Virus record (IMG/VR): IMGVR_UViG_3300021389_002073
Span: 1 to 64,000 of that record
DNA: 64,000 nucleotides
Reading direction: 5' to 3' (one strand)
Origin: a virus
The position numbers and the translations under genes were made by a program. Below the pieces are notes generated by a model. That model searched no databases. It had not been told where the DNA came from and was given only the letters and a program-made list of their open reading frames with translations. Below are positions 1 to 64,000 of this stretch, one piece after another (position 1 is the first letter of the stretch; the number at the start of each line of letters is the position of its first letter).

Positions 1-1059
1 GTCCTGTGTTATAACATGCTTGATAAACTGCAAGTAGTTTTCTTCAGTATCTAAGCGTATGTCATCGTCATGTTCTCTATGCTCTAACAGATACTTTGCG
101 TTTTCTACAATTGCATTGTTTCTATCATTTTCATTTGGCAATTTATAATAGTCTGGTATAGGCAAGTACTGTTCAAACGTTCTGTACCCTAAGTCTTTTA
201 AGTATTGAAACTGATCAGGATGTCCAGCAAATATAAATGGATGTCTAAGGTAAAAGCAACGCCAAGACTTTTCTGTTGCAAACGCATTGTCATCATCCCA
301 GTAGTTTGGACCTTCACTTACTATACTAAACAATGTATTAGTAAACACACTGGTATCAATGTGTGCAGGTGCTTTAACCCAATCAGTCTTTACTACATCA
401 TGCCATACTATATCAGTATCGCCATCATATCCACCATAGAAATTCTTTGCTGTTTCAAATCGTCCATCGAAAGATCTTTCACAATCTTTCAAAAATTTGT
501 CGTACTGCATATCTGTATAATGACTAAGATGATTCCTACACCATTTACGATCAACATCAGTCCATGGTGGAAAGAATGTCCACTCTGCTTTATCTAACAT
601 ACCTGCATCATAAAACTTACTCATTAGTCCTATTCTATTTGGTCTGTCTGGCATCCCTGTTAAAAATAGAAACTTATTGTTGCTTGGATTATAGTACGGG
701 TGTTGATCATCTTTGTAGCTATTGTATATCATTCTTACATTGTAATCAAAGAAGGAGTATGGCAAAGGAAGTCCTTTGATGTTTTCTCCTTGTCCACTTA
801 CTATATGTATATTAGAAATACCCTGCTCAGCAGCATGACTTTTTATATCGTGAATGTGTGTAAGGAAGTCTTTTAAATTTGCTTTAGGTTGTAAAAAACC
901 ATCAAGTAGGTATATACCTATAATGGTATCACAGCCGTCTTTGGCAGCAAGATCGATTTCTTCATTGATCAATCGTGTTCTTAGGATATTAAATTCATCA
1001 GAGGAATAATGATTGTAATCACGCATCCATTCAAAATTGATAACTCTACCTTTTTTCAT
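1..1059 (-). CDS. glycosyltransferase-like protein, C-terminus off the left edge
   Basis: An open frame runs leftward from ATG at 1059 and leaves the window still open after 353 codons. It overlaps the end of the aminotransferase-like gene by 14 nt, in line with tight coupling. Near residues 250-300 the pattern VSEG.(15-20).TEKSW.....HPFIF(A)GH...L..LGYRTF is visible. From memory this resembles a motif seen in nucleotide-sugar-type transferases and in conserved proteins of marine T4-like phages, so a role in glycan or sugar transfer is an inference. No membrane segment or signal peptide is seen. It is the last gene of the leftward block that starts at 2804. Confidence 0.6.
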   Translation of the reverse strand, partial: MKKGRVINFEWMRDYNHYSSDEFNILRTRLINEEIDLAAKDGCDTIIGIYLLDGFLQPKANLKDFLTHIHDIKSHAAEQGISNIHIVSGQGENIKGLPLPYSFFDYNVRMIYNSYKDDQHPYYNPSNNKFLFLTGMPDRPNRIGLMSKFYDAGMLDKAEWTFFPPWTDVDRKWCRNHLSHYTDMQYDKFLKDCERSFDGRFETAKNFYGGYDGDTDIVWHDVVKTDWVKAPAHIDTSVFTNTLFSIVSEGPNYWDDDNAFATEKSWRCFYLRHPFIFAGHPDQFQYLKDLGYRTFEQYLPIPDYYKLPNENDRNNAIVENAKYLLEHREHDDDIRLDTEENYLQFIKHVITQD

Positions 1060-1969
1060 CTGCAATTTTTTGTATCTCTTTTTCAAGGTCTTCTGGCAAG
1101 TACTTGTGTAGACTAAGCCTGTTTGTTTCTCTATCTCTGTTATATTCTTTCCATGAACTATCACCAATTCCAAATATAACACAATCGCTAGGTTCTACTC
1201 CTAGTATCTTACAGTATGATTCTTGCCTAGCTCTATATGTATCATAGATGTAGTCTGGTGAAAAACTATTGATTAATTGTAAACCTATATATGCCGCTAG
1301 TCTATTAAAGTACCCCATTTTGTTTGTAACGAATAAAGGATCGTCATCATCTTGTTTTGTTAATCTCATGCCTATTCTAGCATGGGCGCAATATAGGCTT
1401 TTAGATAAACTAAACGTTATATCAGTAATACATTCTCTATCAAAATTAAAGTCAATGTTGCTGCATACTCCGAAGTATGCACAATCAATTAAAACAGGTA
1501 TTTTTAGTGCATCACAATGATCAAGTATTAAGTCTAAACCTTCTGGATTATTTCCAGTATCACTAAAAGGTAAGCTGATCATTACAACATCATTTTTATC
1601 TAATGGTTCGCTCTCTAACCACTCCCAATCGTATCCGTTATTTCTACAGTTTAGTCTATGGTATACAAATTCTCCTTTAAAGAATCTAAACCTACGTTTA
1701 TGATGCTTGGCATAGAATTTTTCAAATGCTTCAGATGTTCCATTTGAGAAACATGCGTGTGGATACTTTTCTAATCCTGATATATTGTTATTCTTTGTTT
1801 CAGATATCCACGCAACATACCTTTCTAAAAATTGTTTAAGTAAGTTATCGTCTTGTAAAACTTTAGAAACATCAATTGGAATAGCTGACTGCACACCTAC
1901 TATAAGAGGATCTGCTACAGCAAATGCGTTTCCGAAAGGCAAATGTTTCTTATCGTATTTGTTCTTCAT
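1046..1969 (-). CDS. PLP-dependent aminotransferase-like protein (fold type I)
   Basis: A 307-residue protein with the landmarks of class I/II aminotransferases. SNGTSE (75-80) could bind the cofactor phosphate, D162 and Y165 lie in IDCAYFG where the pyridine ring is usually held, and FSLSK places the Schiff-base lysine at K190, followed by ARIG. It is shorter than typical class I/II enzymes (about 390-400 residues), with a short C-terminal small domain. The start lies 20 nt inside the end of the upstream radical SAM gene and its end overlaps the next gene, so the three are one transcription unit. Its substrate is unknown; within this island it could install or remove an amino group on an intermediate made by the radical SAM and hydroxylase enzymes. 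Confidence 0.72.
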   Translation of the reverse strand: MKNKYDKKHLPFGNAFAVADPLIVGVQSAIPIDVSKVLQDDNLLKQFLERYVAWISETKNNNISGLEKYPHACFSNGTSEAFEKFYAKHHKRRFRFFKGEFVYHRLNCRNNGYDWEWLESEPLDKNDVVMISLPFSDTGNNPEGLDLILDHCDALKIPVLIDCAYFGVCSNIDFNFDRECITDITFSLSKSLYCAHARIGMRLTKQDDDDPLFVTNKMGYFNRLAAYIGLQLINSFSPDYIYDTYRARQESYCKILGVEPSDCVIFGIGDSSWKEYNRDRETNRLSLHKYLPEDLEKEIQKIADEKR

Positions 1970-2804
1970 GTACTACCTCCAATGGTATGTGTTCGTAATG
2001 TTTTCTACTTAATCTAGGATCATTTTTTCTGTGTAATATTTTAGGATTCTTAGGACACATTGCACAAAAACTTTCTGCTTTCCTATTAAAAAATTCTTGT
2101 AGCTCTTCGTCCGTACAATCAGGTGTAAGTGCTTGGTACTTTAAATAAGGATCCCACTTACTAGACAACTTGTATTTGTCAGCTGTCATAGGCAAGTACG
2201 CTAATGGCGCACACTTGTATAAATTATTCTCATGTATTTGCCAACAGTCTTGTCCTGTAATACAGTTATCCCAACTCTTCTGAGGATCGTTATCTTCGAA
2301 TGGCTCCATAGTAGAACCAAACCCTTTATACATCTTATACCATACAACATCTGACTTCCAAAAGTCGACTTTGATTCCGTATTGGTCAATCCATTCTAGT
2401 GCAGTTGATTCTATACCTTTCCAAAGTTCATTGTATTCAGCGTTAGTGCCATGTTTGGATATCTTTAATCCACAATTATTATCTGCAAGTATCTTTGGTA
2501 AATCAGGATACCTATTTAATAGCACACCATTTGTTGTTATGTCCAATCGTTCTAAACTAGGCTTATCCCATTTCTTACGTGTAAGTTCCACAATATCGCA
2601 GATACGTTTATTAAGTAATGGCTCACCTCCTAGTATGTCTATTGTTTTAGGTGCTATTCTATGCGCCCAGCTATCGTACCATTGTTCAATTTGTTCATAT
2701 GTTACAGGAACACTATGCCCGTGGTTAGAAAAATGACAGCAGTTTTCGCATGTAAAATTACAAGCGTGTGCCACATGCCATTCTAAGTGAGATATCGATA
2801 CCAT
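1950..2804 (-). CDS. radical SAM protein (island member 1)
   Basis: A 284-residue radical SAM enzyme. CNFTCENC puts the [4Fe-4S] ligands at C15, C19 and C22, followed by the SAM-binding ILGGEPLL motif and ITTNG. A C-terminal cysteine set (CAPL region and CAMCPKN) suggests a SPASM-like auxiliary cluster. Family members cleave SAM to a 5'-deoxyadenosyl radical to modify peptides, sugars or cofactors; the substrate here is unknown. It is the first gene of a leftward block, with a late-type element 5 nt upstream of the ATG, and it diverges from the hydroxylase gene at 2844. The C-terminal CPKN ending is shared with the protein at 3499-4506, suggesting a common origin. Confidence 0.9.
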   Translation of the reverse strand: MVSISHLEWHVAHACNFTCENCCHFSNHGHSVPVTYEQIEQWYDSWAHRIAPKTIDILGGEPLLNKRICDIVELTRKKWDKPSLERLDITTNGVLLNRYPDLPKILADNNCGLKISKHGTNAEYNELWKGIESTALEWIDQYGIKVDFWKSDVVWYKMYKGFGSTMEPFEDNDPQKSWDNCITGQDCWQIHENNLYKCAPLAYLPMTADKYKLSSKWDPYLKYQALTPDCTDEELQEFFNRKAESFCAMCPKNPKILHRKNDPRLSRKHYEHIPLEVVHEEQIR

Positions 2805-2809
2805 ACTAC

Positions 2810-2817
2810 TACTTATC
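2810..2817 (-). promoter_or_regulatory. late-type promoter element for the 2804 leftward block
   Basis: Minus strand GATAAGTA, one base off the ATAAATA late consensus. Exactly 5 nt separate it from the ATG at 2804. In T4 late promoters transcription starts about 6 nt after this element, so the transcript would begin at the start codon. Confidence 0.5.
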
Positions 2818-2831
2818 TATAAAGTACGCAC

Positions 2832-2838
2832 ATAAATA
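2832..2838 (+). promoter_or_regulatory. late promoter element (ATAAATA) for the 2844 block
   Basis: CATAAATA followed by TACTT and the ATG at 2844. The 5-nt gap is the same as at other genes in the window and predicts a leaderless message. It faces the minus-strand element at 2810-2817. Confidence 0.7.
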
Positions 2839-2843
2839 TACTT

Positions 2844-3509
2844 ATGATAGAACAAAATGACTACGAAGTTGCAGATTGGTTATTGAATAAAAGTAATTTT
2901 GGCTGGCTTGAGTTAGATATAGAGTTCGATTTAGACTCATGGCAAAAGGAAACTGCCGCTGCAAAATTTGTAGATCATAGAGGCGGAGATCATCCTGGAT
3001 GGAACAGTAGTTGCATACATGGTATTGATGTGGATAAAACTGGTGCGTGGACAAACTACGGCTATGAAAGAGAGGAAGATGTTCCTTACCAATGGACTAG
3101 TATAAGTGAGCATACACCTAACATCAAAGGCTTTTGGGAATTGTTTCCGTATGAACGCTATAGAAGAATACGTTTTATGCAACTTGAACCTGGCGGTAAA
3201 ATAAGTCCGCACAGTGATGCTCCTGGAAAGTTACCAGGTGAAGAAAATTTAGACATGCTTGAGTTTGGAGTACCTATTAACGTAGCAATTATTCACCCAG
3301 ACGACTGTCATATGACTCTTGAAGGACACGGTACTGTTCCTTTCAAAGAAGGAAAGGCTTTTATAATTAATATAAGAAACGTACATAGTTTTGTTAACAA
3401 TTCTAACACACCTAGAATACACTTAATAGCACATGGTATACCAGGTAAAAGGAAAGATGAATTTGTGGAACTCATAGCAAGAAGTTATAGGAAACAGAAT
3501 GAACAATAG
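2844..3509 (+). CDS. aspartyl/asparaginyl beta-hydroxylase-like protein
   Basis: A 221-residue double-stranded beta-helix protein. PGGKISPHSDAPG supplies H113 and D115, and NVHSF supplies H171, giving an HxD...H iron triad, with R181 placed to bind 2-oxoglutarate. This order fits the aspartyl/asparaginyl beta-hydroxylase family, which hydroxylates side chains using Fe(II), O2 and 2-oxoglutarate. It is the first gene of a rightward block and overlaps the following radical SAM gene by 11 nt, so the two are probably made together and may act on the same substrate. The substrate is unknown. Confidence 0.8.
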   Translation: MIEQNDYEVADWLLNKSNFGWLELDIEFDLDSWQKETAAAKFVDHRGGDHPGWNSSCIHGIDVDKTGAWTNYGYEREEDVPYQWTSISEHTPNIKGFWELFPYERYRRIRFMQLEPGGKISPHSDAPGKLPGEENLDMLEFGVPINVAIIHPDDCHMTLEGHGTVPFKEGKAFIINIRNVHSFVNNSNTPRIHLIAHGIPGKRKDEFVELIARSYRKQNEQ

Positions 3510-4506
3510 TATTAAAATATTAGATGTATTCTATGGTAACAAATGCCAACTGGCCTGCGCCCACTGTGATACTAGAAGTGATTACATACGCAATGGCGAA
3601 TTTGATCCTACCCTTGAAAATATATTAGAAAGTGTTACACTTGCTAGTGAACAATTCAATGTAGAATGTTGGAGTGTGCTAGGAGGAGAACCATTCTTAT
3701 ATAAAGATACAGTCCTTGCAATAATTAAACATATCCGAAGTTTAGAAAAAGAAAAAGATAAAGTTATTTTCTTTCCTACTAATGGCATTGCATTAAACAA
3801 GCCAAAGCAGATGGATTTTGCTGTAGAATTAATTACAGAACATAGAGTGTGGATGCAGGTATGTAGTCATGTTGCAGCATGGGATGTTCTAACAAGACAC
3901 AATCAGATGTTAGAAAATGTACATACACTTGCAGACCGTGTAGGTATACCTAAATTAGAAGTAACTTCTGATTGGTGGAAAACTATAATGAACTTAGGTG
4001 GTGGCGACGCTGCTTGGGAAGAGTTTAATAAACGTAAAGGTATAGATTTAAATGATCTATCTCCTAACGAAGCAGCCTGGATGGATGCAAAGAACAAGAG
4101 TGGAATATATTACATGGAAGCTCATAGCTTTCAAAAGATACATAACAAAGATTCACTAGGAAAGTTGAGACCATTCAACGAAGGCGATCCAGAATCATCA
4201 TACTGGCAAGGCTGCCCTAGCTGTTTCTGTGCAATGTTGTATAACAAAAAAGTATACAAGTGTGGAGCGTTAGGAACTTTAATTAATGTGTTAACAAAGA
4301 CTGGACAACTAAATGACGAAGATTGGCAACCATACATAGACTACAAGCCTGTTGACCTAACACTTAACGATCCAACTAGCATACGTAATTTTTACGATCA
4401 ACATTATTCACATATTGACGCTTGTAATATGTGTCCTAAAAACATTGAGAAAGTAAAACAAAACGAACAAAATGTACTAGCCAAGTACGCAAAAAATAGA
4501 GTATAA
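3499..4506 (+). CDS. radical SAM protein (island member 2)
   Basis: A 335-residue protein with CQLACAHC (C16, C20, C23), LGGEPFL (GGE at 62-64) and FFPTNG. The C-terminal part carries SCFCAM, YKCGAL and CNMCPKN, cysteine pairs that could hold an auxiliary cluster of SPASM or twitch type. The CPKN ending matches that of the protein at 1950-2804, so these two are likely paralogues on opposite strands. The start overlaps the upstream hydroxylase, and the next gene begins directly after the stop codon. The reaction is unknown. Confidence 0.9.
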   Translation: MNNSIKILDVFYGNKCQLACAHCDTRSDYIRNGEFDPTLENILESVTLASEQFNVECWSVLGGEPFLYKDTVLAIIKHIRSLEKEKDKVIFFPTNGIALNKPKQMDFAVELITEHRVWMQVCSHVAAWDVLTRHNQMLENVHTLADRVGIPKLEVTSDWWKTIMNLGGGDAAWEEFNKRKGIDLNDLSPNEAAWMDAKNKSGIYYMEAHSFQKIHNKDSLGKLRPFNEGDPESSYWQGCPSCFCAMLYNKKVYKCGALGTLINVLTKTGQLNDEDWQPYIDYKPVDLTLNDPTSIRNFYDQHYSHIDACNMCPKNIEKVKQNEQNVLAKYAKNRV

Positions 4507-5340
4507 ATGATTCACCTTCCTGAACTTACAGTATATATTTCACACACTTGTGATCTAGCATGTGAAAGTTGTTTTACTTACAACAACTTGAACTGGGGTG
4601 GACACTTTGATATTGACTCGTCTGTGGAAGTACTTAAAGACAAAGTTACATTTGATGAAATATTTATTTTAGGAGGCGAAGCAACCTTGCACCCTAAGTT
4701 AAACAAGTGGACAGAATGGGTTGAATATATGTGGCCCGACAGCAAGAAGTGGATTGTAACTAATGGCAGGCATTTAGATAAACTAAATTCAAGATGGTTT
4801 GATAAATGGCAAATAGAAATATCAGCACATTCACAACTTGATTTGATAAACATAAAAACTTGGTTAAGTGATAACAACATTACATATACTAAGTTCGTTG
4901 ATGAACGTCATACTGATGCAGAAACACATTATATACTAACAAAAGATAATGTAATAGTTGGTGAGTTATCTGAGTCATGGAAGTTTTATAAATTACCGCA
5001 CATGGTAAAAGACAAGCAATCAATTACATGGCCAGAACTTAGTAACATAGATGAACAGTTTAGTCTATGTCCTACAAAACAATGTATGCATTTACTAGGA
5101 GGACGATTCTATAGATGTCAACAACAAGCATTACTTCCAAAATTATCTAAGCAATTTCAAATAGAACAACCGTACAAAGATATTGCGCAGCAAGATTTAG
5201 GCAGTAGTCCAGAAGAATTTATAGAATGGAGTAATACTAGATTACAATCACAATCTCAATGCCAACTGTGTAATTGGAATAAAAAAATTGATCTTCCGAT
5301 GGAATCTGAAATTAAGAAAATTAAGGTCTTACAAGCATGA
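4507..5340 (+). CDS. radical SAM protein (island member 3)
   Basis: A 277-residue protein with CDLACESC (C15, C19, C22) near the N-terminus, followed by FILGGEATLHP and IVTNG. Late cysteines occur as SLCPTKQCMH, RCQQQ and CQLCNW, compatible with an auxiliary Fe-S site. The ATG directly follows the TAA of the previous gene, and its end overlaps the next start by 4 nt (ATGA), so translation is coupled across the block. The substrate is unknown. It is more divergent from members 1 and 2 than they are from each other. Confidence 0.88.
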   Translation: MIHLPELTVYISHTCDLACESCFTYNNLNWGGHFDIDSSVEVLKDKVTFDEIFILGGEATLHPKLNKWTEWVEYMWPDSKKWIVTNGRHLDKLNSRWFDKWQIEISAHSQLDLINIKTWLSDNNITYTKFVDERHTDAETHYILTKDNVIVGELSESWKFYKLPHMVKDKQSITWPELSNIDEQFSLCPTKQCMHLLGGRFYRCQQQALLPKLSKQFQIEQPYKDIAQQDLGSSPEEFIEWSNTRLQSQSQCQLCNWNKKIDLPMESEIKKIKVLQA

Positions 5341-6569
5341 ATATAGTTGAATACAACAACACAGACGATAGAGAATTAGTATTTTGTATTCTAGATACAA
5401 CTACAACTATTACAGATCCATGGATAAAAGAGCTTACTAAGAACCAAGCAGATTTCACACTACAAAACTTGTTTAGCAAAGGCTACAGCGTACTTCAAGG
5501 TACGAATGAGTACTTACTACTACTTGAGGCACAAAACCGCTTTAAATACGCTTGTGTGCTGTCTACGGGTACAGAATTCACTAACGGCACAGCAGGTATT
5601 GATGCTATTGCTAAATTATGCCAAGATGACTTTGTAGTAACAGGACATATTTTGGATAGAGGTGATGCATACTATGAGCTACATCAACAGTGCTATCTAA
5701 TTAATTTACAAAAATGGCGTGAGCTAGGAATGCCTACTATTGGTGATGAAAGTATGGGTGAAGACTTTTTTACAAGACAGCCTGTAAGAAGTCAAGAAAA
5801 TTATCATGACGAGTACACACCTGTATGGATTGCACCTGGTCGTGAGTTTCAACCATACAATCATAAAAGGCATGGTTGGAACATTATTCAAAAATCTTTA
5901 GATGCAGGTTACGGTATACGCAGTTTTGATGACAGTGTTAGAAATAACAAGTATCATCTGTATCCTGAATCTCCTAAAGACTTTTACAAGCAGATAGAAT
6001 ATGCATATTACAAAGACGGGTTTTGTAGAACTGAACATGTACATACAGATCATACAGAACACCCTAATCGAAAATACAAAGACTTACAGCAAGTAGTTGT
6101 ACCTGCCAGCGGAGAAAATTACAAAGACTGGTTACATAAAGAACTTCCTGTTAAGGTTATTATGTATGATTACAACAAGCAAAGTTTAGACTATTGGAAA
6201 GAAAATGTTGAACGTTTACCTAATGTAGAATATGAATTTGTTGAATGGGACTTACTAGCAGAGCATTATAATATATGTGATCACCTTGATTTAAGTAAAC
6301 AAGAGTTTACATTGTTTAATTTAAGCAACATTTTTTGCTATGAGGGTACTAATACACTATACAGTATCAAGTATAAACTGCAAAAAGAGAACCATTTAAT
6401 TAATTATTTGAAGGAAAAAATGCCTGCTGCACAGATAAATTTCAGCTCAAGAACTTCCGAAGCATTTACATATTATAACTTATATGGGTCTGTAAGAGAT
6501 ATAGTTGTGTATGAAATTGAAAACTTTAAATGCCCTACATGGCATTCTAGTGACTGGTATACTCAGTAA
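5337..6569 (+). CDS. two-part island protein, glycosyltransferase-like N-half
   Basis: A 410-residue protein of no family I can name firmly. The N-terminal half resembles a nucleotide-sugar transferase fold, with a region around GHILDRGDAYYELHQQC and a following INLQKW. The C-terminal third (VVVPASGENY, then VKVIMYDYN) looks like a Rossmann-type or methyltransferase-like segment but lacks a clear GxGxG loop. It is joined to the upstream radical SAM gene by an ATGA overlap. Its 3' end overlaps the oppositely oriented hydroxylase gene by 23 nt. A scaffold or sugar-handling role in the island is only a guess. Confidence 0.55.
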   Translation: MNIVEYNNTDDRELVFCILDTTTTITDPWIKELTKNQADFTLQNLFSKGYSVLQGTNEYLLLLEAQNRFKYACVLSTGTEFTNGTAGIDAIAKLCQDDFVVTGHILDRGDAYYELHQQCYLINLQKWRELGMPTIGDESMGEDFFTRQPVRSQENYHDEYTPVWIAPGREFQPYNHKRHGWNIIQKSLDAGYGIRSFDDSVRNNKYHLYPESPKDFYKQIEYAYYKDGFCRTEHVHTDHTEHPNRKYKDLQQVVVPASGENYKDWLHKELPVKVIMYDYNKQSLDYWKENVERLPNVEYEFVEWDLLAEHYNICDHLDLSKQEFTLFNLSNIFCYEGTNTLYSIKYKLQKENHLINYLKEKMPAAQINFSSRTSEAFTYYNLYGSVRDIVVYEIENFKCPTWHSSDWYTQ

Positions 6570-7047
6570 CCTGTAATACAAGCCTTGGTTCAAAAGAAAG
6601 ATTAGCAGCACCGTGTTCGTCTTGCGAATGCTCATATTCAAACACATCACCTCTTTTGTAATTTGCTATCATCGAATTACCGTATAGAAAAACATGTCCT
6701 GCTACATAATCTTGTAAAGGTACCCAAAAACGTTTACATGTTTGATCTTCGTGTGTAAGAGGATCTGTGTGCATAGGCATCATTTGCCCAGGTAGCAGTT
6801 TAGTAATCCACCAATGACATTTACCAAAAGTCCATGGAAACTTTAAATCTATTTGTAGATCTTGTTGCTCGTAAACATACCACATTGTTTTACTAAAGTC
6901 AAATGTTGATTTGCCTTTTTCCCAAAGCTCTTTTTCAACATCATTAATTGGTTTCCAATCTCCAGGGCGGGCTTGTCCTTTTGCATCCATTACAAGTTTA
7001 TTTAGAGCTGGGTTTAAATCTTTTTCAAAGTTACCAATCCACTTCAT
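6547..7047 (-). CDS. 2OG-Fe(II)/cupin-type hydroxylase-like protein
   Basis: A 166-residue protein with MPMHTDP (H93, D95) and EHGAANL (H145), then R155 in FEPRLVLQV, forming a plausible HxD...H iron site and a 2-oxoglutarate contact. It is short, close to a minimal jelly roll. Its ATG shares one base with the TAA of the upstream hydroxylase-like gene, so the two are translationally coupled. Its 3' end overlaps the rightward gene ending at 6569. The substrate is unknown. Confidence 0.7.
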   Translation of the reverse strand: MKWIGNFEKDLNPALNKLVMDAKGQARPGDWKPINDVEKELWEKGKSTFDFSKTMWYVYEQQDLQIDLKFPWTFGKCHWWITKLLPGQMMPMHTDPLTHEDQTCKRFWVPLQDYVAGHVFLYGNSMIANYKRGDVFEYEHSQDEHGAANLSFEPRLVLQVTEYTSH

Positions 7048-7862
7048 TAATAATGCTCCAAGTGGTCGATACCTAACTTCTTTCTAAAGTCATCTGTAAA
7101 CTTACAGTCAATACGCAAACCGTATTCAACTTCTACACTGTTTTCTCCGCCATGCCAGTCTTGGTCATTCCAAAATGCTGCATTACAGTTTAGGTAATGT
7201 TTGTTTTCTGACTCCGGATCCCAAATATAGAATCCTCTTTTTGTGCGATAGCGTATATGTATAAATTCATTATTGTGCGGACTGTATTGCTTATCATCAT
7301 GTACTCCATTATTAGCGTCTAAGTCTCTGTGTTCAAATGCTCTGCCATTATGATCACAATGAAAAAATATTACTCTACCTATACGATCAATAATGTTATT
7401 TGTTTGTAAATCTTCAACCCATTTTACAACACCTGGAAAGTATTTGCTTTCTTCTGTTTTCTGCCTTTCAGCATTACGCTCATTCCAATCACCTTCATTC
7501 CAAAGGAAGTAATAAATGTATGGATCATTAGCACCCATTGTTGCTTTAAGGTAACGAGTAAAGATATTACGCTGTTTATAGTCGCCAAAATCTTTAGGAA
7601 GTATTGTCTGACCATGTACTTTAATAGGATCGTCATCAGGCAATGCTTCATATTCTTCCATAGCTTTGTATATTGGTTTCCAATTCAATATATAACTTGA
7701 ATCTTTCCATTCAAAGCCAGGTGCCATCCAAGTTCCTTCTTTTGCATAGTCTCTTGCTAGTGCAAATCCTTTAGAAATCTCAGGATGTAGATCTTTGAAA
7801 GATGATGTATCTAAATATGGATCTAAGTTAATGTAAGGCTTTCCGCCAATTCCTCTAATCAT
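7047..7862 (-). CDS. 2OG-Fe(II) oxygenase-like protein
   Basis: A 271-residue protein whose C-terminal half carries FEHRDLD (H178, D180), DWHGGENS (H237) and R250 in YGLRID, the layout of an Fe(II)/2-oxoglutarate oxygenase. The N-terminal 160 residues are acidic and aromatic-rich with no recognised domain. The start at 7862 is fixed by a late element exactly 5 nt upstream. The gene diverges from the one at 7889, only 26 nt away, and forms a two-gene leftward unit with the small hydroxylase at 6547. Confidence 0.7.
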   Translation of the reverse strand: MIRGIGGKPYINLDPYLDTSSFKDLHPEISKGFALARDYAKEGTWMAPGFEWKDSSYILNWKPIYKAMEEYEALPDDDPIKVHGQTILPKDFGDYKQRNIFTRYLKATMGANDPYIYYFLWNEGDWNERNAERQKTEESKYFPGVVKWVEDLQTNNIIDRIGRVIFFHCDHNGRAFEHRDLDANNGVHDDKQYSPHNNEFIHIRYRTKRGFYIWDPESENKHYLNCNAAFWNDQDWHGGENSVEVEYGLRIDCKFTDDFRKKLGIDHLEHY

Positions 7863-7867
7863 GTAGA

Positions 7868-7875
7868 TATTTACC
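7868..7875 (-). promoter_or_regulatory. late promoter element, leftward
   Basis: Minus strand GGTAAATA, then 5 nt, then the ATG at 7862. It directly abuts the rightward element at 7876-7883, so the two divergent elements are back to back without a spare base. Confidence 0.68.
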
Positions 7876-7883
7876 GTTAAATA
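7876..7883 (+). promoter_or_regulatory. late promoter element, rightward
   Basis: GTTAAATA, then TAGCT, then the ATG at 7889. The 5-nt gap matches the opposite element and predicts transcription from the start codon. Confidence 0.68.
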
Positions 7884-7888
7884 TAGCT

Positions 7889-8581
7889 ATGAGTAACAAC
7901 TTTGAATATTACTATAACACAGTTCCCGGAAAAGGTCAATGCCGAAATAATCTAATATACACTAGTTTGATTAGTAAGGATAAAAAGACATTTTGCCAAT
8001 GGTACTATAATGATGAACAATATCATGGCGGGCATAATCAAGTAGTGGATCCTAACCTAATGGAAGAAAAATGGTTACGTGAGATTAACTTTATACAAGA
8101 AATGGAAATGCACTATCCACAACATGTTCCAGAAATACAAGATATTGACTTTGTTAATAGAAAATTATTTTTAAAGATTGACGGTCCTGATATGTGGGAA
8201 CTTGCCGGCTGTGAAGGAAAAGACTATAGTGTGGTTGACAATTGGGAACAGCAAATGCTTGATATTATCGAAGCACATAAAAACTTAGGTATATACAAGT
8301 ATAGTATGCACCCTAGCAGTTACTTTGTAGTAGACGGAACATTAAAAAGTATTAACTATTTTTTCTGTTATAAGGATAATGATCCTGCAATAAGTTTACG
8401 CAGTGTAATGAGTCATATTAGTGAGGATCGTCAAGCAGACTTGTTTCCTAAAATGACAGCGGCAGGTATTGATGTTAATACTCCTACTGAACATGTTAAG
8501 ATACAACAACTAGCATTTGATAGTTTTAAAACAAACTTCCCTGATGAAGTTATGGAAAAGGCAAAAGCAATTTATGCATAA
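7889..8581 (+). CDS. conserved island protein, paralogue of 11857-12546
   Basis: A 230-residue protein of unknown function. It aligns with the 229-residue protein at 11857-12546 in several stretches: an early SLISKDKKTFCQWY/PLISEDGTTFCKNY block, PEIQDIDF/PEVKDIDY, and the central W..QM.DII...H..GIYK..M.P block. This order (beta-rich lobe, then helical GIYK.sMHPSS region) is reminiscent of a degenerate protein-kinase-like fold, but I see no confident catalytic HxD/DFG residues. It starts from a late element with a 5-nt gap and overlaps the following gene. Confidence 0.6.
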   Translation: MSNNFEYYYNTVPGKGQCRNNLIYTSLISKDKKTFCQWYYNDEQYHGGHNQVVDPNLMEEKWLREINFIQEMEMHYPQHVPEIQDIDFVNRKLFLKIDGPDMWELAGCEGKDYSVVDNWEQQMLDIIEAHKNLGIYKYSMHPSSYFVVDGTLKSINYFFCYKDNDPAISLRSVMSHISEDRQADLFPKMTAAGIDVNTPTEHVKIQQLAFDSFKTNFPDEVMEKAKAIYA

Positions 8582-9134
8582 GATGGTACAGTGGAACAAA
8601 GACTTAGACTTGTCTGAGTTTTACAATGAAGCAGGCCGCCGCGGCTTTGTTAATAACGCAAGTCAAAAAGTAATGATCGATTGCTTTCACAATGAACGTG
8701 AATGGAATGCTTGGATACTTTATAGTGATAACAAAGCAATAGGGAGTGTAGCAGCTCACTCCTTTGATGATGTTATGGGACCAAACTCATATAGAATACT
8801 TACAAGGGTATGTACGTTTGGCGAAGCAAGACCACACAACGGTTTAGTAAAAGCAAATAGGCTTTGTGCCGAACATCAAAACTTGACAGATCAATTTATG
8901 CTACCTGCTTGTTTAGAATGGACAAAAGGTAAGGGTAGAGTGTTTGCTACATCAAATAAAAGTAAAGAAGGAAGTCAGCGTCTAGTACACTCTATATATT
9001 TTCCTACACTTGCTAAGATAGGTGTAGTAAGTAAAATTAAAGAAGTACATTATAGACACACAGACCAAACTGTGTGGGAAATACACCCCGATAAATTTTA
9101 TGCTAATTTAGAATTGTACCCTAGATGGGTCTAA
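8574..9134 (+). CDS. putative GNAT-like acyltransferase
   Basis: About 186 residues from ATG 8574 (a second ATG at 8583 is possible; the long in-frame extension upstream lies inside the previous gene and was dropped). The segment WNAWILYSDNKAIGSVAAHS followed by ILTRVCTFGEARP looks like the beta-strand core of a GNAT fold, with a later KSKEGSQRL region. The acetyl-CoA loop is not clear-cut, so the assignment is tentative. It is the second gene of a short rightward block and its 3' end overlaps the leftward short-chain dehydrogenase gene by 27 nt. Confidence 0.5.
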   Translation: MHKMVQWNKDLDLSEFYNEAGRRGFVNNASQKVMIDCFHNEREWNAWILYSDNKAIGSVAAHSFDDVMGPNSYRILTRVCTFGEARPHNGLVKANRLCAEHQNLTDQFMLPACLEWTKGKGRVFATSNKSKEGSQRLVHSIYFPTLAKIGVVSKIKEVHYRHTDQTVWEIHPDKFYANLELYPRWV

Positions 9135-9707
9135 GTTAGGATTGGTACGTTCTAGTTCTTTTAGTACATGATTAGTTAATTTCCACCTAAATTCAATTTG
9201 ACGTATATTAGGGTGACTTGCCCAAAATATTATTGTGTCAACTATATCACTTAATGGTGTATTGTAATCGCTTACAAATGCAGTAGGGTCATCGTTTTCT
9301 ACTGTGGTGCCTTCAATAAATCCTAGATCTAAATGCAGTACAGGAATACCTTCTGGATTAATACTTTCTAATCTACATGCTTCAGCAAGTTCTTGCTTAT
9401 CTTGTACATAGTCTGTAGTAATTAGTTCAGGGTACTGTCTGCTAACACTGCCCATAACAATCATCATATCTACTTTGTCTTTAAGTGCATGGAATAACTT
9501 TAATTGCTGCTTATCTCTATATGCATTATTAATAAAAATTTCTGCGCCTGCTGCTTCTTGTACAACTTTATCAAAATCTTTTTCAATATCATATCCGTTG
9601 CTGCGACTCATGCCTATAATCTCATGACAGCTTACTTCTGTAAACTTATCAAAAATTGCTTTACCAATACCGCTAGTGTGTCCTGTGATTACTATTTTTT
9701 TAGTCAT
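9108..9707 (-). CDS. short-chain dehydrogenase/reductase (SDR)
   Basis: A 199-residue SDR. ITGHTSGIGKAIF is the Rossmann TGxxxGIG loop, FINNAY corresponds to the NNAG motif, MGSVS carries the active-site serine, and YVQDK supplies the catalytic Tyr-x-x-x-Lys pair. It would interconvert alcohol and carbonyl groups with NAD(P)H. The ATG follows directly after the stop of the next SDR-like gene upstream (9708), which looks like a diverged paralogue. It is the last gene of the seven-gene leftward block starting at 13202. Confidence 0.8.
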   Translation of the reverse strand: MTKKIVITGHTSGIGKAIFDKFTEVSCHEIIGMSRSNGYDIEKDFDKVVQEAAGAEIFINNAYRDKQQLKLFHALKDKVDMMIVMGSVSRQYPELITTDYVQDKQELAEACRLESINPEGIPVLHLDLGFIEGTTVENDDPTAFVSDYNTPLSDIVDTIIFWASHPNIRQIEFRWKLTNHVLKELERTNPNLDPSRVQF

Positions 9708-10166
9708 TTATATTGTAAACCTAATTTCGTTAATTGTACTGTTTTCTAACCAATAGTCTATTGTGTTATGTATTGTTTGATATTCTTTTACTGCTGTGCC
9801 TGTTAGTGTTAGCAGTAATATATCTGCCTTGCATGTATGACGAGATTGTGATAATTCAATTACTCTTTCACGCAGGTTCTTTTTATCTAAACTGTACACA
9901 GGCATATCAGGATCAGGTGAATCTGCTGCAATACTACCACTTACTATAATTTTTATGTTGTAGTCTTTTAGTGTTTCTATATAGTTTAGTTGCCTACCAT
10001 CTGCGTAAGCATTGCAAATAAAAACATCACAAGTTTTAGCAACATCAACTACTTCATCAAACGAACTGCTTTTACCAAACTCTTTTACATCAGCATTTTT
10101 AAGTTTGAAATATGCTGAAAGTAGTTGCCCTACTCCTTTTGTTCCGCCTAATACTACAACGTTCAT
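9708..10166 (-). CDS. SDR-like Rossmann protein, diverged paralogue
   Basis: About 152 residues from ATG 10166, chosen because it makes an ATGA overlap with the upstream gene; a longer in-frame start was rejected. VVLGGTKGVGQLL is a TGxxxGxG-type loop, FICNAY and VSGS match the NNAG and active-site serine positions of the adjacent SDR, and YSLDKK provides Tyr-x-x-x-Lys. It is shorter than a normal SDR (about 250), lacking the C-terminal substrate lobe, so it may form a heteromer with the neighbour or have lost activity. Confidence 0.65.
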   Translation of the reverse strand: MNVVVLGGTKGVGQLLSAYFKLKNADVKEFGKSSSFDEVVDVAKTCDVFICNAYADGRQLNYIETLKDYNIKIIVSGSIAADSPDPDMPVYSLDKKNLRERVIELSQSRHTCKADILLLTLTGTAVKEYQTIHNTIDYWLENSTINEIRFTI

Positions 10167-10762
10167 TCTACCCTCGGACCGTTTGCAATAAAAAATGCAG
10201 CAATCCACTTGGCTCCTTTAGTAATTGGCATGCCTTCATGTATTGTCATTTTGTTTATTTTTTCATCTTCATAGTCGTACTCAAAGTACATCATTCCTCC
10301 TTTTTCAGGAGTAACACAAACACCTAACTCTGGAAACTTACATTCGCCTCCGTCATATCCATCATTTAACCAAAATATTGCAGTTGCTTTTCTATCACCT
10401 CCTTTTGCGTAATAAGCAATGTCTTCTGGTGTGTATGGAAAGTCGTGGTGCAGTCCAAAGTATTGGCCTGTATCGTATCTATAGATATCCCCAGCTTCAA
10501 TATGACTGTCAGGTATTTTTAATACTTCACAAATTTTATTTCTAAAAAATTGTCTATCTTCAGTTGAGGTGTCCCAACTAATGCTACGTTGTTCTACTTC
10601 CTCAGTAATTTGTCCGTATGTTTGTTCTCTAGATTCTAACCCTGCATTAGGATTCATTCCTAGTTCTGTATATTTTTTAACAAACTTATCACAGGTTTCA
10701 TTATCTACAACATCTGTGTAAACAGAAATCCACGGGTGATCTAAATATAAAATGTTTTCCAT
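10163..10762 (-). CDS. prolyl 4-hydroxylase-like 2OG-Fe(II) oxygenase
   Basis: About 199 residues from ATG 10762 (in-frame ATGs at 10768 and 10777 are alternatives; 10762 gives a TAATG junction with the upstream stop). YFGLHHDFPY supplies the HxD pair, WLNDGYDGGECKFPE is the typical core strand, and TIHEGMPITKGAKW gives the distal His and the 2-oxoglutarate lysine. This is the P4Hc domain pattern and the best-defined oxygenase of the island. It sits in a run of four hydroxylase-like genes on the minus strand. Confidence 0.85.
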   Translation of the reverse strand: MENILYLDHPWISVYTDVVDNETCDKFVKKYTELGMNPNAGLESREQTYGQITEEVEQRSISWDTSTEDRQFFRNKICEVLKIPDSHIEAGDIYRYDTGQYFGLHHDFPYTPEDIAYYAKGGDRKATAIFWLNDGYDGGECKFPELGVCVTPEKGGMMYFEYDYEDEKINKMTIHEGMPITKGAKWIAAFFIANGPRVE

Positions 10763-11289
10763 TACCATGCGTTCCATATATACTTAGGCACTGTTCCGCA
10801 ATTTGTTCCGGCGTGCCAAATCTTTCTATCTTCCCACTCGTAAGTTGCACCTTGTGGAATATTATAAAATGTATCATTACCAGCAATAAAAATATGCCCC
10901 CATTGCGGACTGCCTATATGGCAATGATATCTAGGACAATCAGGAATGTTTTCTTCATTGTCATGTACGTCCCAATGAATAGGTGCAAAACGTCCTGGGT
11001 GTATTCTACTTATCCACACGTTTTTACAGTCTAATCCGTAAAATCTATTCCACTCTTTAACAATGATATCATCAAATTGTTTACCTGGAATAAACATATC
11101 CCAACCTGCTGTGCCACCTTCGTGTACAGTTTTAATGCCTGCTTCTTCCCACATATCTAATATAGGATCTAGTCCAGGAACAGTGTCACCACGCTTATGA
11201 CTAGGTCCTACAAACTCAGGTTCGACACTTGCACATTGTTCTATTACACTATCCCAATCAATAGTATTACATACACCTAAATGCTTCAT
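10762..11289 (-). CDS. cupin/2OG-type hydroxylase-like protein, paralogue of 11286-11864
   Basis: About 175 residues from ATG 11289, chosen for its ATGA overlap with the upstream gene. RFAPIHWDVHD gives an HxD pair and WHAGTNCG the distal His. The protein parallels its upstream neighbour throughout: TIDWDSVIEQC against VIDWDPIVDLC, HWDVHD against HWDVED, and WHAGTNCG against YHAGTCMG. Tandem duplication is therefore likely. An aspartyl-hydroxylase-like jelly roll is inferred; the substrate is unknown. Confidence 0.68.
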   Translation of the reverse strand: MKHLGVCNTIDWDSVIEQCASVEPEFVGPSHKRGDTVPGLDPILDMWEEAGIKTVHEGGTAGWDMFIPGKQFDDIIVKEWNRFYGLDCKNVWISRIHPGRFAPIHWDVHDNEENIPDCPRYHCHIGSPQWGHIFIAGNDTFYNIPQGATYEWEDRKIWHAGTNCGTVPKYIWNAW

Positions 11290-11864
11290 TTGTTCGGCCT
11301 TCCTAAAAAATGAAACAAGTATTGATGATGTACACCCATACAAGTTCCTGCATGATAGCTTCTATAACTATCCCATTCCCATATTTCGCCTTGTGCTACA
11401 TTATGAAATGCTTGTTCTTCTAACACTAGTACATTACCCCAACGTGGCTTGTCCATAAAACATACCCAACGTTTAAGTTCACCTAGTTTTAACCATTCTT
11501 CTTCTTTATCTTCTACGTCCCAATGATAAGGAACATTGTTACATGGAGCAACATCACTTACAAATACTCGCAACGGCTCTGCATCTATAATTTTAGCAAA
11601 CTTGTTTTGTATGTCAATATCAAAATGTTCTCCAGGATAGTAATCCCACCATTGAATTTCATCTAGGTTATAACCTGCTTTATCCCAAGTATCAATTACA
11701 TTGTGATATGAGCCTAGTAATTCTGGATTGTCTCTCCAGTTACCTTCTGAACGATCTACAACTGTCTTAACTGAATTATAATCGCCAGTGGTGCATTTAG
11801 CACACAGATCAACTATAGGATCCCAGTCTATAACATCTTTAGTTGTACCAACTAGTTTAGCCAT
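11286..11864 (-). CDS. cupin/2OG-type hydroxylase-like protein, paralogue of 10762-11289
   Basis: About 192 residues from ATG 11864; a TTG six bases upstream is a weaker alternative. VPYHWDVED provides HxD, and YRSYHAGTCMG the second His. The start lies inside the last codons of the upstream gene, and the end forms ATGA with the next start, so all three are coupled. It is the likely duplicate partner of the following gene. Iron-dependent hydroxylation is inferred from the motif only. Confidence 0.68.
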   Translation of the reverse strand: MAKLVGTTKDVIDWDPIVDLCAKCTTGDYNSVKTVVDRSEGNWRDNPELLGSYHNVIDTWDKAGYNLDEIQWWDYYPGEHFDIDIQNKFAKIIDAEPLRVFVSDVAPCNNVPYHWDVEDKEEEWLKLGELKRWVCFMDKPRWGNVLVLEEQAFHNVAQGEIWEWDSYRSYHAGTCMGVHHQYLFHFLGRPNK

Positions 11865-12546
11865 CTCCAAACAATTCCTTGTATATGTAACTCATGTTTT
11901 CATCTCCCCATAAAACATGTTCTCCTAGACTACGCTTAAACATAATTTCTAAATTGACCTTATCGTCAATTGGCTCACCTGTTTCGTCTAGTCTAAATTG
12001 TGCTGTGTCGTGTATAATACCTTGCATATATTTTTGCTCAATGAAAGGATCGTCAATAGGAACACAGCCGTACCAATCAATTGCTTTCATTTGTTTTGTA
12101 TCTGTAATATAGTGACAGTGTGGATACATTGTTAACTTGTAGATACCTTCATCATACTGGTCAACTATAATATCTCTAATTTGCCTACGCCACATATACT
12201 CAGGCCACTCTTTAATTTCAGGATCATTAATTATTTGGTTACAGCTCTTGCCATACCATTTAATATAAATCTTTTGATTTTTGTAATCAATGTCTTTAAC
12301 TTCTGGTGCATACTTTTTATCTTTAAAAAGCTCTAAGTATGTTAGTTCGTTTTGAAAAAACCAATCAACAACTTCTTTAGTGTAAAATGGCCTTGGTTTG
12401 TTTTCCATCTTTTGATATTCGCTATCAACATTGTAATTCTTACAAAACGTTGTTCCGTCTTCACTTATAAGAGGTTCATAAGTTTGCTGAGCCATACACG
12501 GCCAGCCTTCTGGATCTAGTTTAAGATATGGTTGCCATTCCTTCAT
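11857..12546 (-). CDS. conserved island protein, paralogue of 7889-8581
   Basis: A 229-residue protein with the same block order as the protein at 7889-8581 (PLISEDGTTFCKNY, VKDIDYKNQKIYIKW, GIYKLTMYPHCHYI). The function is unknown; a degenerate kinase-like fold is one possibility. The paralogue pair sits in two different blocks of the island, each next to hydroxylase-type genes, which suggests the blocks arose partly by duplication of a module. It overlaps the upstream gene by 4 nt and the downstream gene by 8 nt. Confidence 0.6.
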   Translation of the reverse strand: MKEWQPYLKLDPEGWPCMAQQTYEPLISEDGTTFCKNYNVDSEYQKMENKPRPFYTKEVVDWFFQNELTYLELFKDKKYAPEVKDIDYKNQKIYIKWYGKSCNQIINDPEIKEWPEYMWRRQIRDIIVDQYDEGIYKLTMYPHCHYITDTKQMKAIDWYGCVPIDDPFIEQKYMQGIIHDTAQFRLDETGEPIDDKVNLEIMFKRSLGEHVLWGDENMSYIYKELFGDG

Positions 12547-13202
12547 TCGACTATTCCTATTTTCATTTTTGGTGGAACAGGAATTTGATTTACTAATCCT
12601 GCTTCAATATCAAACTCTATACCTTGCTTAACAACTTTTACATTGCTAATAATTTTTGTGTTGTTTGCTGCCCTGTTTAACCAAGGACTTAAATGTTTAT
12701 CAAACTCGTATCGTATGTTTCCTTCGACTCCTGTAATTCTAACATGTTGCGGATCATTAATAATATTTTTAGGTAGTAATTTTCTTACAACTAACTGCGC
12801 TCTTATCTCAGCACCTATATTCATAGCGGTGTGTGGAACACCAGCATCCATGTCATACCATTTGCCGTCAAGCACAGTCTTAAACATTTCTTCTTTTTCT
12901 AAATCAATAAGGTAGGCTTCATCTCCGCAAAGATTTAAATGCCAACGATTGTCAATGTCTGCATGTGAAGTATAACAACTAGGCGATTCTAAAATAATAA
13001 TTCTTCCTTGTCCTTTAGGTTCTGGCAAACTATTCCAAATAGTTTCCCATGCTGTTCCTAAGAACTCCGGCTTCAACTGCCAAGGATCATAAAAGAAGCT
13101 GCCAGTTTGCTCAGATATATCAAACTTTCCAATATCATACACATCGCCCATTACGCCTGCTATATCATCTAAAGATACTGTATATTTGGTATTTTGGATC
13201 AT
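12543..13202 (-). CDS. HxD-type (aspartyl hydroxylase-like) oxygenase
   Basis: About 219 residues from ATG 13202. That start is chosen because a GGTAAATA element ends exactly 5 nt upstream; a longer start at 13238 would place the promoter inside the gene. CYTSHADIDNRWHLNL supplies the HxD, DAGVPHTAMN the distal His, and RAQLVVRK an arginine for 2-oxoglutarate. It opens the seven-gene leftward block that ends at 9108, and diverges from the PP-loop ATPase gene. Confidence 0.72.
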   Translation of the reverse strand: MIQNTKYTVSLDDIAGVMGDVYDIGKFDISEQTGSFFYDPWQLKPEFLGTAWETIWNSLPEPKGQGRIIILESPSCYTSHADIDNRWHLNLCGDEAYLIDLEKEEMFKTVLDGKWYDMDAGVPHTAMNIGAEIRAQLVVRKLLPKNIINDPQHVRITGVEGNIRYEFDKHLSPWLNRAANNTKIISNVKVVKQGIEFDIEAGLVNQIPVPPKMKIGIVE

Positions 13203-13207
13203 ATGCA

Positions 13208-13215
13208 TATTTACC
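13208..13215 (-). promoter_or_regulatory. late promoter element, leftward
   Basis: Minus strand GGTAAATA, then TGCAT, then the ATG at 13202. It decides the start of the hydroxylase gene. Confidence 0.68.
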
Positions 13216-13243
13216 GGAACTAAATTAACTGTGTACATAACTT

Positions 13244-13251
13244 GGTAAATA
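13244..13251 (+). promoter_or_regulatory. late promoter element, rightward
   Basis: GGTAAATA, then TGAAT, then the ATG at 13257. It carries the same octamer and gap as the opposite element, giving a mirror-image divergent pair. Confidence 0.68.
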
Positions 13252-13256
13252 TGAAT

Positions 13257-13994
13257 ATGCGTAAAATAAAGATTGACGATGTGATCTTACCAATGGATAT
13301 AAAATGGAAAAACGTTGGTATTAGTTTAAGTGGTGGAGCAGATAGTGCGTTACTTGCATACTTAATTTGCCAAAATCTACATGACAACTGTAAAGTACAC
13401 ATTAGTACACAGGTTAGAATGTGGAAATCACGACCATGGCAAGAGCATATTTCAGCAGAAGTATTTGATTGGTTTGTAGGACATTTTCCTGATCTTGAGT
13501 TTGAAAGACACGTTAACTTTATTCCACCTGAACTTGAAGAGCCACATACCACTATGATTAAAGATGAAAATGGCAAAATGAAGTCAGGTAACAGAATTAT
13601 ACTAAGATCGTTCAATGAGTACCTTGCACATAAAGTAAACTTAGATGCATGGTATGCAGCCGTTACACTAAATCCTGATGTAGAATTTGACGGTGCAATG
13701 AGTGATAGACAAGAGCCGGCAATAGATGCTATAATGACACATATGGGCGTAACAGTTTGTCACCCTTTTATTGCTAGTAAAAAAGATTGGGTCATAGGAC
13801 AATACATAAAAAATGATATTGCTGAGTTGTTAAACATCACTAGAAGTTGTGAAGGTGACAACGATCAATATCCGGAAGTCTTCAAAGGACTAGATTATAA
13901 AACATACACACCCGGACAATATGTACCAACATGTAAGAAATGTTTTTGGTGTCAAGAAAGACAATGGGGAGTAATGAATGCCATGCAAAAGTAA
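13257..13994 (+). CDS. PP-loop ATPase, QueC-like
   Basis: About 245 residues from ATG 13257, fixed by the promoter spacing. SGGADS (25-30) is the PP-loop that binds ATP and adenylates a carboxylate. The C-terminus has SCEGDN followed by CKKCFWCQER, matching the zinc site of QueC, 7-cyano-7-deazaguanine synthase. Other PP-loop enzymes such as asparagine synthetase-like proteins also share the fold, so the substrate is open. A QueD-like gene lies at 24183. It overlaps the following radical SAM gene by 17 nt. Confidence 0.7.
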   Translation: MRKIKIDDVILPMDIKWKNVGISLSGGADSALLAYLICQNLHDNCKVHISTQVRMWKSRPWQEHISAEVFDWFVGHFPDLEFERHVNFIPPELEEPHTTMIKDENGKMKSGNRIILRSFNEYLAHKVNLDAWYAAVTLNPDVEFDGAMSDRQEPAIDAIMTHMGVTVCHPFIASKKDWVIGQYIKNDIAELLNITRSCEGDNDQYPEVFKGLDYKTYTPGQYVPTCKKCFWCQERQWGVMNAMQK

Positions 13995-15249
13995 AACATT
14001 TTGTATGCATCCTTTTACAGGATTAGCAACAAGAGAAGATGGCGCAATTAAGATCTGTTGCCGTAGTGCTCCTATTGGAGACATTAAAGACAACACACTA
14101 GAAGAGATTTGGAACGGCGACAAAATGAAAGAAGTTCGTCGACAGGTTATGAATGACGAACGTCCTGATGTTTGTGAGCCTTGCTTTAGATTAGAAGATC
14201 AGGGTGTACAGAGCTTACGACAGCGTCATACAGCAGGAGTAATACCTGAAGCAAGGATCAACTTATACCCAGACGCATTAGACGCACTAGAAGATGATTA
14301 CAGTATGCCGTTTGAAATGCCTACTATGGAAGTTAAACTTAACAATCTATGTAATTTAAAGTGTCGTATGTGTAACCCATTAGATAGTACACAATGGAAA
14401 GACTGGGACCAAGTTACAGAATTTTATAAAAAAGAAAATAACTTTCTTATACCTACAGTTAATAAATTAGTAGACACACCAGGCAAGTATATTGATGCAT
14501 TTAATGATACAGACAACTGGTGGAAGTCTTTTGAAAAACTACTGCCGCACTTTAGACGTGTAGAGTTTGCAGGTGGAGAACCTTTAATGGATCCTCAGCA
14601 CTATAAAATTTTAGATATGTTAGCACCATACGGTAAAAATATCGAAATCAAGTATGCAACAAACGGCACCACACTAGGAATCAAAGGCGGACGTACAATA
14701 CACGATTACTGGCCTAAGTTTAAAAGTGTTGCAGTTAATGTTTCAATTGATGGTGTACATGATGTATATGAATACATCAGAGGAAACGGTAAGTTTGAAG
14801 AGATTGAAGAAAACATTAAGATAATGAAAACTATACCAACAGTAAGTAGAATAGTTGGAGCATTTACAGTACAAGCAAACAACATAATGCAAATAGATAA
14901 AGTAATAGAATACTTCATGGAAAACATGGACATTATTTTCTATAGTCATAGGGTGCAATATCCAAGAGCGTTATCAGCACAATGTATTCCGCCAGATCTA
15001 AAACAAAAAGTTATTGCTAAATTAGAAGCAATGAAAACAAAAGTGTTAGATTACAAACTTGTTAAAAGTGACGAACGTATTAAGGACTTTACACTAACGC
15101 AAATTCAGGATAATATTAACTTCTTAGAAGCAGATGATCTACACAACGAACTATGGCAAGACTGCATTAATTTTAATCGCAACTTAGATAAGAGTCGTAA
15201 ACAAGGACCATTTGAAGTTATTAATCCGGAGTTTGCTCCGTATGTTTAA
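13978..15249 (+). CDS. radical SAM protein with N-terminal twitch-like domain (island member 4)
   Basis: A 423-residue protein. Residues 1-75 form a cysteine domain (C9, CC at 27-28, C66, C69) of the FCxxPFxxLATxxDGxIKICC type. The radical SAM core follows, with CNLKCRMC (C125, C129, C132), FAGGEPLM and YATNG. Its domain order matches the protein at 16134-17537 on the opposite strand, so these are paralogues. The N-terminal cysteine domain could bind an auxiliary Fe-S cluster. It overlaps its neighbours on both sides. The substrate is unknown. Confidence 0.88.
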   Translation: MPCKSKTFCMHPFTGLATREDGAIKICCRSAPIGDIKDNTLEEIWNGDKMKEVRRQVMNDERPDVCEPCFRLEDQGVQSLRQRHTAGVIPEARINLYPDALDALEDDYSMPFEMPTMEVKLNNLCNLKCRMCNPLDSTQWKDWDQVTEFYKKENNFLIPTVNKLVDTPGKYIDAFNDTDNWWKSFEKLLPHFRRVEFAGGEPLMDPQHYKILDMLAPYGKNIEIKYATNGTTLGIKGGRTIHDYWPKFKSVAVNVSIDGVHDVYEYIRGNGKFEEIEENIKIMKTIPTVSRIVGAFTVQANNIMQIDKVIEYFMENMDIIFYSHRVQYPRALSAQCIPPDLKQKVIAKLEAMKTKVLDYKLVKSDERIKDFTLTQIQDNINFLEADDLHNELWQDCINFNRNLDKSRKQGPFEVINPEFAPYV

Positions 15250-16159
15250 AATAGCGTCTAGTTATGATCGGCAAAACAGCGTTCATGTTGAGTGGAATCT
15301 TGGCAAACGTTGTAACTTTGATTGTAGTTATTGTCCAGCAGAAATACACGATAACACTAGTCCACACACAAATATTAAAGTATTAATAGATGCAGTTGAT
15401 GCACTAGCTGAAACTGGTAAATCAATGCGTGTAAGTTTTACAGGCGGCGAACCGTGTGTACACCCACAGTTTACAGAACTAGTTGATCATGCAAGTCAGC
15501 GTGTTGATTGGATCAATGTAACTACTAACGGAACACGTACAGCAAAGTACTACAGTGACCTTAACGTAAATCATATTGTGTTTAGTTTGCATGTAGAAGA
15601 TGACGAGCATTGGAGAAGATGTGCAGAAACTGTGTTAATGTTTTCTCAGATAAATGAAGGATATGCATCTCCGCAAAAGCCATTTCAAGTTAATTTAATG
15701 GCACATCATAAATTTATGGATAGAGTAAAAGAGTGTGCTACAATATTTGACGGACACGGTATTCCTTATGTTGTAAGACGAATAAGATGGACAGAAGGTG
15801 ATCATGATGTGTTTGATGATTTAAAATATGAAGGCAAAGACTTAGAATGGATATTGTCTAAAACATCTACTGTAGAACCTAATGTTATTATTGATGATAA
15901 AACTAAAATGCATGCCAACGATGTTATTAAAAAACATCTAAATCAATTTGAAGGTTGGAAATGTAGTGCAGGTATTGAAAGCCTAATGATTAATTGGGAC
16001 GGTGAAGTTCATCGTGCTACTTGTAGAGTTGGTGGAAGTATAGGTAACATTTATGACGGTAGTTTTGAACAACCGGAAGAGTGGATAACTTGTACTCGTA
16101 AGTGGTGTACTTGTGCTGCTGATATACCCCTTACTAAAGTAAGTGATCTAGTTCAGTAA
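15242..16159 (+). CDS. radical SAM protein (island member 5)
   Basis: About 305 residues from ATG 15242, which follows a GGAG at a sensible distance; a start ten codons upstream lies deeper in the previous gene. CNFDCSYC (C24, C28, C31), SFTGGEPCVHP and NVTTNG define the core. The C-terminus has CSAG, ATCRVGG and CTRKWCTC, an auxiliary cysteine set shared in outline with the protein at 19214-20203 (CNAG, CS, CITSSC). The 3' end overlaps the leftward radical SAM gene by 26 nt. Confidence 0.88.
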   Translation: MFKIASSYDRQNSVHVEWNLGKRCNFDCSYCPAEIHDNTSPHTNIKVLIDAVDALAETGKSMRVSFTGGEPCVHPQFTELVDHASQRVDWINVTTNGTRTAKYYSDLNVNHIVFSLHVEDDEHWRRCAETVLMFSQINEGYASPQKPFQVNLMAHHKFMDRVKECATIFDGHGIPYVVRRIRWTEGDHDVFDDLKYEGKDLEWILSKTSTVEPNVIIDDKTKMHANDVIKKHLNQFEGWKCSAGIESLMINWDGEVHRATCRVGGSIGNIYDGSFEQPEEWITCTRKWCTCAADIPLTKVSDLVQ

Positions 16160-17537
16160 ATATTTTTGCTGCATCTAATCCACGGATTGCATCTAACTTA
16201 TTAACGTATTCTTTAAAGCCAGGTAACATATGACTGTTATCACAACTATCCATATGCTTTAATAATCCTTCCCATTGACGCCATCCTTTAGGATTGTGTT
16301 TCCAAAACTCATCGTCTTGTGTAAAGTTATCCCATAACCATTGTTTTAGTTCAGCAAACTTTTCACGTACTTCTTGCTTGTCTTTTTCAGGCAGTATTGT
16401 AATATTTAAGAATGTTGGTATGTGTACTAGATGTGCATTTACAAGACCGCCACCCATAACATGTCCGTCAATTAAACCAACATTCATCTTTTTAAAATTA
16501 CTGTTAACTTTCCATTTAATAAATTCAGGTATAGTTTTTATATTGAATATCTGCACTGCTGTTGCAATACTAACATGAATGTTATCTGGTGTGTTGTCTA
16601 GCATGTGTAAAGTTTTTTCAACTTGATTAAAGTCTGTTGGAAATCTAATATATTCATCACGCTTTTTATATGAATCAATACTTACAGCAAACTTAACTTT
16701 CTTAAACTTACTCCATATATCAATTAGTTCTTCGTCAACTAGTAAACCATTAGAATTATATCTTACTAATATTTTGTCTGCATACCCTTGTTTAATAATT
16801 TCTTCTAGAAAGCGTTTATGCTCTCTAATCATTAATGGCTCTCCTCCTGCGAAATATACTTGCTTCAGGTAAGGTATTTGTGCATTAAGCTCTTGCCAAA
16901 AAGTATCTTTTTCATGCCATTTATTATTAAAAAGTTTTCTATCCCACTGCATTTGTCTTTTAACTTCTGGGTCTTGTAGCACAGGAATAAGTTTTTTATG
17001 GTCCGCAACCCACTTACTACTGTCGTGAGGGCTACACATTACACACTTAATATTACATGTATGTCCTAATCTTAGATCCAGATATTGTAATTGTTCAGGT
17101 ACGGTTCCGTCTTCTTGTGTTTGTGCAATAAGCTCTGGTATATCAACACCTTCGTCATTTTTCCATGTTGCACTTTCCCATATACGTTTGCTAACAATAC
17201 CTTGTGATTCTTCTTTGAAACAGCCTTTACAACTTGCAGGAATTTCTCCACGTAACATTGTTTTACGCACACTTTTCATGTAATCGTTATTCCATGCTTC
17301 CATAGGAGTGTGTTTACCAAAGTTTGCAGGCTTGCCATCTTCCATCTTTACAAGTCCTACTTCATGATCGTCACCTGCACCACTTGCATTAGATGTACAG
17401 CATAATCTCATATCACCATTTGGTCTAGTTGCCATGTGTATCCAAGGTAACACACAAAATGATTTTGTAGATGCTTCTGCAAGTTCTCTTTGGAACTTAC
17501 CTAGTCTGGTATCTTCTTTGTCGTAGTACCAAGTCAT
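16134..17537 (-). CDS. radical SAM protein with N-terminal twitch-like domain (island member 6)
   Basis: A 467-residue protein. The N-terminal cysteine domain (C28, CC at 46-47, CKGC near 103-106) is followed by the core with CNIKCVMC (C161, C165, C168), FAGGEPLM and RYNSNG. It is the opposite-strand paralogue of the protein at 13978-15249, about 45 residues longer, with an insertion between the two domains. Its ATG shares a base with the stop of the upstream radical SAM gene, so the two are coupled. Substrate unknown. Confidence 0.88.
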   Translation of the reverse strand: MTWYYDKEDTRLGKFQRELAEASTKSFCVLPWIHMATRPNGDMRLCCTSNASGAGDDHEVGLVKMEDGKPANFGKHTPMEAWNNDYMKSVRKTMLRGEIPASCKGCFKEESQGIVSKRIWESATWKNDEGVDIPELIAQTQEDGTVPEQLQYLDLRLGHTCNIKCVMCSPHDSSKWVADHKKLIPVLQDPEVKRQMQWDRKLFNNKWHEKDTFWQELNAQIPYLKQVYFAGGEPLMIREHKRFLEEIIKQGYADKILVRYNSNGLLVDEELIDIWSKFKKVKFAVSIDSYKKRDEYIRFPTDFNQVEKTLHMLDNTPDNIHVSIATAVQIFNIKTIPEFIKWKVNSNFKKMNVGLIDGHVMGGGLVNAHLVHIPTFLNITILPEKDKQEVREKFAELKQWLWDNFTQDDEFWKHNPKGWRQWEGLLKHMDSCDNSHMLPGFKEYVNKLDAIRGLDAAKIFTELDHLL

Positions 17538-18619
17538 TACAGCATTTCTCTTTCTATAAATTGATCTTGTGGTTGAGAGATATCAAAAGTTTTAAACTTA
17601 CCACATGTTCTTGCACACATAAGCATTTTATCTTCGTTCCACTTTTTCTTCCATATGTTTTGCCATACGTCAGAACTTATAATATTTTTTATTCCTTTTG
17701 TTGCATCAAGATTTTGTATACCACCAAAGTCGCTTATCATTTTATTGTATTGGTTACGCAACATGTCTACTACATCTTCACAAATATGTGTAGGATCGTA
17801 AAACGTCATTGGCGTTTGTGCTAACCAACAACAAGGTAATAAAGTTTTAAATCCGTCAATATAAATTTCTTTAATCTTTTGTACATGGCAGTCTATCTCT
17901 GCTTCATCTAACACTGACTTATAATCATCAATTACTTCTTTAGGTAAAAAATGTGTTTCAGTATCAGATGGTGCTTCTAAACTGTATATAGGTATTCTAT
18001 TGTTGTCCCACACATCATACTTAGGTTCAACTAAAAATCTTGATGTGTTCTTAACTGTGAAATCTTGAAAGCCTACTTCCTTTGCAATCTTTCTACATTC
18101 TTCTACTTGGTGCTCATTGTGTTTAAACTTGATATAAGTCCAGTTAGCACGACCACCTGCTTCAATAAATGTTTTTGCATTTTCAATAATCTTATTCCAG
18201 TCAGTGCCAACTCTATATAATTTGTGAGTGTCTTCTAAACCGTCAAGTGCAAAGTACACACAATGATCTTGTGGTAAAGACTGTGCTAGTTCTGCCCACC
18301 ATTTTGCATTTCTTAAACTGCCGTTTGTGTGAATTCCTATTGCAGTTTTAGGACTTGTTTCTTTTGCGTACTTACACATTTCAATGAGGTTGTCATTAAG
18401 TAAAGGGTCGCCAAAGTTTCCGCAAAAATATATACGGTCTACTGTTTCTAATACTTCTTTGTTTATAATAGTTTTAAAATCTTCTAATGTCCAGCCAACA
18501 ATTTTTAGTAATGGGTTTTCAATACCACTGTGTATATTACGTGAACACATAGGACACTTGGCTTGGCAATTTGTTGTCAGCTCAATATGTATTGTTTTAA
18601 GATCTGAAAAGTCAAACAT
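17537..18619 (-). CDS. radical SAM protein (island member 7)
   Basis: A 360-residue protein with CQAKCPMC (C18, C22, C25). The usual GGEP loop is replaced by FCGNFGDPLL, a substitution seen in some radical SAM subgroups, and IHTNGS follows. Cysteines near the C-terminus (LPCCW, MCARTCG) may hold a further cluster. It is flanked by another radical SAM gene and a methyltransferase-like gene with one-base overlaps. It is the most divergent in the SAM-binding loop of the eight members. Confidence 0.86.
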   Translation of the reverse strand: MFDFSDLKTIHIELTTNCQAKCPMCSRNIHSGIENPLLKIVGWTLEDFKTIINKEVLETVDRIYFCGNFGDPLLNDNLIEMCKYAKETSPKTAIGIHTNGSLRNAKWWAELAQSLPQDHCVYFALDGLEDTHKLYRVGTDWNKIIENAKTFIEAGGRANWTYIKFKHNEHQVEECRKIAKEVGFQDFTVKNTSRFLVEPKYDVWDNNRIPIYSLEAPSDTETHFLPKEVIDDYKSVLDEAEIDCHVQKIKEIYIDGFKTLLPCCWLAQTPMTFYDPTHICEDVVDMLRNQYNKMISDFGGIQNLDATKGIKNIISSDVWQNIWKKKWNEDKMLMCARTCGKFKTFDISQPQDQFIEREML

Positions 18620-19224
18620 TAAAATCTTCCTATTAGCATGTAACGTGTATATTTGGGTAATTCTAATTGATCTTTAACTAGCACAGTGTTTAATTTAGAT
18701 TTCTTTTTAAAACTATCAAGGTCTCTTGAACAATTTAAATGTTCTTCTAGTTCAAAGTAGTTATTAGATTGTAAAATCACTTCTGAACTCTTTGGCACAC
18801 GTTTTGCCCACTTGTTATATTGTTGCTGTGTAAGATGTTCGCAACTTGTATTAATAACCATGTAAGGTTGATTGGTATATTCATACTCACACATGTCAGC
18901 GGTAACTGCTGTAAATCGACCTTCCATTTCTTGACGTTTATTAATTGTGGTTGCTGTCTCTGCACACTTAGGATCAATATCAACACTTGTGATATGCTTG
19001 AAACCTATTGTGCTGTTAAACAATAAATTTGCTAATACTCCGTTCCATCCTCCGAATATGACACAACTAATATTAGACACATGATGATTCCTTTGTAATG
19101 TTTCGACTAACCATTCTTTAGATTTTAATTGTCCACCCCAAAAACTTTCAAGTGTACGATCTCTATCTTCGCTATTGCGAACTGCATCCATCCAAAATTT
19201 TATATCTTCTATTTCAACTTTCAT
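18619..19224 (-). CDS. SAM-dependent methyltransferase-like protein (class I fold)
   Basis: About 201 residues from ATG 19224, which overlaps the upstream gene by 11 nt; an upstream in-frame start was rejected. VIFGGWNGVLA takes the place of the SAM-binding GxGxG loop, and TSVDIDP carries the acidic residue that normally binds the ribose. NTSCEH could hold catalytic residues. A small-molecule or peptide methyltransferase is inferred. It lies between two radical SAM genes, fitting a tailoring role. Confidence 0.62.
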   Translation of the reverse strand: MKVEIEDIKFWMDAVRNSEDRDRTLESFWGGQLKSKEWLVETLQRNHHVSNISCVIFGGWNGVLANLLFNSTIGFKHITSVDIDPKCAETATTINKRQEMEGRFTAVTADMCEYEYTNQPYMVINTSCEHLTQQQYNKWAKRVPKSSEVILQSNNYFELEEHLNCSRDLDSFKKKSKLNTVLVKDQLELPKYTRYMLIGRF

Positions 19225-20203
19225 GTAGTACCTTTGGTATCTTGCTGTCTGCACTGCTTACACAAGAGCTAGTAATGCATTTAGATGGTGTCTTAAACAG
19301 CGTAAAACCGCCCTGTAGCGTTCCTAAAGGGATATCGCTGCAACTATATGCTCTCTTAACTTCATCACCCCTTATAATGCAGCTTTGATACCCTGCATTG
19401 CAATGCCAATTTTTAAACTTGTTGAAGTTAAATGCATTCATTCTTTCTGCTTGATCCAATCCGTAATGGTTTCCTTTGGCATCTTCCAAATACATTTGCA
19501 TGACTTGTTCGCCTTTCCAATTTTGTGGAAAGCCTGTTTGTAACTTATCAATTTGCTCATCTGTATAACCATCAACTATTCTAGACGCGGTAGGGTCGGA
19601 CTGCGGTTTAAGAGTGACGTTAATTCCTTTGTCTGCGAATCTACTACAACGCTCATAGTATTCTTCAAAGTGTTCAGGAACCATAACTTGATTGATTGTA
19701 ACAAATACTCCTCCCTCCATGAGTTGCAAACATCTATCACCAAAGTCTTTTTCGTTTGCAAATTCTGCGTGATAACTTGCAGTGATGCTGCGACGTGTCA
19801 AGTGACTGGTGTTGTCTATAAATCTTGCCCACCATTTCTCACCTGGACTTAAATTAGTTGTAAGGTGTATGCTTTGATACTTAGCCTCATTGTCATTTGC
19901 ATAGTATTCAACTAGGTCACCAAACTTTTTATATGCTGTTGGTTCTCCTCCACTGAAACTAAAATGAAACTCAGTAAATCCATTTTCTCTCGCTTGTCTT
20001 TTAATTTCATCTATTGCATTTGTATACACTTCAAAGTCTTGATGATCCGGAACATTTGAATTTGCATACGGCCAACAGTAACTACAACTGTAATTACAAA
20101 AGCGACCAAGTATCCAACTAACGTTGAATAGTGGCTGTTTTAGCATTGTTGTTTGTCCGAACTTAACAATGTTGTGGAACGGAATAAGAGTAAAATCATT
20201 CAT
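19214..20203 (-). CDS. radical SAM protein (island member 8)
   Basis: A 329-residue protein with CNYSCSYC (C36, C40, C43), SFSGGEPTA and HLTTN. The C-terminal cysteines (WHCNAGYQSC, YSCSD, CITSSC) suggest an auxiliary cluster, and their order resembles the protein at 15242-16159. It starts the last leftward block of the island. Its late-type element ends 8 nt before the ATG, so a leader of about 3 nt is predicted. Confidence 0.88.
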   Translation of the reverse strand: MNDFTLIPFHNIVKFGQTTMLKQPLFNVSWILGRFCNYSCSYCWPYANSNVPDHQDFEVYTNAIDEIKRQARENGFTEFHFSFSGGEPTAYKKFGDLVEYYANDNEAKYQSIHLTTNLSPGEKWWARFIDNTSHLTRRSITASYHAEFANEKDFGDRCLQLMEGGVFVTINQVMVPEHFEEYYERCSRFADKGINVTLKPQSDPTASRIVDGYTDEQIDKLQTGFPQNWKGEQVMQMYLEDAKGNHYGLDQAERMNAFNFNKFKNWHCNAGYQSCIIRGDEVKRAYSCSDIPLGTLQGGFTLFKTPSKCITSSCVSSADSKIPKVLHES

Positions 20204-20211
20204 TATGTACG

Positions 20212-20219
20212 TATTTAAC
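20212..20219 (-). promoter_or_regulatory. late promoter element, leftward
   Basis: Minus strand GTTAAATA, 8 nt before the ATG at 20203. It would drive the four-gene block down to 16134. Confidence 0.55.
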
Positions 20220-20230
20220 CACTTTAATAG

Positions 20231-20259
20231 TTGACTTTTGCAGTCTAGGCTTATATACT
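20231..20259 (+). promoter_or_regulatory. sigma70-type promoter for the H1-like gene
   Basis: TTGACT, 17 nt spacer, TATACT. Start expected near 20266, leaving a leader with AAAAGGA before the ATG at 20308. Confidence 0.75.
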
Positions 20260-20307
20260 ATGACTGTTGAGAAGACTCTCGGCACAGATTAAAAGGAAAA
20301 ATAAATT

Positions 20308-20505
20308 ATGAGTACACACGTAGAAGCATTAAAATCAGCATTTGATTCGTTTTTAGAAGAAAACGAAAAATTTGAAAACGGTAATGGAGCAGCAGGAACC
20401 AGAGCCCGTAAAGCATTACAAGAAATGACTAAAGCCGCAAAAGAACGTAGAAAAGAAATCACTGATACTAAAAACGCTAGAAAAAACGCAGCAGTATCAC
20501 AGTAA
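20308..20505 (+). CDS. histone H1-like small basic protein
   Basis: A 65-residue, lysine-, arginine- and alanine-rich protein that is probably helical throughout. It has the FLEENEKFE and AAGTRARKAL segments that I recognise from the Hc1/histone H1-like proteins encoded by many marine T4-like phages. A nucleoid-binding role is expected for the family but not shown here. It has its own sigma70-type promoter, a good Shine-Dalgarno sequence and a strong hairpin after the stop, so it is a monocistronic early-type gene. Confidence 0.8.
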   Translation: MSTHVEALKSAFDSFLEENEKFENGNGAAGTRARKALQEMTKAAKERRKEITDTKNARKNAAVSQ

Positions 20506-20517
20506 ACCCACCCATTA

Positions 20518-20542
20518 GTAGGGCTACGTGGTGTAGCCCTAC
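20518..20542 (+). terminator. strong hairpin after the H1-like gene
   Basis: GTAGGGCTAC and GTAGCCCTAC form a perfect 10-bp stem with a 5-nt loop. No U-tract follows, so it may stabilise the 3' end or act as a weak terminator. Confidence 0.55.
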
Positions 20543-20568
20543 AGTACTTTACATAAGGAAACAAGCAG

Positions 20569-21240
20569 TTGACAGAAGTAAAACTAGTATCGTATAGTCG
20601 AGCAACAGAAGAATTTGAAAATGAAGGGTTAACAGACCTTCAAGAACTAATTGCGTTTTGTGCAAAGGTATCAAACCCTGCCGCACAAATTAATACAGAA
20701 ACAAGCGAACGTTTAATCAAATATCTAATTAAACATCAACATTGGTCACCTTTAGAAATGGTTAACGCAGTATTAGAGATTAATACCACAAGAGATATTG
20801 CACATCAAATTGTGCGACATCGTAGTTTTGCTTTTCAAGAGTTCAGTCAGCGTTATGCTGATCCTGCAGAGATGGGAGATCAGTTTGTAACACGTGAAGC
20901 ACGTTTACAGGATACAAAGAACAGACAGAACAGTATTGAAATTGACAGTGAAAGTGATTTGCATTATGAATGGCAAATGAAACAACAAAGTGTCATTGAC
21001 AAAGCCAAGGAAGTTTACGAGTGGGCAATTGACAACGGTATTGCAAAAGAACAAGCCCGTGTAGTGTTACCAGAAGGTTTAACCAAAACACGCCTATACA
21101 TGAATGGAACAATTAGAAGTTGGGTACATTATATTCAACTTAGAGGTGCAAACGGAACACAAAAAGAGCATATGGACATTGCTATAGCGTGTGCTAAAGT
21201 CATCTCAGAAATATTTCCTATTGCGAAAAATCTAACATGA
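20569..21240 (+). CDS. thyX: flavin-dependent thymidylate synthase ThyX
   Basis: A 223-residue enzyme that makes dTMP from dUMP using FAD, NADPH and methylenetetrahydrofolate. The ThyX signature RHRSFAFQEFSQR lies at 83-95, and the C-terminal RSWVHYIQLRGANGTQKEH block binds dUMP and flavin. The start is TTG at 20569, supported by AAGGAA a few bases upstream; no ATG fits. It serves phage DNA synthesis. It lies downstream of the H1-like hairpin and may be reached by read-through. Confidence 0.95.
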   Translation: MTEVKLVSYSRATEEFENEGLTDLQELIAFCAKVSNPAAQINTETSERLIKYLIKHQHWSPLEMVNAVLEINTTRDIAHQIVRHRSFAFQEFSQRYADPAEMGDQFVTREARLQDTKNRQNSIEIDSESDLHYEWQMKQQSVIDKAKEVYEWAIDNGIAKEQARVVLPEGLTKTRLYMNGTIRSWVHYIQLRGANGTQKEHMDIAIACAKVISEIFPIAKNLT

Positions 21241-21265
21241 CAATTTCGTTTAGGGCAGATTTTTC

Positions 21266-21294
21266 TTGACAAATGATATATATCATCATATAGT
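21266..21294 (+). promoter_or_regulatory. sigma70-type promoter for the 21320 gene
   Basis: TTGACA, 17 nt spacer, TATAGT. An AGGAG sequence follows before the ATG at 21320. Confidence 0.75.
21273..21286. promoter_or_regulatory. perfect palindrome inside the promoter spacer
   Basis: ATGATATATATCAT reads the same on both strands and sits between the -35 and -10 boxes, the typical place for a repressor or activator site. It could also simply be AT-rich sequence. Confidence 0.4.
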
Positions 21295-21319
21295 AATATT
21301 TTTATCATAGGAGCATCAG

Positions 21320-22621
21320 ATGGCATTGCCTAAGAGTACCAAGAAGAAAAAGCCAAGAGCAGCACCTCGCATTCAGCGTGGCGCAAAGCTCACGGAACCT
21401 AATTGGGACGGTTGGGAAGAAATGACTGGCGAGCAAATTCATAGGCATCGTCGAGCAACACACGACTGGTACTACGCAAACTTTAAACCAGAGGACTTGT
21501 ACACTAATGTATATGGCTGGATGGAAAAAGAAGGCAAGTATACTAGCGATCAAATCAAATGGATCAAAGCCGCTCCTAAACATGCTATTAGTGTTACTGC
21601 TGGAATTGTTGCACGTATGGATACAAAAGGTGCTCCAAGGTTTTCACAAAAAGAAGCAGATCATTGGGAATCACTTCCTGGAACAATGGGCCAATTAAAA
21701 TCATCTATAGAGTTTCTTGAAAAAAGAATTGAAATAGCAATACAAGCAGGTAAAGACGTTAAAGAAGAGAAAGAAGAAAAAGAAAAGAAACAACCAGAGA
21801 AAAGAGTAATTTCTATTCAAGAACGTATTGAGATGCAGGCAATTGCCGCTTGTGAAAAAGTTGATCTATGGCTTGATGGCTGGACTGAAAGACAGCAGGA
21901 TAACAGTTTGAAATTTGATCCTAAAGGATTTGACTTTACAAAACATTTTGCTCAAATGAAAATAACACAAGCACATGCTCGTAAAATTATGAATTTGTAT
22001 GAGCCCGAGCTTAAGGAAATACGAGAAGTACTCAATCCACCCAAGTTAAAGAAAACTGCAACTGAACTTGAAATTGACTATGCAAAACAATTACAAGAAG
22101 CATATGAGTTCTCGAACAAAAAAGAACTTAAGAACTTACTAACAGCACTAGAAAGAATATATGGTGGTTGTCAGGTTGTTATTGATTCAAGTAAAGCAAA
22201 ACGTAAACCACGTAAACGTAAAGTGTACAGTGCAGACAAACTGGTAGCAAAACTGAAGTACAAAAAATCAGATGACAAATATCAACTTGCTAGTATTAAT
22301 CCAGAGGATATTATCAAGTGCAATGAGCTATGGGTGTTTAACTGTAAAACACGTAAGATAGGAAAATATGTAGCAGAGATACAAGACCCACAAGGACTAC
22401 AGCGTGAAGGCAGTGGACTTAGTGTAAAAGGTACAACTATTACAGGATTCAAAGAATCTGAAAGTATGCAGAAGACGCTACGTAAACCAGAAGAACAACT
22501 AAAACAGTTCAAAGATAGTGGTAAAGTCAAGTTGAGATCATTCCTAGATGACATTAAAGCAGTGGACATAAAGCTCAACGGTCGGATAAATAATGATATA
22601 ATCTTGCTGAAAGTACAATAA
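21320..22621 (+). CDS. conserved phage protein of unknown function, highly charged
   Basis: A 433-residue protein I do not recognise. The N-terminus is basic (KKKKPRAAPR), residues 150-175 are a Lys/Glu-rich coiled-coil-like stretch, and a basic KRKPRKRKVY patch precedes a C-terminal domain (YQLASINPEDIIKCNELWVF, then TTITGF) that may be beta-rich. The charge pattern suggests nucleic-acid binding. It has its own sigma70-type promoter with a palindromic spacer, so early, regulated expression is likely. Confidence 0.6.
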   Translation: MALPKSTKKKKPRAAPRIQRGAKLTEPNWDGWEEMTGEQIHRHRRATHDWYYANFKPEDLYTNVYGWMEKEGKYTSDQIKWIKAAPKHAISVTAGIVARMDTKGAPRFSQKEADHWESLPGTMGQLKSSIEFLEKRIEIAIQAGKDVKEEKEEKEKKQPEKRVISIQERIEMQAIAACEKVDLWLDGWTERQQDNSLKFDPKGFDFTKHFAQMKITQAHARKIMNLYEPELKEIREVLNPPKLKKTATELEIDYAKQLQEAYEFSNKKELKNLLTALERIYGGCQVVIDSSKAKRKPRKRKVYSADKLVAKLKYKKSDDKYQLASINPEDIIKCNELWVFNCKTRKIGKYVAEIQDPQGLQREGSGLSVKGTTITGFKESESMQKTLRKPEEQLKQFKDSGKVKLRSFLDDIKAVDIKLNGRINNDIILLKVQ

Positions 22622-22641
22622 ACCGGCTTTTCTGTATAAAG

Positions 22642-22649
22642 GATAAATA
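22642..22649 (+). promoter_or_regulatory. late promoter element (GATAAATA)
   Basis: GATAAATA, then CTAAT, then the ATG at 22655; the 5-nt gap predicts a leaderless late message. Confidence 0.7.
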
Positions 22650-22654
22650 CTAAT

Positions 22655-23470
22655 ATGGACAATACGAGACTTAATCAAGCCCTAACTGAGCTAGAATCAG
22701 CTTTAACATCAGACGGTGGATGGGCATCAAATCAGTCAATTAAATTCACTACCGATATAAACGGTAAAGGTCTTTTCTGGGCGGGTAAAGACTACACTAA
22801 ACAATTATCTTATATGGAAGATACAAAGAGTATCTTTTCAACAGAGAATATTGACCTTGCAAAAAATAAAGCAATTAAAGTAAACAATTTAGAAGTACTA
22901 TCACTAGACACACTAGGAACTAGTGTAGTAAACAGTAATTTAAAATCAGTTGGTAGATTAAGAGGATTAGTAGTAGACGGCGATATTTCAATCAATCAAT
23001 ACATTTACTTTGACTCAGGCACAGATAGATTAGGTATTGGTACTGAACAACCAAATGCTGCTGTAAGTATAGCAGAAGATGGTGTAGAAATTATTATGGG
23101 TACAGATGAGTCAACAAAAGGATTTGTTGGCACATTTGGTAGTCATCAATTAGACGTAAAAACAGACAATCAAGTTAGAATAACTGTAGAAGCTGGTGGC
23201 GATGTACGCATTGCTAAAGACGGCTTTGTTGGAGGCAAACTAGCAGTAGGAGTTTCCAACCCAGACAGCACAGTTGACTTGCATGTTAGGGGCGCAATTA
23301 AATTCAACAATGCACTTCATATCAATGGCGTTGAAGCACCACAAGGTGGTAACTTCAATCAAGGTGATATTTGCTGGAACTCAAGAGCAAGACAGAAGTC
23401 TTACATTGGTTGGGTTTGTATCCAAGCAGGTAACCCTGGCATATGGGCACCGTTTGGAGAAATCAGGTAA
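22655..23470 (+). CDS. virion fibre-like protein
   Basis: A 271-residue protein with the beta-repeat style of phage fibre or baseplate-associated proteins. The segments RLGIGTEQPNAAVSI, RITVEAGGDVRI and KLAVGVSNPDSTVDLHV are the GIGT-P type repeats common in trimeric tail fibres, and the end (WVCIQAGNPGIWAPFGEIR) looks like a C-terminal tip. It is driven by a late element, fitting a structural role. The exact particle position is unknown. Confidence 0.65.
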   Translation: MDNTRLNQALTELESALTSDGGWASNQSIKFTTDINGKGLFWAGKDYTKQLSYMEDTKSIFSTENIDLAKNKAIKVNNLEVLSLDTLGTSVVNSNLKSVGRLRGLVVDGDISINQYIYFDSGTDRLGIGTEQPNAAVSIAEDGVEIIMGTDESTKGFVGTFGSHQLDVKTDNQVRITVEAGGDVRIAKDGFVGGKLAVGVSNPDSTVDLHVRGAIKFNNALHINGVEAPQGGNFNQGDICWNSRARQKSYIGWVCIQAGNPGIWAPFGEIR

Positions 23471-23476
23471 CACGGA

Positions 23477-24088
23477 GTGTCCGGGACTTTAGTTTTAGGT
23501 AACGGAGAAAGTCGCAAAGGGCTAGATATCGCCCGCATTTACCCAAATTACGAAATAGTAGGCTGCAACGCAGTACATAGAGATATGGCTGTTGATCATC
23601 TTGTGTGTTGTGATAGGCGCATGGTGCTTGAAGCGGTCGATGGAGAGAACACAAAGAACACTAAGATATATGTTCGAGGTGAAAACTATCAATACTTTCG
23701 TAAAATCCGAAAAGATAAAAGAATAAATTCTGTTCCTTATATAACACCTAAAGACGAACAAAAACACAATCAACCAATCAATTGGGGAAGTGGTCCGTAT
23801 GCTGTTTTACTTGCAGCAACTCTTGAATCAGATAATATTACACTGCTAGGGTTTGATCTTTACGGCAACAATCATAAAGTTAATAATTTGTATAAAGGTA
23901 CAGACAACTATGCTGATGCTGACACACATCCAATTGATCCTAGTTTCTGGAAAATACAAATTGGCGAAGTGTTTAAAAATCATCCTCACAAAAAATTTAC
24001 AATAAAAAATATGCATGAATGGGACTTCCCGCCTATTTGGCAAAAGCCTAATGTTCATTTTGAACAATTTTATAAATCAATATCTTGA
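23477..24088 (+). CDS. GT42/DUF115-like sialyltransferase-fold protein
   Basis: A 203-residue protein starting at GTG 23477. LVLGNGESRKG at the N-terminus matches the GNGPS nucleotide-binding loop of GT42-type sialyltransferases and DUF115 proteins. GCNAVHRD corresponds to the next CN motif, and a later GSGPYAVLLA plus LLGFDLYG matches the distal S/TG...A and GxDxY block. Transfer of a nonulosonic or KDO-type sugar from a CMP donor is a plausible role given kdsA nearby. The -35 box of the queD promoter overlaps its stop codon. Confidence 0.65.
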   Translation: MSGTLVLGNGESRKGLDIARIYPNYEIVGCNAVHRDMAVDHLVCCDRRMVLEAVDGENTKNTKIYVRGENYQYFRKIRKDKRINSVPYITPKDEQKHNQPINWGSGPYAVLLAATLESDNITLLGFDLYGNNHKVNNLYKGTDNYADADTHPIDPSFWKIQIGEVFKNHPHKKFTIKNMHEWDFPPIWQKPNVHFEQFYKSIS

Positions 24089-24112
24089 CAAACAATCTAA
24101 TTAGTGTATAAT
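24085..24112 (+). promoter_or_regulatory. sigma70-type promoter for queD
   Basis: Consensus TTGACA, 16 nt spacer, consensus TATAAT. The start is expected at about 24119-24120, next to the ATG of a 19-residue upstream reading frame. Confidence 0.8.
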
Positions 24113-24119
24113 TACTAAT

Positions 24120-24179
24120 ATGTTTAACAAGGTCTTAGCGTCAACCCTTCTAATTCTGCCGCTCATAAACAGGAGATAA
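24120..24179 (+). CDS. possible 19-residue leader peptide ahead of queD
   Basis: ATG at 24120 opens MFNKVLASTLLILPLINRR and stops at 24177-24179, four bases before the queD ATG. The ATG sits 7 nt after the -10 box, so the message may begin at this codon. The peptide is hydrophobic like a short signal sequence, and its last codons contain the AGGAG used by queD. It could couple or gate queD translation. A chance frame is possible because it is short. Confidence 0.35.
   Translation: MFNKVLASTLLILPLINRR
24129..24163 (+). promoter_or_regulatory. possible preQ1-I-like pseudoknot in the queD leader
   Basis: AAGG (24129-24132) can pair with CCTT (24146-24149), and AGCG in the loop (24137-24140) can pair with CGCT (24160-24163), giving an H-type pseudoknot. 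The loop GGTCTTAGCG..CAACCC resembles the class I preQ1 core GGTTCTAGC..CACCC. The A-rich tail usual for that class is missing, so support is weak. Confidence 0.25.
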
Positions 24180-24182
24180 CTT

Positions 24183-24665
24183 ATGGGAAAATACTTTAGT
24201 ACAAAAACTTATGGTCACAACATTGGCCTTAGTGCGGTGTTTAGGCAGCCGAACGCAGATCATTCACATTGCCATTTATTGCATGGTTATAGTTTACAAT
24301 TTAAATTTACATTTGGTTGTTCAGAACTAGACAATAAAAATTGGGCAGTTGACTTTGGCGGATTAAAGCCGTTGAAGAAATGGTTAGAAGATTCATTTGA
24401 TCACAAGACTTGTATTGACGAAGCAGATCCAATGAAAGATGAACTACTACGTTTAGAAACATTAGGACTTGCAGAGATTAGACAGTTTGATGGTGTTGGT
24501 GCAGAGAAGTTTGCAGAACATGCTTGGCGTTTTGCCGACAAACTAATTAGAGAAGCAACTAACGATCGTTGTTGGTGTGAAAGTGCAGAGTGTGCAGAGC
24601 ATGGTGCTAACAGTGCTATCTATACACCATATCACACAACAAAGTTTTATCAAGACGAGGAGTAG
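24183..24665 (+). CDS. queD: 6-carboxytetrahydropterin synthase (QueD/PTPS family)
   Basis: A 160-residue member of the PTPS/QueD family. HSHCHLLHGYS holds the catalytic cysteine and zinc-binding histidines, VDFGGLKPL is the FxxLK core strand, and FDHKTC is the conserved FDH site. QueD converts dihydroneopterin triphosphate to carboxytetrahydropterin, a step toward 7-deazaguanine. A QueC-like protein is at 13257; FolE and QueE were not identified. It is followed at 4 nt by kdsA. Confidence 0.88.
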   Translation: MGKYFSTKTYGHNIGLSAVFRQPNADHSHCHLLHGYSLQFKFTFGCSELDNKNWAVDFGGLKPLKKWLEDSFDHKTCIDEADPMKDELLRLETLGLAEIRQFDGVGAEKFAEHAWRFADKLIREATNDRCWCESAECAEHGANSAIYTPYHTTKFYQDEE

Positions 24666-24668
24666 AGT

Positions 24669-25436
24669 ATGCGAATAATCGCAGGACCATGTCAGCATGA
24701 AACACTGACTGACAGTGCAATGATTGCAAAAGAGTGTAAACGTGTTTGCGATAAACACGGCATTGAATATTATTTCAAAGCCAGTTTTGATAAAGCAAAT
24801 AGATCTAGCATCAAAGGAATACGTGGTGTTGGTATGGATGCAACACTTACTGACTTTGAAGCAATTAAAGAAGAGTTCGGTGTAAACACAATTACCGATG
24901 TACACACTGTAGAACAAATTGATTACATTACTGAAGCATATAATGATGTAGTTGATGCATTACAAATTCCTGCGTTCTTATGTAGACAAACAGATTTAGT
25001 AAAGGCTGCTTGTGCTACAGATAAGATTGTTAATATTAAGAAAGGTCAGTTCCTTGCACCCTGGGATGTTGAAAGCATTTTAACAAAAACAGAGGGAGCA
25101 AAAGAAGTATGGATAACAGAAAGGGGAACAAGTTTTGGATACAATACACTTGTTGTTGACTTTACCGGCTTGGACTATATGCTTAATAATTACAGCACTC
25201 CTATTGTGCTTGACGCCACCCACGCAGTACAGAAACCAGGCGGTAATGGAAGTAGTAGCGGCGGCAATAGGGATTACGTTCCTGGCTTATGTAGGGCAGG
25301 TAGTGCTTTGGGTATTAGAAATTTCTTTTTAGAAGTACATACTGATCCAGATAACGCACCAAGCGATGGTCCAAATGCACTTCATTTACATGACTTTGAA
25401 TCTGTCGTTGACAGCATAGTTCGTCATGCCGAGTAG
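24669..25436 (+). CDS. kdsA: 3-deoxy-manno-octulosonate 8-phosphate synthase
   Basis: A 255-residue TIM-barrel enzyme that condenses arabinose 5-phosphate with phosphoenolpyruvate to KDO 8-phosphate, a lipopolysaccharide sugar precursor. IIAGPCQHE, YFKASFDKANRSS, TDVHT, IPAFLCRQTDL, KKGQFLAPWD and FLEVHTDPDNAPSDGPN are the KdsA motifs in order. Length is slightly below cellular KdsA (about 280). It lies between queD and a glycosyltransferase gene, and may feed glycan changes on the host surface or virion. Confidence 0.93.
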   Translation: MRIIAGPCQHETLTDSAMIAKECKRVCDKHGIEYYFKASFDKANRSSIKGIRGVGMDATLTDFEAIKEEFGVNTITDVHTVEQIDYITEAYNDVVDALQIPAFLCRQTDLVKAACATDKIVNIKKGQFLAPWDVESILTKTEGAKEVWITERGTSFGYNTLVVDFTGLDYMLNNYSTPIVLDATHAVQKPGGNGSSSGGNRDYVPGLCRAGSALGIRNFFLEVHTDPDNAPSDGPNALHLHDFESVVDSIVRHAE

Positions 25437-25442
25437 CAATGA

Positions 25443-26258
25443 ATGGCATTAGAAAATCACAACTTCACAAAAGAAGAACGTAAAGCACAAAAGAGAGCTA
25501 GGCGTTTAGAAAAAGAACTTCGTAAGAGTCAAGCTCTTAGAGAGAACAATCAGCATGGTCCTGTTACACAAATTCTTTGTGTACGCTTTGGCAACAAATA
25601 CGGAAATGAATATGTTATAAAGTTACGTGATATGGTTGCAAGACATATTACTGTGCCATATCGTTTTAACTGTTTAACAGATGATCCTAAGCCACTAGAG
25701 GGTGTAAACAATATTGTTATACCTAATAAAGGTTACCAAAGAGGTTGGTGGCACAAAGTTCATATGTTTGATCCTAGTCTTCCTTTAGAAGGTAGAATAT
25801 TATATATGGATTTAGATGTTGTTATTCATAACAATATTGATAAACTGTGCAATGTTTGGTTAGATGACTTTATGGGCATTAGAGATTTTAATAGAAAGTT
25901 CCATCCAAACTACAAGTATCTAAACAGTTCTGTTATGGCTTGGAATGCTAGAACACAATCTCATGTTTACCAAAACTTTATGGCTAATCCAGCACAAGCA
26001 CAAAGACTTCATGGTGATCAAGATTGGATTTGGCAAAATTGCAGAGAAGTTCTTAAGTTTTGGCCTGAAGAATGGGTTATGAGTTATAAATGGGAAATAC
26101 GAGATAAGAGTGAGCTTCATATGAAAGACGGACAAAGACAGTTTAAAACTGTTAGAGATGACGTAGTTCCTCCAAAAGAAAATTCTATTATGGTTTTTCA
26201 TGGTGATCCAAATCCTGGACAAGTAAAAGATAAGTTAATCATTGACAACTGGAAATAA
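25443..26258 (+). CDS. GT-A type glycosyltransferase
   Basis: A 271-residue protein. After a basic, coiled-coil-like first 35 residues comes a GT-A core: QILCVRFGNKYGNEY, then ILYMDLDVV with the metal-binding DLD at 123-125, and HGDQDWI for the acceptor side. This is the GT8-like pattern of nucleotide-sugar dependent enzymes. It lies 6 nt after kdsA. The last codons contain the -35 and -10 boxes of the next gene. Confidence 0.75.
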   Translation: MALENHNFTKEERKAQKRARRLEKELRKSQALRENNQHGPVTQILCVRFGNKYGNEYVIKLRDMVARHITVPYRFNCLTDDPKPLEGVNNIVIPNKGYQRGWWHKVHMFDPSLPLEGRILYMDLDVVIHNNIDKLCNVWLDDFMGIRDFNRKFHPNYKYLNSSVMAWNARTQSHVYQNFMANPAQAQRLHGDQDWIWQNCREVLKFWPEEWVMSYKWEIRDKSELHMKDGQRQFKTVRDDVVPPKENSIMVFHGDPNPGQVKDKLIIDNWK

Positions 26259-26270
26259 TGACTGTATACT
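26242..26270 (+). promoter_or_regulatory. sigma70-type promoter for a predicted leaderless gene
   Basis: TTGACA, 17 nt spacer, TATACT, then GTAAGT and the ATG at 26277. The expected start is the A of the ATG. Most of the promoter lies inside the end of the glycosyltransferase gene. Confidence 0.78.
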
Positions 26271-26276
26271 GTAAGT

Positions 26277-27101
26277 ATGTTTAGTTTTAGAAAGAAAAAA
26301 TCTTGGTTACGTTTCTACTCATTAGATCCTAATGTAGCAGAATTGTATCCTATTGAGCCTGCTGGTAAGGCAGAACGTGATTTCAACGATGTTGGAACAC
26401 GTAGAGTAAGACCTGAAAGCGGCAATCAACTTTCTAAAAACTGTCCTGGCATTAAGCCGCTTATGAAGTCAGGATATATTATGAGAGCTCCTGCAGATTT
26501 TACAATTGCTACAGGTCCTAATGTAGACGGTGGCATTGGTTGGGAAGTTCCTTTTCAGTTTGTAAAACCTAGCACAGGAAATTACAATATAAAAGGTTGG
26601 GAATATTATATCAACTGGCATGCACCTTGGCAAACTGAGCCACTTATTCCTCATGACACTGATAACACAAACAAGCCTTACTTAAATTCAGCAGTTAAAG
26701 TTGAAACACCTTGGCGTGTAAAAGCAAGTGAAGATATGTTGCTGTTACAAATGCCAGTGTCCTATAACAACGAAACAAGATTTACGGCTGCATATGGCAT
26801 AGTTGATCCTATGTACATGCATGCCATTCCAATTCAATTATTTTGGCATGTACTAGAAGGTAAAACATTAGTTAAAGCAGGTACTCCACTTGCACAGTTT
26901 GTACCTATTAGTAGAAGTATGCTACACGATCATGAGATTATTATTGACGAAGCAGGTGATCTCGAAAAAGATATTGAAGATGCATTTACATATGCTAATC
27001 ATCATAAGTTTGCAAACACAGACAATGTTGTTGCAAAGGTAAAACGTATTAAACAACTGTTTGATCGTTTTCGTAAAAAAAATCCCAATGCTAAAATTTA
27101 G
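26277..27101 (+). CDS. conserved phage protein of unknown function
   Basis: A 274-residue protein I cannot assign. It starts with a basic segment (MFSFRKKKSW), continues as a beta-rich, aromatic domain (GWEVPFQFV, then GWEYYINWHAPWQTEP, then TPWRVKASEDMLLLQMPV) and ends in a basic helix (FDRFRKKNPNAKI). GTPLAQFVPI recalls beta-barrel sugar- or nucleotide-binding proteins. It lies among glycan-related genes. No ribosome-binding site is present; the message is predicted to start at the ATG. Confidence 0.6.
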   Translation: MFSFRKKKSWLRFYSLDPNVAELYPIEPAGKAERDFNDVGTRRVRPESGNQLSKNCPGIKPLMKSGYIMRAPADFTIATGPNVDGGIGWEVPFQFVKPSTGNYNIKGWEYYINWHAPWQTEPLIPHDTDNTNKPYLNSAVKVETPWRVKASEDMLLLQMPVSYNNETRFTAAYGIVDPMYMHAIPIQLFWHVLEGKTLVKAGTPLAQFVPISRSMLHDHEIIIDEAGDLEKDIEDAFTYANHHKFANTDNVVAKVKRIKQLFDRFRKKNPNAKI

Positions 27102-27113
27102 AGAAAGGAAAAT

Positions 27114-27254
27114 ATGCTTAACGTAATACTAAAAGTACTAGCCATAATTGTTTTGCTAGAGTTAGCAATTGTTTATGGTTCTCAAGTGTATGACGAATAC
27201 ATGTTCTGGGAACAGTACAACCGATTTTATACTGACATTCCGATAGAGGAATAA
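27114..27254 (+). CDS. small single-span membrane protein
   Basis: A 46-residue frame starting at ATG 27114 with AAAGGA upstream. Residues 2-22 (LNVILKVLAIIVLLELAIVY) form one membrane helix, followed by an acidic, aromatic tail. The gene ends 5 nt before the HAD protein start. Function unknown; small membrane proteins of this kind are common in T4-like genomes. Confidence 0.65.
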   Translation: MLNVILKVLAIIVLLELAIVYGSQVYDEYMFWEQYNRFYTDIPIEE

Positions 27255-27259
27255 ACAGT

Positions 27260-27994
27260 ATGAAGTTTATATTCGATGTAGACGGTACATTGACGCCAAG
27301 TCGTCAAAAGATGGACGAAGAGTTCTCAAAATTCTTCTTTGACTTTTGCACAGAAAACAAAGTTTACCTTGTTACAGGCAGTGACAAAGACAAAACTGTT
27401 GAACAAGTAGGTAATGTTATTTACGGCTTGGCTAGACGTGCTTATAATTGTAGTGGTGCTGACGTATATAAATCATCTAAAAACGTTAGACGAAGCGATT
27501 GGAAACTTCCCCATTCAGCAAGAACTTTCTTATTAGATAAACTAGAAGAAAGTGAATTCCCACTTAGAACAGGACTACACATTGAAGAACGACCAGGTAT
27601 GATTAACTTCAGTGTTGTAGGTCGCAATGCTACAATGGGCGAACGTAAGTTATACGCAAAGTATGACACTAAACACAATGAACGTAACATAATTGCTGAC
27701 TTATTCAACAAACAATTCTCTGATATGCAGGCGACTGTAGGCGGAGAAACAGGTTTAGATATTGCGCCTATTGGCTCAGATAAAAGTCAGATACTTGTAG
27801 ACTTTGACAAAGATGACAGTATTATGTTCTTTGGCGATCGTTGTGATCCTGCAGGAAATGACTTTCCTATTGCCGAAGCACTAAGACAAAACTTCAAACG
27901 TTCAAAGATTTATCATGTCAATGATTGGAAAGAAACATTTAGAATTTTAAGTGATCCTCGATTGACTTCAACACAAGAAGGTAGTATACTATAA
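27260..27994 (+). CDS. HAD phosphatase, phosphomannomutase-like
   Basis: A 244-residue HAD-superfamily protein. FDVDGTLTP carries the nucleophile and acid-base aspartates (D6, D8). MINFSVVGRNATMGER, GGETGLDIAPIGSDKS and FFGDRCDPAGNDF resemble the eukaryote-type phosphomannomutase family in order and spacing. It may be a mutase or a sugar phosphatase. Its position next to kdsA and glycosyltransferase genes fits sugar metabolism. Its last codons contain the promoter of uvdE. Confidence 0.78.
   Translation: MKFIFDVDGTLTPSRQKMDEEFSKFFFDFCTENKVYLVTGSDKDKTVEQVGNVIYGLARRAYNCSGADVYKSSKNVRRSDWKLPHSARTFLLDKLEESEFPLRTGLHIEERPGMINFSVVGRNATMGERKLYAKYDTKHNERNIIADLFNKQFSDMQATVGGETGLDIAPIGSDKSQILVDFDKDDSIMFFGDRCDPAGNDFPIAEALRQNFKRSKIYHVNDWKETFRILSDPRLTSTQEGSIL
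27962..27990 (+). promoter_or_regulatory. sigma70-type promoter for uvdE, predicted leaderless
   Basis: TTGACT, 17 nt spacer, TATACT, then ATAAGT and the ATG at 27997. It has the same geometry as the promoter at 26242-26270. Confidence 0.78.
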
Positions 27995-27996
27995 GT

Positions 27997-29043
27997 ATGA
28001 ATAAGAGAATAGGCTTTGCCTGCAAATACATGTGGCACGATCAAACGCAGAAGAAAAAACTGCTAGAAGAAATCCAACGACCACTAAATACACGCAGTAC
28101 AACAGTGCAGTGGCTCAACAGGCAGACACGTGAAGTTGCAGAACAACGCTTGTGGGATATCATGGTCCACAACATACAGAGCTACGCTAATTTGATAGAG
28201 TACGTAGGGAGTTTAACAGATGATTTACGAATGGTTAGGCTGGGTAGTGATGTACTTCCTGTTTATACTGAGCCTACTTGGGGCTATTATTGGCGTAAGC
28301 CAGACGTCCGCGAGTACTGCGAGAAACACTTTGCGCCGATCGGCGAAAGAGCAAGAGCCCTCGATGTCCGACTATCGATGCACCCAGGCCAATTTACTGT
28401 ACTTGCGAGCGACAACCCCGAGATTGTAGAGAGGAGCATAGAAGAATTTGAATATCACACCGATGTCATCAGGTGGATGGGATACGGGAAGTCCTTCCAG
28501 GACTTCAAGTGCAATGTCCACATATCCGGTCGCCAAGGTCCAGCCGGTATCAAACACGCAGTTGACAAGAGACTTTCTCCAGAAGCGAGAAATTGCATTA
28601 CGATCGAGAACGATGAGATGTCATGGGGCATCGACGCAAGCCTCGAACTTGTTGACACATGCGCATTGGTATTGGACATACACCATCACTGGGTCCGTAC
28701 AGGCGAATATATACGTCCCACCGACGATAGATATCTACGCATGATGGATTCATGGCGTGGTGTCCGACCTGTGATACATTATTCTGTATCACGTGAAGAT
28801 CTACTTGTAGGTCATAATCCAAACACTTTACCAGATATGGAGAGTTTACTTGAACAAGGATTCAAAAAGCAAAAACTACGTGCTCATAGTGACTTTATGT
28901 GGAATGGGGCTGTTAACGATTGGGCTCTTACTTTTCGAGACACAGCAGATATTATGGTAGAAAGCAAGGCAAAGAATCTTGCTAGTAAGGCTTTATACGA
29001 ATATGATTTAAGCCGAGAAGCTCTCGCCGCAACCGCAGCTTGA
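27997..29043 (+). CDS. uvsE: UV damage endonuclease UvdE/UvsE
   Basis: A 348-residue TIM-barrel repair nuclease that nicks DNA 5' to UV photoproducts. IGFACKYM, RLSMHPGQFTVL, NVHISGRQG, ENDEMSWG, LDIHHHWV and PVIHYSVSRE supply the metal ligands. It would repair phage DNA in sunlit water. The middle (about 28300-28760) is visibly richer in G and C than both ends and its neighbours, suggesting a recombined segment. The 3' end overlaps the opposite iscA gene by 36 nt. Confidence 0.93.
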   Translation: MNKRIGFACKYMWHDQTQKKKLLEEIQRPLNTRSTTVQWLNRQTREVAEQRLWDIMVHNIQSYANLIEYVGSLTDDLRMVRLGSDVLPVYTEPTWGYYWRKPDVREYCEKHFAPIGERARALDVRLSMHPGQFTVLASDNPEIVERSIEEFEYHTDVIRWMGYGKSFQDFKCNVHISGRQGPAGIKHAVDKRLSPEARNCITIENDEMSWGIDASLELVDTCALVLDIHHHWVRTGEYIRPTDDRYLRMMDSWRGVRPVIHYSVSREDLLVGHNPNTLPDMESLLEQGFKKQKLRAHSDFMWNGAVNDWALTFRDTADIMVESKAKNLASKALYEYDLSREALAATAA

Positions 29044-29340
29044 TGTTGCGTTAGGGTTTTTAATTACAAGTTGAGAACCAAATACTTCCTTAATAAAATC
29101 AATCTCAGTACCTGCAACATACATTATACTAAATTGATCTATAGCGAATTGGCCGTTTGGTAGGTCAATTATTTCATCTTTTTCTTCTAATTCTTCAGTC
29201 ATGGCCCACTCATAACCGAAACCGGCACACCCACCGCCTTTGACACTGAGTCTGACGATGGGTTTACCTTGTTCATCTATCAGCTTGGTCATATGATCGA
29301 CCGCTGATTGAGTTAGTTTAACTAGTCCTGCTTTTTCCAT
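29008..29340 (-). CDS. iscA: A-type Fe-S carrier protein (IscA/HesB family)
   Basis: About 110 residues from ATG 29340; a longer in-frame extension was rejected because it overlaps the small membrane gene and lacks similarity to the family. GGGCAGFGYEW (C38) and SSCGCGESF (C102, C104) are the three cluster-binding cysteines. Family members carry [4Fe-4S] clusters to target enzymes. It is the last gene of a leftward unit with a membrane protein and superoxide dismutase. Confidence 0.92.
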   Translation of the reverse strand: MEKAGLVKLTQSAVDHMTKLIDEQGKPIVRLSVKGGGCAGFGYEWAMTEELEEKDEIIDLPNGQFAIDQFSIMYVAGTEIDFIKEVFGSQLVIKNPNATSSCGCGESFSA

Positions 29341-29492
29341 AGTGTCCAAATACCATACCCGATGGCTGCATAGGCTGCTAATTTCGCAAAAGGTCCTGCG
29401 ATTAAAACAACTACTCCAACACCAATTAGAACTGCACCGTCCCATGATGTTCTTTCTTCTAGTCTGTCTTTTACCCAATTAATAGGATTCAT
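29322..29492 (-). CDS. small membrane protein
   Basis: A 56-residue protein from ATG 29492, which follows AAGGAG at good spacing. Residues 20-50 are hydrophobic (AVLIGVGVVVLIAGPFAKLA and onward), enough for one long or two short membrane helices. It ends in WKKQD. The gene starts just after the dismutase stop and overlaps iscA by 19 nt. Function unknown. Confidence 0.6.
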   Translation of the reverse strand: MNPINWVKDRLEERTSWDGAVLIGVGVVVLIAGPFAKLAAYAAIGYGIWTLWKKQD

Positions 29493-29493
29493 A

Positions 29494-30057
29494 TTATTCT
29501 CCTTGTATGCGGTCATTGATTACTGACCAATTTATAATCTTCCAAATATTTGCAAGGTACTTTGATTTATCTGCTTGATAATCTAAAGCCCATGCATGTT
29601 CCCACCAATCAACTAACAATGCAATTTTCATACCACGCTTGTAACTGTGATTTTTAATTGTTTTGATTCGTCCTTTGGTATCAAGATACAACCAACCTGA
29701 ACCTTGAATGCCCATGGCCACCTTTGAAAACTCTTCTTTAAAGTTTTCAAAAGAACCAAAATTGCTATCAATAAGTTCTTTAGATATCCCTGTAGGTTTA
29801 TTACCAACAGAAACAGGTTGTAACTGAGGGAAAAACAAATTATGTAACTTTGCGCCTCCATAATTGAAATCATCATCGCCATCTTTGTCGTTGTATCTTT
29901 TAACATACGCTGACGCAAGTTTGCCATAATGATAATCAAGTGTGTCGCTGCTCATTACTTCCAGCTCATTCTTTTCATAAGGCAATTTTTCTTGCACTAA
30001 GTTTTCACGAACTGTATCTGCTTCAATGACTATTTCTCTGTATAATTTTATGGTCAT
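29494..30057 (-). CDS. sod: iron/manganese superoxide dismutase
   Basis: A 187-residue enzyme converting superoxide to peroxide and oxygen. LPYEKNELE and TLDYHYGKL (H43), KLHNLFFPQL (H72), GSGWLYLD, and VDWWEHAWALDY (D150, H154) supply the metal ligands. The start is ATG 30057; a GTG further up would include the promoter. It lies next to iscA and iscU, so it may protect Fe-S clusters. A dismutase gene is uncommon in tailed phages as far as I know. Confidence 0.93.
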   Translation of the reverse strand: MTIKLYREIVIEADTVRENLVQEKLPYEKNELEVMSSDTLDYHYGKLASAYVKRYNDKDGDDDFNYGGAKLHNLFFPQLQPVSVGNKPTGISKELIDSNFGSFENFKEEFSKVAMGIQGSGWLYLDTKGRIKTIKNHSYKRGMKIALLVDWWEHAWALDYQADKSKYLANIWKIINWSVINDRIQGE

Positions 30058-30061
30058 ACTG

Positions 30062-30069
30062 TATTTATA
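30062..30069 (-). promoter_or_regulatory. late promoter element, exact TATAAATA
   Basis: Minus strand TATAAATA, identical to the T4 late consensus, 4 nt before the dismutase ATG. Confidence 0.75.
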
Positions 30070-30125
30070 CACTTAGGACTGTCATAAAATATAAAAGAGA
30101 TAAAATCATAGCTAAATACAATTGG

Positions 30126-30154
30126 TTGACAACTTCACTAAGTTGTTGTATAAT
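30126..30154 (+). promoter_or_regulatory. consensus sigma70 promoter for iscU
   Basis: TTGACA, 17 nt spacer, TATAAT: both boxes are perfect. A late-type CTAAATA lies just upstream (30112-30118). Confidence 0.85.
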
Positions 30155-30177
30155 AAACGAAAAAATCACATTACATT

Positions 30178-30606
30178 ATGGCATATTCAAAACAAGTAGT
30201 AGACAGATTCGAATCTGTTCTCGCAAACCCTAATGCTCACGGTGTTGGTCGCTTTGATCCTAAAGACCCAAACGTGGCAACAGGCATGACAGGCGCACCA
30301 GCATGTGGTGATGTTATGAAACTTGATCTTAAAGTAAATCCAGATACTGATATTATTGAAGATGTAAAGTTTAAAACATACGGTTGTGGTAGTGCAATAG
30401 CAAGTTCAACTATGTTTGTTGAAATGCTTAAAGGACTTACAATGTCTCAAGCATTAGAAATAAAGGATAAAGACATAGCAAAAGCACTTGATCTTCCGCC
30501 TATTAAATTACACTGTTCAGTTCTAGCAGAGGATTCTATAAAAAGAGCCTTACAGGACTGGGACGAAAAGAAAGCAAAACGTATGCATAACGGAGGGCCT
30601 GAATAA
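30178..30606 (+). CDS. iscU: IscU-type Fe-S scaffold protein
   Basis: A 142-residue scaffold on which Fe-S clusters are built. GAPACGDVM (C43), YGCGSAIAS (C70) and KLHCSVLAED (C113) are the three ligand cysteines, and LPPIK (106-110) matches the HscA chaperone-binding LPPVK motif. It could work with host IscS and HscA. It is divergent from the sod-iscA unit and is driven by a perfect sigma70 promoter, so early expression is likely. Confidence 0.94.
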   Translation: MAYSKQVVDRFESVLANPNAHGVGRFDPKDPNVATGMTGAPACGDVMKLDLKVNPDTDIIEDVKFKTYGCGSAIASSTMFVEMLKGLTMSQALEIKDKDIAKALDLPPIKLHCSVLAEDSIKRALQDWDEKKAKRMHNGGPE

Positions 30607-30788
30607 TGCCTGTAAAATTTAAACCATCACAAAAAATTAGAAACAAAACAACAGGCAAAACTGAAACTCAACACTTCTATATGAAATCTACGGCTACGCA
30701 AGAGCTTGTAGACTATATAGATAGCAGTAATGCAAAGCCTAAACTTATAGTAAAAGTAAAAAAAGAACTTGCTCGACGAGCAGTTTAG
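30606..30788 (+). CDS. small conserved phage protein
   Basis: A 60-residue basic protein with the ending KLIVKVKKELARRAV. From memory, similar short proteins occur in marine T4-like phages; function unknown. The start overlaps the iscU stop (TAATG). Its 3' end overlaps the opposite zinc-finger-like gene by 4 nt. Confidence 0.6.
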   Translation: MPVKFKPSQKIRNKTTGKTETQHFYMKSTATQELVDYIDSSNAKPKLIVKVKKELARRAV

Positions 30789-31072
30789 TATTTAGATAAA
30801 GGTAAGTCTGCGTTAGCTGGCATATCCCATACTTGTTTTTGTTCTACACCTTTACGTTGTGCAAAACGTTTAGCATCGCAATCATTACAAACGTGGAAGT
30901 AATTGTTATTCAACCGGCTTGAGTTCATCTTTTTTAAATCCCTGGTAAATACAGTATCACAGTTATCACACTGTAGATGAACAACGGTTTTTTCACGGAT
31001 ATATTCGTGTGTTTTACCAAGTTTACTTTGCCTGGTGTAACAAGTATGAACTTTTTCTGTCTTAATGAACAT
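30785..31072 (-). CDS. small zinc-ribbon-like protein
   Basis: A 95-residue protein with CDNC near residue 35 and CNDC near 62, a four-cysteine zinc ribbon spaced as in transcription or nuclease accessory domains. The part between has basic residues (RDLKKMNSSRLNNN). It could be a DNA-binding regulator or an HNH-type remnant. A late element (AGTAAATA) ends exactly 5 nt before the ATG. Confidence 0.6.
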   Translation of the reverse strand: MFIKTEKVHTCYTRQSKLGKTHEYIREKTVVHLQCDNCDTVFTRDLKKMNSSRLNNNYFHVCNDCDAKRFAQRKGVEQKQVWDMPANADLPLSKY

Positions 31073-31077
31073 ACTTG

Positions 31078-31085
31078 TATTTACT
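31078..31085 (-). promoter_or_regulatory. late promoter element for the zinc-ribbon gene
   Basis: Minus strand AGTAAATA, then CAAGT, then the ATG at 31072. Confidence 0.68.
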
Positions 31086-31113
31086 ATTTTACATTAGGCT
31101 TATAAAATTATTG

Positions 31114-31121
31114 GCTAAATA
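31114..31121 (+). promoter_or_regulatory. late promoter element for the fibre operon
   Basis: GCTAAATA, 33 nt before the ATG at 31155. This one has a normal leader with GGAG. Confidence 0.65.
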
Positions 31122-31154
31122 CATTAGAATTAAAAGGATACTTGGAGTTAGTAG

Positions 31155-34100
31155 ATGGCACGTAAGATTGTAGATATTGGAGCAATAGGTAACGACGGTA
31201 CCGGCGATAGTATTAGAGATTCGTTTCGTAAAACGAATGATAATTTTAAAGAATTATATAGTTCACTAGGACTTGGCGAAAAACTTACTTTTATTGCCCT
31301 TGACGATACACCTACTACATTTTTAGGTCAAGAAGGTGCTGTTCTAGCTGTTAACCCAACAACAGACGGGTTACAATTTAAACAAATTACAGCAGGTTTA
31401 GGTATCACAATCGATGATACTTCTAATTCAAACCAAATTATTGTTGCTACTGAGTTTAGTGAAATCTCAGGAGACCCTAGTCCACAACTAGGTGGTAACT
31501 TATCAGTTGCATCAGGTGGTAATACATATCGTATTAAAGATATGGCTACTCCTGTTTCAGATGATGAAGCAGCAAACAAAGAATATGTAGATACAAAGAT
31601 TTCAAGAGCAGGTATTGGTGCTGTTGATCCGTCAACAGGTAACCCAAATGTAGCATTTGGTACAATGACTGGTCCATTAATTTTAAGCAGAAGCCCAGAA
31701 CCTGCAGATGACGAATTATATGACGGCTTGATTGCTGCAACAAAACAATATGTTGATAACGCATCATTCGGTAGTAAGGTAAACTTATATGTTGCTACAT
31801 CAGGTCAAGACGAAAGAGTAGGTGTTAGTGAAGAACTACAAGGTAGAGCTCTTGCTTATGCTTATAGAACAATTGAAGCAGCACTAAAACGTGCTGAAGA
31901 ACTAGTATTAGAATCACTAGACGACATTGGTCCTTATAAGAAGCAACTTACATTTAATAACGGTTCAGGTACTGTAACACTTTCAGAAATTGCATCATCA
32001 CCAAGTTCAGGTATAGGATTTGCTGGTAATGCAAGAATGAGTGTCGACACTATTACTATGAACGCACCGGGTGCTAACTATCAAGCAGGAGATATTATTA
32101 CACTGCAAGGTGGTACAGGATCAAATGCAACTATTGAAGTATTATCAACAGCAACAACACCAGGTGCTATTACAACATTTAAACTTTTAGCACAAGGTGA
32201 TTACACAGTATTACCTGGAACAAGCGGCGTTGTTACAACTTCTGACTCAACTTTTGGTATAGGTGCTACATTTGATGTAACATATAAAGTAAACGGAATT
32301 GATATTACCAATGGTGGATCAGGCTACAGTTTAGTATCTGTACGTGTTACAGGCGGCGCTGGGTCAACTGGTTCATTTGGTACAGCAGTTATTACAAGCG
32401 GAACTATTACCAGCATTGATATTTTAGATTCTGGTTCAGGATTTACAGCAATTCCAACAGTTAATGTTGACCTACCAAGGTTCTTACTAAAAACAGATGG
32501 TTATCGTACAGACTTTACAGGTGACGTTTTAACTGATACTCCAGTAGCATTTAGAACAAGAGATCTTAGAGAAGGTTTATATTTACGAGGTGAAACATCT
32601 GGAGCACTTGCACAGATTCTTGCACACGAAGGTGCATTAGATAGTTTAGGTAATGAGATTTTTGATGTAGATATCAAGTACGGAACGTTCTTAATTGACG
32701 AGCCTATTTCATACGGTGATATTACTAACCAAATTCAAATTGCAGTCCTTGTTGAAAGTGGAATTTACGAAGAAAACTATCCACTTAAGGTACCGCAGAA
32801 CGTTGCAATCATTGGTGATGAATTTAGACGTGTTCTTATTAAACCAAGACAAGGTACATCAAGTTCACCTTGGGCGTTCCAAAAGTTTAGAAGAGATACA
32901 AATATTGATGGACTGACAACTGCTACACAATTGTACGGTCATCATTACCTATCAGATTCAACACAACCAGTTTATCCTAAAATTGATAACAAAGGTGCTT
33001 ATAGAAAAGCAGCAGCACTTATCAAACTTAATAAATCATTCATTCAAAACGAAGTTGTTGAATGGATCGATACACAAATTGCTTCAAACACTGCACCATT
33101 TACTCAGTCATTTACATATAACAAAGTACTATGTAAACGTGACGTAGGATTAGTTATTGATGCTATGATATTCGACCTGAAGTATGGCGGATACAATAGA
33201 ACTATTTCCGCAGGTTTAAAATATTATCAAAGTGCAAGTGGAAGACTTGCAATTACTACACAGCTTTCACAAACGATTGCAGGTCTTGAAAGAGCGCAGA
33301 CAGCGATTGATTATGTTATACAAAACTTACCATTACCAGGAACAGTAACTACAGCGGTACAGATTATTGATACATCGTTTATAGCAGAAACAGGAACACA
33401 AGGTGTTGTTGCTGAACTATTTGATGCTATTGAAGATGTAATGGACGGTTCAGGTAGTGTTAACTATCCAGAAGAGAACGACAAGTTAGACGTATTCTTA
33501 ATGAATGACGCTAACATTATTAGAGCTGTTACAGGTCAAGGACATGGCGGCTTTATGATGGTACTTGATCCAGAAGGACAAATCCTTGCTAAGTCACCAT
33601 ACTGTCAAGAATCAGCATCATTCTCAAAATCAATAAACAAACAAACTTTTGCAGGTGGTATGTTTGTTGACGGCTTTGCTGGTAACTTACAATTTAGACA
33701 CGCTTCATCAACAACATCTACAAGAATTGAAGTAACAGGACTAGAAAGAGTACCACAACTACCTTGTTCGTTTATTGTTGATGATACAGTATTCAGAGTA
33801 AACTATGTTAGAGATTTTGTCTTTAACAAAAACGGTTCTTCAGCATCATTTATTTTAGATGAAACTACACCATTTACTAGAACTGCTGGACCTGTTACTG
33901 CTACAATTACAAATGCTAACCCTGCTGTTATTACTTCAGCAGCACACAAATTACAAGAAGGCGCAGTTGTTAGATTTACAACAACTGGTTCATTGCCAAC
34001 TGGTTTAATTGTTGGTAAAGATTATTTTGTTTCAGGTGTTAACTTAACAACAAACACATTCCAAGTAGCAGAATCACTAGGCGGCACATCAGTTGCAACA

Positions 34101-37100
34101 ACAAGTGCTGGTAGCGGAACACACTCAATTGAAAGAATTTACGAAGTATTGATGCCTGGTAACAGGTCAATGCTATCAAATGACTTTACACAAGTTGCTG
34201 ATATGGGTTACGGCCTACTTGCAACCAACGGTGGTTTAACAGAAGCAGTTTCGATGTTTACTTACTACTGTTATGCATCGTACATGTCACTTAACGGTGC
34301 GCAGATTAGATCCGTTGGTGGTTCTTCTGCACATGGTATCTATGCATTGGTTGCAGATGGTTCGGATCCACTTGAGGTTCCAACACCAACTTCATTATAC
34401 AATGACCTTGCACAAACAGTTTACTGTTATTTCCCAAGTGCAGGATTTGCAAACACACAAAGTGGACTGTTCCTTTACGTTGACGGATACGATTACACGC
34501 CACTTAACAACTCAGAACTTGAAGTTGATCATGGCAATGTAATTTACAGATATCCTGTAACATCAGTTTCAACTTCTGATTTACCAGCAGGTGTTGCTAA
34601 ACTTAATTTAACAAGTGATTCAACTGGTAACTTTGATGGATTGTTTGCTGTTATTCCAGACAATACTAAAATGTCGTTGCGTTCTAACTCGCAGGTTATG
34701 CTAACAGGTGAACTGGTTGACGTTGCTACAAGACCATCAACTGGTTTGATATTACAAGAATACACAGACGTTTATCGTGTTCTACAGTTTGAGTCAGCAT
34801 CTGATTCAAGAGGTAACTATGAAGTAGAATTTACAGCAGCAGCACCAGGCGTTGGTACATTCCTTGCAACTATTAATGCAACGTCATCAACAGGTAATGT
34901 TGCTACGTTTAGTCAAAATCATGGATTAATTGTTGGAGACACTATTGTTCCAAGATCAACCGCAAATGGAATAACTGCAAGTACAACTTATCATATTATC
35001 GACGTTCCAACATATGACAGCGTTGTTTTAAGTACAAGTGCTGGCGGTAGTGCAGCTACACTAACCGACGGTACTCCAACTATTAAATGTGTTGTACCAC
35101 ACAAACAATTATTCAACTACAGACTGAGCTTTAGTTCAACTGGTACATTACCAGCAGGTATTACATCAGGTGAAACTTATTGGGTTAGAGAAGAAAACTT
35201 AACCGCAACAAACTTTGAACTTTCAAGTGTTATTAATGGGTCAACACCTGTAACAACAACTGATACAGGTACAGGTACACATTCAGCTATTATTGAAGGC
35301 TTGACTGTTACAACACTTAGAGAGAACTACAACTACATCGACTTAACACTATACAAGCCAGGCGAAGCGAAAGCAGGTACAACAGAAACTTGTACAATAT
35401 CTGTTGCATCTCCGGCCGTTATTACAAAAGTAACGCATAACCTCACACAAGGTGATCCAATTGTTTTCACAACAACTGGTTCATTACCAACAGGACTTAA
35501 TACAAGTACACATTACTTTGTACATACAGTTCTTGATGCAAATACATTTACAGTGAGTGTGGCATATCCGACACTGTCGGGTGCTGTACAAGTTGATACA
35601 ACCGGTGTTCAAAGTGGGACACACTCATACTACACACCAACTGGTGGTGTAGGCGATAGTTCATTTGCTATTGTTGCTGTTGCTCCTCAGGAAAGATCAA
35701 GAGTACAAGGAAGTACATTTGTATTCAACGGTGAAATATATGTAATTGATTTATTTGAAGATGAAACTGTAGTTGGTAATCCTTGGGCAAGGATTACACT
35801 TGATAAACCATTAGTAGATGCTCTTACACAGTATGAAGCATCATACACAGTTAAATCTGCTGTAGCAAAAGGAACAGATGGTGCTAACGGTAAACTAACA
35901 ATTAGAATTTCATTGACTCGTGTTACATCTCATGACTTACTTGAGATTGGTACAGGATCATATGCTGATACTAACTATCCAACAGAGATTTATGGACCAT
36001 CAGTTAATGCGTTCAACCCTGATACAGAAACAGATGAACGAAACGTTGGACGTGTGTTCTATGTAACCACTGACCAATTTGGTAACTTCAACGTTGGACC
36101 GTTCTTTAGAGTTGACCAAGGTACTGGACAGGTTACGTTCTCAGCAGCGATTGCATTGAGTAACTTGGACGGTATTGGATTTAAGCGTGGTGTTCCTGTT
36201 TCTGAATTTAGTACAGACTCTGGTATGACTGATAACGCTGTTGATACAGTGCCAACAGAAAACGCAACTAGACTTTACATTGAAAGACGTCTTGGTACCA
36301 CACACGGTGGTGCTCCAGTAACATCAGCAAACTTAATTCCACCAATCAATGGTGGCTTTATGGCACTAGATGGTTCACTGGCTATGAAAGGTCCACTCGA
36401 TACTGGTGGATTCAAACTTCTTAATGTTGGAGATCCAACACAACCGCAAGACGCAGTTAACTTAAGAAACTTAACATTTACTAACTTACAAGAATTTTCA
36501 ATCAATAATCTGAAAGCAAACGATATACTTGCATTTACAGGTAACGGTAACGATGCAATTAATGCAACTATTGTAGGTGATATTGCTTTAGATATTGACT
36601 CAACTGCAAACACTATTGATGCACAAATACAGCCAGATGTAATTGTTAACGCTGACGTTAACCCTTCAGCAGCAATTGATCAAAGCAAGTTGAATATGAC
36701 CGATGCTCAAGTACGTGCAAATGCAACAGGAATTACACAGGCTAATAAAGGTATTGCAGCATTTGATAATACGTTCTTTACTGTTACAGACGGTTGGGTA
36801 ACAATTACAGACAGTACAATTACTAAAGCAAAACTAGAACCTGTTACTGGTAAAAGTGTATTAGGTAATAACTTACTAAGTGCTGATCAACCAACAGACG
36901 TCTTGTTTACAACTGTTGTTGACCAAGGTGGTTCTATTAAGAAATCACAATATAGTACAACTGGTTTCTTAAGAAGAATTAGTAGTTCAAGTAACACTGC
37001 TGATGCTGATTACGGTATCATTGAAGCAACTGCAAACGCAAGTGCAAGTCAACTTGTACAAAGAGACGGCAACGCAGATGCACAAGCAAGAATATGGAAC

Positions 37101-37811
37101 GCTACAAGCTCATTTAATGTTAACGGTAACACAGCAGTAGGTTATGGTACATCAGGATCTGCAAGTTATGTAAGAGTGTTTACAGGTTCAAGTGGTAGTG
37201 GTGGTTTATATTTACAGAACGGTTCACTTGCAACAGACAAGAGAAACTTTTATGATAATGACTATCACCAGTTTAGAACACAGAACGGTGTATCACTTGC
37301 ACCAGTTGAAGCATCATCAATTATTACAACGTCATTAACAACTGGCGGTAATACTACAGCAGGTACAGTAACAGGACGTTGGACATTAACAGGAACAACT
37401 CCAAGTGAATCAAGGTTTGAAGCAACATATGCAGCTGACCTTGCAGAATACTACGAAGGTGACAAGGAATACGAAGTCGGAACAGTGCTAGTATTTGGTG
37501 GTGACAAGGAAGTTACAACTTCTAATAAGAAAGGCGATCCAAAAGTAGCAGGTGTTGTTTCGGATAGAGCAGCATATGTTATGTACGCAGGGTGTCCTGG
37601 ATTTAAAAATCTTGTTGCACTACAAGGTAGAGTACCTTGTAAGGTAGTTGGCAAGATTGAAAAAGGTGATTTAATTGTGTGTGCAGGCATACACGGTGTT
37701 GGTACAGTAGCAGATAGCGATGTACGAGCAGGTACAATTATTGGTAAAGCAATTGAAGCATATGATAGTGATCATATAGGCACAATTGAAGTAGCGGTAG
37801 GGAGAAACTAA
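31155..37811 (+). CDS. giant virion fibre/adhesin protein (2218 residues)
   Basis: The largest gene of the window. Residues 1-40 carry an IGAIGNDGTGDSIRDSFRKT attachment-type module also present at 39714 and 39978. A beta-helix-like section follows (around EENYPLKVPQNVAIIGDEFR). Three repeats of the TTGSLPTGL...YFV...GTHS kind lie near residues 940-1000, 1320-1390 and 1440-1500. The C-terminal part (ADLAEYYEGDKEYEVGTVLV, then GRVPCKVVGKIEKGD) resembles a phage fibre end domain. Host recognition or baseplate fibre is the likely role. Confidence 0.8.
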   Translation: MARKIVDIGAIGNDGTGDSIRDSFRKTNDNFKELYSSLGLGEKLTFIALDDTPTTFLGQEGAVLAVNPTTDGLQFKQITAGLGITIDDTSNSNQIIVATEFSEISGDPSPQLGGNLSVASGGNTYRIKDMATPVSDDEAANKEYVDTKISRAGIGAVDPSTGNPNVAFGTMTGPLILSRSPEPADDELYDGLIAATKQYVDNASFGSKVNLYVATSGQDERVGVSEELQGRALAYAYRTIEAALKRAEELVLESLDDIGPYKKQLTFNNGSGTVTLSEIASSPSSGIGFAGNARMSVDTITMNAPGANYQAGDIITLQGGTGSNATIEVLSTATTPGAITTFKLLAQGDYTVLPGTSGVVTTSDSTFGIGATFDVTYKVNGIDITNGGSGYSLVSVRVTGGAGSTGSFGTAVITSGTITSIDILDSGSGFTAIPTVNVDLPRFLLKTDGYRTDFTGDVLTDTPVAFRTRDLREGLYLRGETSGALAQILAHEGALDSLGNEIFDVDIKYGTFLIDEPISYGDITNQIQIAVLVESGIYEENYPLKVPQNVAIIGDEFRRVLIKPRQGTSSSPWAFQKFRRDTNIDGLTTATQLYGHHYLSDSTQPVYPKIDNKGAYRKAAALIKLNKSFIQNEVVEWIDTQIASNTAPFTQSFTYNKVLCKRDVGLVIDAMIFDLKYGGYNRTISAGLKYYQSASGRLAITTQLSQTIAGLERAQTAIDYVIQNLPLPGTVTTAVQIIDTSFIAETGTQGVVAELFDAIEDVMDGSGSVNYPEENDKLDVFLMNDANIIRAVTGQGHGGFMMVLDPEGQILAKSPYCQESASFSKSINKQTFAGGMFVDGFAGNLQFRHASSTTSTRIEVTGLERVPQLPCSFIVDDTVFRVNYVRDFVFNKNGSSASFILDETTPFTRTAGPVTATITNANPAVITSAAHKLQEGAVVRFTTTGSLPTGLIVGKDYFVSGVNLTTNTFQVAESLGGTSVATTSAGSGTHSIERIYEVLMPGNRSMLSNDFTQVADMGYGLLATNGGLTEAVSMFTYYCYASYMSLNGAQIRSVGGSSAHGIYALVADGSDPLEVPTPTSLYNDLAQTVYCYFPSAGFANTQSGLFLYVDGYDYTPLNNSELEVDHGNVIYRYPVTSVSTSDLPAGVAKLNLTSDSTGNFDGLFAVIPDNTKMSLRSNSQVMLTGELVDVATRPSTGLILQEYTDVYRVLQFESASDSRGNYEVEFTAAAPGVGTFLATINATSSTGNVATFSQNHGLIVGDTIVPRSTANGITASTTYHIIDVPTYDSVVLSTSAGGSAATLTDGTPTIKCVVPHKQLFNYRLSFSSTGTLPAGITSGETYWVREENLTATNFELSSVINGSTPVTTTDTGTGTHSAIIEGLTVTTLRENYNYIDLTLYKPGEAKAGTTETCTISVASPAVITKVTHNLTQGDPIVFTTTGSLPTGLNTSTHYFVHTVLDANTFTVSVAYPTLSGAVQVDTTGVQSGTHSYYTPTGGVGDSSFAIVAVAPQERSRVQGSTFVFNGEIYVIDLFEDETVVGNPWARITLDKPLVDALTQYEASYTVKSAVAKGTDGANGKLTIRISLTRVTSHDLLEIGTGSYADTNYPTEIYGPSVNAFNPDTETDERNVGRVFYVTTDQFGNFNVGPFFRVDQGTGQVTFSAAIALSNLDGIGFKRGVPVSEFSTDSGMTDNAVDTVPTENATRLYIERRLGTTHGGAPVTSANLIPPINGGFMALDGSLAMKGPLDTGGFKLLNVGDPTQPQDAVNLRNLTFTNLQEFSINNLKANDILAFTGNGNDAINATIVGDIALDIDSTANTIDAQIQPDVIVNADVNPSAAIDQSKLNMTDAQVRANATGITQANKGIAAFDNTFFTVTDGWVTITDSTITKAKLEPVTGKSVLGNNLLSADQPTDVLFTTVVDQGGSIKKSQYSTTGFLRRISSSSNTADADYGIIEATANASASQLVQRDGNADAQARIWNATSSFNVNGNTAVGYGTSGSASYVRVFTGSSGSGGLYLQNGSLATDKRNFYDNDYHQFRTQNGVSLAPVEASSIITTSLTTGGNTTAGTVTGRWTLTGTTPSESRFEATYAADLAEYYEGDKEYEVGTVLVFGGDKEVTTSNKKGDPKVAGVVSDRAAYVMYAGCPGFKNLVALQGRVPCKVVGKIEKGDLIVCAGIHGVGTVADSDVRAGTIIGKAIEAYDSDHIGTIEVAVGRN

Positions 37812-39703
37812 TGGCATATAATACAAACATAACGCCAGGTAATCCACCACTTTTATGGGATAAGTTTAAAAGTGCATTAGATGAAGTCAATGCAAACTTT
37901 GTAACTATCGGTGCAACACTTGCAGGTGGCGAACAAAAAACAATTACTAATACAACCCAAGCAAGTCCTGTTGTAGTTACAACTTCAACAGCACACGGAC
38001 TTACTGACGGACAACGTGTAACTATTACAGATGTAGTAGGTATGACACAACTAAATGGTAATACTTATTATGCGGATGTACTAACCAGTAACACTTTTGC
38101 TCTTTACACAGATGCAGGAATTAGTTCAGCAGTTAATGGCACAGGCTTTACTGCATATGCATCAGGTGGTAAAACACAAGGACTAAATGAATTTAGTACA
38201 CTTAACTTAGAAGCACTTACTACTTCTGTTAAGCCAGCAGACGATGCACAAAAAGTTTTAGGTGATGCTACACACAAATGGAAAGAAGTACACGTTGCTG
38301 AAACATTAGATTCAGCAGGTAATGAAGATAATGGATTGTATTTAGGTACAGCACATGTTAAAGGCGAAAGCGGTAAAGTTGATTTACCATTTGGTTCAAC
38401 TATTGGCGGTGACTTAATTATTGATCCAGAGAAAAGATATTTTAGATATATTAATTTAGATGACGGTGATATTGTTGAAGCTGATCACACAAATGATACT
38501 TTATCATTTTACGGTGGTACTGGTGTACAACTAGTAGCAGGAAGTGATGCAGACAGTATTACATTTATTAACGATGGTGTAACACAAGCAATTGCAAGTA
38601 CAGGTATTACAGTTAGTTCAGCAACAGGCAATGTAACAATTACTAACACAGGTGTTACATCTGCACAAAACACAACTAACATTCCTAGTAGAGCAGCAGG
38701 AAGAACAGCAGGCGAAGGTATTACAGTTAGTTCAATAACTGGTGCTGTGCAGTTTACTAACACAGGTGTGCTAGAAGTACAACAAGGTTTTGGTATTACA
38801 GTTTCAACAGATCCTGCAACAGGTATTGCAACTGTTTCAAACTCTGCTCCAGCAGTTCCAACATTCCAACAAATTGCTGTCGACGGACAAACTAGTATTG
38901 CAGCAGATAGTACTGCTGATATTTTAAGATTTGAAAATGGTTATGGAATCAACATTACACTTGATTCACCTAACGATAAAATTACTGTTGCACTTGATCA
39001 AAAAATTGATATAACAGGTTCAGTATTTGCAGATGACAGTACAATATTAGTAGATGGTGTTCTTGGAAGAATTGTTGCTCCAGTATTCGCAGACACAAAC
39101 GGAACACACTACGGCCCAGTACAAGGAACAGTTACAGGAAACTTAGTTGGTCCAAGTGCAGGTTTACATACCGGAGAAGTAAAAGGTTCAGTTGTTGCTG
39201 ACGATAGCACATTATTAGTTGACGGAGTCGATGGCAAGATTGTTGGTAACGTTGATTCAGGAAGTGTATTAGTAGGAGCGTTAGCACCAAACGCTATTTC
39301 AGTTGATGTTGGTGCTGATGGTAACAGATTTGAAAATGCTTGGTTTACCGGTAACATTGCTACAGACTCATTAACTGCAAATCTAATTACTGGAAATTTA
39401 AAAGGCACTGTAGTTGGTGACGACAGTACAATATTAGTAGATGGTGTTAGCAGTACTATACCAGCAGCAGTATTACAAGGTACAGCAACCATTGACATTA
39501 GAGGTTCAGTATTTGGTGATGACTCTTCTGTGGTAATTGATGGTGCAACAGGCACAGTTACAGGTAAGATTGCACCAGGCTCAGCTGCTCCAAGTTCAGA
39601 AACAGAAGCAGCAGAAGTTGGCGAAATTAGAGTTGATGACAATTATGTTTATGTCCGCAAGAGTACGGGCTGGGGCAAAATTGCAATTGGCGGTTGGGTA
39701 TAG
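37811..39703 (+). CDS. virion fibre protein with DDSTILVDG repeats
   Basis: A 630-residue structural protein coupled to the preceding gene by a one-base TAATG overlap. The N-terminus (LLWDKFKSALDEVNANF) is a divergent form of the attachment module of its neighbours. The middle contains GITVSSATGNVTITNTGVTS-type beta repeats, and the C-terminal third has four copies of a GSVxADDSTILVDGVxGxI repeat. It ends in a short tip, VRKSTGWGKIAIGGWV. Probably a trimeric fibre segment. Confidence 0.75.
   Translation: MAYNTNITPGNPPLLWDKFKSALDEVNANFVTIGATLAGGEQKTITNTTQASPVVVTTSTAHGLTDGQRVTITDVVGMTQLNGNTYYADVLTSNTFALYTDAGISSAVNGTGFTAYASGGKTQGLNEFSTLNLEALTTSVKPADDAQKVLGDATHKWKEVHVAETLDSAGNEDNGLYLGTAHVKGESGKVDLPFGSTIGGDLIIDPEKRYFRYINLDDGDIVEADHTNDTLSFYGGTGVQLVAGSDADSITFINDGVTQAIASTGITVSSATGNVTITNTGVTSAQNTTNIPSRAAGRTAGEGITVSSITGAVQFTNTGVLEVQQGFGITVSTDPATGIATVSNSAPAVPTFQQIAVDGQTSIAADSTADILRFENGYGINITLDSPNDKITVALDQKIDITGSVFADDSTILVDGVLGRIVAPVFADTNGTHYGPVQGTVTGNLVGPSAGLHTGEVKGSVVADDSTLLVDGVDGKIVGNVDSGSVLVGALAPNAISVDVGADGNRFENAWFTGNIATDSLTANLITGNLKGTVVGDDSTILVDGVSSTIPAAVLQGTATIDIRGSVFGDDSSVVIDGATGTVTGKIAPGSAAPSSETEAAEVGEIRVDDNYVYVRKSTGWGKIAIGGWV
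39019..39552 (+). repeat. four-copy protein-level repeat (DDSTILVDG)
   Basis: Within the 630-residue fibre protein, four units with cores DDSTILVDG, DDSTLLVDG, DDSTILVDG and DDSSVVIDG recur at about 39035, 39200, 39420 and 39520. The spacing is uneven, so copies have been shuffled or partly lost. Confidence 0.7.
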
Positions 39704-39713
39704 GAGCGGATAG

Positions 39714-39968
39714 ATGGCAAAACTTACAGTAAACATTGGAACATCCGCAAACGATAGAACAGGCGATACTCTACGTGGAGCGTTTGAAAAAATTAATTCT
39801 AACTTTACAGAACTTTATGTTGGACCACCACAACTAACACAAACTGAGATAGATGCACTTACACCAGTTTTTGGAATGATGGTTTACAACACAACAACAG
39901 GAAAGTTTCAAGGATACGCTGCTGATGCAAATAATGATAGTACAGCAGGCTGGGCAGATCTACATTAG
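39714..39968 (+). CDS. small virion protein with fibre attachment module
   Basis: An 84-residue protein. Residues 1-36 (VNIGTSANDRTGDTLRGAF, then EKINSNFTELY) are the same module that starts the 2218-residue protein, and the rest (TPVFGMMVYNTTTGKFQGY) is a short beta tail typical of fibre tips. It has a good GGAG ribosome site. It may be a minor fibre or adaptor. Confidence 0.65.
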   Translation: MAKLTVNIGTSANDRTGDTLRGAFEKINSNFTELYVGPPQLTQTEIDALTPVFGMMVYNTTTGKFQGYAADANNDSTAGWADLH

Positions 39969-39977
39969 GAGTGATAC

Positions 39978-40553
39978 ATGGCGATACAAACAATAAACAT
40001 AGGTAATATTGTAAACGACGGGTTAGGTGATGATCTACGAACAGCGTTCCAGAAAGTTAACACAAACTTCTCAACACTAGAAACAGAACTAACAATTACA
40101 GCAACCAATACAGGTGCTAATGGTGTTAGTGTGTTTAGAGATAAAGTTGGTGCAAATCTAAACTTTAGAAAACTAGTAGCTGGTTCTAAAATTCAACTTG
40201 ACGAAGGTAACGAAGCAATTATTGTTGCTAGTACTGCGCCAGATGCATTTACAAGAATCGATACAGATAGTGGTAGTATGTTGGCTAATACACACCAACA
40301 AATTACTATGGAAGGTACTAGTGCGCCACAATCAGAAAACGGATTCAAAGATATTGAAGTTACCGCTGTAGGCAGCACTATTAAATTTAAAACTATTGTA
40401 CCGGTAACTGAATACTTAACAACATACGACTTTGGACCTGTTGGAGCTTCAGGGTTTGAAAATGCCATACAATTAGCACTGCAAGGATCTAATATTGATT
40501 TTGGTACACTAACGTATGATTCAGGAATCAATTTAGATGTTGGCGGTTTATAA
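39978..40553 (+). CDS. virion protein with fibre attachment module
   Basis: A 191-residue protein opening with INIGNIVNDGLGDDLRTAF and QKVNTNF, the shared module, followed by a beta-rich body with GSKIQLDEGNEAIIV and a C-terminal LTYDSGINLDVGGL. A GGAG site precedes the ATG. It forms part of the late fibre operon; its exact place in the particle is unknown. Confidence 0.65.
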   Translation: MAIQTINIGNIVNDGLGDDLRTAFQKVNTNFSTLETELTITATNTGANGVSVFRDKVGANLNFRKLVAGSKIQLDEGNEAIIVASTAPDAFTRIDTDSGSMLANTHQQITMEGTSAPQSENGFKDIEVTAVGSTIKFKTIVPVTEYLTTYDFGPVGASGFENAIQLALQGSNIDFGTLTYDSGINLDVGGL

Positions 40554-40567
40554 GGAGCAAATTCTAA

Positions 40568-43042
40568 ATGGCAATTACTTGGATTACGCCAGCAGGAGAC
40601 CTAGGTACTTTCGAAGAAAGGATCACAGTCAACATTCCAATAGAAGCGTCTACTGATACTTCTAGTACAATTTCATATTCTATAATTGCTGGTTCACTTC
40701 CTGTAGGTTGTGTTTTATCTAATGGTGTAATCAAAGGCGCACCTGGAGAAGTTACAAAACACACAACTAATAAATTTGTTATCAGAGCTGATGACGGTAC
40801 TGGTGGCTGTATGGATAGAACATTTAGTATGTCCATAACAGGAGCAGACTTTCCAGAATGGATTACAGAAAGAGGTTATTTAAATGTTGGGCAAGGTGAT
40901 GCATACTTTGCACTTGACGATTCTAAAATAGACTTTCAATTACAAGCAACAGACAAAGATCTTACAGCAGGGGAGACTCTAAGCTACTATATGGTGCCTA
41001 ACAGCGGTCTTTTACCTCCGGGCTTGTCATTGTCCCAAACAGGAAAGATCAGCGGTTTTACGGAGCCTGTGCAGGCTGTAGAGTACAATTCAACTAACAC
41101 TGGAGCATACGATACACATTCTTTTGATACTGTTCCACTTGATATTGCAAAAAATACATCAACTGGTTTTGACACATACTTTTACGATACACAAAGATTT
41201 GACTATGCAGAAGGAAGTCAAATACCTAGAAAATTAAGTAGAGAATATACATTTAGTATTGCAGTTACTGACGGCATTAATGCTATACATAGAACATTTA
41301 AAATCTATGTTGTTACTGAAGAATTTTTAAAAGCAGACAACACATTACTACAAGTTGATACAAATTTATTCCAAGCAGATAATAGTGGTAACAGACAACC
41401 ACTATGGATTACAGATCCTTACTTAGGTAGATATAGAGCAAATAACTTTGTAACTGTTGCACTAGATGTTTACGATCCACCTACACTATCAGGTACAATA
41501 ACTTATTTCTTAGTTGAAAATAATCCAGATGGTACTCCAAGTACTATACCACCCGGTCTTACTCTCGACACTGTAACAGGAGACCTTTCTGGTAAAGTTC
41601 CGTATCAAGCAGCAGTAACTAAAAATTATCAGTTCACTATGAGAGCTGTAAACTTTCCTGCAAACTTAGCAACAATTAATTACACACTTGTAGGTAATTG
41701 GAGTAGTACTAGAATTTATACTGTTAACGAAGCAATTGTTTATGATGGAATTATTTACATCGCTATTGTGGAGAACCAAAACAGATTGCCTACAGATACT
41801 GATTTTTGGGTGCCAGGTGTTTCAACAGTTGAAAGAACATTCAACATAGACATCATTGGTGAGGTTGAAAGTTCAATTGAATGGATTACACCTTCTGATA
41901 GAGGAACTATTAAACCTAACGAGCCAAGTAACTTATATGTCGAAGCAAAAAGTTTATTGTATGGTGGCAGAATTTTATACACACTTGAAAGTGGAAACTT
42001 ACCTGCAGGATTAGAATTTTTACCTACAGGACTTATTCAAGGTAAAGTAAAACAATTTGAAGATGATAAAGGGTTAGGGCTAACTAGATTTTATGAACAG
42101 GATAGTGCTGGAGAAGATTCATCAACTAGATCTCGAGACTTTAGTTTAACATTTGATCAAGGTCGATCGTCTTTTGATAAAGAGTTTAAATTTACAGTTA
42201 AAGCACAAGACGGTGCAAACTTTGCTGAAGCATTGAGAGAATTTAAAATTAAAGTAATTGCTGATAATCAAACAGTATTCTCAAACATATATGTTAGAGC
42301 ATTACAATCAAAAGAGAAAAGATTATCATGGTTTAACTTTATTACTGACTCTACTGTTTTTAAACCAGAGGACATTTATCGTTATGGTGATAAGAACTAC
42401 GGAGTACAGAGTGAATTAACAGCATTACTATTTGCTGGTATTGAAAGTAAAACAGCAGAACTGTTTGTTTCTGCAATGGGCAGGAACCATTACAACAAAC
42501 GCTTTACGTTTGGTAATGTTAAAAAAGCAGTAGCAAAAGACCCAACTACATCTGAATTGTTGTATGAAGTTGTATATGTTGATATAATTGACGATCTTGA
42601 AAAGAATGGTAAAAGCATATCACAAGTAGTAGAATTACCAGATGATATTAATAGTAAAATCATTGTAAGTTACGACAGTATTAGCATTGATAGTGATGTT
42701 CCATTAGTAAGTGATTCAGATCATCAAAGAATTTTTCCTAATTCAGTAAATAACATGAGAAAGAGAATACAAACTGTTGGGGAAAGAGACAGAGGGTTTT
42801 TACCTCTATGGATGAGAAGTATACAAGAAACAAGCACTTTTGAGCTTGGATTTACTAAAGCATTAGTATTATGCTATACAAAACCAGGGAAAGCCGACAG
42901 TATTATAGCTAGAATTAAACAAAAAGCGTTTGATTTCAAGTCTATTAACTTTGTTGCAGATCGCTATATCATAGATATAGTTGACGGGCAAATTGAGGAT
43001 AAATACTTTGTATTCCCGCAACGTGGAGAAAAGAAACCGTGA
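40568..43042 (+). CDS. large virion protein with Ig-like (cadherin-type) repeats
   Basis: An 824-residue protein. LPPGLSLSQTGKISG, IPPGLTLDTVTGDLSGKVP and LPAGLEFLPTGLIQGKV are the PxGLxxxxxTGxIxG signatures of bacterial Ig/cadherin-like domains (He_PIG type). A C-terminal 300 residues are alpha/beta and charged. Such proteins often form baseplate or fibre parts that touch surface sugars. The gene ends in a GTGA overlap with the next. Confidence 0.72.
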   Translation: MAITWITPAGDLGTFEERITVNIPIEASTDTSSTISYSIIAGSLPVGCVLSNGVIKGAPGEVTKHTTNKFVIRADDGTGGCMDRTFSMSITGADFPEWITERGYLNVGQGDAYFALDDSKIDFQLQATDKDLTAGETLSYYMVPNSGLLPPGLSLSQTGKISGFTEPVQAVEYNSTNTGAYDTHSFDTVPLDIAKNTSTGFDTYFYDTQRFDYAEGSQIPRKLSREYTFSIAVTDGINAIHRTFKIYVVTEEFLKADNTLLQVDTNLFQADNSGNRQPLWITDPYLGRYRANNFVTVALDVYDPPTLSGTITYFLVENNPDGTPSTIPPGLTLDTVTGDLSGKVPYQAAVTKNYQFTMRAVNFPANLATINYTLVGNWSSTRIYTVNEAIVYDGIIYIAIVENQNRLPTDTDFWVPGVSTVERTFNIDIIGEVESSIEWITPSDRGTIKPNEPSNLYVEAKSLLYGGRILYTLESGNLPAGLEFLPTGLIQGKVKQFEDDKGLGLTRFYEQDSAGEDSSTRSRDFSLTFDQGRSSFDKEFKFTVKAQDGANFAEALREFKIKVIADNQTVFSNIYVRALQSKEKRLSWFNFITDSTVFKPEDIYRYGDKNYGVQSELTALLFAGIESKTAELFVSAMGRNHYNKRFTFGNVKKAVAKDPTTSELLYEVVYVDIIDDLEKNGKSISQVVELPDDINSKIIVSYDSISIDSDVPLVSDSDHQRIFPNSVNNMRKRIQTVGERDRGFLPLWMRSIQETSTFELGFTKALVLCYTKPGKADSIIARIKQKAFDFKSINFVADRYIIDIVDGQIEDKYFVFPQRGEKKP

Positions 43043-43653
43043 GTAATATAAATTATTTGAGCATAAACGAAAACTTTCCTGTAGCAGGTGCCGATAACGA
43101 CACCCAAACATTCAGGGATAATTTCGATACTATTAAAACAAGTTTAAACACAGCCAAGACTGAAATTACTAGTCTTGAGTCAACTACTGCTAGATTATCT
43201 AATCCAGGCGGTGGTGCATACATTAATGACTTTCAACTTAACCAAGTTACAAGAGCTGTTATGGCAAATAACAGAGATAAACTTAACAATTTGGGTACAG
43301 TACCACTTGTTGAAGGTACAACAACAGAGATTGATTACCAAACTGGCTCATACTTTATTATTAACGCTTCATCCGCTCTTAACTTACAGTTTACAAACTT
43401 TGCTGGAGATCCTGCAAATGGTGAAGAAACATCAGCCCAAAGTGGTGTTAGTAAAGTAACTTTGGAACTTTATACATCAGGTGTTGGTGATAGAGCTGTA
43501 ACATTTACAACTACAGGCGGAACTGTAATTAAGAAAGATAGCAGTTTTCCAGCATCACTTACATTAACTTCTAACACAGATCCTGTGTTTATTGAAGTTT
43601 GGCGTCATAGCCAAGAATTCATATACATGAGATACTTAGGCTCATTTAGTTAA
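43039..43653 (+). CDS. virion protein, last of the fibre operon
   Basis: A 204-residue protein starting at GTG 43039 inside the previous stop. The N-terminus (FPVAGADNDTQTFRDNFDTI) is a divergent attachment module, with a predicted coiled coil at 35-55, then a beta-rich body ending FIEVWRHSQEFIYMRYLGSFS. That ending resembles small beta-sandwich head or neck proteins of T4-like marine phages. Confidence 0.6.
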   Translation: MSNINYLSINENFPVAGADNDTQTFRDNFDTIKTSLNTAKTEITSLESTTARLSNPGGGAYINDFQLNQVTRAVMANNRDKLNNLGTVPLVEGTTTEIDYQTGSYFIINASSALNLQFTNFAGDPANGEETSAQSGVSKVTLELYTSGVGDRAVTFTTTGGTVIKKDSSFPASLTLTSNTDPVFIEVWRHSQEFIYMRYLGSFS

Positions 43654-43654
43654 T

Positions 43655-43888
43655 ATGTTTCACCCATTAGAAGAAGATTTATCCGAAATGACTACCTCTG
43701 AGGTAGAGCTTAAACTAAGCGAATTGAACAAAAAATATTACCAAGCGAGCCGTTTAGGCAATAATCAACTGTTGACACAACTTCAAACTTTTGTTACAAT
43801 ATATAGAAATGAACTTCGCCAGAGAGCAATACAAGCGAAATTTGATGAACAAGAGAAAGATTTGGATCAACTGATTAATGTGGACTGA
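43655..43888 (+). CDS. small conserved phage protein, helical
   Basis: A 77-residue acidic, mostly helical protein (SEVELKLSELNKKYYQASRL). From memory, similar proteins are found next to structural genes in marine T4-like phages. No ribosome site is evident; the ATG follows the previous stop closely, so re-initiation is likely. Function unknown. Confidence 0.6.
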   Translation: MFHPLEEDLSEMTTSEVELKLSELNKKYYQASRLGNNQLLTQLQTFVTIYRNELRQRAIQAKFDEQEKDLDQLINVD

Positions 43889-44351
43889 AACTAATACTAC
43901 TGAACAACTTATTAAAGGCATAGTTAAGTATGGCCCGGACATACTTGAGCATTGTGTATGCACTGATGACCTTAGTAAATACAAAAACAAGATAGAAAAA
44001 GAATTTCTTGACTATCCACTTCCAAAAAAATCAATAGATTCTACTAATTGGTTTCTTCCGTACAAATATCAAAACATGGACATTAAGCAACATTTGTTAG
44101 CCAGATGTTCAAGTGATGCTGAATTAGACAGGGTAAATATAGAACTAGCAGAGTATGAGAAGCGAAATTTGTTTCCGTTGCTTAAACAGATGGTATATAT
44201 AATAGATACACTTAGAGAAAAGAATATTGTTTGGGGTGTAGGTAGAGGTAGTAGTGTTGCTAGTTTTGTACTCTATTTAATGGGAGTACACAAGGTAGAT
44301 AGTATTAAATACAATATACCACTAAACGAATTCTTTAAAGGAGAAATATAA
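43878..44351 (+). CDS. DnaE-like fragment (C-family polymerase palm motif)
   Basis: A 157-residue protein. Its C-terminal 40 residues, NIVWGVGRGSSVASFVLYLM then GVHKVDSIKYNIPLNEFFK, match the PGRGS block of bacterial DNA polymerase III alpha. The flanking catalytic aspartates and all other polymerase parts are absent, so it cannot be a polymerase. It might bind nucleotide or host replication proteins. It overlaps its neighbours at both ends. Confidence 0.7.
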   Translation: MWTETNTTEQLIKGIVKYGPDILEHCVCTDDLSKYKNKIEKEFLDYPLPKKSIDSTNWFLPYKYQNMDIKQHLLARCSSDAELDRVNIELAEYEKRNLFPLLKQMVYIIDTLREKNIVWGVGRGSSVASFVLYLMGVHKVDSIKYNIPLNEFFKGEI

Positions 44352-44572
44352 TGGCACTAGTAAGAAGTATGAGAGGTAAGGAAGTTGACATGGAGAAACT
44401 TAATCTCAAAAATGAAGAACTTCCAGCAGTTGGAAATGCTAAAGTAAATGCACGTGGAGACGAATTAGGTGCAGGTGGAAAGATTATTAGAACAAGAGAA
44501 GAAGTTCTATCAGACTACTACAAGCAAAATCCAAGAGCAATCAAAGAAGAAATCGTAAGTAGAAAAAAGTAA
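44351..44572 (+). CDS. small conserved phage protein
   Basis: A 73-residue charged protein. The MALVRSMRGK start and the VGNAKVNARGDELG core recall conserved small proteins of marine T4-like phages, whose function is unknown. The ATG overlaps the previous stop (TAATG). It precedes the halogenase-like gene by 19 nt. Confidence 0.6.
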   Translation: MALVRSMRGKEVDMEKLNLKNEELPAVGNAKVNARGDELGAGGKIIRTREEVLSDYYKQNPRAIKEEIVSRKK

Positions 44573-44591
44573 TTTTTAGATAGGACAATCC

Positions 44592-46211
44592 ATGAGAGTA
44601 GAATCATTGGTGATTGTCGGCGGTGGAAGTTCAGGGTGGATGTCAGCAGCCGCACTGTCTAAACTATGTCCACACATCGACATAACCATTATTGAATCAC
44701 CTAACATAAAAACTGTAGGTGTAGGTGAAAGTACACTCGGTCACATTACAAAATTTTTAGATTTGCTAGGTCTTGAAGATAAAGACTGGATGGCAGAGTG
44801 TAATGCTACATACAAAAATTCAATCAGGTTTACAAACTTTAGAGAGAACGACGGTACCAGTTTTCAATATCCTTTTAGTTTAGGTTTTGATATGACTGAT
44901 AAGCCAGGCGGAATAGATGCTTGGTCAGAGTTAGCAACTGTATATCCAGATGAATTTACTCCTGATACATTCGCTAAATTTTATGCTACCGCTAACACAT
45001 ATCTTTCTGATATGTGCAAAGGCACAACAAATGCAGATGAAAAATTAAGACATTATAGTTTTAAATGGGATACTGCATATCATGTTGATGCTGCAAAATT
45101 AGGACAATATCTTAAAAACAATATTGCTATGCCTAATGGCGTAACATTGTTAAATCACGATGTAGTACACGTTGATATGGAAGACGATCAAATAAGCGGT
45201 CTTTTATTAGATAACGGAGAAACAGTATCAGCAGACCTTTATATTGATTGTACAGGATTTCAATCAATGCTTTTAGAAAAAGCAATGAAGCAAGAGTTTT
45301 TGTCATTTGATGATTATCTAGCAAACGACTGTGCTTGGGCATGTAGAGTACCTTATGAAGATGTTGAAAAAGAAATGCACCCTTACACAGACTGTCATGC
45401 ATTAGATAATGGTTGGGTATGGCATATTCCATTATGGAATCGAATTGGTACTGGGTATGTATACTCATCAAAATTTACAACTGCTGACGCAGCAAAAGAA
45501 GAATTTAGAAAACACCTAGCAACAACAGGTTCAAAAGAACGTGCAGACAATGCAGAAATGTTTCACATTAATATTAAGCATGGCCGTAGACGTAGAGGTT
45601 GGGTACGCAACGTTGTTGGCATTGGACTAAGTTATGGTTTTGTAGAACCTTTAGAATCTACAGGACTACTAACAACGCATGAAAACTTAGTTAAGTTAGT
45701 AGAGTGTTTGAATAGAAGAAACGGTTGGGTAACAAGAACAGAGAAAGAAGGATTCAATTACGCTGTTGAATCAGAAGTATTAAAATTTAGAGATTTTATT
45801 TCAACTCACTATGCTCTTTCAATGCGTGACGATACTCCTTATTGGAAACATGCAACAGAGTATCACGAGTATTGTCCGGAACTTGTAGGCGAAAATTATA
45901 ATTTAAGAAACACACAATATCAATCTTTGATCGGCGGAATTACATTAGGTAATACCTATAGTGGAGCAGCAGACTTTCCACCCTCTTTATTTTTAGCGGC
46001 TGGTATGGGTGTAAAACCAAAAGCAACTAAAGAAATCGTTTTACACGAAGGACCGTACTGGGGCGGGGTAACTAAGTTAGAAGAACTAGATTTTCAGAAA
46101 CGCAGTTATGAAGATTACAGAGACTTTGTAATTGATTATGTTTCTAAACTTCCTAGTCATTACGAATTTTTGAAGAATCATATTTATGGAGGCAAAGATG
46201 ATCAAAGGTAA
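44592..46211 (+). CDS. flavin-dependent tryptophan halogenase-like enzyme
   Basis: A 539-residue flavoprotein. IVGGGSSGWM (FAD-binding, 10-17), VGVGEST, ATYKNSIRF with a lysine at 75 in the place of the catalytic lysine, and GWVWHIP matching the WxWxIP motif define the family. Such enzymes make hypochlorite and deliver it as a chloramine to an indole. Homologues occur in marine T4-like phages with unknown substrates. It may be another tailoring enzyme beside the island. Confidence 0.9.
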   Translation: MRVESLVIVGGGSSGWMSAAALSKLCPHIDITIIESPNIKTVGVGESTLGHITKFLDLLGLEDKDWMAECNATYKNSIRFTNFRENDGTSFQYPFSLGFDMTDKPGGIDAWSELATVYPDEFTPDTFAKFYATANTYLSDMCKGTTNADEKLRHYSFKWDTAYHVDAAKLGQYLKNNIAMPNGVTLLNHDVVHVDMEDDQISGLLLDNGETVSADLYIDCTGFQSMLLEKAMKQEFLSFDDYLANDCAWACRVPYEDVEKEMHPYTDCHALDNGWVWHIPLWNRIGTGYVYSSKFTTADAAKEEFRKHLATTGSKERADNAEMFHINIKHGRRRRGWVRNVVGIGLSYGFVEPLESTGLLTTHENLVKLVECLNRRNGWVTRTEKEGFNYAVESEVLKFRDFISTHYALSMRDDTPYWKHATEYHEYCPELVGENYNLRNTQYQSLIGGITLGNTYSGAADFPPSLFLAAGMGVKPKATKEIVLHEGPYWGGVTKLEELDFQKRSYEDYRDFVIDYVSKLPSHYEFLKNHIYGGKDDQR

Positions 46212-46593
46212 ACTTACACCATTACATGATGACGTGTTAGTATATAACATGCACTTTGGTGAAACTGTAACTAAAGGCGGCATTATCATGGCAAGTGATG
46301 ATGCAAAAGCACACGGAGTCAAATGTCGTTGGGCAAAAGTTTATGCTAAAGGTGCTACAAACACAGACGACTACAAATCAGAAGATTGGATCTTAATTGA
46401 GCATGGTCGTTGGACACGAAAGATCAAAGTGGATTGTCCCGATCGCGGTGAAATCGAGGTACAAAAGGTTGAGAAGTCCGCCATCCTCGCTGTAGGTACC
46501 GAGGACTTTGAACCAGAACTAGCCTATTGGGGACAACATTATGGAGATGGTGACACCGCCACATTTAATCCTGGTGACTTTGGTGCTCAATAA
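46198..46593 (+). CDS. GroES/gp31-like co-chaperonin
   Basis: About 131 residues from ATG 46198, which has GGAGG upstream; an ATG four codons earlier is less likely. LTPLHDDVLV, then TKGGIIMASD and AKVYAKG follow the GroES barrel, including the mobile-loop position at about 20-30. T4 gp31 replaces host GroES for capsid folding, and a similar role is likely here. Residues after 95 form an acidic extension absent from GroES. Confidence 0.68.
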   Translation: MIKGKLTPLHDDVLVYNMHFGETVTKGGIIMASDDAKAHGVKCRWAKVYAKGATNTDDYKSEDWILIEHGRWTRKIKVDCPDRGEIEVQKVEKSAILAVGTEDFEPELAYWGQHYGDGDTATFNPGDFGAQ

Positions 46594-46775
46594 GCGTATT
46601 GTATTTCGGGCATTAACCTAAATGTCAAGGCTCTACGAGGGCCTTGTGTTGTATTAATTGTAATCTCCCCTGACTTTTCATGGAACTCTATTTTAGTAAT
46701 TCTAGCACGTTTATTATTTTTACCGACAAGGATTTCTTGTCCTACTTCAAGGTTTAGTGAAAGATTCTTAATCAT
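46587..46775 (-). CDS. small beta-rich phage protein
   Basis: A 62-residue protein (VGQEILVGKNNKRARITKIEFHE) with the look of a small SH3-like or KOW-type barrel. It has AAGGAG before the ATG. A late element lies about 37 nt upstream. It converges on the GroES-like gene with a 7-nt overlap. Function unknown. Confidence 0.55.
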   Translation of the reverse strand: MIKNLSLNLEVGQEILVGKNNKRARITKIEFHEKSGEITINTTQGPRRALTFRLMPEIQYAY

Positions 46776-46811
46776 GGGATTCTCCTTTTGTCCAGCGAAT
46801 GCTGCTAAAAA

Positions 46812-46819
46812 TATTTACC
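46812..46819 (-). promoter_or_regulatory. late promoter element, leftward
   Basis: Minus strand GGTAAATA, with a normal leader to the ATG at 46775. It sits 7 nt from the rightward sigma70 -35 box. Confidence 0.6.
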
Positions 46820-46826
46820 TTAGGGG

Positions 46827-46855
46827 TTGACAACAATAAAGTACTATTATATAAT
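46827..46855 (+). promoter_or_regulatory. consensus sigma70 promoter for the mazG operon
   Basis: TTGACA, 17 nt spacer, TATAAT: both boxes are perfect. AAAGGA precedes the ATG at 46883. Confidence 0.85.
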
Positions 46856-46882
46856 AAAGCAATAACAGTAAAGGAAATATAG

Positions 46883-47287
46883 ATGTCTACAGTAGATCTA
46901 AACAAATACAAAGACTTTGTAAAAGAAGTAACATCAGAAGAGTCAAACGATTGGGCTTATACACAAGCTCGTTTGCATGAATTAAATGACGAAGTTAATA
47001 TTTCATTATTAATGACAGGTGCTATTGGTATTGCATCAGAAGGAGGCGAATTTGCAGAAATTGTTAAAAAATGTGTATTCCAAGGTAAACCTATGGACGA
47101 TGAAACTAAGTTTCATGCTAAACGAGAACTTGGGGATATTATTTGGTATTGGATCAATAGTTGCCGTGCATTGGGGTTGGATCCTAATGAAGTCATAGCA
47201 GAGAACGTTAACAAATTAAAGAAGCGTTATCCGGGTGGTGAGTTTGACGTACACTATTCAGAAAACAGGCAAGAAGGTGATCTTTGA
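46883..47287 (+). CDS. mazG: MazG-type nucleotide pyrophosphohydrolase
   Basis: A 134-residue all-alpha NTP pyrophosphohydrolase. SEGGEFAEIVKK and the later RELGDIIWYW form the ExxE...ExxD metal site. MazG proteins hydrolyse (d)NTPs or alarmones, and phage versions may remodel host nucleotide pools. It leads a seven-gene early-type operon (46883-49882) with overlapping starts, driven by a perfect sigma70 promoter. Confidence 0.9.
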   Translation: MSTVDLNKYKDFVKEVTSEESNDWAYTQARLHELNDEVNISLLMTGAIGIASEGGEFAEIVKKCVFQGKPMDDETKFHAKRELGDIIWYWINSCRALGLDPNEVIAENVNKLKKRYPGGEFDVHYSENRQEGDL

Positions 47288-47694
47288 CACGAGGATTTAC
47301 AGCATCATCATTTGACTTGTTCCACAGTGGACATGTTGCTATGCTTAAAGAAGCAAGAGCAAATTGCGACTATATGATTGTTGGTTTGCAAACAGACCCA
47401 ACACTTGATAGACCAGAAAAGAATAAGCCAATCCAAAGTGTGTTTGAGCGTTACGTACAACTTGAAGGTTGTAAGTATATTGACGAAATTATTCCTTATG
47501 AATCCGAAAAAGACTTAACGGATATTTTTCTTACATATGGAATAGATGTACGTTTTATTGGTGAAGAATACAAAGATAAAGACTTTACTGCCAAACAAAT
47601 ATGTGTTGACAAAAACATTAAAATACATTATAATAAAAGACAACACTCATTTAGTACAACTAATTTGAGAAAACGCATTAAGGAGTCGGAATGA
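47284..47694 (+). CDS. cytidylyltransferase-like nucleotidyltransferase
   Basis: A 136-residue protein starting at TTG 47284 within the mazG stop. FDLFHSGHV is the HxGH nucleotide-binding signature, and HSFSTTNLRKRI matches the ISTTxxR motif. The size and layout are those of glycerol-3-phosphate or choline-type cytidylyltransferases (TagD-like). It may activate an alcohol phosphate with CTP for glycan or lipid decoration. Confidence 0.8.
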   Translation: MTRGFTASSFDLFHSGHVAMLKEARANCDYMIVGLQTDPTLDRPEKNKPIQSVFERYVQLEGCKYIDEIIPYESEKDLTDIFLTYGIDVRFIGEEYKDKDFTAKQICVDKNIKIHYNKRQHSFSTTNLRKRIKESE

Positions 47695-48605
47695 AAGAGT
47701 TATGGGTAGAAAAGTATCGTCCTAAGAAACTTGAAGATTATGTTTTTAGAGACAATCATCAGAAAGCACAAGTACAAGCATGGGTTAAAGATGAAAGTAT
47801 TCCGCATTTGTTGTTTAGTGGTGCAGCCGGCATTGGTAAAACTACTATGGCAAAGATGCTTGTTAATGAACTAGGTATTGAAAGTTATGATGTACTAGAA
47901 ATTAATGCTAGTAGAAATAACTCTGTTGATGAGATTCGAGATAAGATTACAGGCTTTGTGCAAACTATTCCGTTTGGTCCATTTAAAGTTGTATTACTTG
48001 ATGAGGCAGACTATTTGTCGCCTAACGCACAAGCGGCACTACGTGGTGTTATGGAAGAATATCATAGCACATCGAGATTTGTTTTAACGTGTAACTATCC
48101 TAATAGAATTATTCCTGCTATTCATAGCAGATGTCAAGGCTTTCATATTGAAAAAATTGATCAGACAGAATTCACTGCAAGAGTTGCAACTATTCTTGTT
48201 ACAGAAAATATTGAGTTTGAATTAGATACACTTGATAATTATGTAAAAGTTTCGTATCCAGACTTGCGTAAATGTATTAATATGGTACAGCAAAACGTAA
48301 GTGGCAGCAAACTAAGTTCTCCTACTAAAGGTGACGAAGGAGAAGCTGACTGGAAGTTTGAAATGGTCGAACTATTTAAAGCAGGTAAAATTACACAAGC
48401 ACGTAAACTACTTTGTGGTAAAGTACGTGCAGAAGAAATGGAAGAGATTTATCGTTGGCTGTATGACAACTTAGAAATATTTGGTGAAGAAGAAAAGCAA
48501 GACACAGCAGTAATCATTATTAAACAGGGTTTAGTAGATCATACATTAGTTGCAGATCCTGAGATTAACTTGGCTGCAACACTAATTAAGTTAGCAAGAC
48601 TATGA
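47691..48605 (+). CDS. 44: clamp-loader subunit (T4 gp44/RFC small-subunit type)
   Basis: A 304-residue AAA+ ATPase. WVEKYRPKKLEDYV is the RFC box, GAAGIGKTT the Walker A loop, VVLLDEADYLS the Walker B, and HSRCQGFH the arginine-finger SRC motif. It loads the sliding clamp for phage replication. The ATGA overlaps on both sides show translational coupling. The partner subunit gp62 was not identified here. Confidence 0.93.
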   Translation: MKELWVEKYRPKKLEDYVFRDNHQKAQVQAWVKDESIPHLLFSGAAGIGKTTMAKMLVNELGIESYDVLEINASRNNSVDEIRDKITGFVQTIPFGPFKVVLLDEADYLSPNAQAALRGVMEEYHSTSRFVLTCNYPNRIIPAIHSRCQGFHIEKIDQTEFTARVATILVTENIEFELDTLDNYVKVSYPDLRKCINMVQQNVSGSKLSSPTKGDEGEADWKFEMVELFKAGKITQARKLLCGKVRAEEMEEIYRWLYDNLEIFGEEEKQDTAVIIIKQGLVDHTLVADPEINLAATLIKLARL

Positions 48606-48847
48606 AGATAAGATACTACCACGACATAGATGGTCCTAGGTGGATTGGGTTCTTACTTGCAATTATCGCTGCTTTTATTCTTTCAGACGCTAATCCAGAA
48701 ACACAATGGATAGGCTGGGCAGTTGCTACAGTTAGTTGTGCAATGTGGATTTACTTTGGTATTAAAGATAAAGATATACCAAGAGCATTAATGGAGGGTA
48801 TGTATTTGCTTTTAGCATTAAGAGCTATATATAATTGGTTAGTATGA
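48602..48847 (+). CDS. small multi-span membrane protein
   Basis: An 81-residue protein with hydrophobic segments at about 13-28, 35-52 and 63-79, so two or three membrane helices. The position where gp62 might be expected is instead filled by this membrane protein. ATGA overlaps join it to the clamp loader before it and the hydroxylase after it. Function unknown. Confidence 0.6.
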   Translation: MKIRYYHDIDGPRWIGFLLAIIAAFILSDANPETQWIGWAVATVSCAMWIYFGIKDKDIPRALMEGMYLLLALRAIYNWLV

Positions 48848-49422
48848 CACTTACAAAACACATGATGTTTCCGATTCCTTTTTACGAGTTTGATTTATCA
48901 CACTGCGTAGAACAGTCGCTTGAATTAATTCCTAAAGAGTCTAATAACATAAATCCCCATTACCCATCAATTAATCAAACAGACAATCAAGTATTGCATA
49001 CACTAGATCATTGGAAGTTTCTAAAAGACGAACTAGAAGATTGCATGTTGCGAATACAAAAAGAAGAAGTATACGATCCTGCCTTTGGACATATAAAGTT
49101 AACAAGGCTTTGGGCTAATATGGCTCTTAAAGGATCAGGTGGTGACCAGCGTCAACATAGACATCCTATGGCTTACTTTAGTGGTATCTTCTACTTAACA
49201 GAAGGTGCGCATACTAAGTTTATGGATCCTTGTTATGCTAGAAGCCTTTCAGCTATTGAAATACCTAATGATTATATGTACGATAGTTTTACTATTGAAC
49301 CTAAGCCAGGACAAGTTATAATCTTTCCTAGTTATGTACAGCATTTAACTTTGCCACATACAGGTGATAATGATAGGATTACAATGGCATTTAATGGTTT
49401 ACCGGAGAAAATGGTACCGTGA
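48844..49422 (+). CDS. 2OG-Fe(II) oxygenase-like protein
   Basis: About 192 residues from ATG 48844. [17 protein letters not shown] supplies the first iron ligands and [12 protein letters not shown] the distal His, followed by RITMAFN with the 2-oxoglutarate arginine. This layout fits the uncharacterised TIGR02466 phage/bacterial oxygenase family. It lies outside the radical SAM island but directly before a ferredoxin gene with a GTGA overlap. Confidence 0.78.
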
Positions 49423-49769
49423 CACACGTAGTTGACGACAAATGTATTAACTGTAAACACACAACCTGTGTAAGTGTTTGCCCTGTAGATTGTTTTTACG
49501 AAGGTGCAAACATGCTTGTAATCAATCCTGATGAATGTATTGATTGTGGTGTATGTGTTCCTGAATGTCCTGAAGATGCAATATGGCAAACTGACGATGA
49601 AGAAAACAAATGGTTTAAACATAACCAGTATTTTTCAAATGATGCTAATTGGCCAAACATTACAGACGAACAAGAGCCAATGGAAGACTATGTAGATTTT
49701 GCAAAAGAAAACTACAAAGAAGATAAAACAAAATTATTTAAAGCAATACCTGCTATACAAATAGACTAA
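49419..49769 (+). CDS. two-cluster bacterial-type ferredoxin
   Basis: A 116-residue protein starting at GTG 49419. [18 protein letters not shown] and [17 protein letters not shown] give two clusters in the FdxA (7Fe or 8Fe) pattern. The tail of about 45 residues is acidic. It could pass electrons to the radical SAM enzymes, which need one-electron reduction. Phages usually carry plant-type [2Fe-2S] ferredoxins, so this type is notable. Confidence 0.9.
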
Positions 49770-49882
49770 TGAAAATCAAGATAGAATTAGAAGTCGACAC
49801 AGCTCGAGATGAGGATCAAAATCTCATAGATGAGCTTATTGATCTTTTAGACCAACTCCGCGATAGATTCCAAGAAGAATAA
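49769..49882 (+). CDS. very small acidic protein
   Basis: A 37-residue frame starting at ATG 49769 (TAATG with the ferredoxin stop): [18 protein letters not shown] followed by a Leu/Asp-rich helix. It ends just before a hairpin. The function is unknown, but its overlap and position suggest it is translated. Confidence 0.5.
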   Translation: MKIKIELEVDTARDEDQNLIDELIDLLDQLRDRFQEE

Positions 49883-49900
49883 GGGAGTTTTTACACTCCC
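49883..49900. terminator. hairpin between convergent genes
   Basis: GGGAGT and ACTCCC form a 6-bp stem with a short T-rich loop, between the mazG operon and the opposite phoH gene. It may stop transcription from either side; no clear U-tract. Confidence 0.4.
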
Positions 49901-49907
49901 CTAAACT

Positions 49908-50624
49908 TTACTGATCTCCGTAGATCTCTAGAATCTCTTTTACTGCTTCATGCCTTTCAATATGCGTTTTGTCGAACTGACATATATCAACATATTGATG
50001 GTTACGGAAGTTATTATATAACCCAAGGAACTCAAGTAAGCCGTTATTGCTAGGGCGGTCCGCCTGTTGCAAGTCACCTGTTACCACCATCTTAGATCCT
50101 TCACCTAATCTTGTGAGAAGCATTTTCATTTGATTAGGCGTAGCGTTTTGCATTTCATCTGCAATAATTACAGAGTGTTTAAAGGTTCGCCCTCGCATAT
50201 ATGCTAAAGGACTAATCTCAAGAATACTTTCTCTCATCTGTCGCTCCACTTCACGTTGACAGAAGTTGTCAGAAAAAACATCGAAAATTGGTCTTGTCCA
50301 AGGAGCCATTTTGTCGTTAAGATCCCCTGGTAAAAATCCATGTTGCTCGTCCACAGAAACCGCAGGTCTCGTAATAACAATTTTATCGAAATTGCCGTCT
50401 TTCCAAGCATCAATAGCCCATTGTACACCTAGCATAGTTTTACCTGTACCCGCTGGTCCACATGCAAATACAATATGTGTATCAGCATTGTTTAGCGTTT
50501 CTAAGTATATTTCTTGAGCTTTGTTTTTGGGAGTTAGAGCAACACGTTTGCGTGTCTTTTCGTTGATGTTTATTACGTTGTTGAAGTTTTGTGAGTGGTG
50601 AGATTGTTTTCTTTTACTCTTCAT
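49908..50624 (-). CDS. phoH: PhoH-like ATPase
   Basis: About 238 residues from ATG 50624, 11 nt after GGAGGAA; an ATG at 50633 is too close to that site. ACGPAGTGKT is the Walker A loop, VIITRPAV and IIADEMQNA the Walker B region, and VVTGDLQQ the sensor. PhoH is common in marine phages, where its role (possibly an RNA helicase-like ATPase) is unsettled. A leftward late element lies about 90 nt upstream. Confidence 0.92.
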   Translation of the reverse strand: MKSKRKQSHHSQNFNNVININEKTRKRVALTPKNKAQEIYLETLNNADTHIVFACGPAGTGKTMLGVQWAIDAWKDGNFDKIVITRPAVSVDEQHGFLPGDLNDKMAPWTRPIFDVFSDNFCQREVERQMRESILEISPLAYMRGRTFKHSVIIADEMQNATPNQMKMLLTRLGEGSKMVVTGDLQQADRPSNNGLLEFLGLYNNFRNHQYVDICQFDKTHIERHEAVKEILEIYGDQ

Positions 50625-50711
50625 ATTAAGCATTTCCTCCGTGCTTTGTTGGGCTCAAACACAGAGTTATACCTAAATTAGCGATGTTAAGTCCGTGTTC
50701 GAACATACTAA

Positions 50712-50719
50712 TATTTACT
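50712..50719 (-). promoter_or_regulatory. late promoter element upstream of phoH
   Basis: Minus strand AGTAAATA with a leader of about 80 nt to the phoH start. Confidence 0.5.
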
Positions 50720-50758
50720 CGATTAATTCATATATAAAGCTCTTAGTTTAAATTTGAG

Positions 50759-50766
50759 CATAAATA
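50759..50766 (+). promoter_or_regulatory. late promoter element upstream of 50797
   Basis: CATAAATA followed by a normal leader with AGGAG before the ATG at 50797. Confidence 0.65.
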
Positions 50767-50796
50767 CAATAACAATAGGAGAACAGGAAATCTCAG

Positions 50797-51336
50797 ATGG
50801 CAACTACTAAAGATATTATTGCAAACATTGAACAAATTTATGGTTCAAATAACAGCCTAAATCTACTAAAAGACTTCGAACGTGTCTTAGATGAATTAGA
50901 CGTGTATGTGTATGACGGCTGGTTAGATGGCGAATTAGTGTCTGGTCCTAACGAATCAAGATACTTTGTTGAATGTACGTTTATGTGGCCATATGAAAAT
51001 ATGCCTGAACCACAAGGCGGTAAAAGATTAAAAGAATACGGATGCAAAGTAGGCTTTGCAGAATCTGCTATTGCTAAAGTTAGAAAAATTAAAGCAGTAG
51101 ACGATATTAGACCTGGTACAAGAAAAGGTAAAATCGACTACGAAAACATTTGGATGGTGAAAATTGCTATGCCAAAACGTTTAATGAAAAACATTGATCG
51201 CGGTTATAAGAACCTTGATAGAAATAAAGTACAAGACATCATGGCGAACAATGCAGTTAATATGAACCTTGAGCCTGCACAAGAAGTAGCAGCACAACAA
51301 GAGGCACCAGCAGATGACACAGCAGCAGCACAATAA
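50797..51336 (+). CDS. conserved T4-like phage protein, unknown function
   Basis: A 179-residue protein not assigned to a known family. It has an acidic N-terminal part, an aromatic strand region around YFVECTFMWPYENMP, a basic stretch (RLMKNIDRGYKN) and a low-complexity Ala/Gln/Glu tail. It overlaps the next gene by 23 nt. Late promoter control suggests a structural or assembly role. Confidence 0.6.
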   Translation: MATTKDIIANIEQIYGSNNSLNLLKDFERVLDELDVYVYDGWLDGELVSGPNESRYFVECTFMWPYENMPEPQGGKRLKEYGCKVGFAESAIAKVRKIKAVDDIRPGTRKGKIDYENIWMVKIAMPKRLMKNIDRGYKNLDRNKVQDIMANNAVNMNLEPAQEVAAQQEAPADDTAAAQ

Positions 51337-52069
51337 AGTTTTAGAAGAAGGATTACGTAAAAACGATCTAGTGGATCTAGTATATCCTATGTTTGAAGTA
51401 GATAAGTTTAGATCAAAGATGGGAGAAGATAGAGATGTTTGTGTTGTAACATTCCAAGCAAAAGACAGATACCCAGCAAGAGATTTAATGGAGTTTATCG
51501 AAAAAGGATTTTCATTTGTGCTTGACGCAGATGTTAGTTCAGGAGAGAACGAAGAAGGCGAATATTCAGTATTTGTAGAAATTGAAAGAAACAAAAGGCT
51601 AGCAGAACAAATTGACGATTTACTTTATGGCGTATCTAAACTAACAGGCATTGAAGATTGGAAGTTTCAATACTATAAAGACGATAAGAAAAGAGAAGCT
51701 ACAAGAGAAAATTTAAGCAAAGTTATTCCTACAGATAAACAAATGTACGAAGCAAAACTAGCACAGGTAAGAACAGACGAAGTAAAGACTTTCTTTTCTA
51801 AAACGCTCATGGACAACTTAGAACTTAAAGATGATATCATTACATTTTATAAGCCCTTCGGTAATGTTATCAAGATGAAGTGGATTAAAGAGGGCGCAAC
51901 AAAAGATATAATCGAAGGTCTTGATGCAACTACGGATATTGGTTTAGATGCTTCTGCTGAAACATTTTGGTTAAGCAAAGTACTAGGCGATTACAATATT
52001 AACAAAGTTGGCGCTGACTTCGTATTTACTAATGGACAGAAGTCCATGATATTACAAAGGATTGAATAA
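51314..52069 (+). CDS. conserved T4-like phage protein, unknown function
   Basis: A 251-residue acidic protein with mixed helices and strands (VCVVTFQAKDRYPARDLMEF, then YSVFVEIERN). Similar proteins are, from memory, conserved beside the preceding gene in marine T4-like phages; the role is unknown. The ATG lies in the low-complexity tail of the previous gene and the stop overlaps the endolysin start. Confidence 0.6.
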   Translation: MTQQQHNKVLEEGLRKNDLVDLVYPMFEVDKFRSKMGEDRDVCVVTFQAKDRYPARDLMEFIEKGFSFVLDADVSSGENEEGEYSVFVEIERNKRLAEQIDDLLYGVSKLTGIEDWKFQYYKDDKKREATRENLSKVIPTDKQMYEAKLAQVRTDEVKTFFSKTLMDNLELKDDIITFYKPFGNVIKMKWIKEGATKDIIEGLDATTDIGLDASAETFWLSKVLGDYNINKVGADFVFTNGQKSMILQRIE

Positions 52070-52908
52070 TGAAATTTGAGTTTACAAAAGAGATGTGTGA
52101 AGAAGTATTGCACGGTAACAGTAAAGTAGACGAATGGTATGAAGCACTTCTTGAAATGCTTCCTAAGTATGAAATTGATACTGTCGATAGAGCAGCAGGG
52201 TTTTTAGCACAATGCGCTCACGAAAGTCTTAACTTTAGAGTACTTGAAGAAAATTTAAACTATAGTGCAAAAGCATTAGATGCAGTGTTTGGAAAATATT
52301 TTGCACGTGGTGGCAGAGATGCAAACGAATATGCAAGACAACCAGAAAAAATTGCAAACGTAACATACGCAAATAGAATTGGTAATGGTGATACAGAGTC
52401 AGGCGATGGCTGGCGTTTCCGTGGTAGAGGTGTTATTCAATTAACTGGTCGTGCTAACTATGCTGACTTTGGTAAAACTATCGGCATGACTGCTGAAGAA
52501 GTAATTGATTATGTAACCACTATCAAAGGTGCATTAGAAAGTGCATGTTGGTTCTGGGACACAAGAAAAATTAATGCTATGGCTGACAATCAAGATATTG
52601 TTGCTATGAGTAAAAAGGTTAACGGCGGAACAGTAGGCCTTGAAGATCGTAAAAAACATTTTAAACATTTCTTAGATGTATTAGGTGGAAACTTTGATCC
52701 TAGTAAAGCACCAGCACCAGTTGTTGGTATTTTAAGAAAAGGCGCAAAAGGTGCAGCAGTTATGCAAATGCAAGAGAAACTTGGTATTGCAGCAGACGGC
52801 GACTTTGGTCCTGGTACTGAAAGGGCTGTTAAAGAGTGGCAAACCAAAAATGGTTTAGTTGCAGACGGCATTGTAGGTCCTAAGACCCTTGCTAAGTTGA
52901 TGGAGTAG
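52069..52908 (+). CDS. endolysin: GH19-type catalytic domain plus peptidoglycan-binding domain
   Basis: A 279-residue lysis enzyme. Residues 1-205 are a chitinase class I/GH19 type muramidase-like domain (FLAQCAHES with a catalytic Glu, RFRGRGVIQLTGRANY), and residues 215-279 form a PG_binding_1 domain (GDFGPGTERAVKEWQ, DGIVGPKT). It would cut host peptidoglycan at the end of infection. It leads the lysis cassette. Confidence 0.88.
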   Translation: MKFEFTKEMCEEVLHGNSKVDEWYEALLEMLPKYEIDTVDRAAGFLAQCAHESLNFRVLEENLNYSAKALDAVFGKYFARGGRDANEYARQPEKIANVTYANRIGNGDTESGDGWRFRGRGVIQLTGRANYADFGKTIGMTAEEVIDYVTTIKGALESACWFWDTRKINAMADNQDIVAMSKKVNGGTVGLEDRKKHFKHFLDVLGGNFDPSKAPAPVVGILRKGAKGAAVMQMQEKLGIAADGDFGPGTERAVKEWQTKNGLVADGIVGPKTLAKLME

Positions 52909-52909
52909 A

Positions 52910-53053
52910 ATGTCCGGAGTTTGTCAAAACTGTGGAAGGGAACACGAAGGCCGATTAGTCGAAACATTTAAGGATGGAGACAATAAGCCAATAGAGATAG
53001 TAGTGTGTCAATATCCAAGGTATAAATACGAAGCACAAACTAACGAGGATTAA
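52910..53053 (+). CDS. small CxxC protein
   Basis: A 47-residue frame from ATG 52910, preceded by GGAG, immediately after the endolysin stop. CQNC near the N-terminus and a later single Cys (VVCQYP) hint at a partial zinc site. It is followed by the acyl-carrier-like gene after 3 nt. Function unknown. Confidence 0.5.
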   Translation: MSGVCQNCGREHEGRLVETFKDGDNKPIEIVVCQYPRYKYEAQTNED

Positions 53054-53056
53054 ATT

Positions 53057-53287
53057 ATGTGGAAAGAGCAAGTCATGCAAGTACTGGAAAGACATTTCGG
53101 TACTGGAAAAGAGATCACTGAAGCAAGTCATTTTATTGATGATTTAGATGGAGATGATTTTGATATCGTTGATGTCACTGATCAAGTTTGTAAAAAATTA
53201 GAAATTAATATTCCAGAAGAAGATACTTTTAACATTGCAACAGTACAAGATTTACTAAACGAGGTGGAGAAAAACATTGTTCAGTAG
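53057..53287 (+). CDS. acyl carrier protein-like, without the usual serine
   Basis: A 76-residue four-helix protein that follows acyl carrier protein throughout (FIDDLDGDDFDIVDV, then INIPEEDTFNIATVQDLL). The phosphopantetheine-bearing DSL motif is replaced by DDF at residues 33-35, so it cannot be loaded at the normal site. It may have kept only the surface for binding ACP partners. It lies inside the lysis cassette and overlaps the spanin-like gene by 11 nt. Confidence 0.72.
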   Translation: MWKEQVMQVLERHFGTGKEITEASHFIDDLDGDDFDIVDVTDQVCKKLEINIPEEDTFNIATVQDLLNEVEKNIVQ

Positions 53288-53762
53288 TATTAAAATAGCA
53301 ATGATTCTAGTTGTACTTGCTGCGGCAGGTGGCGGTTTTATGTATGTTAAGGCATTACAAAAAGATCTCGACACAGCAAAAGCAAACATTATTAAACTAG
53401 AAGATGGCATCAATGAGCAAAAGGCTGTAATTGCACAGCAGCAAGAAGATTTTGAAGCCATTATTAAAGTCCGAAATGACCTTCAGGACTTAAATAGAGT
53501 ATTAGAAACTGCAAATAGAAACCTAAACGAAAAGTTTAATAAACTAAATGCAGCAGGTGATAGAAGAGATATTGGGGCTTTATCGGTAACCAGACCAAAG
53601 TCCATTGAGAGAATTTTAAATAAAGACGAAGTTCACGAGAGACGTTGCTTTGAAATCATAGGCGGTGCTCCGTTAACTGAAGAGGAGATAAATGCTAGTA
53701 AGAAGTCACAGATCAATACTGTTTGTCCTGAACTTGCTAATCCTAACTACGCTGCTTACTAG
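53277..53762 (+). CDS. inner-membrane spanin-like protein (Rz type)
   Basis: A 161-residue protein with an N-terminal membrane helix (IAMILVVLAAAGGGFMYV) and a long coiled coil at about 25-90 (ALQKDLDTAKANIIKLEDG), the layout of i-spanins. The start is TTG at 53277 with GGAG upstream; no ATG fits. The C-terminal third is extended, with CFEIIGGAPLTEEEINASK. The following lipoprotein gene begins 71 nt inside it, as in Rz/Rz1 pairs. Confidence 0.68.
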   Translation: MFSSIKIAMILVVLAAAGGGFMYVKALQKDLDTAKANIIKLEDGINEQKAVIAQQQEDFEAIIKVRNDLQDLNRVLETANRNLNEKFNKLNAAGDRRDIGALSVTRPKSIERILNKDEVHERRCFEIIGGAPLTEEEINASKKSQINTVCPELANPNYAAY

Positions 53763-54072
53763 TTGTAGTACGATTCAGCCTTTAGAAGTTTTTAAAACAG
53801 AAGTTGAACGCAGACCTTTAGATTTACCTTTACCTGAACCAGCAAAACTAGAACAAGTTCGCTGGATTATAATCAATCGCGAAAATGCAGAACAAGTATT
53901 TTCAGACTTAGAAAAACAAAATATTGATCCAGTTATTATAGGATTAACAGACGAAGACTACGAAAACTTCAGAAAAAATTATGCACAAATCCGTGCATAC
54001 ATGATCAAGCAAAACAAAATCATTGATGCTTATAAAGAGTACTACGAAAGCGAAACTGCTGAAGAAAAATAG
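53692..54072 (+). CDS. outer-membrane spanin-like lipoprotein
   Basis: A 126-residue protein with a signal peptide (FVLNLLILTTLLTSC, lipobox LTSC with the Cys near residue 25). The mature part is helical and charged (PEPAKLEQVRWIIINRENAE). Its start is embedded out of frame in the end of the spanin-like gene, the arrangement of o-spanins. Longer than classic Rz1 proteins. Confidence 0.65.
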   Translation: MLVRSHRSILFVLNLLILTTLLTSCSTIQPLEVFKTEVERRPLDLPLPEPAKLEQVRWIIINRENAEQVFSDLEKQNIDPVIIGLTDEDYENFRKNYAQIRAYMIKQNKIIDAYKEYYESETAEEK

Positions 54073-54233
54073 TGCTAACAAGGGCGATCATAATAGCATT
54101 TCTAGTTATGCTTGCCTCCTGTCAACAACTACGCTGTAAACTTAAACCTGGCGTAGATGTAAGCATCGAATCAACAGATACCAAACAACTACCTAACGTC
54201 AAGCCCAAAGCTGAAGTTAATTGTGCATTTTAA
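54072..54233 (+). CDS. small second lipoprotein
   Basis: A 53-residue frame from GTG 54072, overlapping the previous stop by one base. AIIIAFLVMLASC ends in a lipobox with Cys 17, followed by a short mature part with two more cysteines (RCK and NCAF). It could be a second o-spanin or a lysis accessory protein. No known homologue is recalled. Confidence 0.55.
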   Translation: MLTRAIIIAFLVMLASCQQLRCKLKPGVDVSIESTDTKQLPNVKPKAEVNCAF

Positions 54234-54240
54234 ATAAATA
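54233..54240 (+). promoter_or_regulatory. late promoter element
   Basis: AATAAATA ahead of a short leader with AGGAG and the ATG at 54266. Confidence 0.6.
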
Positions 54241-54265
54241 CTACTATAATTAACTAGGAGCGAAT

Positions 54266-54547
54266 ATGTGGGAAATGATAGAAAGAATGGCGACTGATCG
54301 CTTGTGGATCTACACAGCAATCGCAGGTTCTCTACTTGGAGCAGCATTCTTGTTTTGGTTTAAAGACACAAGAATGGCAACTTGGGCAGTTGCAAAGTTT
54401 GATAACTTTCTTGCTTACCTAGCAGTACGTTGGGGGTGGACTTGGTTACAGGATGACCCAGACGCCTGGCGTGTTAAATATCCTAAAATTACATCAAAAA
54501 TTGACGAATTAGAAAAACGTATTAAACATCTTGAGGGGAAGAGATAA
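54266..54547 (+). CDS. small membrane protein, possible holin partner
   Basis: A 93-residue protein with one clear helix (IYTAIAGSLLGAAFLFWF) and a second amphipathic, Trp-rich segment near 45-60, then a charged helix. The stop overlaps the next start (TAATG). Given its position after the spanin-like genes and before a two-span protein, it may be an anti-holin or accessory lysis protein. Confidence 0.5.
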   Translation: MWEMIERMATDRLWIYTAIAGSLLGAAFLFWFKDTRMATWAVAKFDNFLAYLAVRWGWTWLQDDPDAWRVKYPKITSKIDELEKRIKHLEGKR

Positions 54548-54840
54548 TGAGCGACACTCAAACTAAAAAAGTAAATATCGAACTTGAAGTAGATACAACT
54601 ACTGTTGACAGTTCTAAAAATAGATACCAAACTTGGATTGATCTTGCAAAAGCTGTAGACAGTTGGAGAATATTTCCAAGACTGTTTATCACAGTGTATA
54701 TTGTTTTGCTATATCAAGTTGTACATTGGTACATGGGATTAGGAACGGCTGCTACTATGGAACAGTCAGGACTTGTTTCAGTTGTAGTTGGTGCTGGTGC
54801 TGCATGGTTTGGCTTATACGCTGGAACCAGTAAGAAGTAG
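54547..54840 (+). CDS. holin candidate
   Basis: A 97-residue protein with a charged N-terminus and two membrane helices (FPRLFITVYIVLLYQVV and SGLVSVVVGAGAAWFGLYAG), ending in a short basic tail (TSKK). The size, topology and neighbourhood fit a class II holin that times endolysin release. No experimental family match is claimed. Confidence 0.6.
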   Translation: MSDTQTKKVNIELEVDTTTVDSSKNRYQTWIDLAKAVDSWRIFPRLFITVYIVLLYQVVHWYMGLGTAATMEQSGLVSVVVGAGAAWFGLYAGTSKK

Positions 54841-54856
54841 CTCAATAAGTATTACA

Positions 54857-54864
54857 AATAAGTA
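54857..54864 (+). promoter_or_regulatory. late-type element variant for dnaJ
   Basis: AATAAGTA, then CTAGT, then the ATG at 54870. The same G-variant and 5-nt gap occur at 2810-2817. Confidence 0.45.
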
Positions 54865-54869
54865 CTAGT

Positions 54870-55679
54870 ATGGACTACTATTCTATACTAGGCGTCAATA
54901 GAGATGCTTCGGAAAAGGAACTTAAATCAGCATACAAGAAAGCAAGTATGCAACATCATCCTGACAGGGGTGGTGATGAAGAAAAGTTTAAGAAAATTAA
55001 CGAAGCATATTCAACTCTAAAAGATCCTGTAAAAAGACAACAGTACGATAATCCTCAACCACAAGGCTTTGGCCCTAACGGTTTTGAAGGAATGAATCCT
55101 AATGGGTTTGAAGACCTATTTAGAAACTTTGGCTTTAATATGGGTCAACGCAGACCACAGAATAGACAAATTGATCTTGCTCTCGATGTAACAATGGAAG
55201 ATGTTTACAACGGTAAACAAATTGCTATGGAAGTTCAACTTCCTACAGGCAGAACTAAACTAATCGATATTGATATTCCAGCAGGTGTTGAAGAAGGACA
55301 AACTGTAAGGTATGCAGGAATGGGAGATAATTCTATCCAAAACATTCCAGCAGGAGACCTAATGGTGCATATTCGTGTTCGCAATCACCCCAGGTTCCAA
55401 CGCTACGGTGATAATATACTATGTGAAGAAAAAATTCTTATATGGGATTTGATGTTAGGCACACACGCAGTAGTTACTACCCTTTCAGGCAGACAAATTA
55501 AATTAAATGTACCAGCAGGCACACCACCCGATACTACACTAAGTTGTAACGGTGAAGGATTACCAAATATAAGAACAAAAAAGAGAGGAAACTTGTTAGT
55601 AAAAATTAAAGCACTTATGCCAAGAGAGTATACAGACGAACAACGTAAAAAAATTATGGAAATAAAACATGGACTATAA
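54870..55679 (+). CDS. dnaJ: DnaJ-type co-chaperone, no zinc finger
   Basis: A 269-residue protein. The J-domain (residues 1-62) has the HPD tripeptide at 30-32. A Gly/Phe-Asn-Pro-rich linker (GFGPNGFEGMNPNGFED) follows, and then the C-terminal substrate-binding domain (DLALDVTMEDVYNGKQIAME). The CxxCxGxG zinc repeats are missing, so it is a CbpA-like type. It could steer host DnaK toward virion proteins. It overlaps the deformylase gene. Confidence 0.92.
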   Translation: MDYYSILGVNRDASEKELKSAYKKASMQHHPDRGGDEEKFKKINEAYSTLKDPVKRQQYDNPQPQGFGPNGFEGMNPNGFEDLFRNFGFNMGQRRPQNRQIDLALDVTMEDVYNGKQIAMEVQLPTGRTKLIDIDIPAGVEEGQTVRYAGMGDNSIQNIPAGDLMVHIRVRNHPRFQRYGDNILCEEKILIWDLMLGTHAVVTTLSGRQIKLNVPAGTPPDTTLSCNGEGLPNIRTKKRGNLLVKIKALMPREYTDEQRKKIMEIKHGL

Positions 55680-56187
55680 ATTAGATTTAGATTATAAATT
55701 AGGCTTACACCAAGCACTAAATGAATCTAGTGAAGTATGGGACTTTGATAAAGAAGAGCTAGACCCAGAAAAATTAGAGTTTGATATGTGTAACTTTATG
55801 CTAAATCACAACGGCATTGGTCTTGCTGCTAACCAGTTAAATATTAAGAAGAGAGTGTTTGCTATAGGATCAAAAAACGTACCAGGTTTTCCAGAACCGT
55901 TCTGTGTTTTTAATCCTGTTATTTTAGAAGCAAGTGAGGAACATGTTTTAGATAAAGAAGGCTGTTTGAGCTTTCCGGGTTTATGGTTACACTTGCAGAG
56001 ACCTAAAATGATAGTTGCACAATATCAGAATTCAAAAGGCGAAACGAAAGAAGCAAAAGTAGAAGGTTATCTTGCTAAATGCTTTCAGCATGAATTAGAT
56101 CACCTAAATGGCATTTGTTTTGTTGACAAAGTGAGTCGGTTGAAGTTACAATTAGCTATGAAGAAATTAAAAAAGAGACAAAAATAA
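55669..56187 (+). CDS. def: peptide deformylase
   Basis: A 172-residue metalloenzyme removing formyl groups from new proteins. GIGLAANQ (49-56), EGCLSFPG (Cys 99) and HELDHLNG (His 141, His 145) are the three deformylase motifs. Phage deformylases in marine T4-like phages are thought to support rapid protein production. It starts 11 nt inside dnaJ and touches clpA. Confidence 0.94.
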   Translation: MDYKLDLDYKLGLHQALNESSEVWDFDKEELDPEKLEFDMCNFMLNHNGIGLAANQLNIKKRVFAIGSKNVPGFPEPFCVFNPVILEASEEHVLDKEGCLSFPGLWLHLQRPKMIVAQYQNSKGETKEAKVEGYLAKCFQHELDHLNGICFVDKVSRLKLQLAMKKLKKRQK

Positions 56188-58518
56188 ATGATTGAACCTA
56201 GTAAACAATTACAAAAGATTTTTGATGCTTCTGTAGTAGTTGCGCAGAACCACACGCACACACATATTACTATTGAGCATTTGGTGTACTCAATTTTTGC
56301 TGACCCAGATACAGCAGGTGGTCTTCAAGAATTCGGTGCTGATGTTGACTTTATTAAAAAGAACCTAGAGCATTACTTAAAAAACAACTTAGGTGATATT
56401 GTTTCTAAGGATAAGAATATAAATCCTAAGAAAACTGCATCTGTTGAACGTGTTTTAAATAGATGCTTTACACAAGTATTGTTTAGTGGACGTAATCAAA
56501 TTGAAGTTGCTGACGTAATCATTAGTGTTATGAGCGAGAAAAACTCTTTTGCATTTTACTTCTTAGCAAAAGGTGGAATTGATAAACAGAAATTTGTAGA
56601 GCATTTCCAAGCACATCATATTGGTGAAGAAGTGTTTGAAGGTGGCGGAGAAGAAGATATCAATCTAAGCCCAGATCAATTAGATAGAATTATTAATCAA
56701 TTCTGTACTAACTTGTCTATGAAGGCAAAGCAAAGAGTCATTGATCCTGTTATCGGACGTGACGAAGAAATTGAAAAAATTGAATTAGTATTAGCAAGAC
56801 GTAACAAAGCAAACGTACTAATGGTTGGTGATCCAGGTGTTGGTAAGACTGCTATTGCTGAAGGTCTTGCACGTAAGATTCATGAAAAGAAAGTACCTAA
56901 GTTTATTCAAGATCATTTAGTGTTTAGTTTAGACATTAGTTCTTTAGTTGCTGGTAGTAAGTATAGAGGTGACTTTGAAGAACGTATTAAGGCAGTACTA
57001 ATGGCCCTTGAGCGTAAAGGTAAAATTATCTTATTCATTGATGAAGCACATATGATGAGTGGTGCTGGTTCAGGTGGACAAGGACAGTCAAACGACTTAG
57101 CAAATATGCTGAAGCCTGCACTTACAAAAGGTAACATGAAAGTTATTGCTTCTACTACTTGGGAAGAGTATAGAAAATCTTTTGAAAAAGATAGAGCATT
57201 AATGCGTAGGTTCCAACGTGTAACTATTGACGAACCAACAGCAGATCTTACAGTAAAAATTATTAAAGGCTTACGTAAGTACTACGAACAGCATCATAAT
57301 GTTAAGATTACAAATGAAGCAATTCAACAAGCAGTAAACTTATCTGTTAAGTACATGGCTGATAAAAAGTTACCTGACAAAGCAATTGATATTATTGATT
57401 GTGCTTCAGCAAGATACAAGTTAAATGAAACTGACGAAACTGAAACAGTTGCACAAATTGTTGACATTGAACAAGTAACATACGAACTTGCTAAAATGGT
57501 AAGTATGCCGCTAGAAACTATTTCGCAAAAAGAAAGTAACAATCTTGCTGGACTTGATGCGTCAATGAAGAAAGCAGTATTCGGACAAGACAAAGCAGTT
57601 GAATCTATTCTTGATAAGATCTTTGTTGCACAAAGTGGAATGAAAGATCCTGACAAGCCAATTGGTAGTTTCTTATTCTTAGGACCAACAGGAACAGGTA
57701 AAACAGAAACAGCAAAACAACTTGCAGAGAAAATGGGTATGTCACTAATACGTTTTGATATGTCAGAGTATCAAGAAAAACACAGTGTTGCAAGATTAAT
57801 TGGTGCTCCTCCAGGTTATATAGGATTTGATGATGACGCTGGCCAACTTATTAACAAGTTACAAGAAACACCTAATGCTGTATTGTTGTTAGATGAAATT
57901 GAAAAAGCACACAAAGATGTATCAAACATTTTGCTACAGTTTATGGACAACGGTTTTGTTACAGGATCAAATGGTAAACGTGCAGATGGACGTAACACTA
58001 TTCTTATTATGACAAGTAACTTAGGTGCTGCTGATAATGAATCAAAATTAATTGGCTTTGCTGATAACGAGAAAGACTCGGAAGATGATAAAGCAGTTAA
58101 AAAGTTTTTTGCTCCAGAGTTTAGAAATAGATTAGACGGTACAGTTAAGTTTGCTAAACTATCTACTGATGTAGTTAAAAGTATTGTTCATAAGTTTATT
58201 AAAGAACTTAATACACAACTAAAAGAGAAGCACATTGCAATTACACTTGACGAAGATACTGTTAATTGGTTATCTAAGAAAGGTTACAATCCTAAGATGG
58301 GTGCAAGGCCTTTAGGTAGATTAATTGATAAAACAATTAAAACACCTTTAAGTAGGAGAGTGTTGTTTGGAGATTTAGTTGACGGGGGTAAAGTTGCTGT
58401 ATCAATCGATAAAGACGGTCCAGCGTTTACAGTTACTCCTATGCCAAAGCCTTTGACTAAAGAAGAACGTAAAGCACAGAAGCTGGCTGCTAAGGCGCAG
58501 GCTAGTAATGATGCTTAA
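56188..58518 (+). CDS. clpA: ClpA-type AAA+ unfoldase
   Basis: A 776-residue protein with an N-domain (1-140), D1 (Walker A GDPGVGKT near 214-221) and D2 (GPTGTGKT near 499). I622-G623-F624 lies where ClpA has IGL and ClpX has IGF, the loop that docks onto ClpP. It could therefore use host ClpP to degrade chosen proteins. No clpP was found in the window. The end is a Lys/Ala-rich tail. Confidence 0.95.
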   Translation: MIEPSKQLQKIFDASVVVAQNHTHTHITIEHLVYSIFADPDTAGGLQEFGADVDFIKKNLEHYLKNNLGDIVSKDKNINPKKTASVERVLNRCFTQVLFSGRNQIEVADVIISVMSEKNSFAFYFLAKGGIDKQKFVEHFQAHHIGEEVFEGGGEEDINLSPDQLDRIINQFCTNLSMKAKQRVIDPVIGRDEEIEKIELVLARRNKANVLMVGDPGVGKTAIAEGLARKIHEKKVPKFIQDHLVFSLDISSLVAGSKYRGDFEERIKAVLMALERKGKIILFIDEAHMMSGAGSGGQGQSNDLANMLKPALTKGNMKVIASTTWEEYRKSFEKDRALMRRFQRVTIDEPTADLTVKIIKGLRKYYEQHHNVKITNEAIQQAVNLSVKYMADKKLPDKAIDIIDCASARYKLNETDETETVAQIVDIEQVTYELAKMVSMPLETISQKESNNLAGLDASMKKAVFGQDKAVESILDKIFVAQSGMKDPDKPIGSFLFLGPTGTGKTETAKQLAEKMGMSLIRFDMSEYQEKHSVARLIGAPPGYIGFDDDAGQLINKLQETPNAVLLLDEIEKAHKDVSNILLQFMDNGFVTGSNGKRADGRNTILIMTSNLGAADNESKLIGFADNEKDSEDDKAVKKFFAPEFRNRLDGTVKFAKLSTDVVKSIVHKFIKELNTQLKEKHIAITLDEDTVNWLSKKGYNPKMGARPLGRLIDKTIKTPLSRRVLFGDLVDGGKVAVSIDKDGPAFTVTPMPKPLTKEERKAQKLAAKAQASNDA

Positions 58519-59218
58519 GACAGCAAAGAAAACTAAAAAGAAGTTCTATAACAAGTATATCTACAAAGTTAGTTTAAAGTTGGAGGGTGCGTATGCTTTA
58601 CGTACACTAGGTCATCAAGAGATCTTGGACTTTGCGACCGGTTTAAGAGCTCCTCCGCAGTCAGATGATTATGAATTTAGCACTCAAACTTGGCGTCAAA
58701 AGAATGCTCATCTAATACAATCACATAGTAAAGTATGGATATCTCTATTAGGTATTTTAAATTCAGTACCAAAAGAAGAATCAACTGTACGCATCGAAAC
58801 TGATATCTTAGACATATACACAAATAATAAATCATTGTACGAATCACTTTGCTACGAATTTTCTGATATTACAAGAACTAGACACGAGCCTGCTCCAGGA
58901 ATGACTGATACTTTATTAGACAGTAACCAAGAAATATTTGTAAAAGAATTGCCACATGGTATGTATAACTTCCAAGTAGATATTAAAAGTCCTAAGTCTT
59001 TAACATTCGAAGAACTCGAAAATTTAGCAGACTGGTGCCGTTCACGAAAACCTGCTATTGCATTTACTGATGCTACCTATAACTGGCTTCTTAAACGCGA
59101 TATGTTCAACACTAGACGTTGGATATACATTGATACGGAAAGTACATTGCTGATGCTTAGATTGCGCTGTAACGACCTTATAGGCACTGTACGTAAATAT
59201 ATAAAAACAGGTAAATAG
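58508..59218 (+). CDS. conserved phage protein of unknown function
   Basis: A 236-residue protein with a basic N-terminus (MMLKTAKKTKKKFYNKYI). It has a helical central part and a C-terminal segment (WCRSRKPAIAFTDATYNWLL, RRWIYIDTESTLLMLRLRCN) with aromatic and charged residues. I recognise no domain. It overlaps the clpA end by 11 nt, so it is part of that transcription unit. Confidence 0.6.
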   Translation: MMLKTAKKTKKKFYNKYIYKVSLKLEGAYALRTLGHQEILDFATGLRAPPQSDDYEFSTQTWRQKNAHLIQSHSKVWISLLGILNSVPKEESTVRIETDILDIYTNNKSLYESLCYEFSDITRTRHEPAPGMTDTLLDSNQEIFVKELPHGMYNFQVDIKSPKSLTFEELENLADWCRSRKPAIAFTDATYNWLLKRDMFNTRRWIYIDTESTLLMLRLRCNDLIGTVRKYIKTGK

Positions 59219-59222
59219 TAAT

Positions 59223-59579
59223 ATGAGCGAGAGTAGACAACTATTAGGTCCTGTAACTTCAATTGTATCTGATTCAGCATATACATATGGTGATAAGAAG
59301 AAAGGTGCAGGATATCATAAAAACAATGACGGTGTGCATACAGTTGCGTACTATGTCAATGCCTTCCAAGGTACTATTAAAGTACAAGGCACACTAGCAG
59401 AAGAGCCAGGTGACAATGACTGGGTAGATGTAATAGAATGGGGTGGTGATAGTGCTTATTACGGCCAAGGAATAGAAGATTACATAGGTACACAGACGTT
59501 TACAGGCAAGTTTATATGGCTAAGAGCAGGCCATAACGTTCAAGACGGGCAAATAGTCCAGGTCCTTTATAACTACTAA
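59223..59579 (+). CDS. small beta-rich virion protein candidate
   Basis: A 118-residue protein, almost all beta-strand in character (VAYYVNAFQGTIKVQGTLAE, then FTGKFIWLRAGHNVQDGQI). It resembles small decoration or fibre-associated proteins recalled from marine T4-like phages. No signal peptide. A promoter with a late element inside follows directly. Confidence 0.6.
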   Translation: MSESRQLLGPVTSIVSDSAYTYGDKKKGAGYHKNNDGVHTVAYYVNAFQGTIKVQGTLAEEPGDNDWVDVIEWGGDSAYYGQGIEDYIGTQTFTGKFIWLRAGHNVQDGQIVQVLYNY

Positions 59580-59581
59580 GT

Positions 59582-59610
59582 TTGATTAATAACGCTAAAT
59601 ACAGTATAAT
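59582..59610 (+). promoter_or_regulatory. sigma70-type promoter with an embedded late element
   Basis: TTGATT, 17 nt spacer, TATAAT. The spacer contains CTAAATA, so the same site could serve early and late expression of the 59630 gene. Confidence 0.6.
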
Positions 59611-59629
59611 CTTGTAAAGAGAGGATACT

Positions 59630-60010
59630 ATGCGCGATCTATTGAAAAAACTAGAGTCAATTGAAACAGTAACAGAGATCAGTGATCTCGAAGAACAAAC
59701 ATTCAATGGTGAAGAATTCTTTGAATACTATGGTTATTTGCCATGGCACGAAGATGTTCCCGTTGAAGAAGCAGAATATCAAGGACGCAAAGTATCGCTA
59801 GGTAAACCAATGCGTGGCGATGTTAAGAAATTCAAAGTATATGTAAGAGATCCCAAAACTAAAAATATTAAAAAAGTAAACTTTGGTGATCCTAATATGC
59901 GTATTAAAAAGTCTAACCCAAAGAGACGTAAAAGTTTCCGTGCTAGACACAATTGTTCAAACCCAGGACCACGTACTAAAGCACGTTACTGGTCATGTAG
60001 GAAATGGTAA
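59630..60010 (+). CDS. conserved small protein with basic RRKSFRARHNC tail
   Basis: A 126-residue protein with an acidic N-terminal half and a strongly basic C-terminus (NPKRRKSFRARHNCSNPGPR, then KARYWSC). The tail motif is, from memory, common among head-associated proteins of T4-like marine phages (DUF5872-like). It begins MRDLLKKLESIE, an amphipathic start that recalls capsid-targeting peptides. Confidence 0.6.
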   Translation: MRDLLKKLESIETVTEISDLEEQTFNGEEFFEYYGYLPWHEDVPVEEAEYQGRKVSLGKPMRGDVKKFKVYVRDPKTKNIKKVNFGDPNMRIKKSNPKRRKSFRARHNCSNPGPRTKARYWSCRKW

Positions 60011-60011
60011 T

Positions 60012-60350
60012 ATGTTATTAAAAGAACTTTTCTCTCCTATCGGTGCCCCCAATGATCAAGAAGATGATATCAATTGGCACGATGATTTAAAAGTGTTTAT
60101 GGACAACGACAATGAAGTTATGTCTACTGTGATGTTTCCAGCAATTAAGAAACACGAAAAATACAGAGGACATCCAAATGCTTATAAAATTTATATAAAG
60201 CCTGTGGAAAAATGTTGTGATATGTATTGCAACAAATTTGGTGTCGATAAACCAGAAGAAAAGTTTTCTAGAGAAAACATGATTTCATTAGCAAGACAAA
60301 TTGCCAAAGAGCAAGAGATGCATTTAGAGAACGGCGACTATGAGAATTAA
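60012..60350 (+). CDS. conserved phage protein, possible internal head protein
   Basis: A 112-residue protein from ATG 60012; a longer in-frame extension covers the previous gene and was rejected. It starts MLLKELFSPIG and continues as a helical protein with CCDMYC near residue 75. The next gene starts 11 nt inside it. Function unknown. Confidence 0.55.
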   Translation: MLLKELFSPIGAPNDQEDDINWHDDLKVFMDNDNEVMSTVMFPAIKKHEKYRGHPNAYKIYIKPVEKCCDMYCNKFGVDKPEEKFSRENMISLARQIAKEQEMHLENGDYEN

Positions 60351-60960
60351 TGAAATATTTTTAACTGAAGATGATGCCGATAAGCATATGACTTTTTGCT
60401 TTGGCAGATTCAATCCACCTACACTTGGACATAAAGAAGTTTTTAAGTCAATGAAGAAAGCTGGTGGCGAATTAGAAATATATACTAGCCAAACACAAGA
60501 CGCAAAAAAGAATCCTTTAGACTATTCAACCAAAGTAGACTTTATTAGAAAAGTACATCCTGACTTTGCAAACAACGTTGTAGAAAACACAGACTTGAAT
60601 ACACTACCTAAAATTTGTACTTCATTACATGAAAGAGGTTACAATCATATAACATTTGTTGCAGGAAGTGATCGTCTTGAGATGATGTCTAAACTTATAA
60701 AAGATTATAACGGTGTCGAAGGAAAAGGACACGGTTACTATAAATTTGAAACAATGAATTTTGAATCTAGCGGACAACGTGAAGATGGTTCAGATGGCGT
60801 AGAAGGTATTAGTGGAACAATGGCAAGAGCCGATGCTGCTAACGGAGACATAAACAAATTTGCACAACATACCGGTGCAGGAGAACATGCAGATGAATTA
60901 TACGCTGCGGTTAGAAAAGGTATGGGGATCAATGATAACACAGGGGAAAATGATGAATAA
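60340..60960 (+). CDS. nucleotidyltransferase (NMNAT/cytidylyltransferase-like) with targeting-like N-terminus
   Basis: A 206-residue enzyme. FGRFNPPTLGH is the HxGH nucleotide-binding loop, FVAGSDR the central motif, and ISGTMAR the ISSTxxR motif, together typical of NMN/nicotinate adenylyltransferases and related enzymes. The N-terminus MRINEIFLTEDD precedes the catalytic domain and resembles a capsid-targeting peptide. Its natural substrate is unknown. Confidence 0.75.
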   Translation: MRINEIFLTEDDADKHMTFCFGRFNPPTLGHKEVFKSMKKAGGELEIYTSQTQDAKKNPLDYSTKVDFIRKVHPDFANNVVENTDLNTLPKICTSLHERGYNHITFVAGSDRLEMMSKLIKDYNGVEGKGHGYYKFETMNFESSGQREDGSDGVEGISGTMARADAANGDINKFAQHTGAGEHADELYAAVRKGMGINDNTGENDE

Positions 60961-61456
60961 AGAATCAGCATATGATCATCCACATGGAGCGAAGCTATCT
61001 CGTATCGGCAGAGTTCTTATGGACAAGGCTGTCACTACTAAAGACGATGCATTATCATTAGTGCTTTCAAGAGTAGGTGACGAACTAACACGCTATGGTG
61101 CGCCAGGCGGAGCAAGAAATATTGAAGAACTAGTTAAACGTTGTAAACTGCCACAAGAAAAAATTATGAAATTAATGAAGTGGGCAGAAAGTCAAAAGGA
61201 CGTTTTAGACAAAGTTAAAAATCCACCTGATAATCCAGACATGGATAAACCAGGACACGAGGAAGAAGAATCATTTTGTCCAGAATGTGCTAAGCCAAGA
61301 TTCACAGCAATGCCAGAGCATATCCAACAACAGTACGAAAGTATCAACGAAGAAAAGCAAAAAGGCGTTGACGGCAAAGTATGTTGGAAAGGATACAAAA
61401 GAATGGGCACCAAGAAGAAGGGTGGCAAAACAGTAGACAACTGCGTTAAGATGTAA
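60950..61456 (+). CDS. conserved phage protein with CPEC motif
   Basis: About 168 residues from ATG 60950, which follows AGGGGA; the upstream in-frame extension lies inside the previous gene. The first half is helical (LSRIGRVLMDKAVTTKDDAL). CPECAKP in the middle and a VCWKGYKRMGTKKKGGKTVD tail follow; this basic tail recurs in marine T4-like head proteins. Function unknown. Confidence 0.58.
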   Translation: MMNKESAYDHPHGAKLSRIGRVLMDKAVTTKDDALSLVLSRVGDELTRYGAPGGARNIEELVKRCKLPQEKIMKLMKWAESQKDVLDKVKNPPDNPDMDKPGHEEEESFCPECAKPRFTAMPEHIQQQYESINEEKQKGVDGKVCWKGYKRMGTKKKGGKTVDNCVKM

Positions 61457-61656
61457 TGACTGAGTTAGACGATATTGTTAGACTTGCCGGTATAAATGAA
61501 TTCAAAGGTTACACACCTTGGGAAGGTAGCAATATTAGTATTAGCGGTAATGAAAAGGGAGAACTAATGAAGAAGCATAAGATTGAACCAGGCACCCCTG
61601 AATGGTTTAAGTTATGGTTTTCATTACCTAAGTTCACAGGTGAGAAACCGATATGA
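61456..61656 (+). CDS. small conserved phage protein
   Basis: A 66-residue protein beginning MTELDDIVRLAGINEF, similar in style to the N-termini of neighbouring head-locus proteins. It ends with FSLPKFTGEKPI. Its ATG shares a base with the previous stop and its end overlaps the next start. Function unknown. Confidence 0.55.
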   Translation: MTELDDIVRLAGINEFKGYTPWEGSNISISGNEKGELMKKHKIEPGTPEWFKLWFSLPKFTGEKPI

Positions 61657-62867
61657 GATCATACGAATTTGTATCTGAAAAAGCAGTAAGCAAAAAGCAA
61701 CAGCAGTTCTTTGGTATAGTAAGAGCTATGCAAAAGGGCGACATGAAAAAAGGCGGCGAAGCCGGTGAAGTTGCTAAAGATATGAAAGTTTCTGATGTAA
61801 AGGACTTTGCTAAAACAAAACACAAAGGCTTACCTACAAAGAAAAAATCAGAAGGGTATGCTGATGATCAAAGAGAAAAAACACAACGCCAATTAGCTGC
61901 ACATGAAAAAGCAATGATAAAGTCAGCTAAGAAGTCTGTTGAAAAATACGAGAAGAACAAAAATAAAAACGAAGAAGCAGCAGGTGTTGGTATCGTAACA
62001 AAACAAAATGCTACCGCAGACGTTCCAGTTGGCGGAGAGTATATGAATGTTAAGAAACTGTTTCCTAAAAACAAAAAGAAAAAAACTAAAGAAGATAATG
62101 TACAAGAACTTGTTGTAAAACAGCAACGTCCTAAAATTGATGTTATTAATAACATAGCAATGAGGAAAGATAATAATCCTTTTCCATTAAGTTATAAAGA
62201 TACAGGCGGTGCAAGTTCAGGTGGTATGGTATATATCACTCCAGATAATGCTAAAAAGTTTATACAGTTTTATGATAGACGTGCAGAAGACGAACAGCAA
62301 CTAATGCTACAGGCACTAAAAAGTGTTTCAGGCTTAAAAAACTTGTTTAACAATCTTGGACTTGAAGTTGCAAAAATTGAAGCAACAAAAGAAGAAAATT
62401 ACGAAAGAGAAGATTTACCCCAAATTAAAAATAAGCACCTAGAACATATTAGACATACTGTAGAGACAGTAGAGATTGGTGACATTATTCCAGTACAAAA
62501 TGAATTTGTTCTTGAAAATTTTAAAAAGCAAGTAGATAAAATTTCAGAAGGTTCATATGCTCCTATTATTGTAGATTGCAATAACAAAATTATCAACGGA
62601 CATCATAGATATGCTGCATTACAAATGCTAGGTGAAACTGATGTAAACGTTGCTAAATTGTTTTTAACTGTAAATGCAGTAGTTGAAAACTTTGCTGACG
62701 GTAAAAAGAAAGGCAAAAGCAGACCAGGACGAGTAAAGAAGTCTGGTGCTAGTTGCAACGGATCAGTTACAAGCCTACGTAAAAAAGCAAAGAATGCAGG
62801 TGGTGAAAAAGGTAGAATGTATCACTGGTGTGCTAATATGAAATCAGGTCGTAAAAAGGGTAAATAG
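61653..62867 (+). CDS. ParB/Srx-domain protein, candidate internal head protein
   Basis: A 404-residue protein. The N-terminus MRSYEFVSEKA is close to the T4 capsid-targeting peptide (MKTYQEFIAEA). A Lys/Glu-rich region follows, then a ParB-like domain near 270-335 (EIGDIIPVQNEFVLENFKKQ, DCNNKIINGHHRYAALQ), and a basic tail with CNGS and YHWCAN. ParB-like domains can bind or cut nucleic acid; a DNA-contacting internal protein is inferred. Confidence 0.68.
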   Translation: MRSYEFVSEKAVSKKQQQFFGIVRAMQKGDMKKGGEAGEVAKDMKVSDVKDFAKTKHKGLPTKKKSEGYADDQREKTQRQLAAHEKAMIKSAKKSVEKYEKNKNKNEEAAGVGIVTKQNATADVPVGGEYMNVKKLFPKNKKKKTKEDNVQELVVKQQRPKIDVINNIAMRKDNNPFPLSYKDTGGASSGGMVYITPDNAKKFIQFYDRRAEDEQQLMLQALKSVSGLKNLFNNLGLEVAKIEATKEENYEREDLPQIKNKHLEHIRHTVETVEIGDIIPVQNEFVLENFKKQVDKISEGSYAPIIVDCNNKIINGHHRYAALQMLGETDVNVAKLFLTVNAVVENFADGKKKGKSRPGRVKKSGASCNGSVTSLRKKAKNAGGEKGRMYHWCANMKSGRKKGK

Positions 62868-62871
62868 TAAT

Positions 62872-63162
62872 ATGAAACTTAATGAATTATTCAATGCCAT
62901 TGAGCAAAATAAAAAGAGAATGGAATCTGCTACAGCAGGTGCTACAGCATCAGGCAGTATTGCCACTGTTGTAAGTCCACAACTTGCTATTGGCAAGGGT
63001 TCAATTGGTAATAAAAGTTATACAGGTTCTCCAGGAAAAAGCGGTACAAGTGCGCCTAAACCGCCTAAAACTGTGCAGAAGAAGAAAAAAGACGGCACAG
63101 CAGTAAATGCACTAGACATGAAAGGAAACATTTTTGGTGGCGGCGCTGCGCTTAAAAGATAA
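62872..63162 (+). CDS. small Gly/Ser/Lys-rich protein, head-locus
   Basis: A 96-residue low-complexity protein starting MKLNELFNAIEQNKKRM, another targeting-like N-terminus, followed by Ala/Gly/Ser repeats and a basic PKPPKTVQKKKKDGT stretch. No fold is recognised. It ends inside the late element of the next gene. Probably virion-associated. Confidence 0.5.
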   Translation: MKLNELFNAIEQNKKRMESATAGATASGSIATVVSPQLAIGKGSIGNKSYTGSPGKSGTSAPKPPKTVQKKKKDGTAVNALDMKGNIFGGGAALKR

Positions 63163-63165
63163 ATA
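63158..63165 (+). promoter_or_regulatory. late promoter element (GATAAATA)
   Basis: GATAAATA, then TTAGT, then the ATG at 63171. It overlaps the previous stop codon. Confidence 0.68.
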
Positions 63166-63170
63166 TTAGT

Positions 63171-63461
63171 ATGGAAAAGAAGCCCGATCATGAAGCCACA
63201 ATGGCAAAAGCAGAATTAGCAAACGTTGCTAAGAATGCCATTGCGCTATATAAAATGATTGAGCCAGGCGACGAATTACAAGGTTGGATTAGCAGTTATA
63301 TTACTCTATCTAACGATTACTTAGATTCTGTTCGTGAAAGAATGGAGTATGAGATTCAGGCAGATAATGCTATGAATAAAGGAGAACGAGAATACGAAGC
63401 TGGGACTTGCGAAAGTATTCGAGATAAACTAACAACAGAGTGGGAGCTCTTAAAAGGATAG
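63171..63461 (+). CDS. conserved helical phage protein
   Basis: A 96-residue acidic, helical protein (TMAKAELANVAKNAIALYKM, then WISSYITLSNDYLDSVRERM). From memory, similar proteins accompany head genes in marine T4-like phages. A late element with a 5-nt gap precedes it. Function unknown. Confidence 0.6.
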   Translation: MEKKPDHEATMAKAELANVAKNAIALYKMIEPGDELQGWISSYITLSNDYLDSVRERMEYEIQADNAMNKGEREYEAGTCESIRDKLTTEWELLKG

Positions 63462-63465
63462 CATC

Positions 63466-64000
63466 ATGGACTTTAGAAATTTATTAAACAAACTTCCAAG
63501 AGAGGAAGCAAAAAACGAAAACACGTTTGACGGTACGCTAGAAAGTATAGCAAGAGCCGCTAACGTTGATTATAAACCACAAGCAGTTGTATTTGAAGGT
63601 TATACAGATGACGAAGTTAGAGAACTTTGCCATTCAAAAGACCACGATTGTGCAACAACTGTTAACCATCCATTATATGGTAAAGGTAAACCAGTTTACG
63701 AAAGTCATGCTATTCCAGATGACAACGGTAATGTTGAGTGGTACGATGTACAATTTAAACACGGTGTAGAAAAGAAAGTTCCAGCAGCAGACATGGAAAT
63801 TGTTACACTAGAAGAACACGGTGCTGCTAAACCTAAAAAGAAAAAAGCCAAAGAAGATGCTAAAGTTGAAAAAGATTCTAAGTCCAAAGAAGTAAAAGAA
63901 TCAGATGACGAAGTTGCAAAAACTGTAAACGAAGAGCTATCCGAAAAAGACAAAGATACAGAATTTGCACGTTGGTTAAAGAAAACTCATAACAAAGATG
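63466..64000 (+). CDS. conserved protein, truncated by the window's right edge
   Basis: From ATG 63466 the frame stays open to the last base (178 codons). It starts MDFRNLLNKLPREE and has a small beta domain (HAIPDDNGNVEWYDVQFKHG), then a Lys/Glu-rich segment (PKKKKAKEDAKVEKDS). A head or scaffold protein is possible from the neighbourhood; the C-terminus is not visible. Confidence 0.55.
   Translation, partial: MDFRNLLNKLPREEAKNENTFDGTLESIARAANVDYKPQAVVFEGYTDDEVRELCHSKDHDCATTVNHPLYGKGKPVYESHAIPDDNGNVEWYDVQFKHGVEKKVPAADMEIVTLEEHGAAKPKKKKAKEDAKVEKDSKSKEVKESDDEVAKTVNEELSEKDKDTEFARWLKKTHNKD

What the first reader, a model, noticed from the sequence alone, without database searches (positions are those of the whole stretch)
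26242..27999. Two sigma70 promoters placed so that transcription starts at the ATG
At 26277 and 27997 a TTGACA/T box, exact 17-nt spacer and TATACT are followed by six bases (GTAAGT, ATAAGT) and the ATG. The expected start is the A of the ATG, and no ribosome-binding site exists. The boxes lie inside the preceding genes. This gives an early-promoter version of the leaderless design.
Basis: partly seen in the sequence, partly recalled or inferred. Interest (0 to 1): 0.7.

Follow-up and report, generated by a model that had tools for sequence, protein, structure and literature searches.

The report
Leaderless sigma70 promoters in marine phages
In this group of uncultured marine phages, a recurring set of host-type promoters sits exactly six bases before the gene's ATG, so the message very probably starts at the start codon itself with no leader or ribosome-binding site; the design is known in bacteria, but here it is a distinct, evolutionarily kept class of phage promoter.

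Summary
TTGACA-N17-TATACT-N6-ATG (26242-26279) and TTGACT-N17-TATACT-N6-ATG (27962-27999) precede a phrog_7084 gene and a uvdE gene. Across 22 contigs (1.40 Mb: the window's record and 21 records sharing one of these genes), strict sigma70 sites fall into two classes. One has ordinary leaders (16-59 nt, mostly with a Shine-Dalgarno). The other has a sharp spike at exactly 6 nt (25 distinct promoters, against 0-2 at each neighbouring distance). That places the A of the ATG at the preferred start position, 7 bp past the -10. At the spike the base before ATG is always a pyrimidine (25/25), the start codon is always ATG (23/23), and Shine-Dalgarno-like tetramers occur in 3/25 against 75/99. Seventeen of the 25 lie upstream of genes not used to fetch the contigs. 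A dnaJ-like gene is leaderless in 11/11 contigs but uses late-type TAAGTA-N5-ATG in seven and sigma70-N6-ATG in four. T4, Syn9, HTVC008M, PA5oct and Atu_ph07 show no such spike. I conclude that these are real sigma70-type promoters making leaderless mRNAs. "Early" timing and the start sites themselves are inferred, not measured. It is a new variant of a known design.

The parts
26242..26270 (+). sigma70-type promoter 1: TTGACA - N17 - TATACT
   Evidence: 11 of 12 consensus positions
26271..26276 (+). 6-nt discriminator GTAAGT; predicted transcription start at 26277 (A of ATG)
   Evidence: 7-bp rule (PMC5730371); spike at 6 nt
26277..27101 (+). 274-aa gene, phrog_7084 family (unknown function), predicted leaderless
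27962..27990 (+). sigma70-type promoter 2: TTGACT - N17 - TATACT, inside the 3' end of the preceding gene
   Evidence: 10 of 12 consensus positions
27991..27996 (+). 6-nt discriminator ATAAGT; predicted transcription start at 27997 (A of ATG)
27997..29043 (+). uvdE-like UV-damage endonuclease gene (PF03851), predicted leaderless
25443..26258 (+). preceding glycosyltransferase-like gene (phrog_1962); its last codons hold the -35 of promoter 1
27260..27994 (+). preceding phosphomannomutase-like gene (PF03332); its last codons hold promoter 2
54870..55679 (+). dnaJ-like gene with late-type leaderless start (ataagtactagtATG); orthologues elsewhere use sigma70-N6-ATG

Best explanation
Both sites are working promoters for the host's primary sigma70-type RNA polymerase. 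The -10 box is fixed six bases before the ATG, so that polymerase, which prefers to start 7 bp past the -10 on a purine after a pyrimidine, begins at the A of the ATG. The mRNA is leaderless and its 5'-terminal AUG would be read without a Shine-Dalgarno, probably by 70S ribosomes. They belong to a distinct class of leaderless sigma70 promoters in this phage lineage, parallel to a larger leaderless class driven by late-type TAAATA promoters. A likely consequence (inferred) is compact internal promoters that give one gene of an operon its own expression. Shown by sequence comparison: promoter match, locked spacing, initiator signature, ATG-only starts, lack of Shine-Dalgarno, conservation. Inferred: actual start site, translation mode, timing, benefit.
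For: Promoter match far above chance. -10-to-ATG distances in 22 contigs: 29 at 6 nt (25 distinct), 0-2 at every other distance from 0 to 15, 112 at 16-59. The spike follows the -10: three of the 25 have an 18-nt spacer and still N6. Reversed-pattern control 0 of 44 records. Shine-Dalgarno-like tetramers 3/25 at N6 against 75/99 leadered, p 6e-9. Base -1 is pyrimidine 25/25 against 49/97, p 9e-7; start codon ATG 23/23. Seventeen of 25 lie upstream of genes not used as search seeds. uvdE orthologues at about 80% identity keep N17/N6 with different spacer and upstream sequence. dnaJ-like gene leaderless in 11/11, with the promoter class swapped. Start position 7 bp past the -10 with Y-1/R+1 is established for bacterial RNA polymerase (PMC5730371). 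A -10 motif 6-7 bp before the ORF gives leaderless expression in Deinococcus (PMC12340547).
Against: No transcript or protein data. The host is unknown, so its promoter preferences and skill with leaderless mRNA are assumed. Some uvdE orthologues lack the promoter and look Shine-Dalgarno-led or positioned at the end of the previous gene, so leaderlessness is not essential for that gene. The phrog_7084 promoter varies little among near relatives, and in L011-L014 its -10 is weaker (TAATAT) or ambiguous. The 22 contigs are not independent, although identical spacers were counted once.
Confidence: 0.86

Rival explanations
1. Operon genes translated by read-through and termination-reinitiation; the promoter-like boxes are incidental.
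For: The uvdE ATG is 2 nt after the preceding stop (TAAGTATG) and the 26277 ATG is 18 nt after one. Some uvdE orthologues without the promoter start close after the upstream gene.
Against: The stop-to-ATG distance varies from 2 to over 200 nt among N6 genes while -10-to-ATG stays 6. Incidental boxes would not give a spike at one distance or a pyrimidine at -1 in 25/25.
Confidence: 0.06
2. True sigma70 promoters, but starts are scattered and most mRNAs carry a leader of a few bases or begin inside the coding sequence.
For: Start selection varies by 1-2 bp with discriminator and NTP levels (PMC5730371).
Against: Selection for exactly 6 nt, against 2 at 5 nt and 1 at 7 nt, with Y at -1 and A at +1, points to one main start.
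Confidence: 0.06
3. The TATAAGTA/TGTAAGTA overlapping the ATG is a late-type (T4 gp55-like) promoter element.
For: TAAATA and ATAAGTA elements are enriched before genes in this lineage.
Against: Late-type elements sit exactly 5 nt before the ATG (114-119 cases). Here the element runs into the ATG, and a full -35/-10 pair with N17 is present.
Confidence: 0.02

Closest known systems
-10 motif adjacent to ORFs in Deinococcus-Thermus (PMC12340547)
   Same: -10 box about 6-7 bp before the start codon, no ribosome-binding site, leaderless mRNA.
   Different: Bacterial chromosome, about one third of genes, where a -10 motif alone can act as promoter; here phages, with near-consensus -35 and 17-nt spacer, side by side with a late-type leaderless class.
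Lambda cI mRNA from PRM (cI is named as a leaderless mRNA in PMC9031893; its start at the ATG from own knowledge)
   Same: Phage gene transcribed by host sigma70 polymerase with the start at the AUG.
   Different: A single activator-dependent repressor gene; here a repeated class in a probably lytic lineage, serving repair, chaperone and other genes.
TA-led (leaderless) genes of Zheng et al. 2011 (PMC3160421) and Caulobacter leaderless mRNAs (PMC4117421)
   Same: TA-rich -10-like signal about 10 bp upstream of the start codon; 375 leaderless mRNAs measured in Caulobacter.
   Different: Cellular genomes; no phage promoter class described.
T4-type late promoters (TATAAATA)
   Same: Same phages carry TAAATA elements; Pelagibacter phage HTVC008M also shows a 5-nt spike (12 cases).
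   Different: The sites in question are -35/-10 promoters and fail the late spacing; T4 shows only 4 late cases at 5 nt and no sigma70 case at 6 nt.

Membership tests
sigma70-type promoter | -35 near TTGACA, 16-18 nt spacer, -10 near TATAAT, above chance | tested here: met
   11/12 and 10/12 matches; strict sites 7 against 0.24 expected; lineage spacer histogram peaks at 17 (170 sites)
sigma70-type promoter | transcription by host holoenzyme in vivo | not testable with these tools
   no culture or RNA data
leaderless mRNA gene | -10 placed so that position +1 is the A of the start codon | tested here: met
   N6 at both sites; lineage spike at 6 nt; preferred start 7 bp past the -10 (PMC5730371)
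leaderless mRNA gene | initiator signature Y(-1)R(+1) | tested here: met
   T-A at both sites; 25/25 in the class against 49/97 for leadered ATGs
leaderless mRNA gene | no Shine-Dalgarno at working distance | tested here: met
   3/25 against 75/99; AAGG before 27997 is too far and not conserved
leaderless mRNA gene | AUG rather than GUG/UUG start | tested here: met
   ATG 23/23; AUG preference from PMC9031893
leaderless mRNA gene | mapped 5' end at the A of the AUG | not testable with these tools
   needs primer extension or Cappable-seq
T4-type late promoter | TAAATA-like element 5 nt before a leaderless ATG | tested here: not met
   the TAAGTA at both sites runs into the ATG; late class peaks at 5 nt
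translationally coupled operon gene | fixed short stop-to-ATG distance across the class | tested here: not met
   distances 2-247 nt; for uvdE itself coupling remains possible

The most novel reading that the evidence does not exclude
A lineage of marine phages has made leaderless initiation a standard expression mode in two transcription systems at once (host sigma70-type and late-type promoters), and selection preserves leaderlessness of particular genes such as a dnaJ-like chaperone even when the promoter class is exchanged. This would mean that leaderless translation itself, not the promoter, is what is being kept, for instance to favour these genes when phage infection alters host initiation.
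Probability: 0.4. Interest if true: 0.72.

Novelty: new variant of a known kind. Interest (0 to 1): 0.55.

Why it matters
Leaderless phage genes are usually discussed through single cases such as lambda cI. Here they form a sharply defined promoter class in uncultured marine phages, beside a second, larger leaderless class of late-type promoters. It gives an exact rule for annotating starts (-10 + 6 nt, late element + 5 nt), shows how a phage can fit single-gene promoters into coding DNA, and makes testable whether selection acts on leaderless translation itself.

Tried and rejected
Late-promoter reading of TATAAGTATG: rejected on spacing. Alternative upstream start codons: excluded by in-frame stops. 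Chance: rejected. Phage-encoded sigma70 (Pfam region 2) or IF3 as part of the mechanism: none found in 16 records; ribosomal protein S21 in four records but not in the window's own, so no common factor. mRNA folding at the 5' end: no difference, mean -5.0 kcal/mol in both classes. Host identification failed: phrog_7084 relatives occur in cyanophages, the clamp loader is nearest to Pseudomonas and Agrobacterium jumbo phages, and the Gp23 capsid family was found only in one distant contig, G011. The literature library held no survey of leaderless promoters in such phages, but most subscription papers are missing from it.

Full report
What was claimed and what is there. Both are present as described: TTGACA-N17-TATACT-GTAAGT-ATG at 26242-26279 and TTGACT-N17-TATACT-ATAAGT-ATG at 27962-27999. 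The window is part of a 67,209-base viral record. It holds seven strict sigma70 sites, all on the + strand, where shuffles give 0.24. The downstream genes are a phrog_7084 protein of unknown function and a uvdE-like UV-damage endonuclease. At the first site the -10 is intergenic and only the -35 side lies in the preceding gene; at the second, both boxes lie inside the preceding gene.

Test by comparison. I collected relatives of both genes and, through them, 21 further phage contigs; with the window's record this makes 1.40 Mb. Every strict TTGACN-N16-18-TATANT site was scored for the distance from the -10 to the next ATG that opens 30 or more codons. Of 204 sites, 112 have 16-59 nt. A separate spike of 29 (25 with distinct spacers) stands at exactly 6 nt; every other distance from 0 to 15 nt has 0-2. 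The reversed pattern is absent from all 44 records searched. In the spike the distance is tied to the -10: three members have an 18-nt spacer and still 6 nt. Eight of the 25 belong to the two seed genes; the other 17 lie before about ten other gene families, including a dnaJ-like gene, a cytidylyltransferase-like gene and a QueE-like gene (family labels for the last two are my reading of the sequences, not a database result).

Independent signatures of a start at the A. Bacterial RNA polymerase prefers to start 7 bp past the -10, on a purine preceded by a pyrimidine (PMC5730371). At the spike the preceding base is T or C in 25/25, against 49/97 for the ATGs of leadered genes. The start codon is ATG in 23/23, as expected if a 5'-terminal AUG is needed (PMC9031893). 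Shine-Dalgarno-like tetramers occur in 3/25, against 75/99 in leadered genes from the same contigs. The distance to the stop of the upstream gene varies from 2 to 247 nt, so translational coupling is not the common factor.

The late-type parallel. That design also holds: TAAATA lies exactly 5 nt before an ATG in 114-119 cases, with pyrimidine at -1 in 111/114. Examples in the window are at 22655, 59223, 62872 and 63171. The most telling case is the dnaJ-like gene (54870 in the window). It is predicted leaderless in all 11 contigs where it was found, but seven use the late-type element (TAAGTA) and four a sigma70 promoter. The promoter class has been exchanged while the leaderless geometry stayed. 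Whether the TAA[AG]TA element is read by a gp55-like factor is inferred from its resemblance to T4 late promoters.

Controls. T4, Syn9, HTVC008M, PA5oct and Atu_ph07 have no sigma70 site with an ORF-opening ATG at 6 nt (280 kb of PA5oct and 340 kb of Atu_ph07 were scanned). PA5oct has three raw pattern matches, but none is followed by a qualifying ORF as its first start. HTVC008M has a late-type spike of 12.

What remains open. No 5' end has been mapped, the host is unknown, and the time class of the sigma70 genes is not known. For uvdE the ATG lies 2 nt behind the upstream stop, so some translation from read-through mRNA is possible in addition. The spacer of the phrog_7084 promoter is nearly invariant among close relatives, so its conservation says little; the uvdE, dnaJ-like and other cases carry the comparison.

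Verdict. A real, ordinary-looking promoter type in an unusual and strictly conserved position. It works like the leaderless promoters of Deinococcus (PMC12340547) and the leaderless mRNAs of Caulobacter (PMC4117421). What is new is its existence as a defined class in a marine phage lineage, together with a late-type leaderless class. I rate it a new variant of a known kind, interest 0.55.

Noticed in passing
window 54870-55679 and orthologues in G016, G027, G028, G033: A dnaJ-like gene is leaderless in all 11 contigs, but by two different promoter classes (late-type TAAGTA-N5-ATG or sigma70-N6-ATG).
   Followed up: partly
window 2844, 7889, 22655, 59223, 62872, 63171 (+); 2804, 7862, 31072 (-): TAA[AG]TA elements exactly 5 nt before the ATG: the late-type leaderless class; divergent gene pairs at 2804/2844 and 7862/7889 share one short region with such elements on both strands.
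   Followed up: partly
window 3499-20203: Several radical SAM-like genes (3499, 4507, 13978, 16134, 19214) with modest PHROG matches, spread over both strands.
   Followed up: no
window 28001-30000: G+C rises to 42% across uvdE against about 36% around it, which may mark recent acquisition.
   Followed up: no
window 55669-56187: Phage-encoded peptide deformylase directly after the leaderless dnaJ-like gene.
   Followed up: no
G006:57355-57510, G027:71509-71649, G025:4320-4475, G031:39130-39285 and 49805-49960: Ribosomal protein S21 genes in four relatives, two copies in G031; none found in the window's record.
   Followed up: no
L050, L053, L074, L083: Some uvdE orthologues have an N-terminal extension (MDLKFTTAGDF...); in L050 and L053 a sigma70-N6-ATG promoter sits before the extended start.
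   Followed up: no
window 44592-46211: Tryptophan halogenase-like gene (phrog_2928); in cyanophage Syn9 a halogenase gene lies directly beside the phrog_7084 gene, here they are about 18 kb apart.
   Followed up: no
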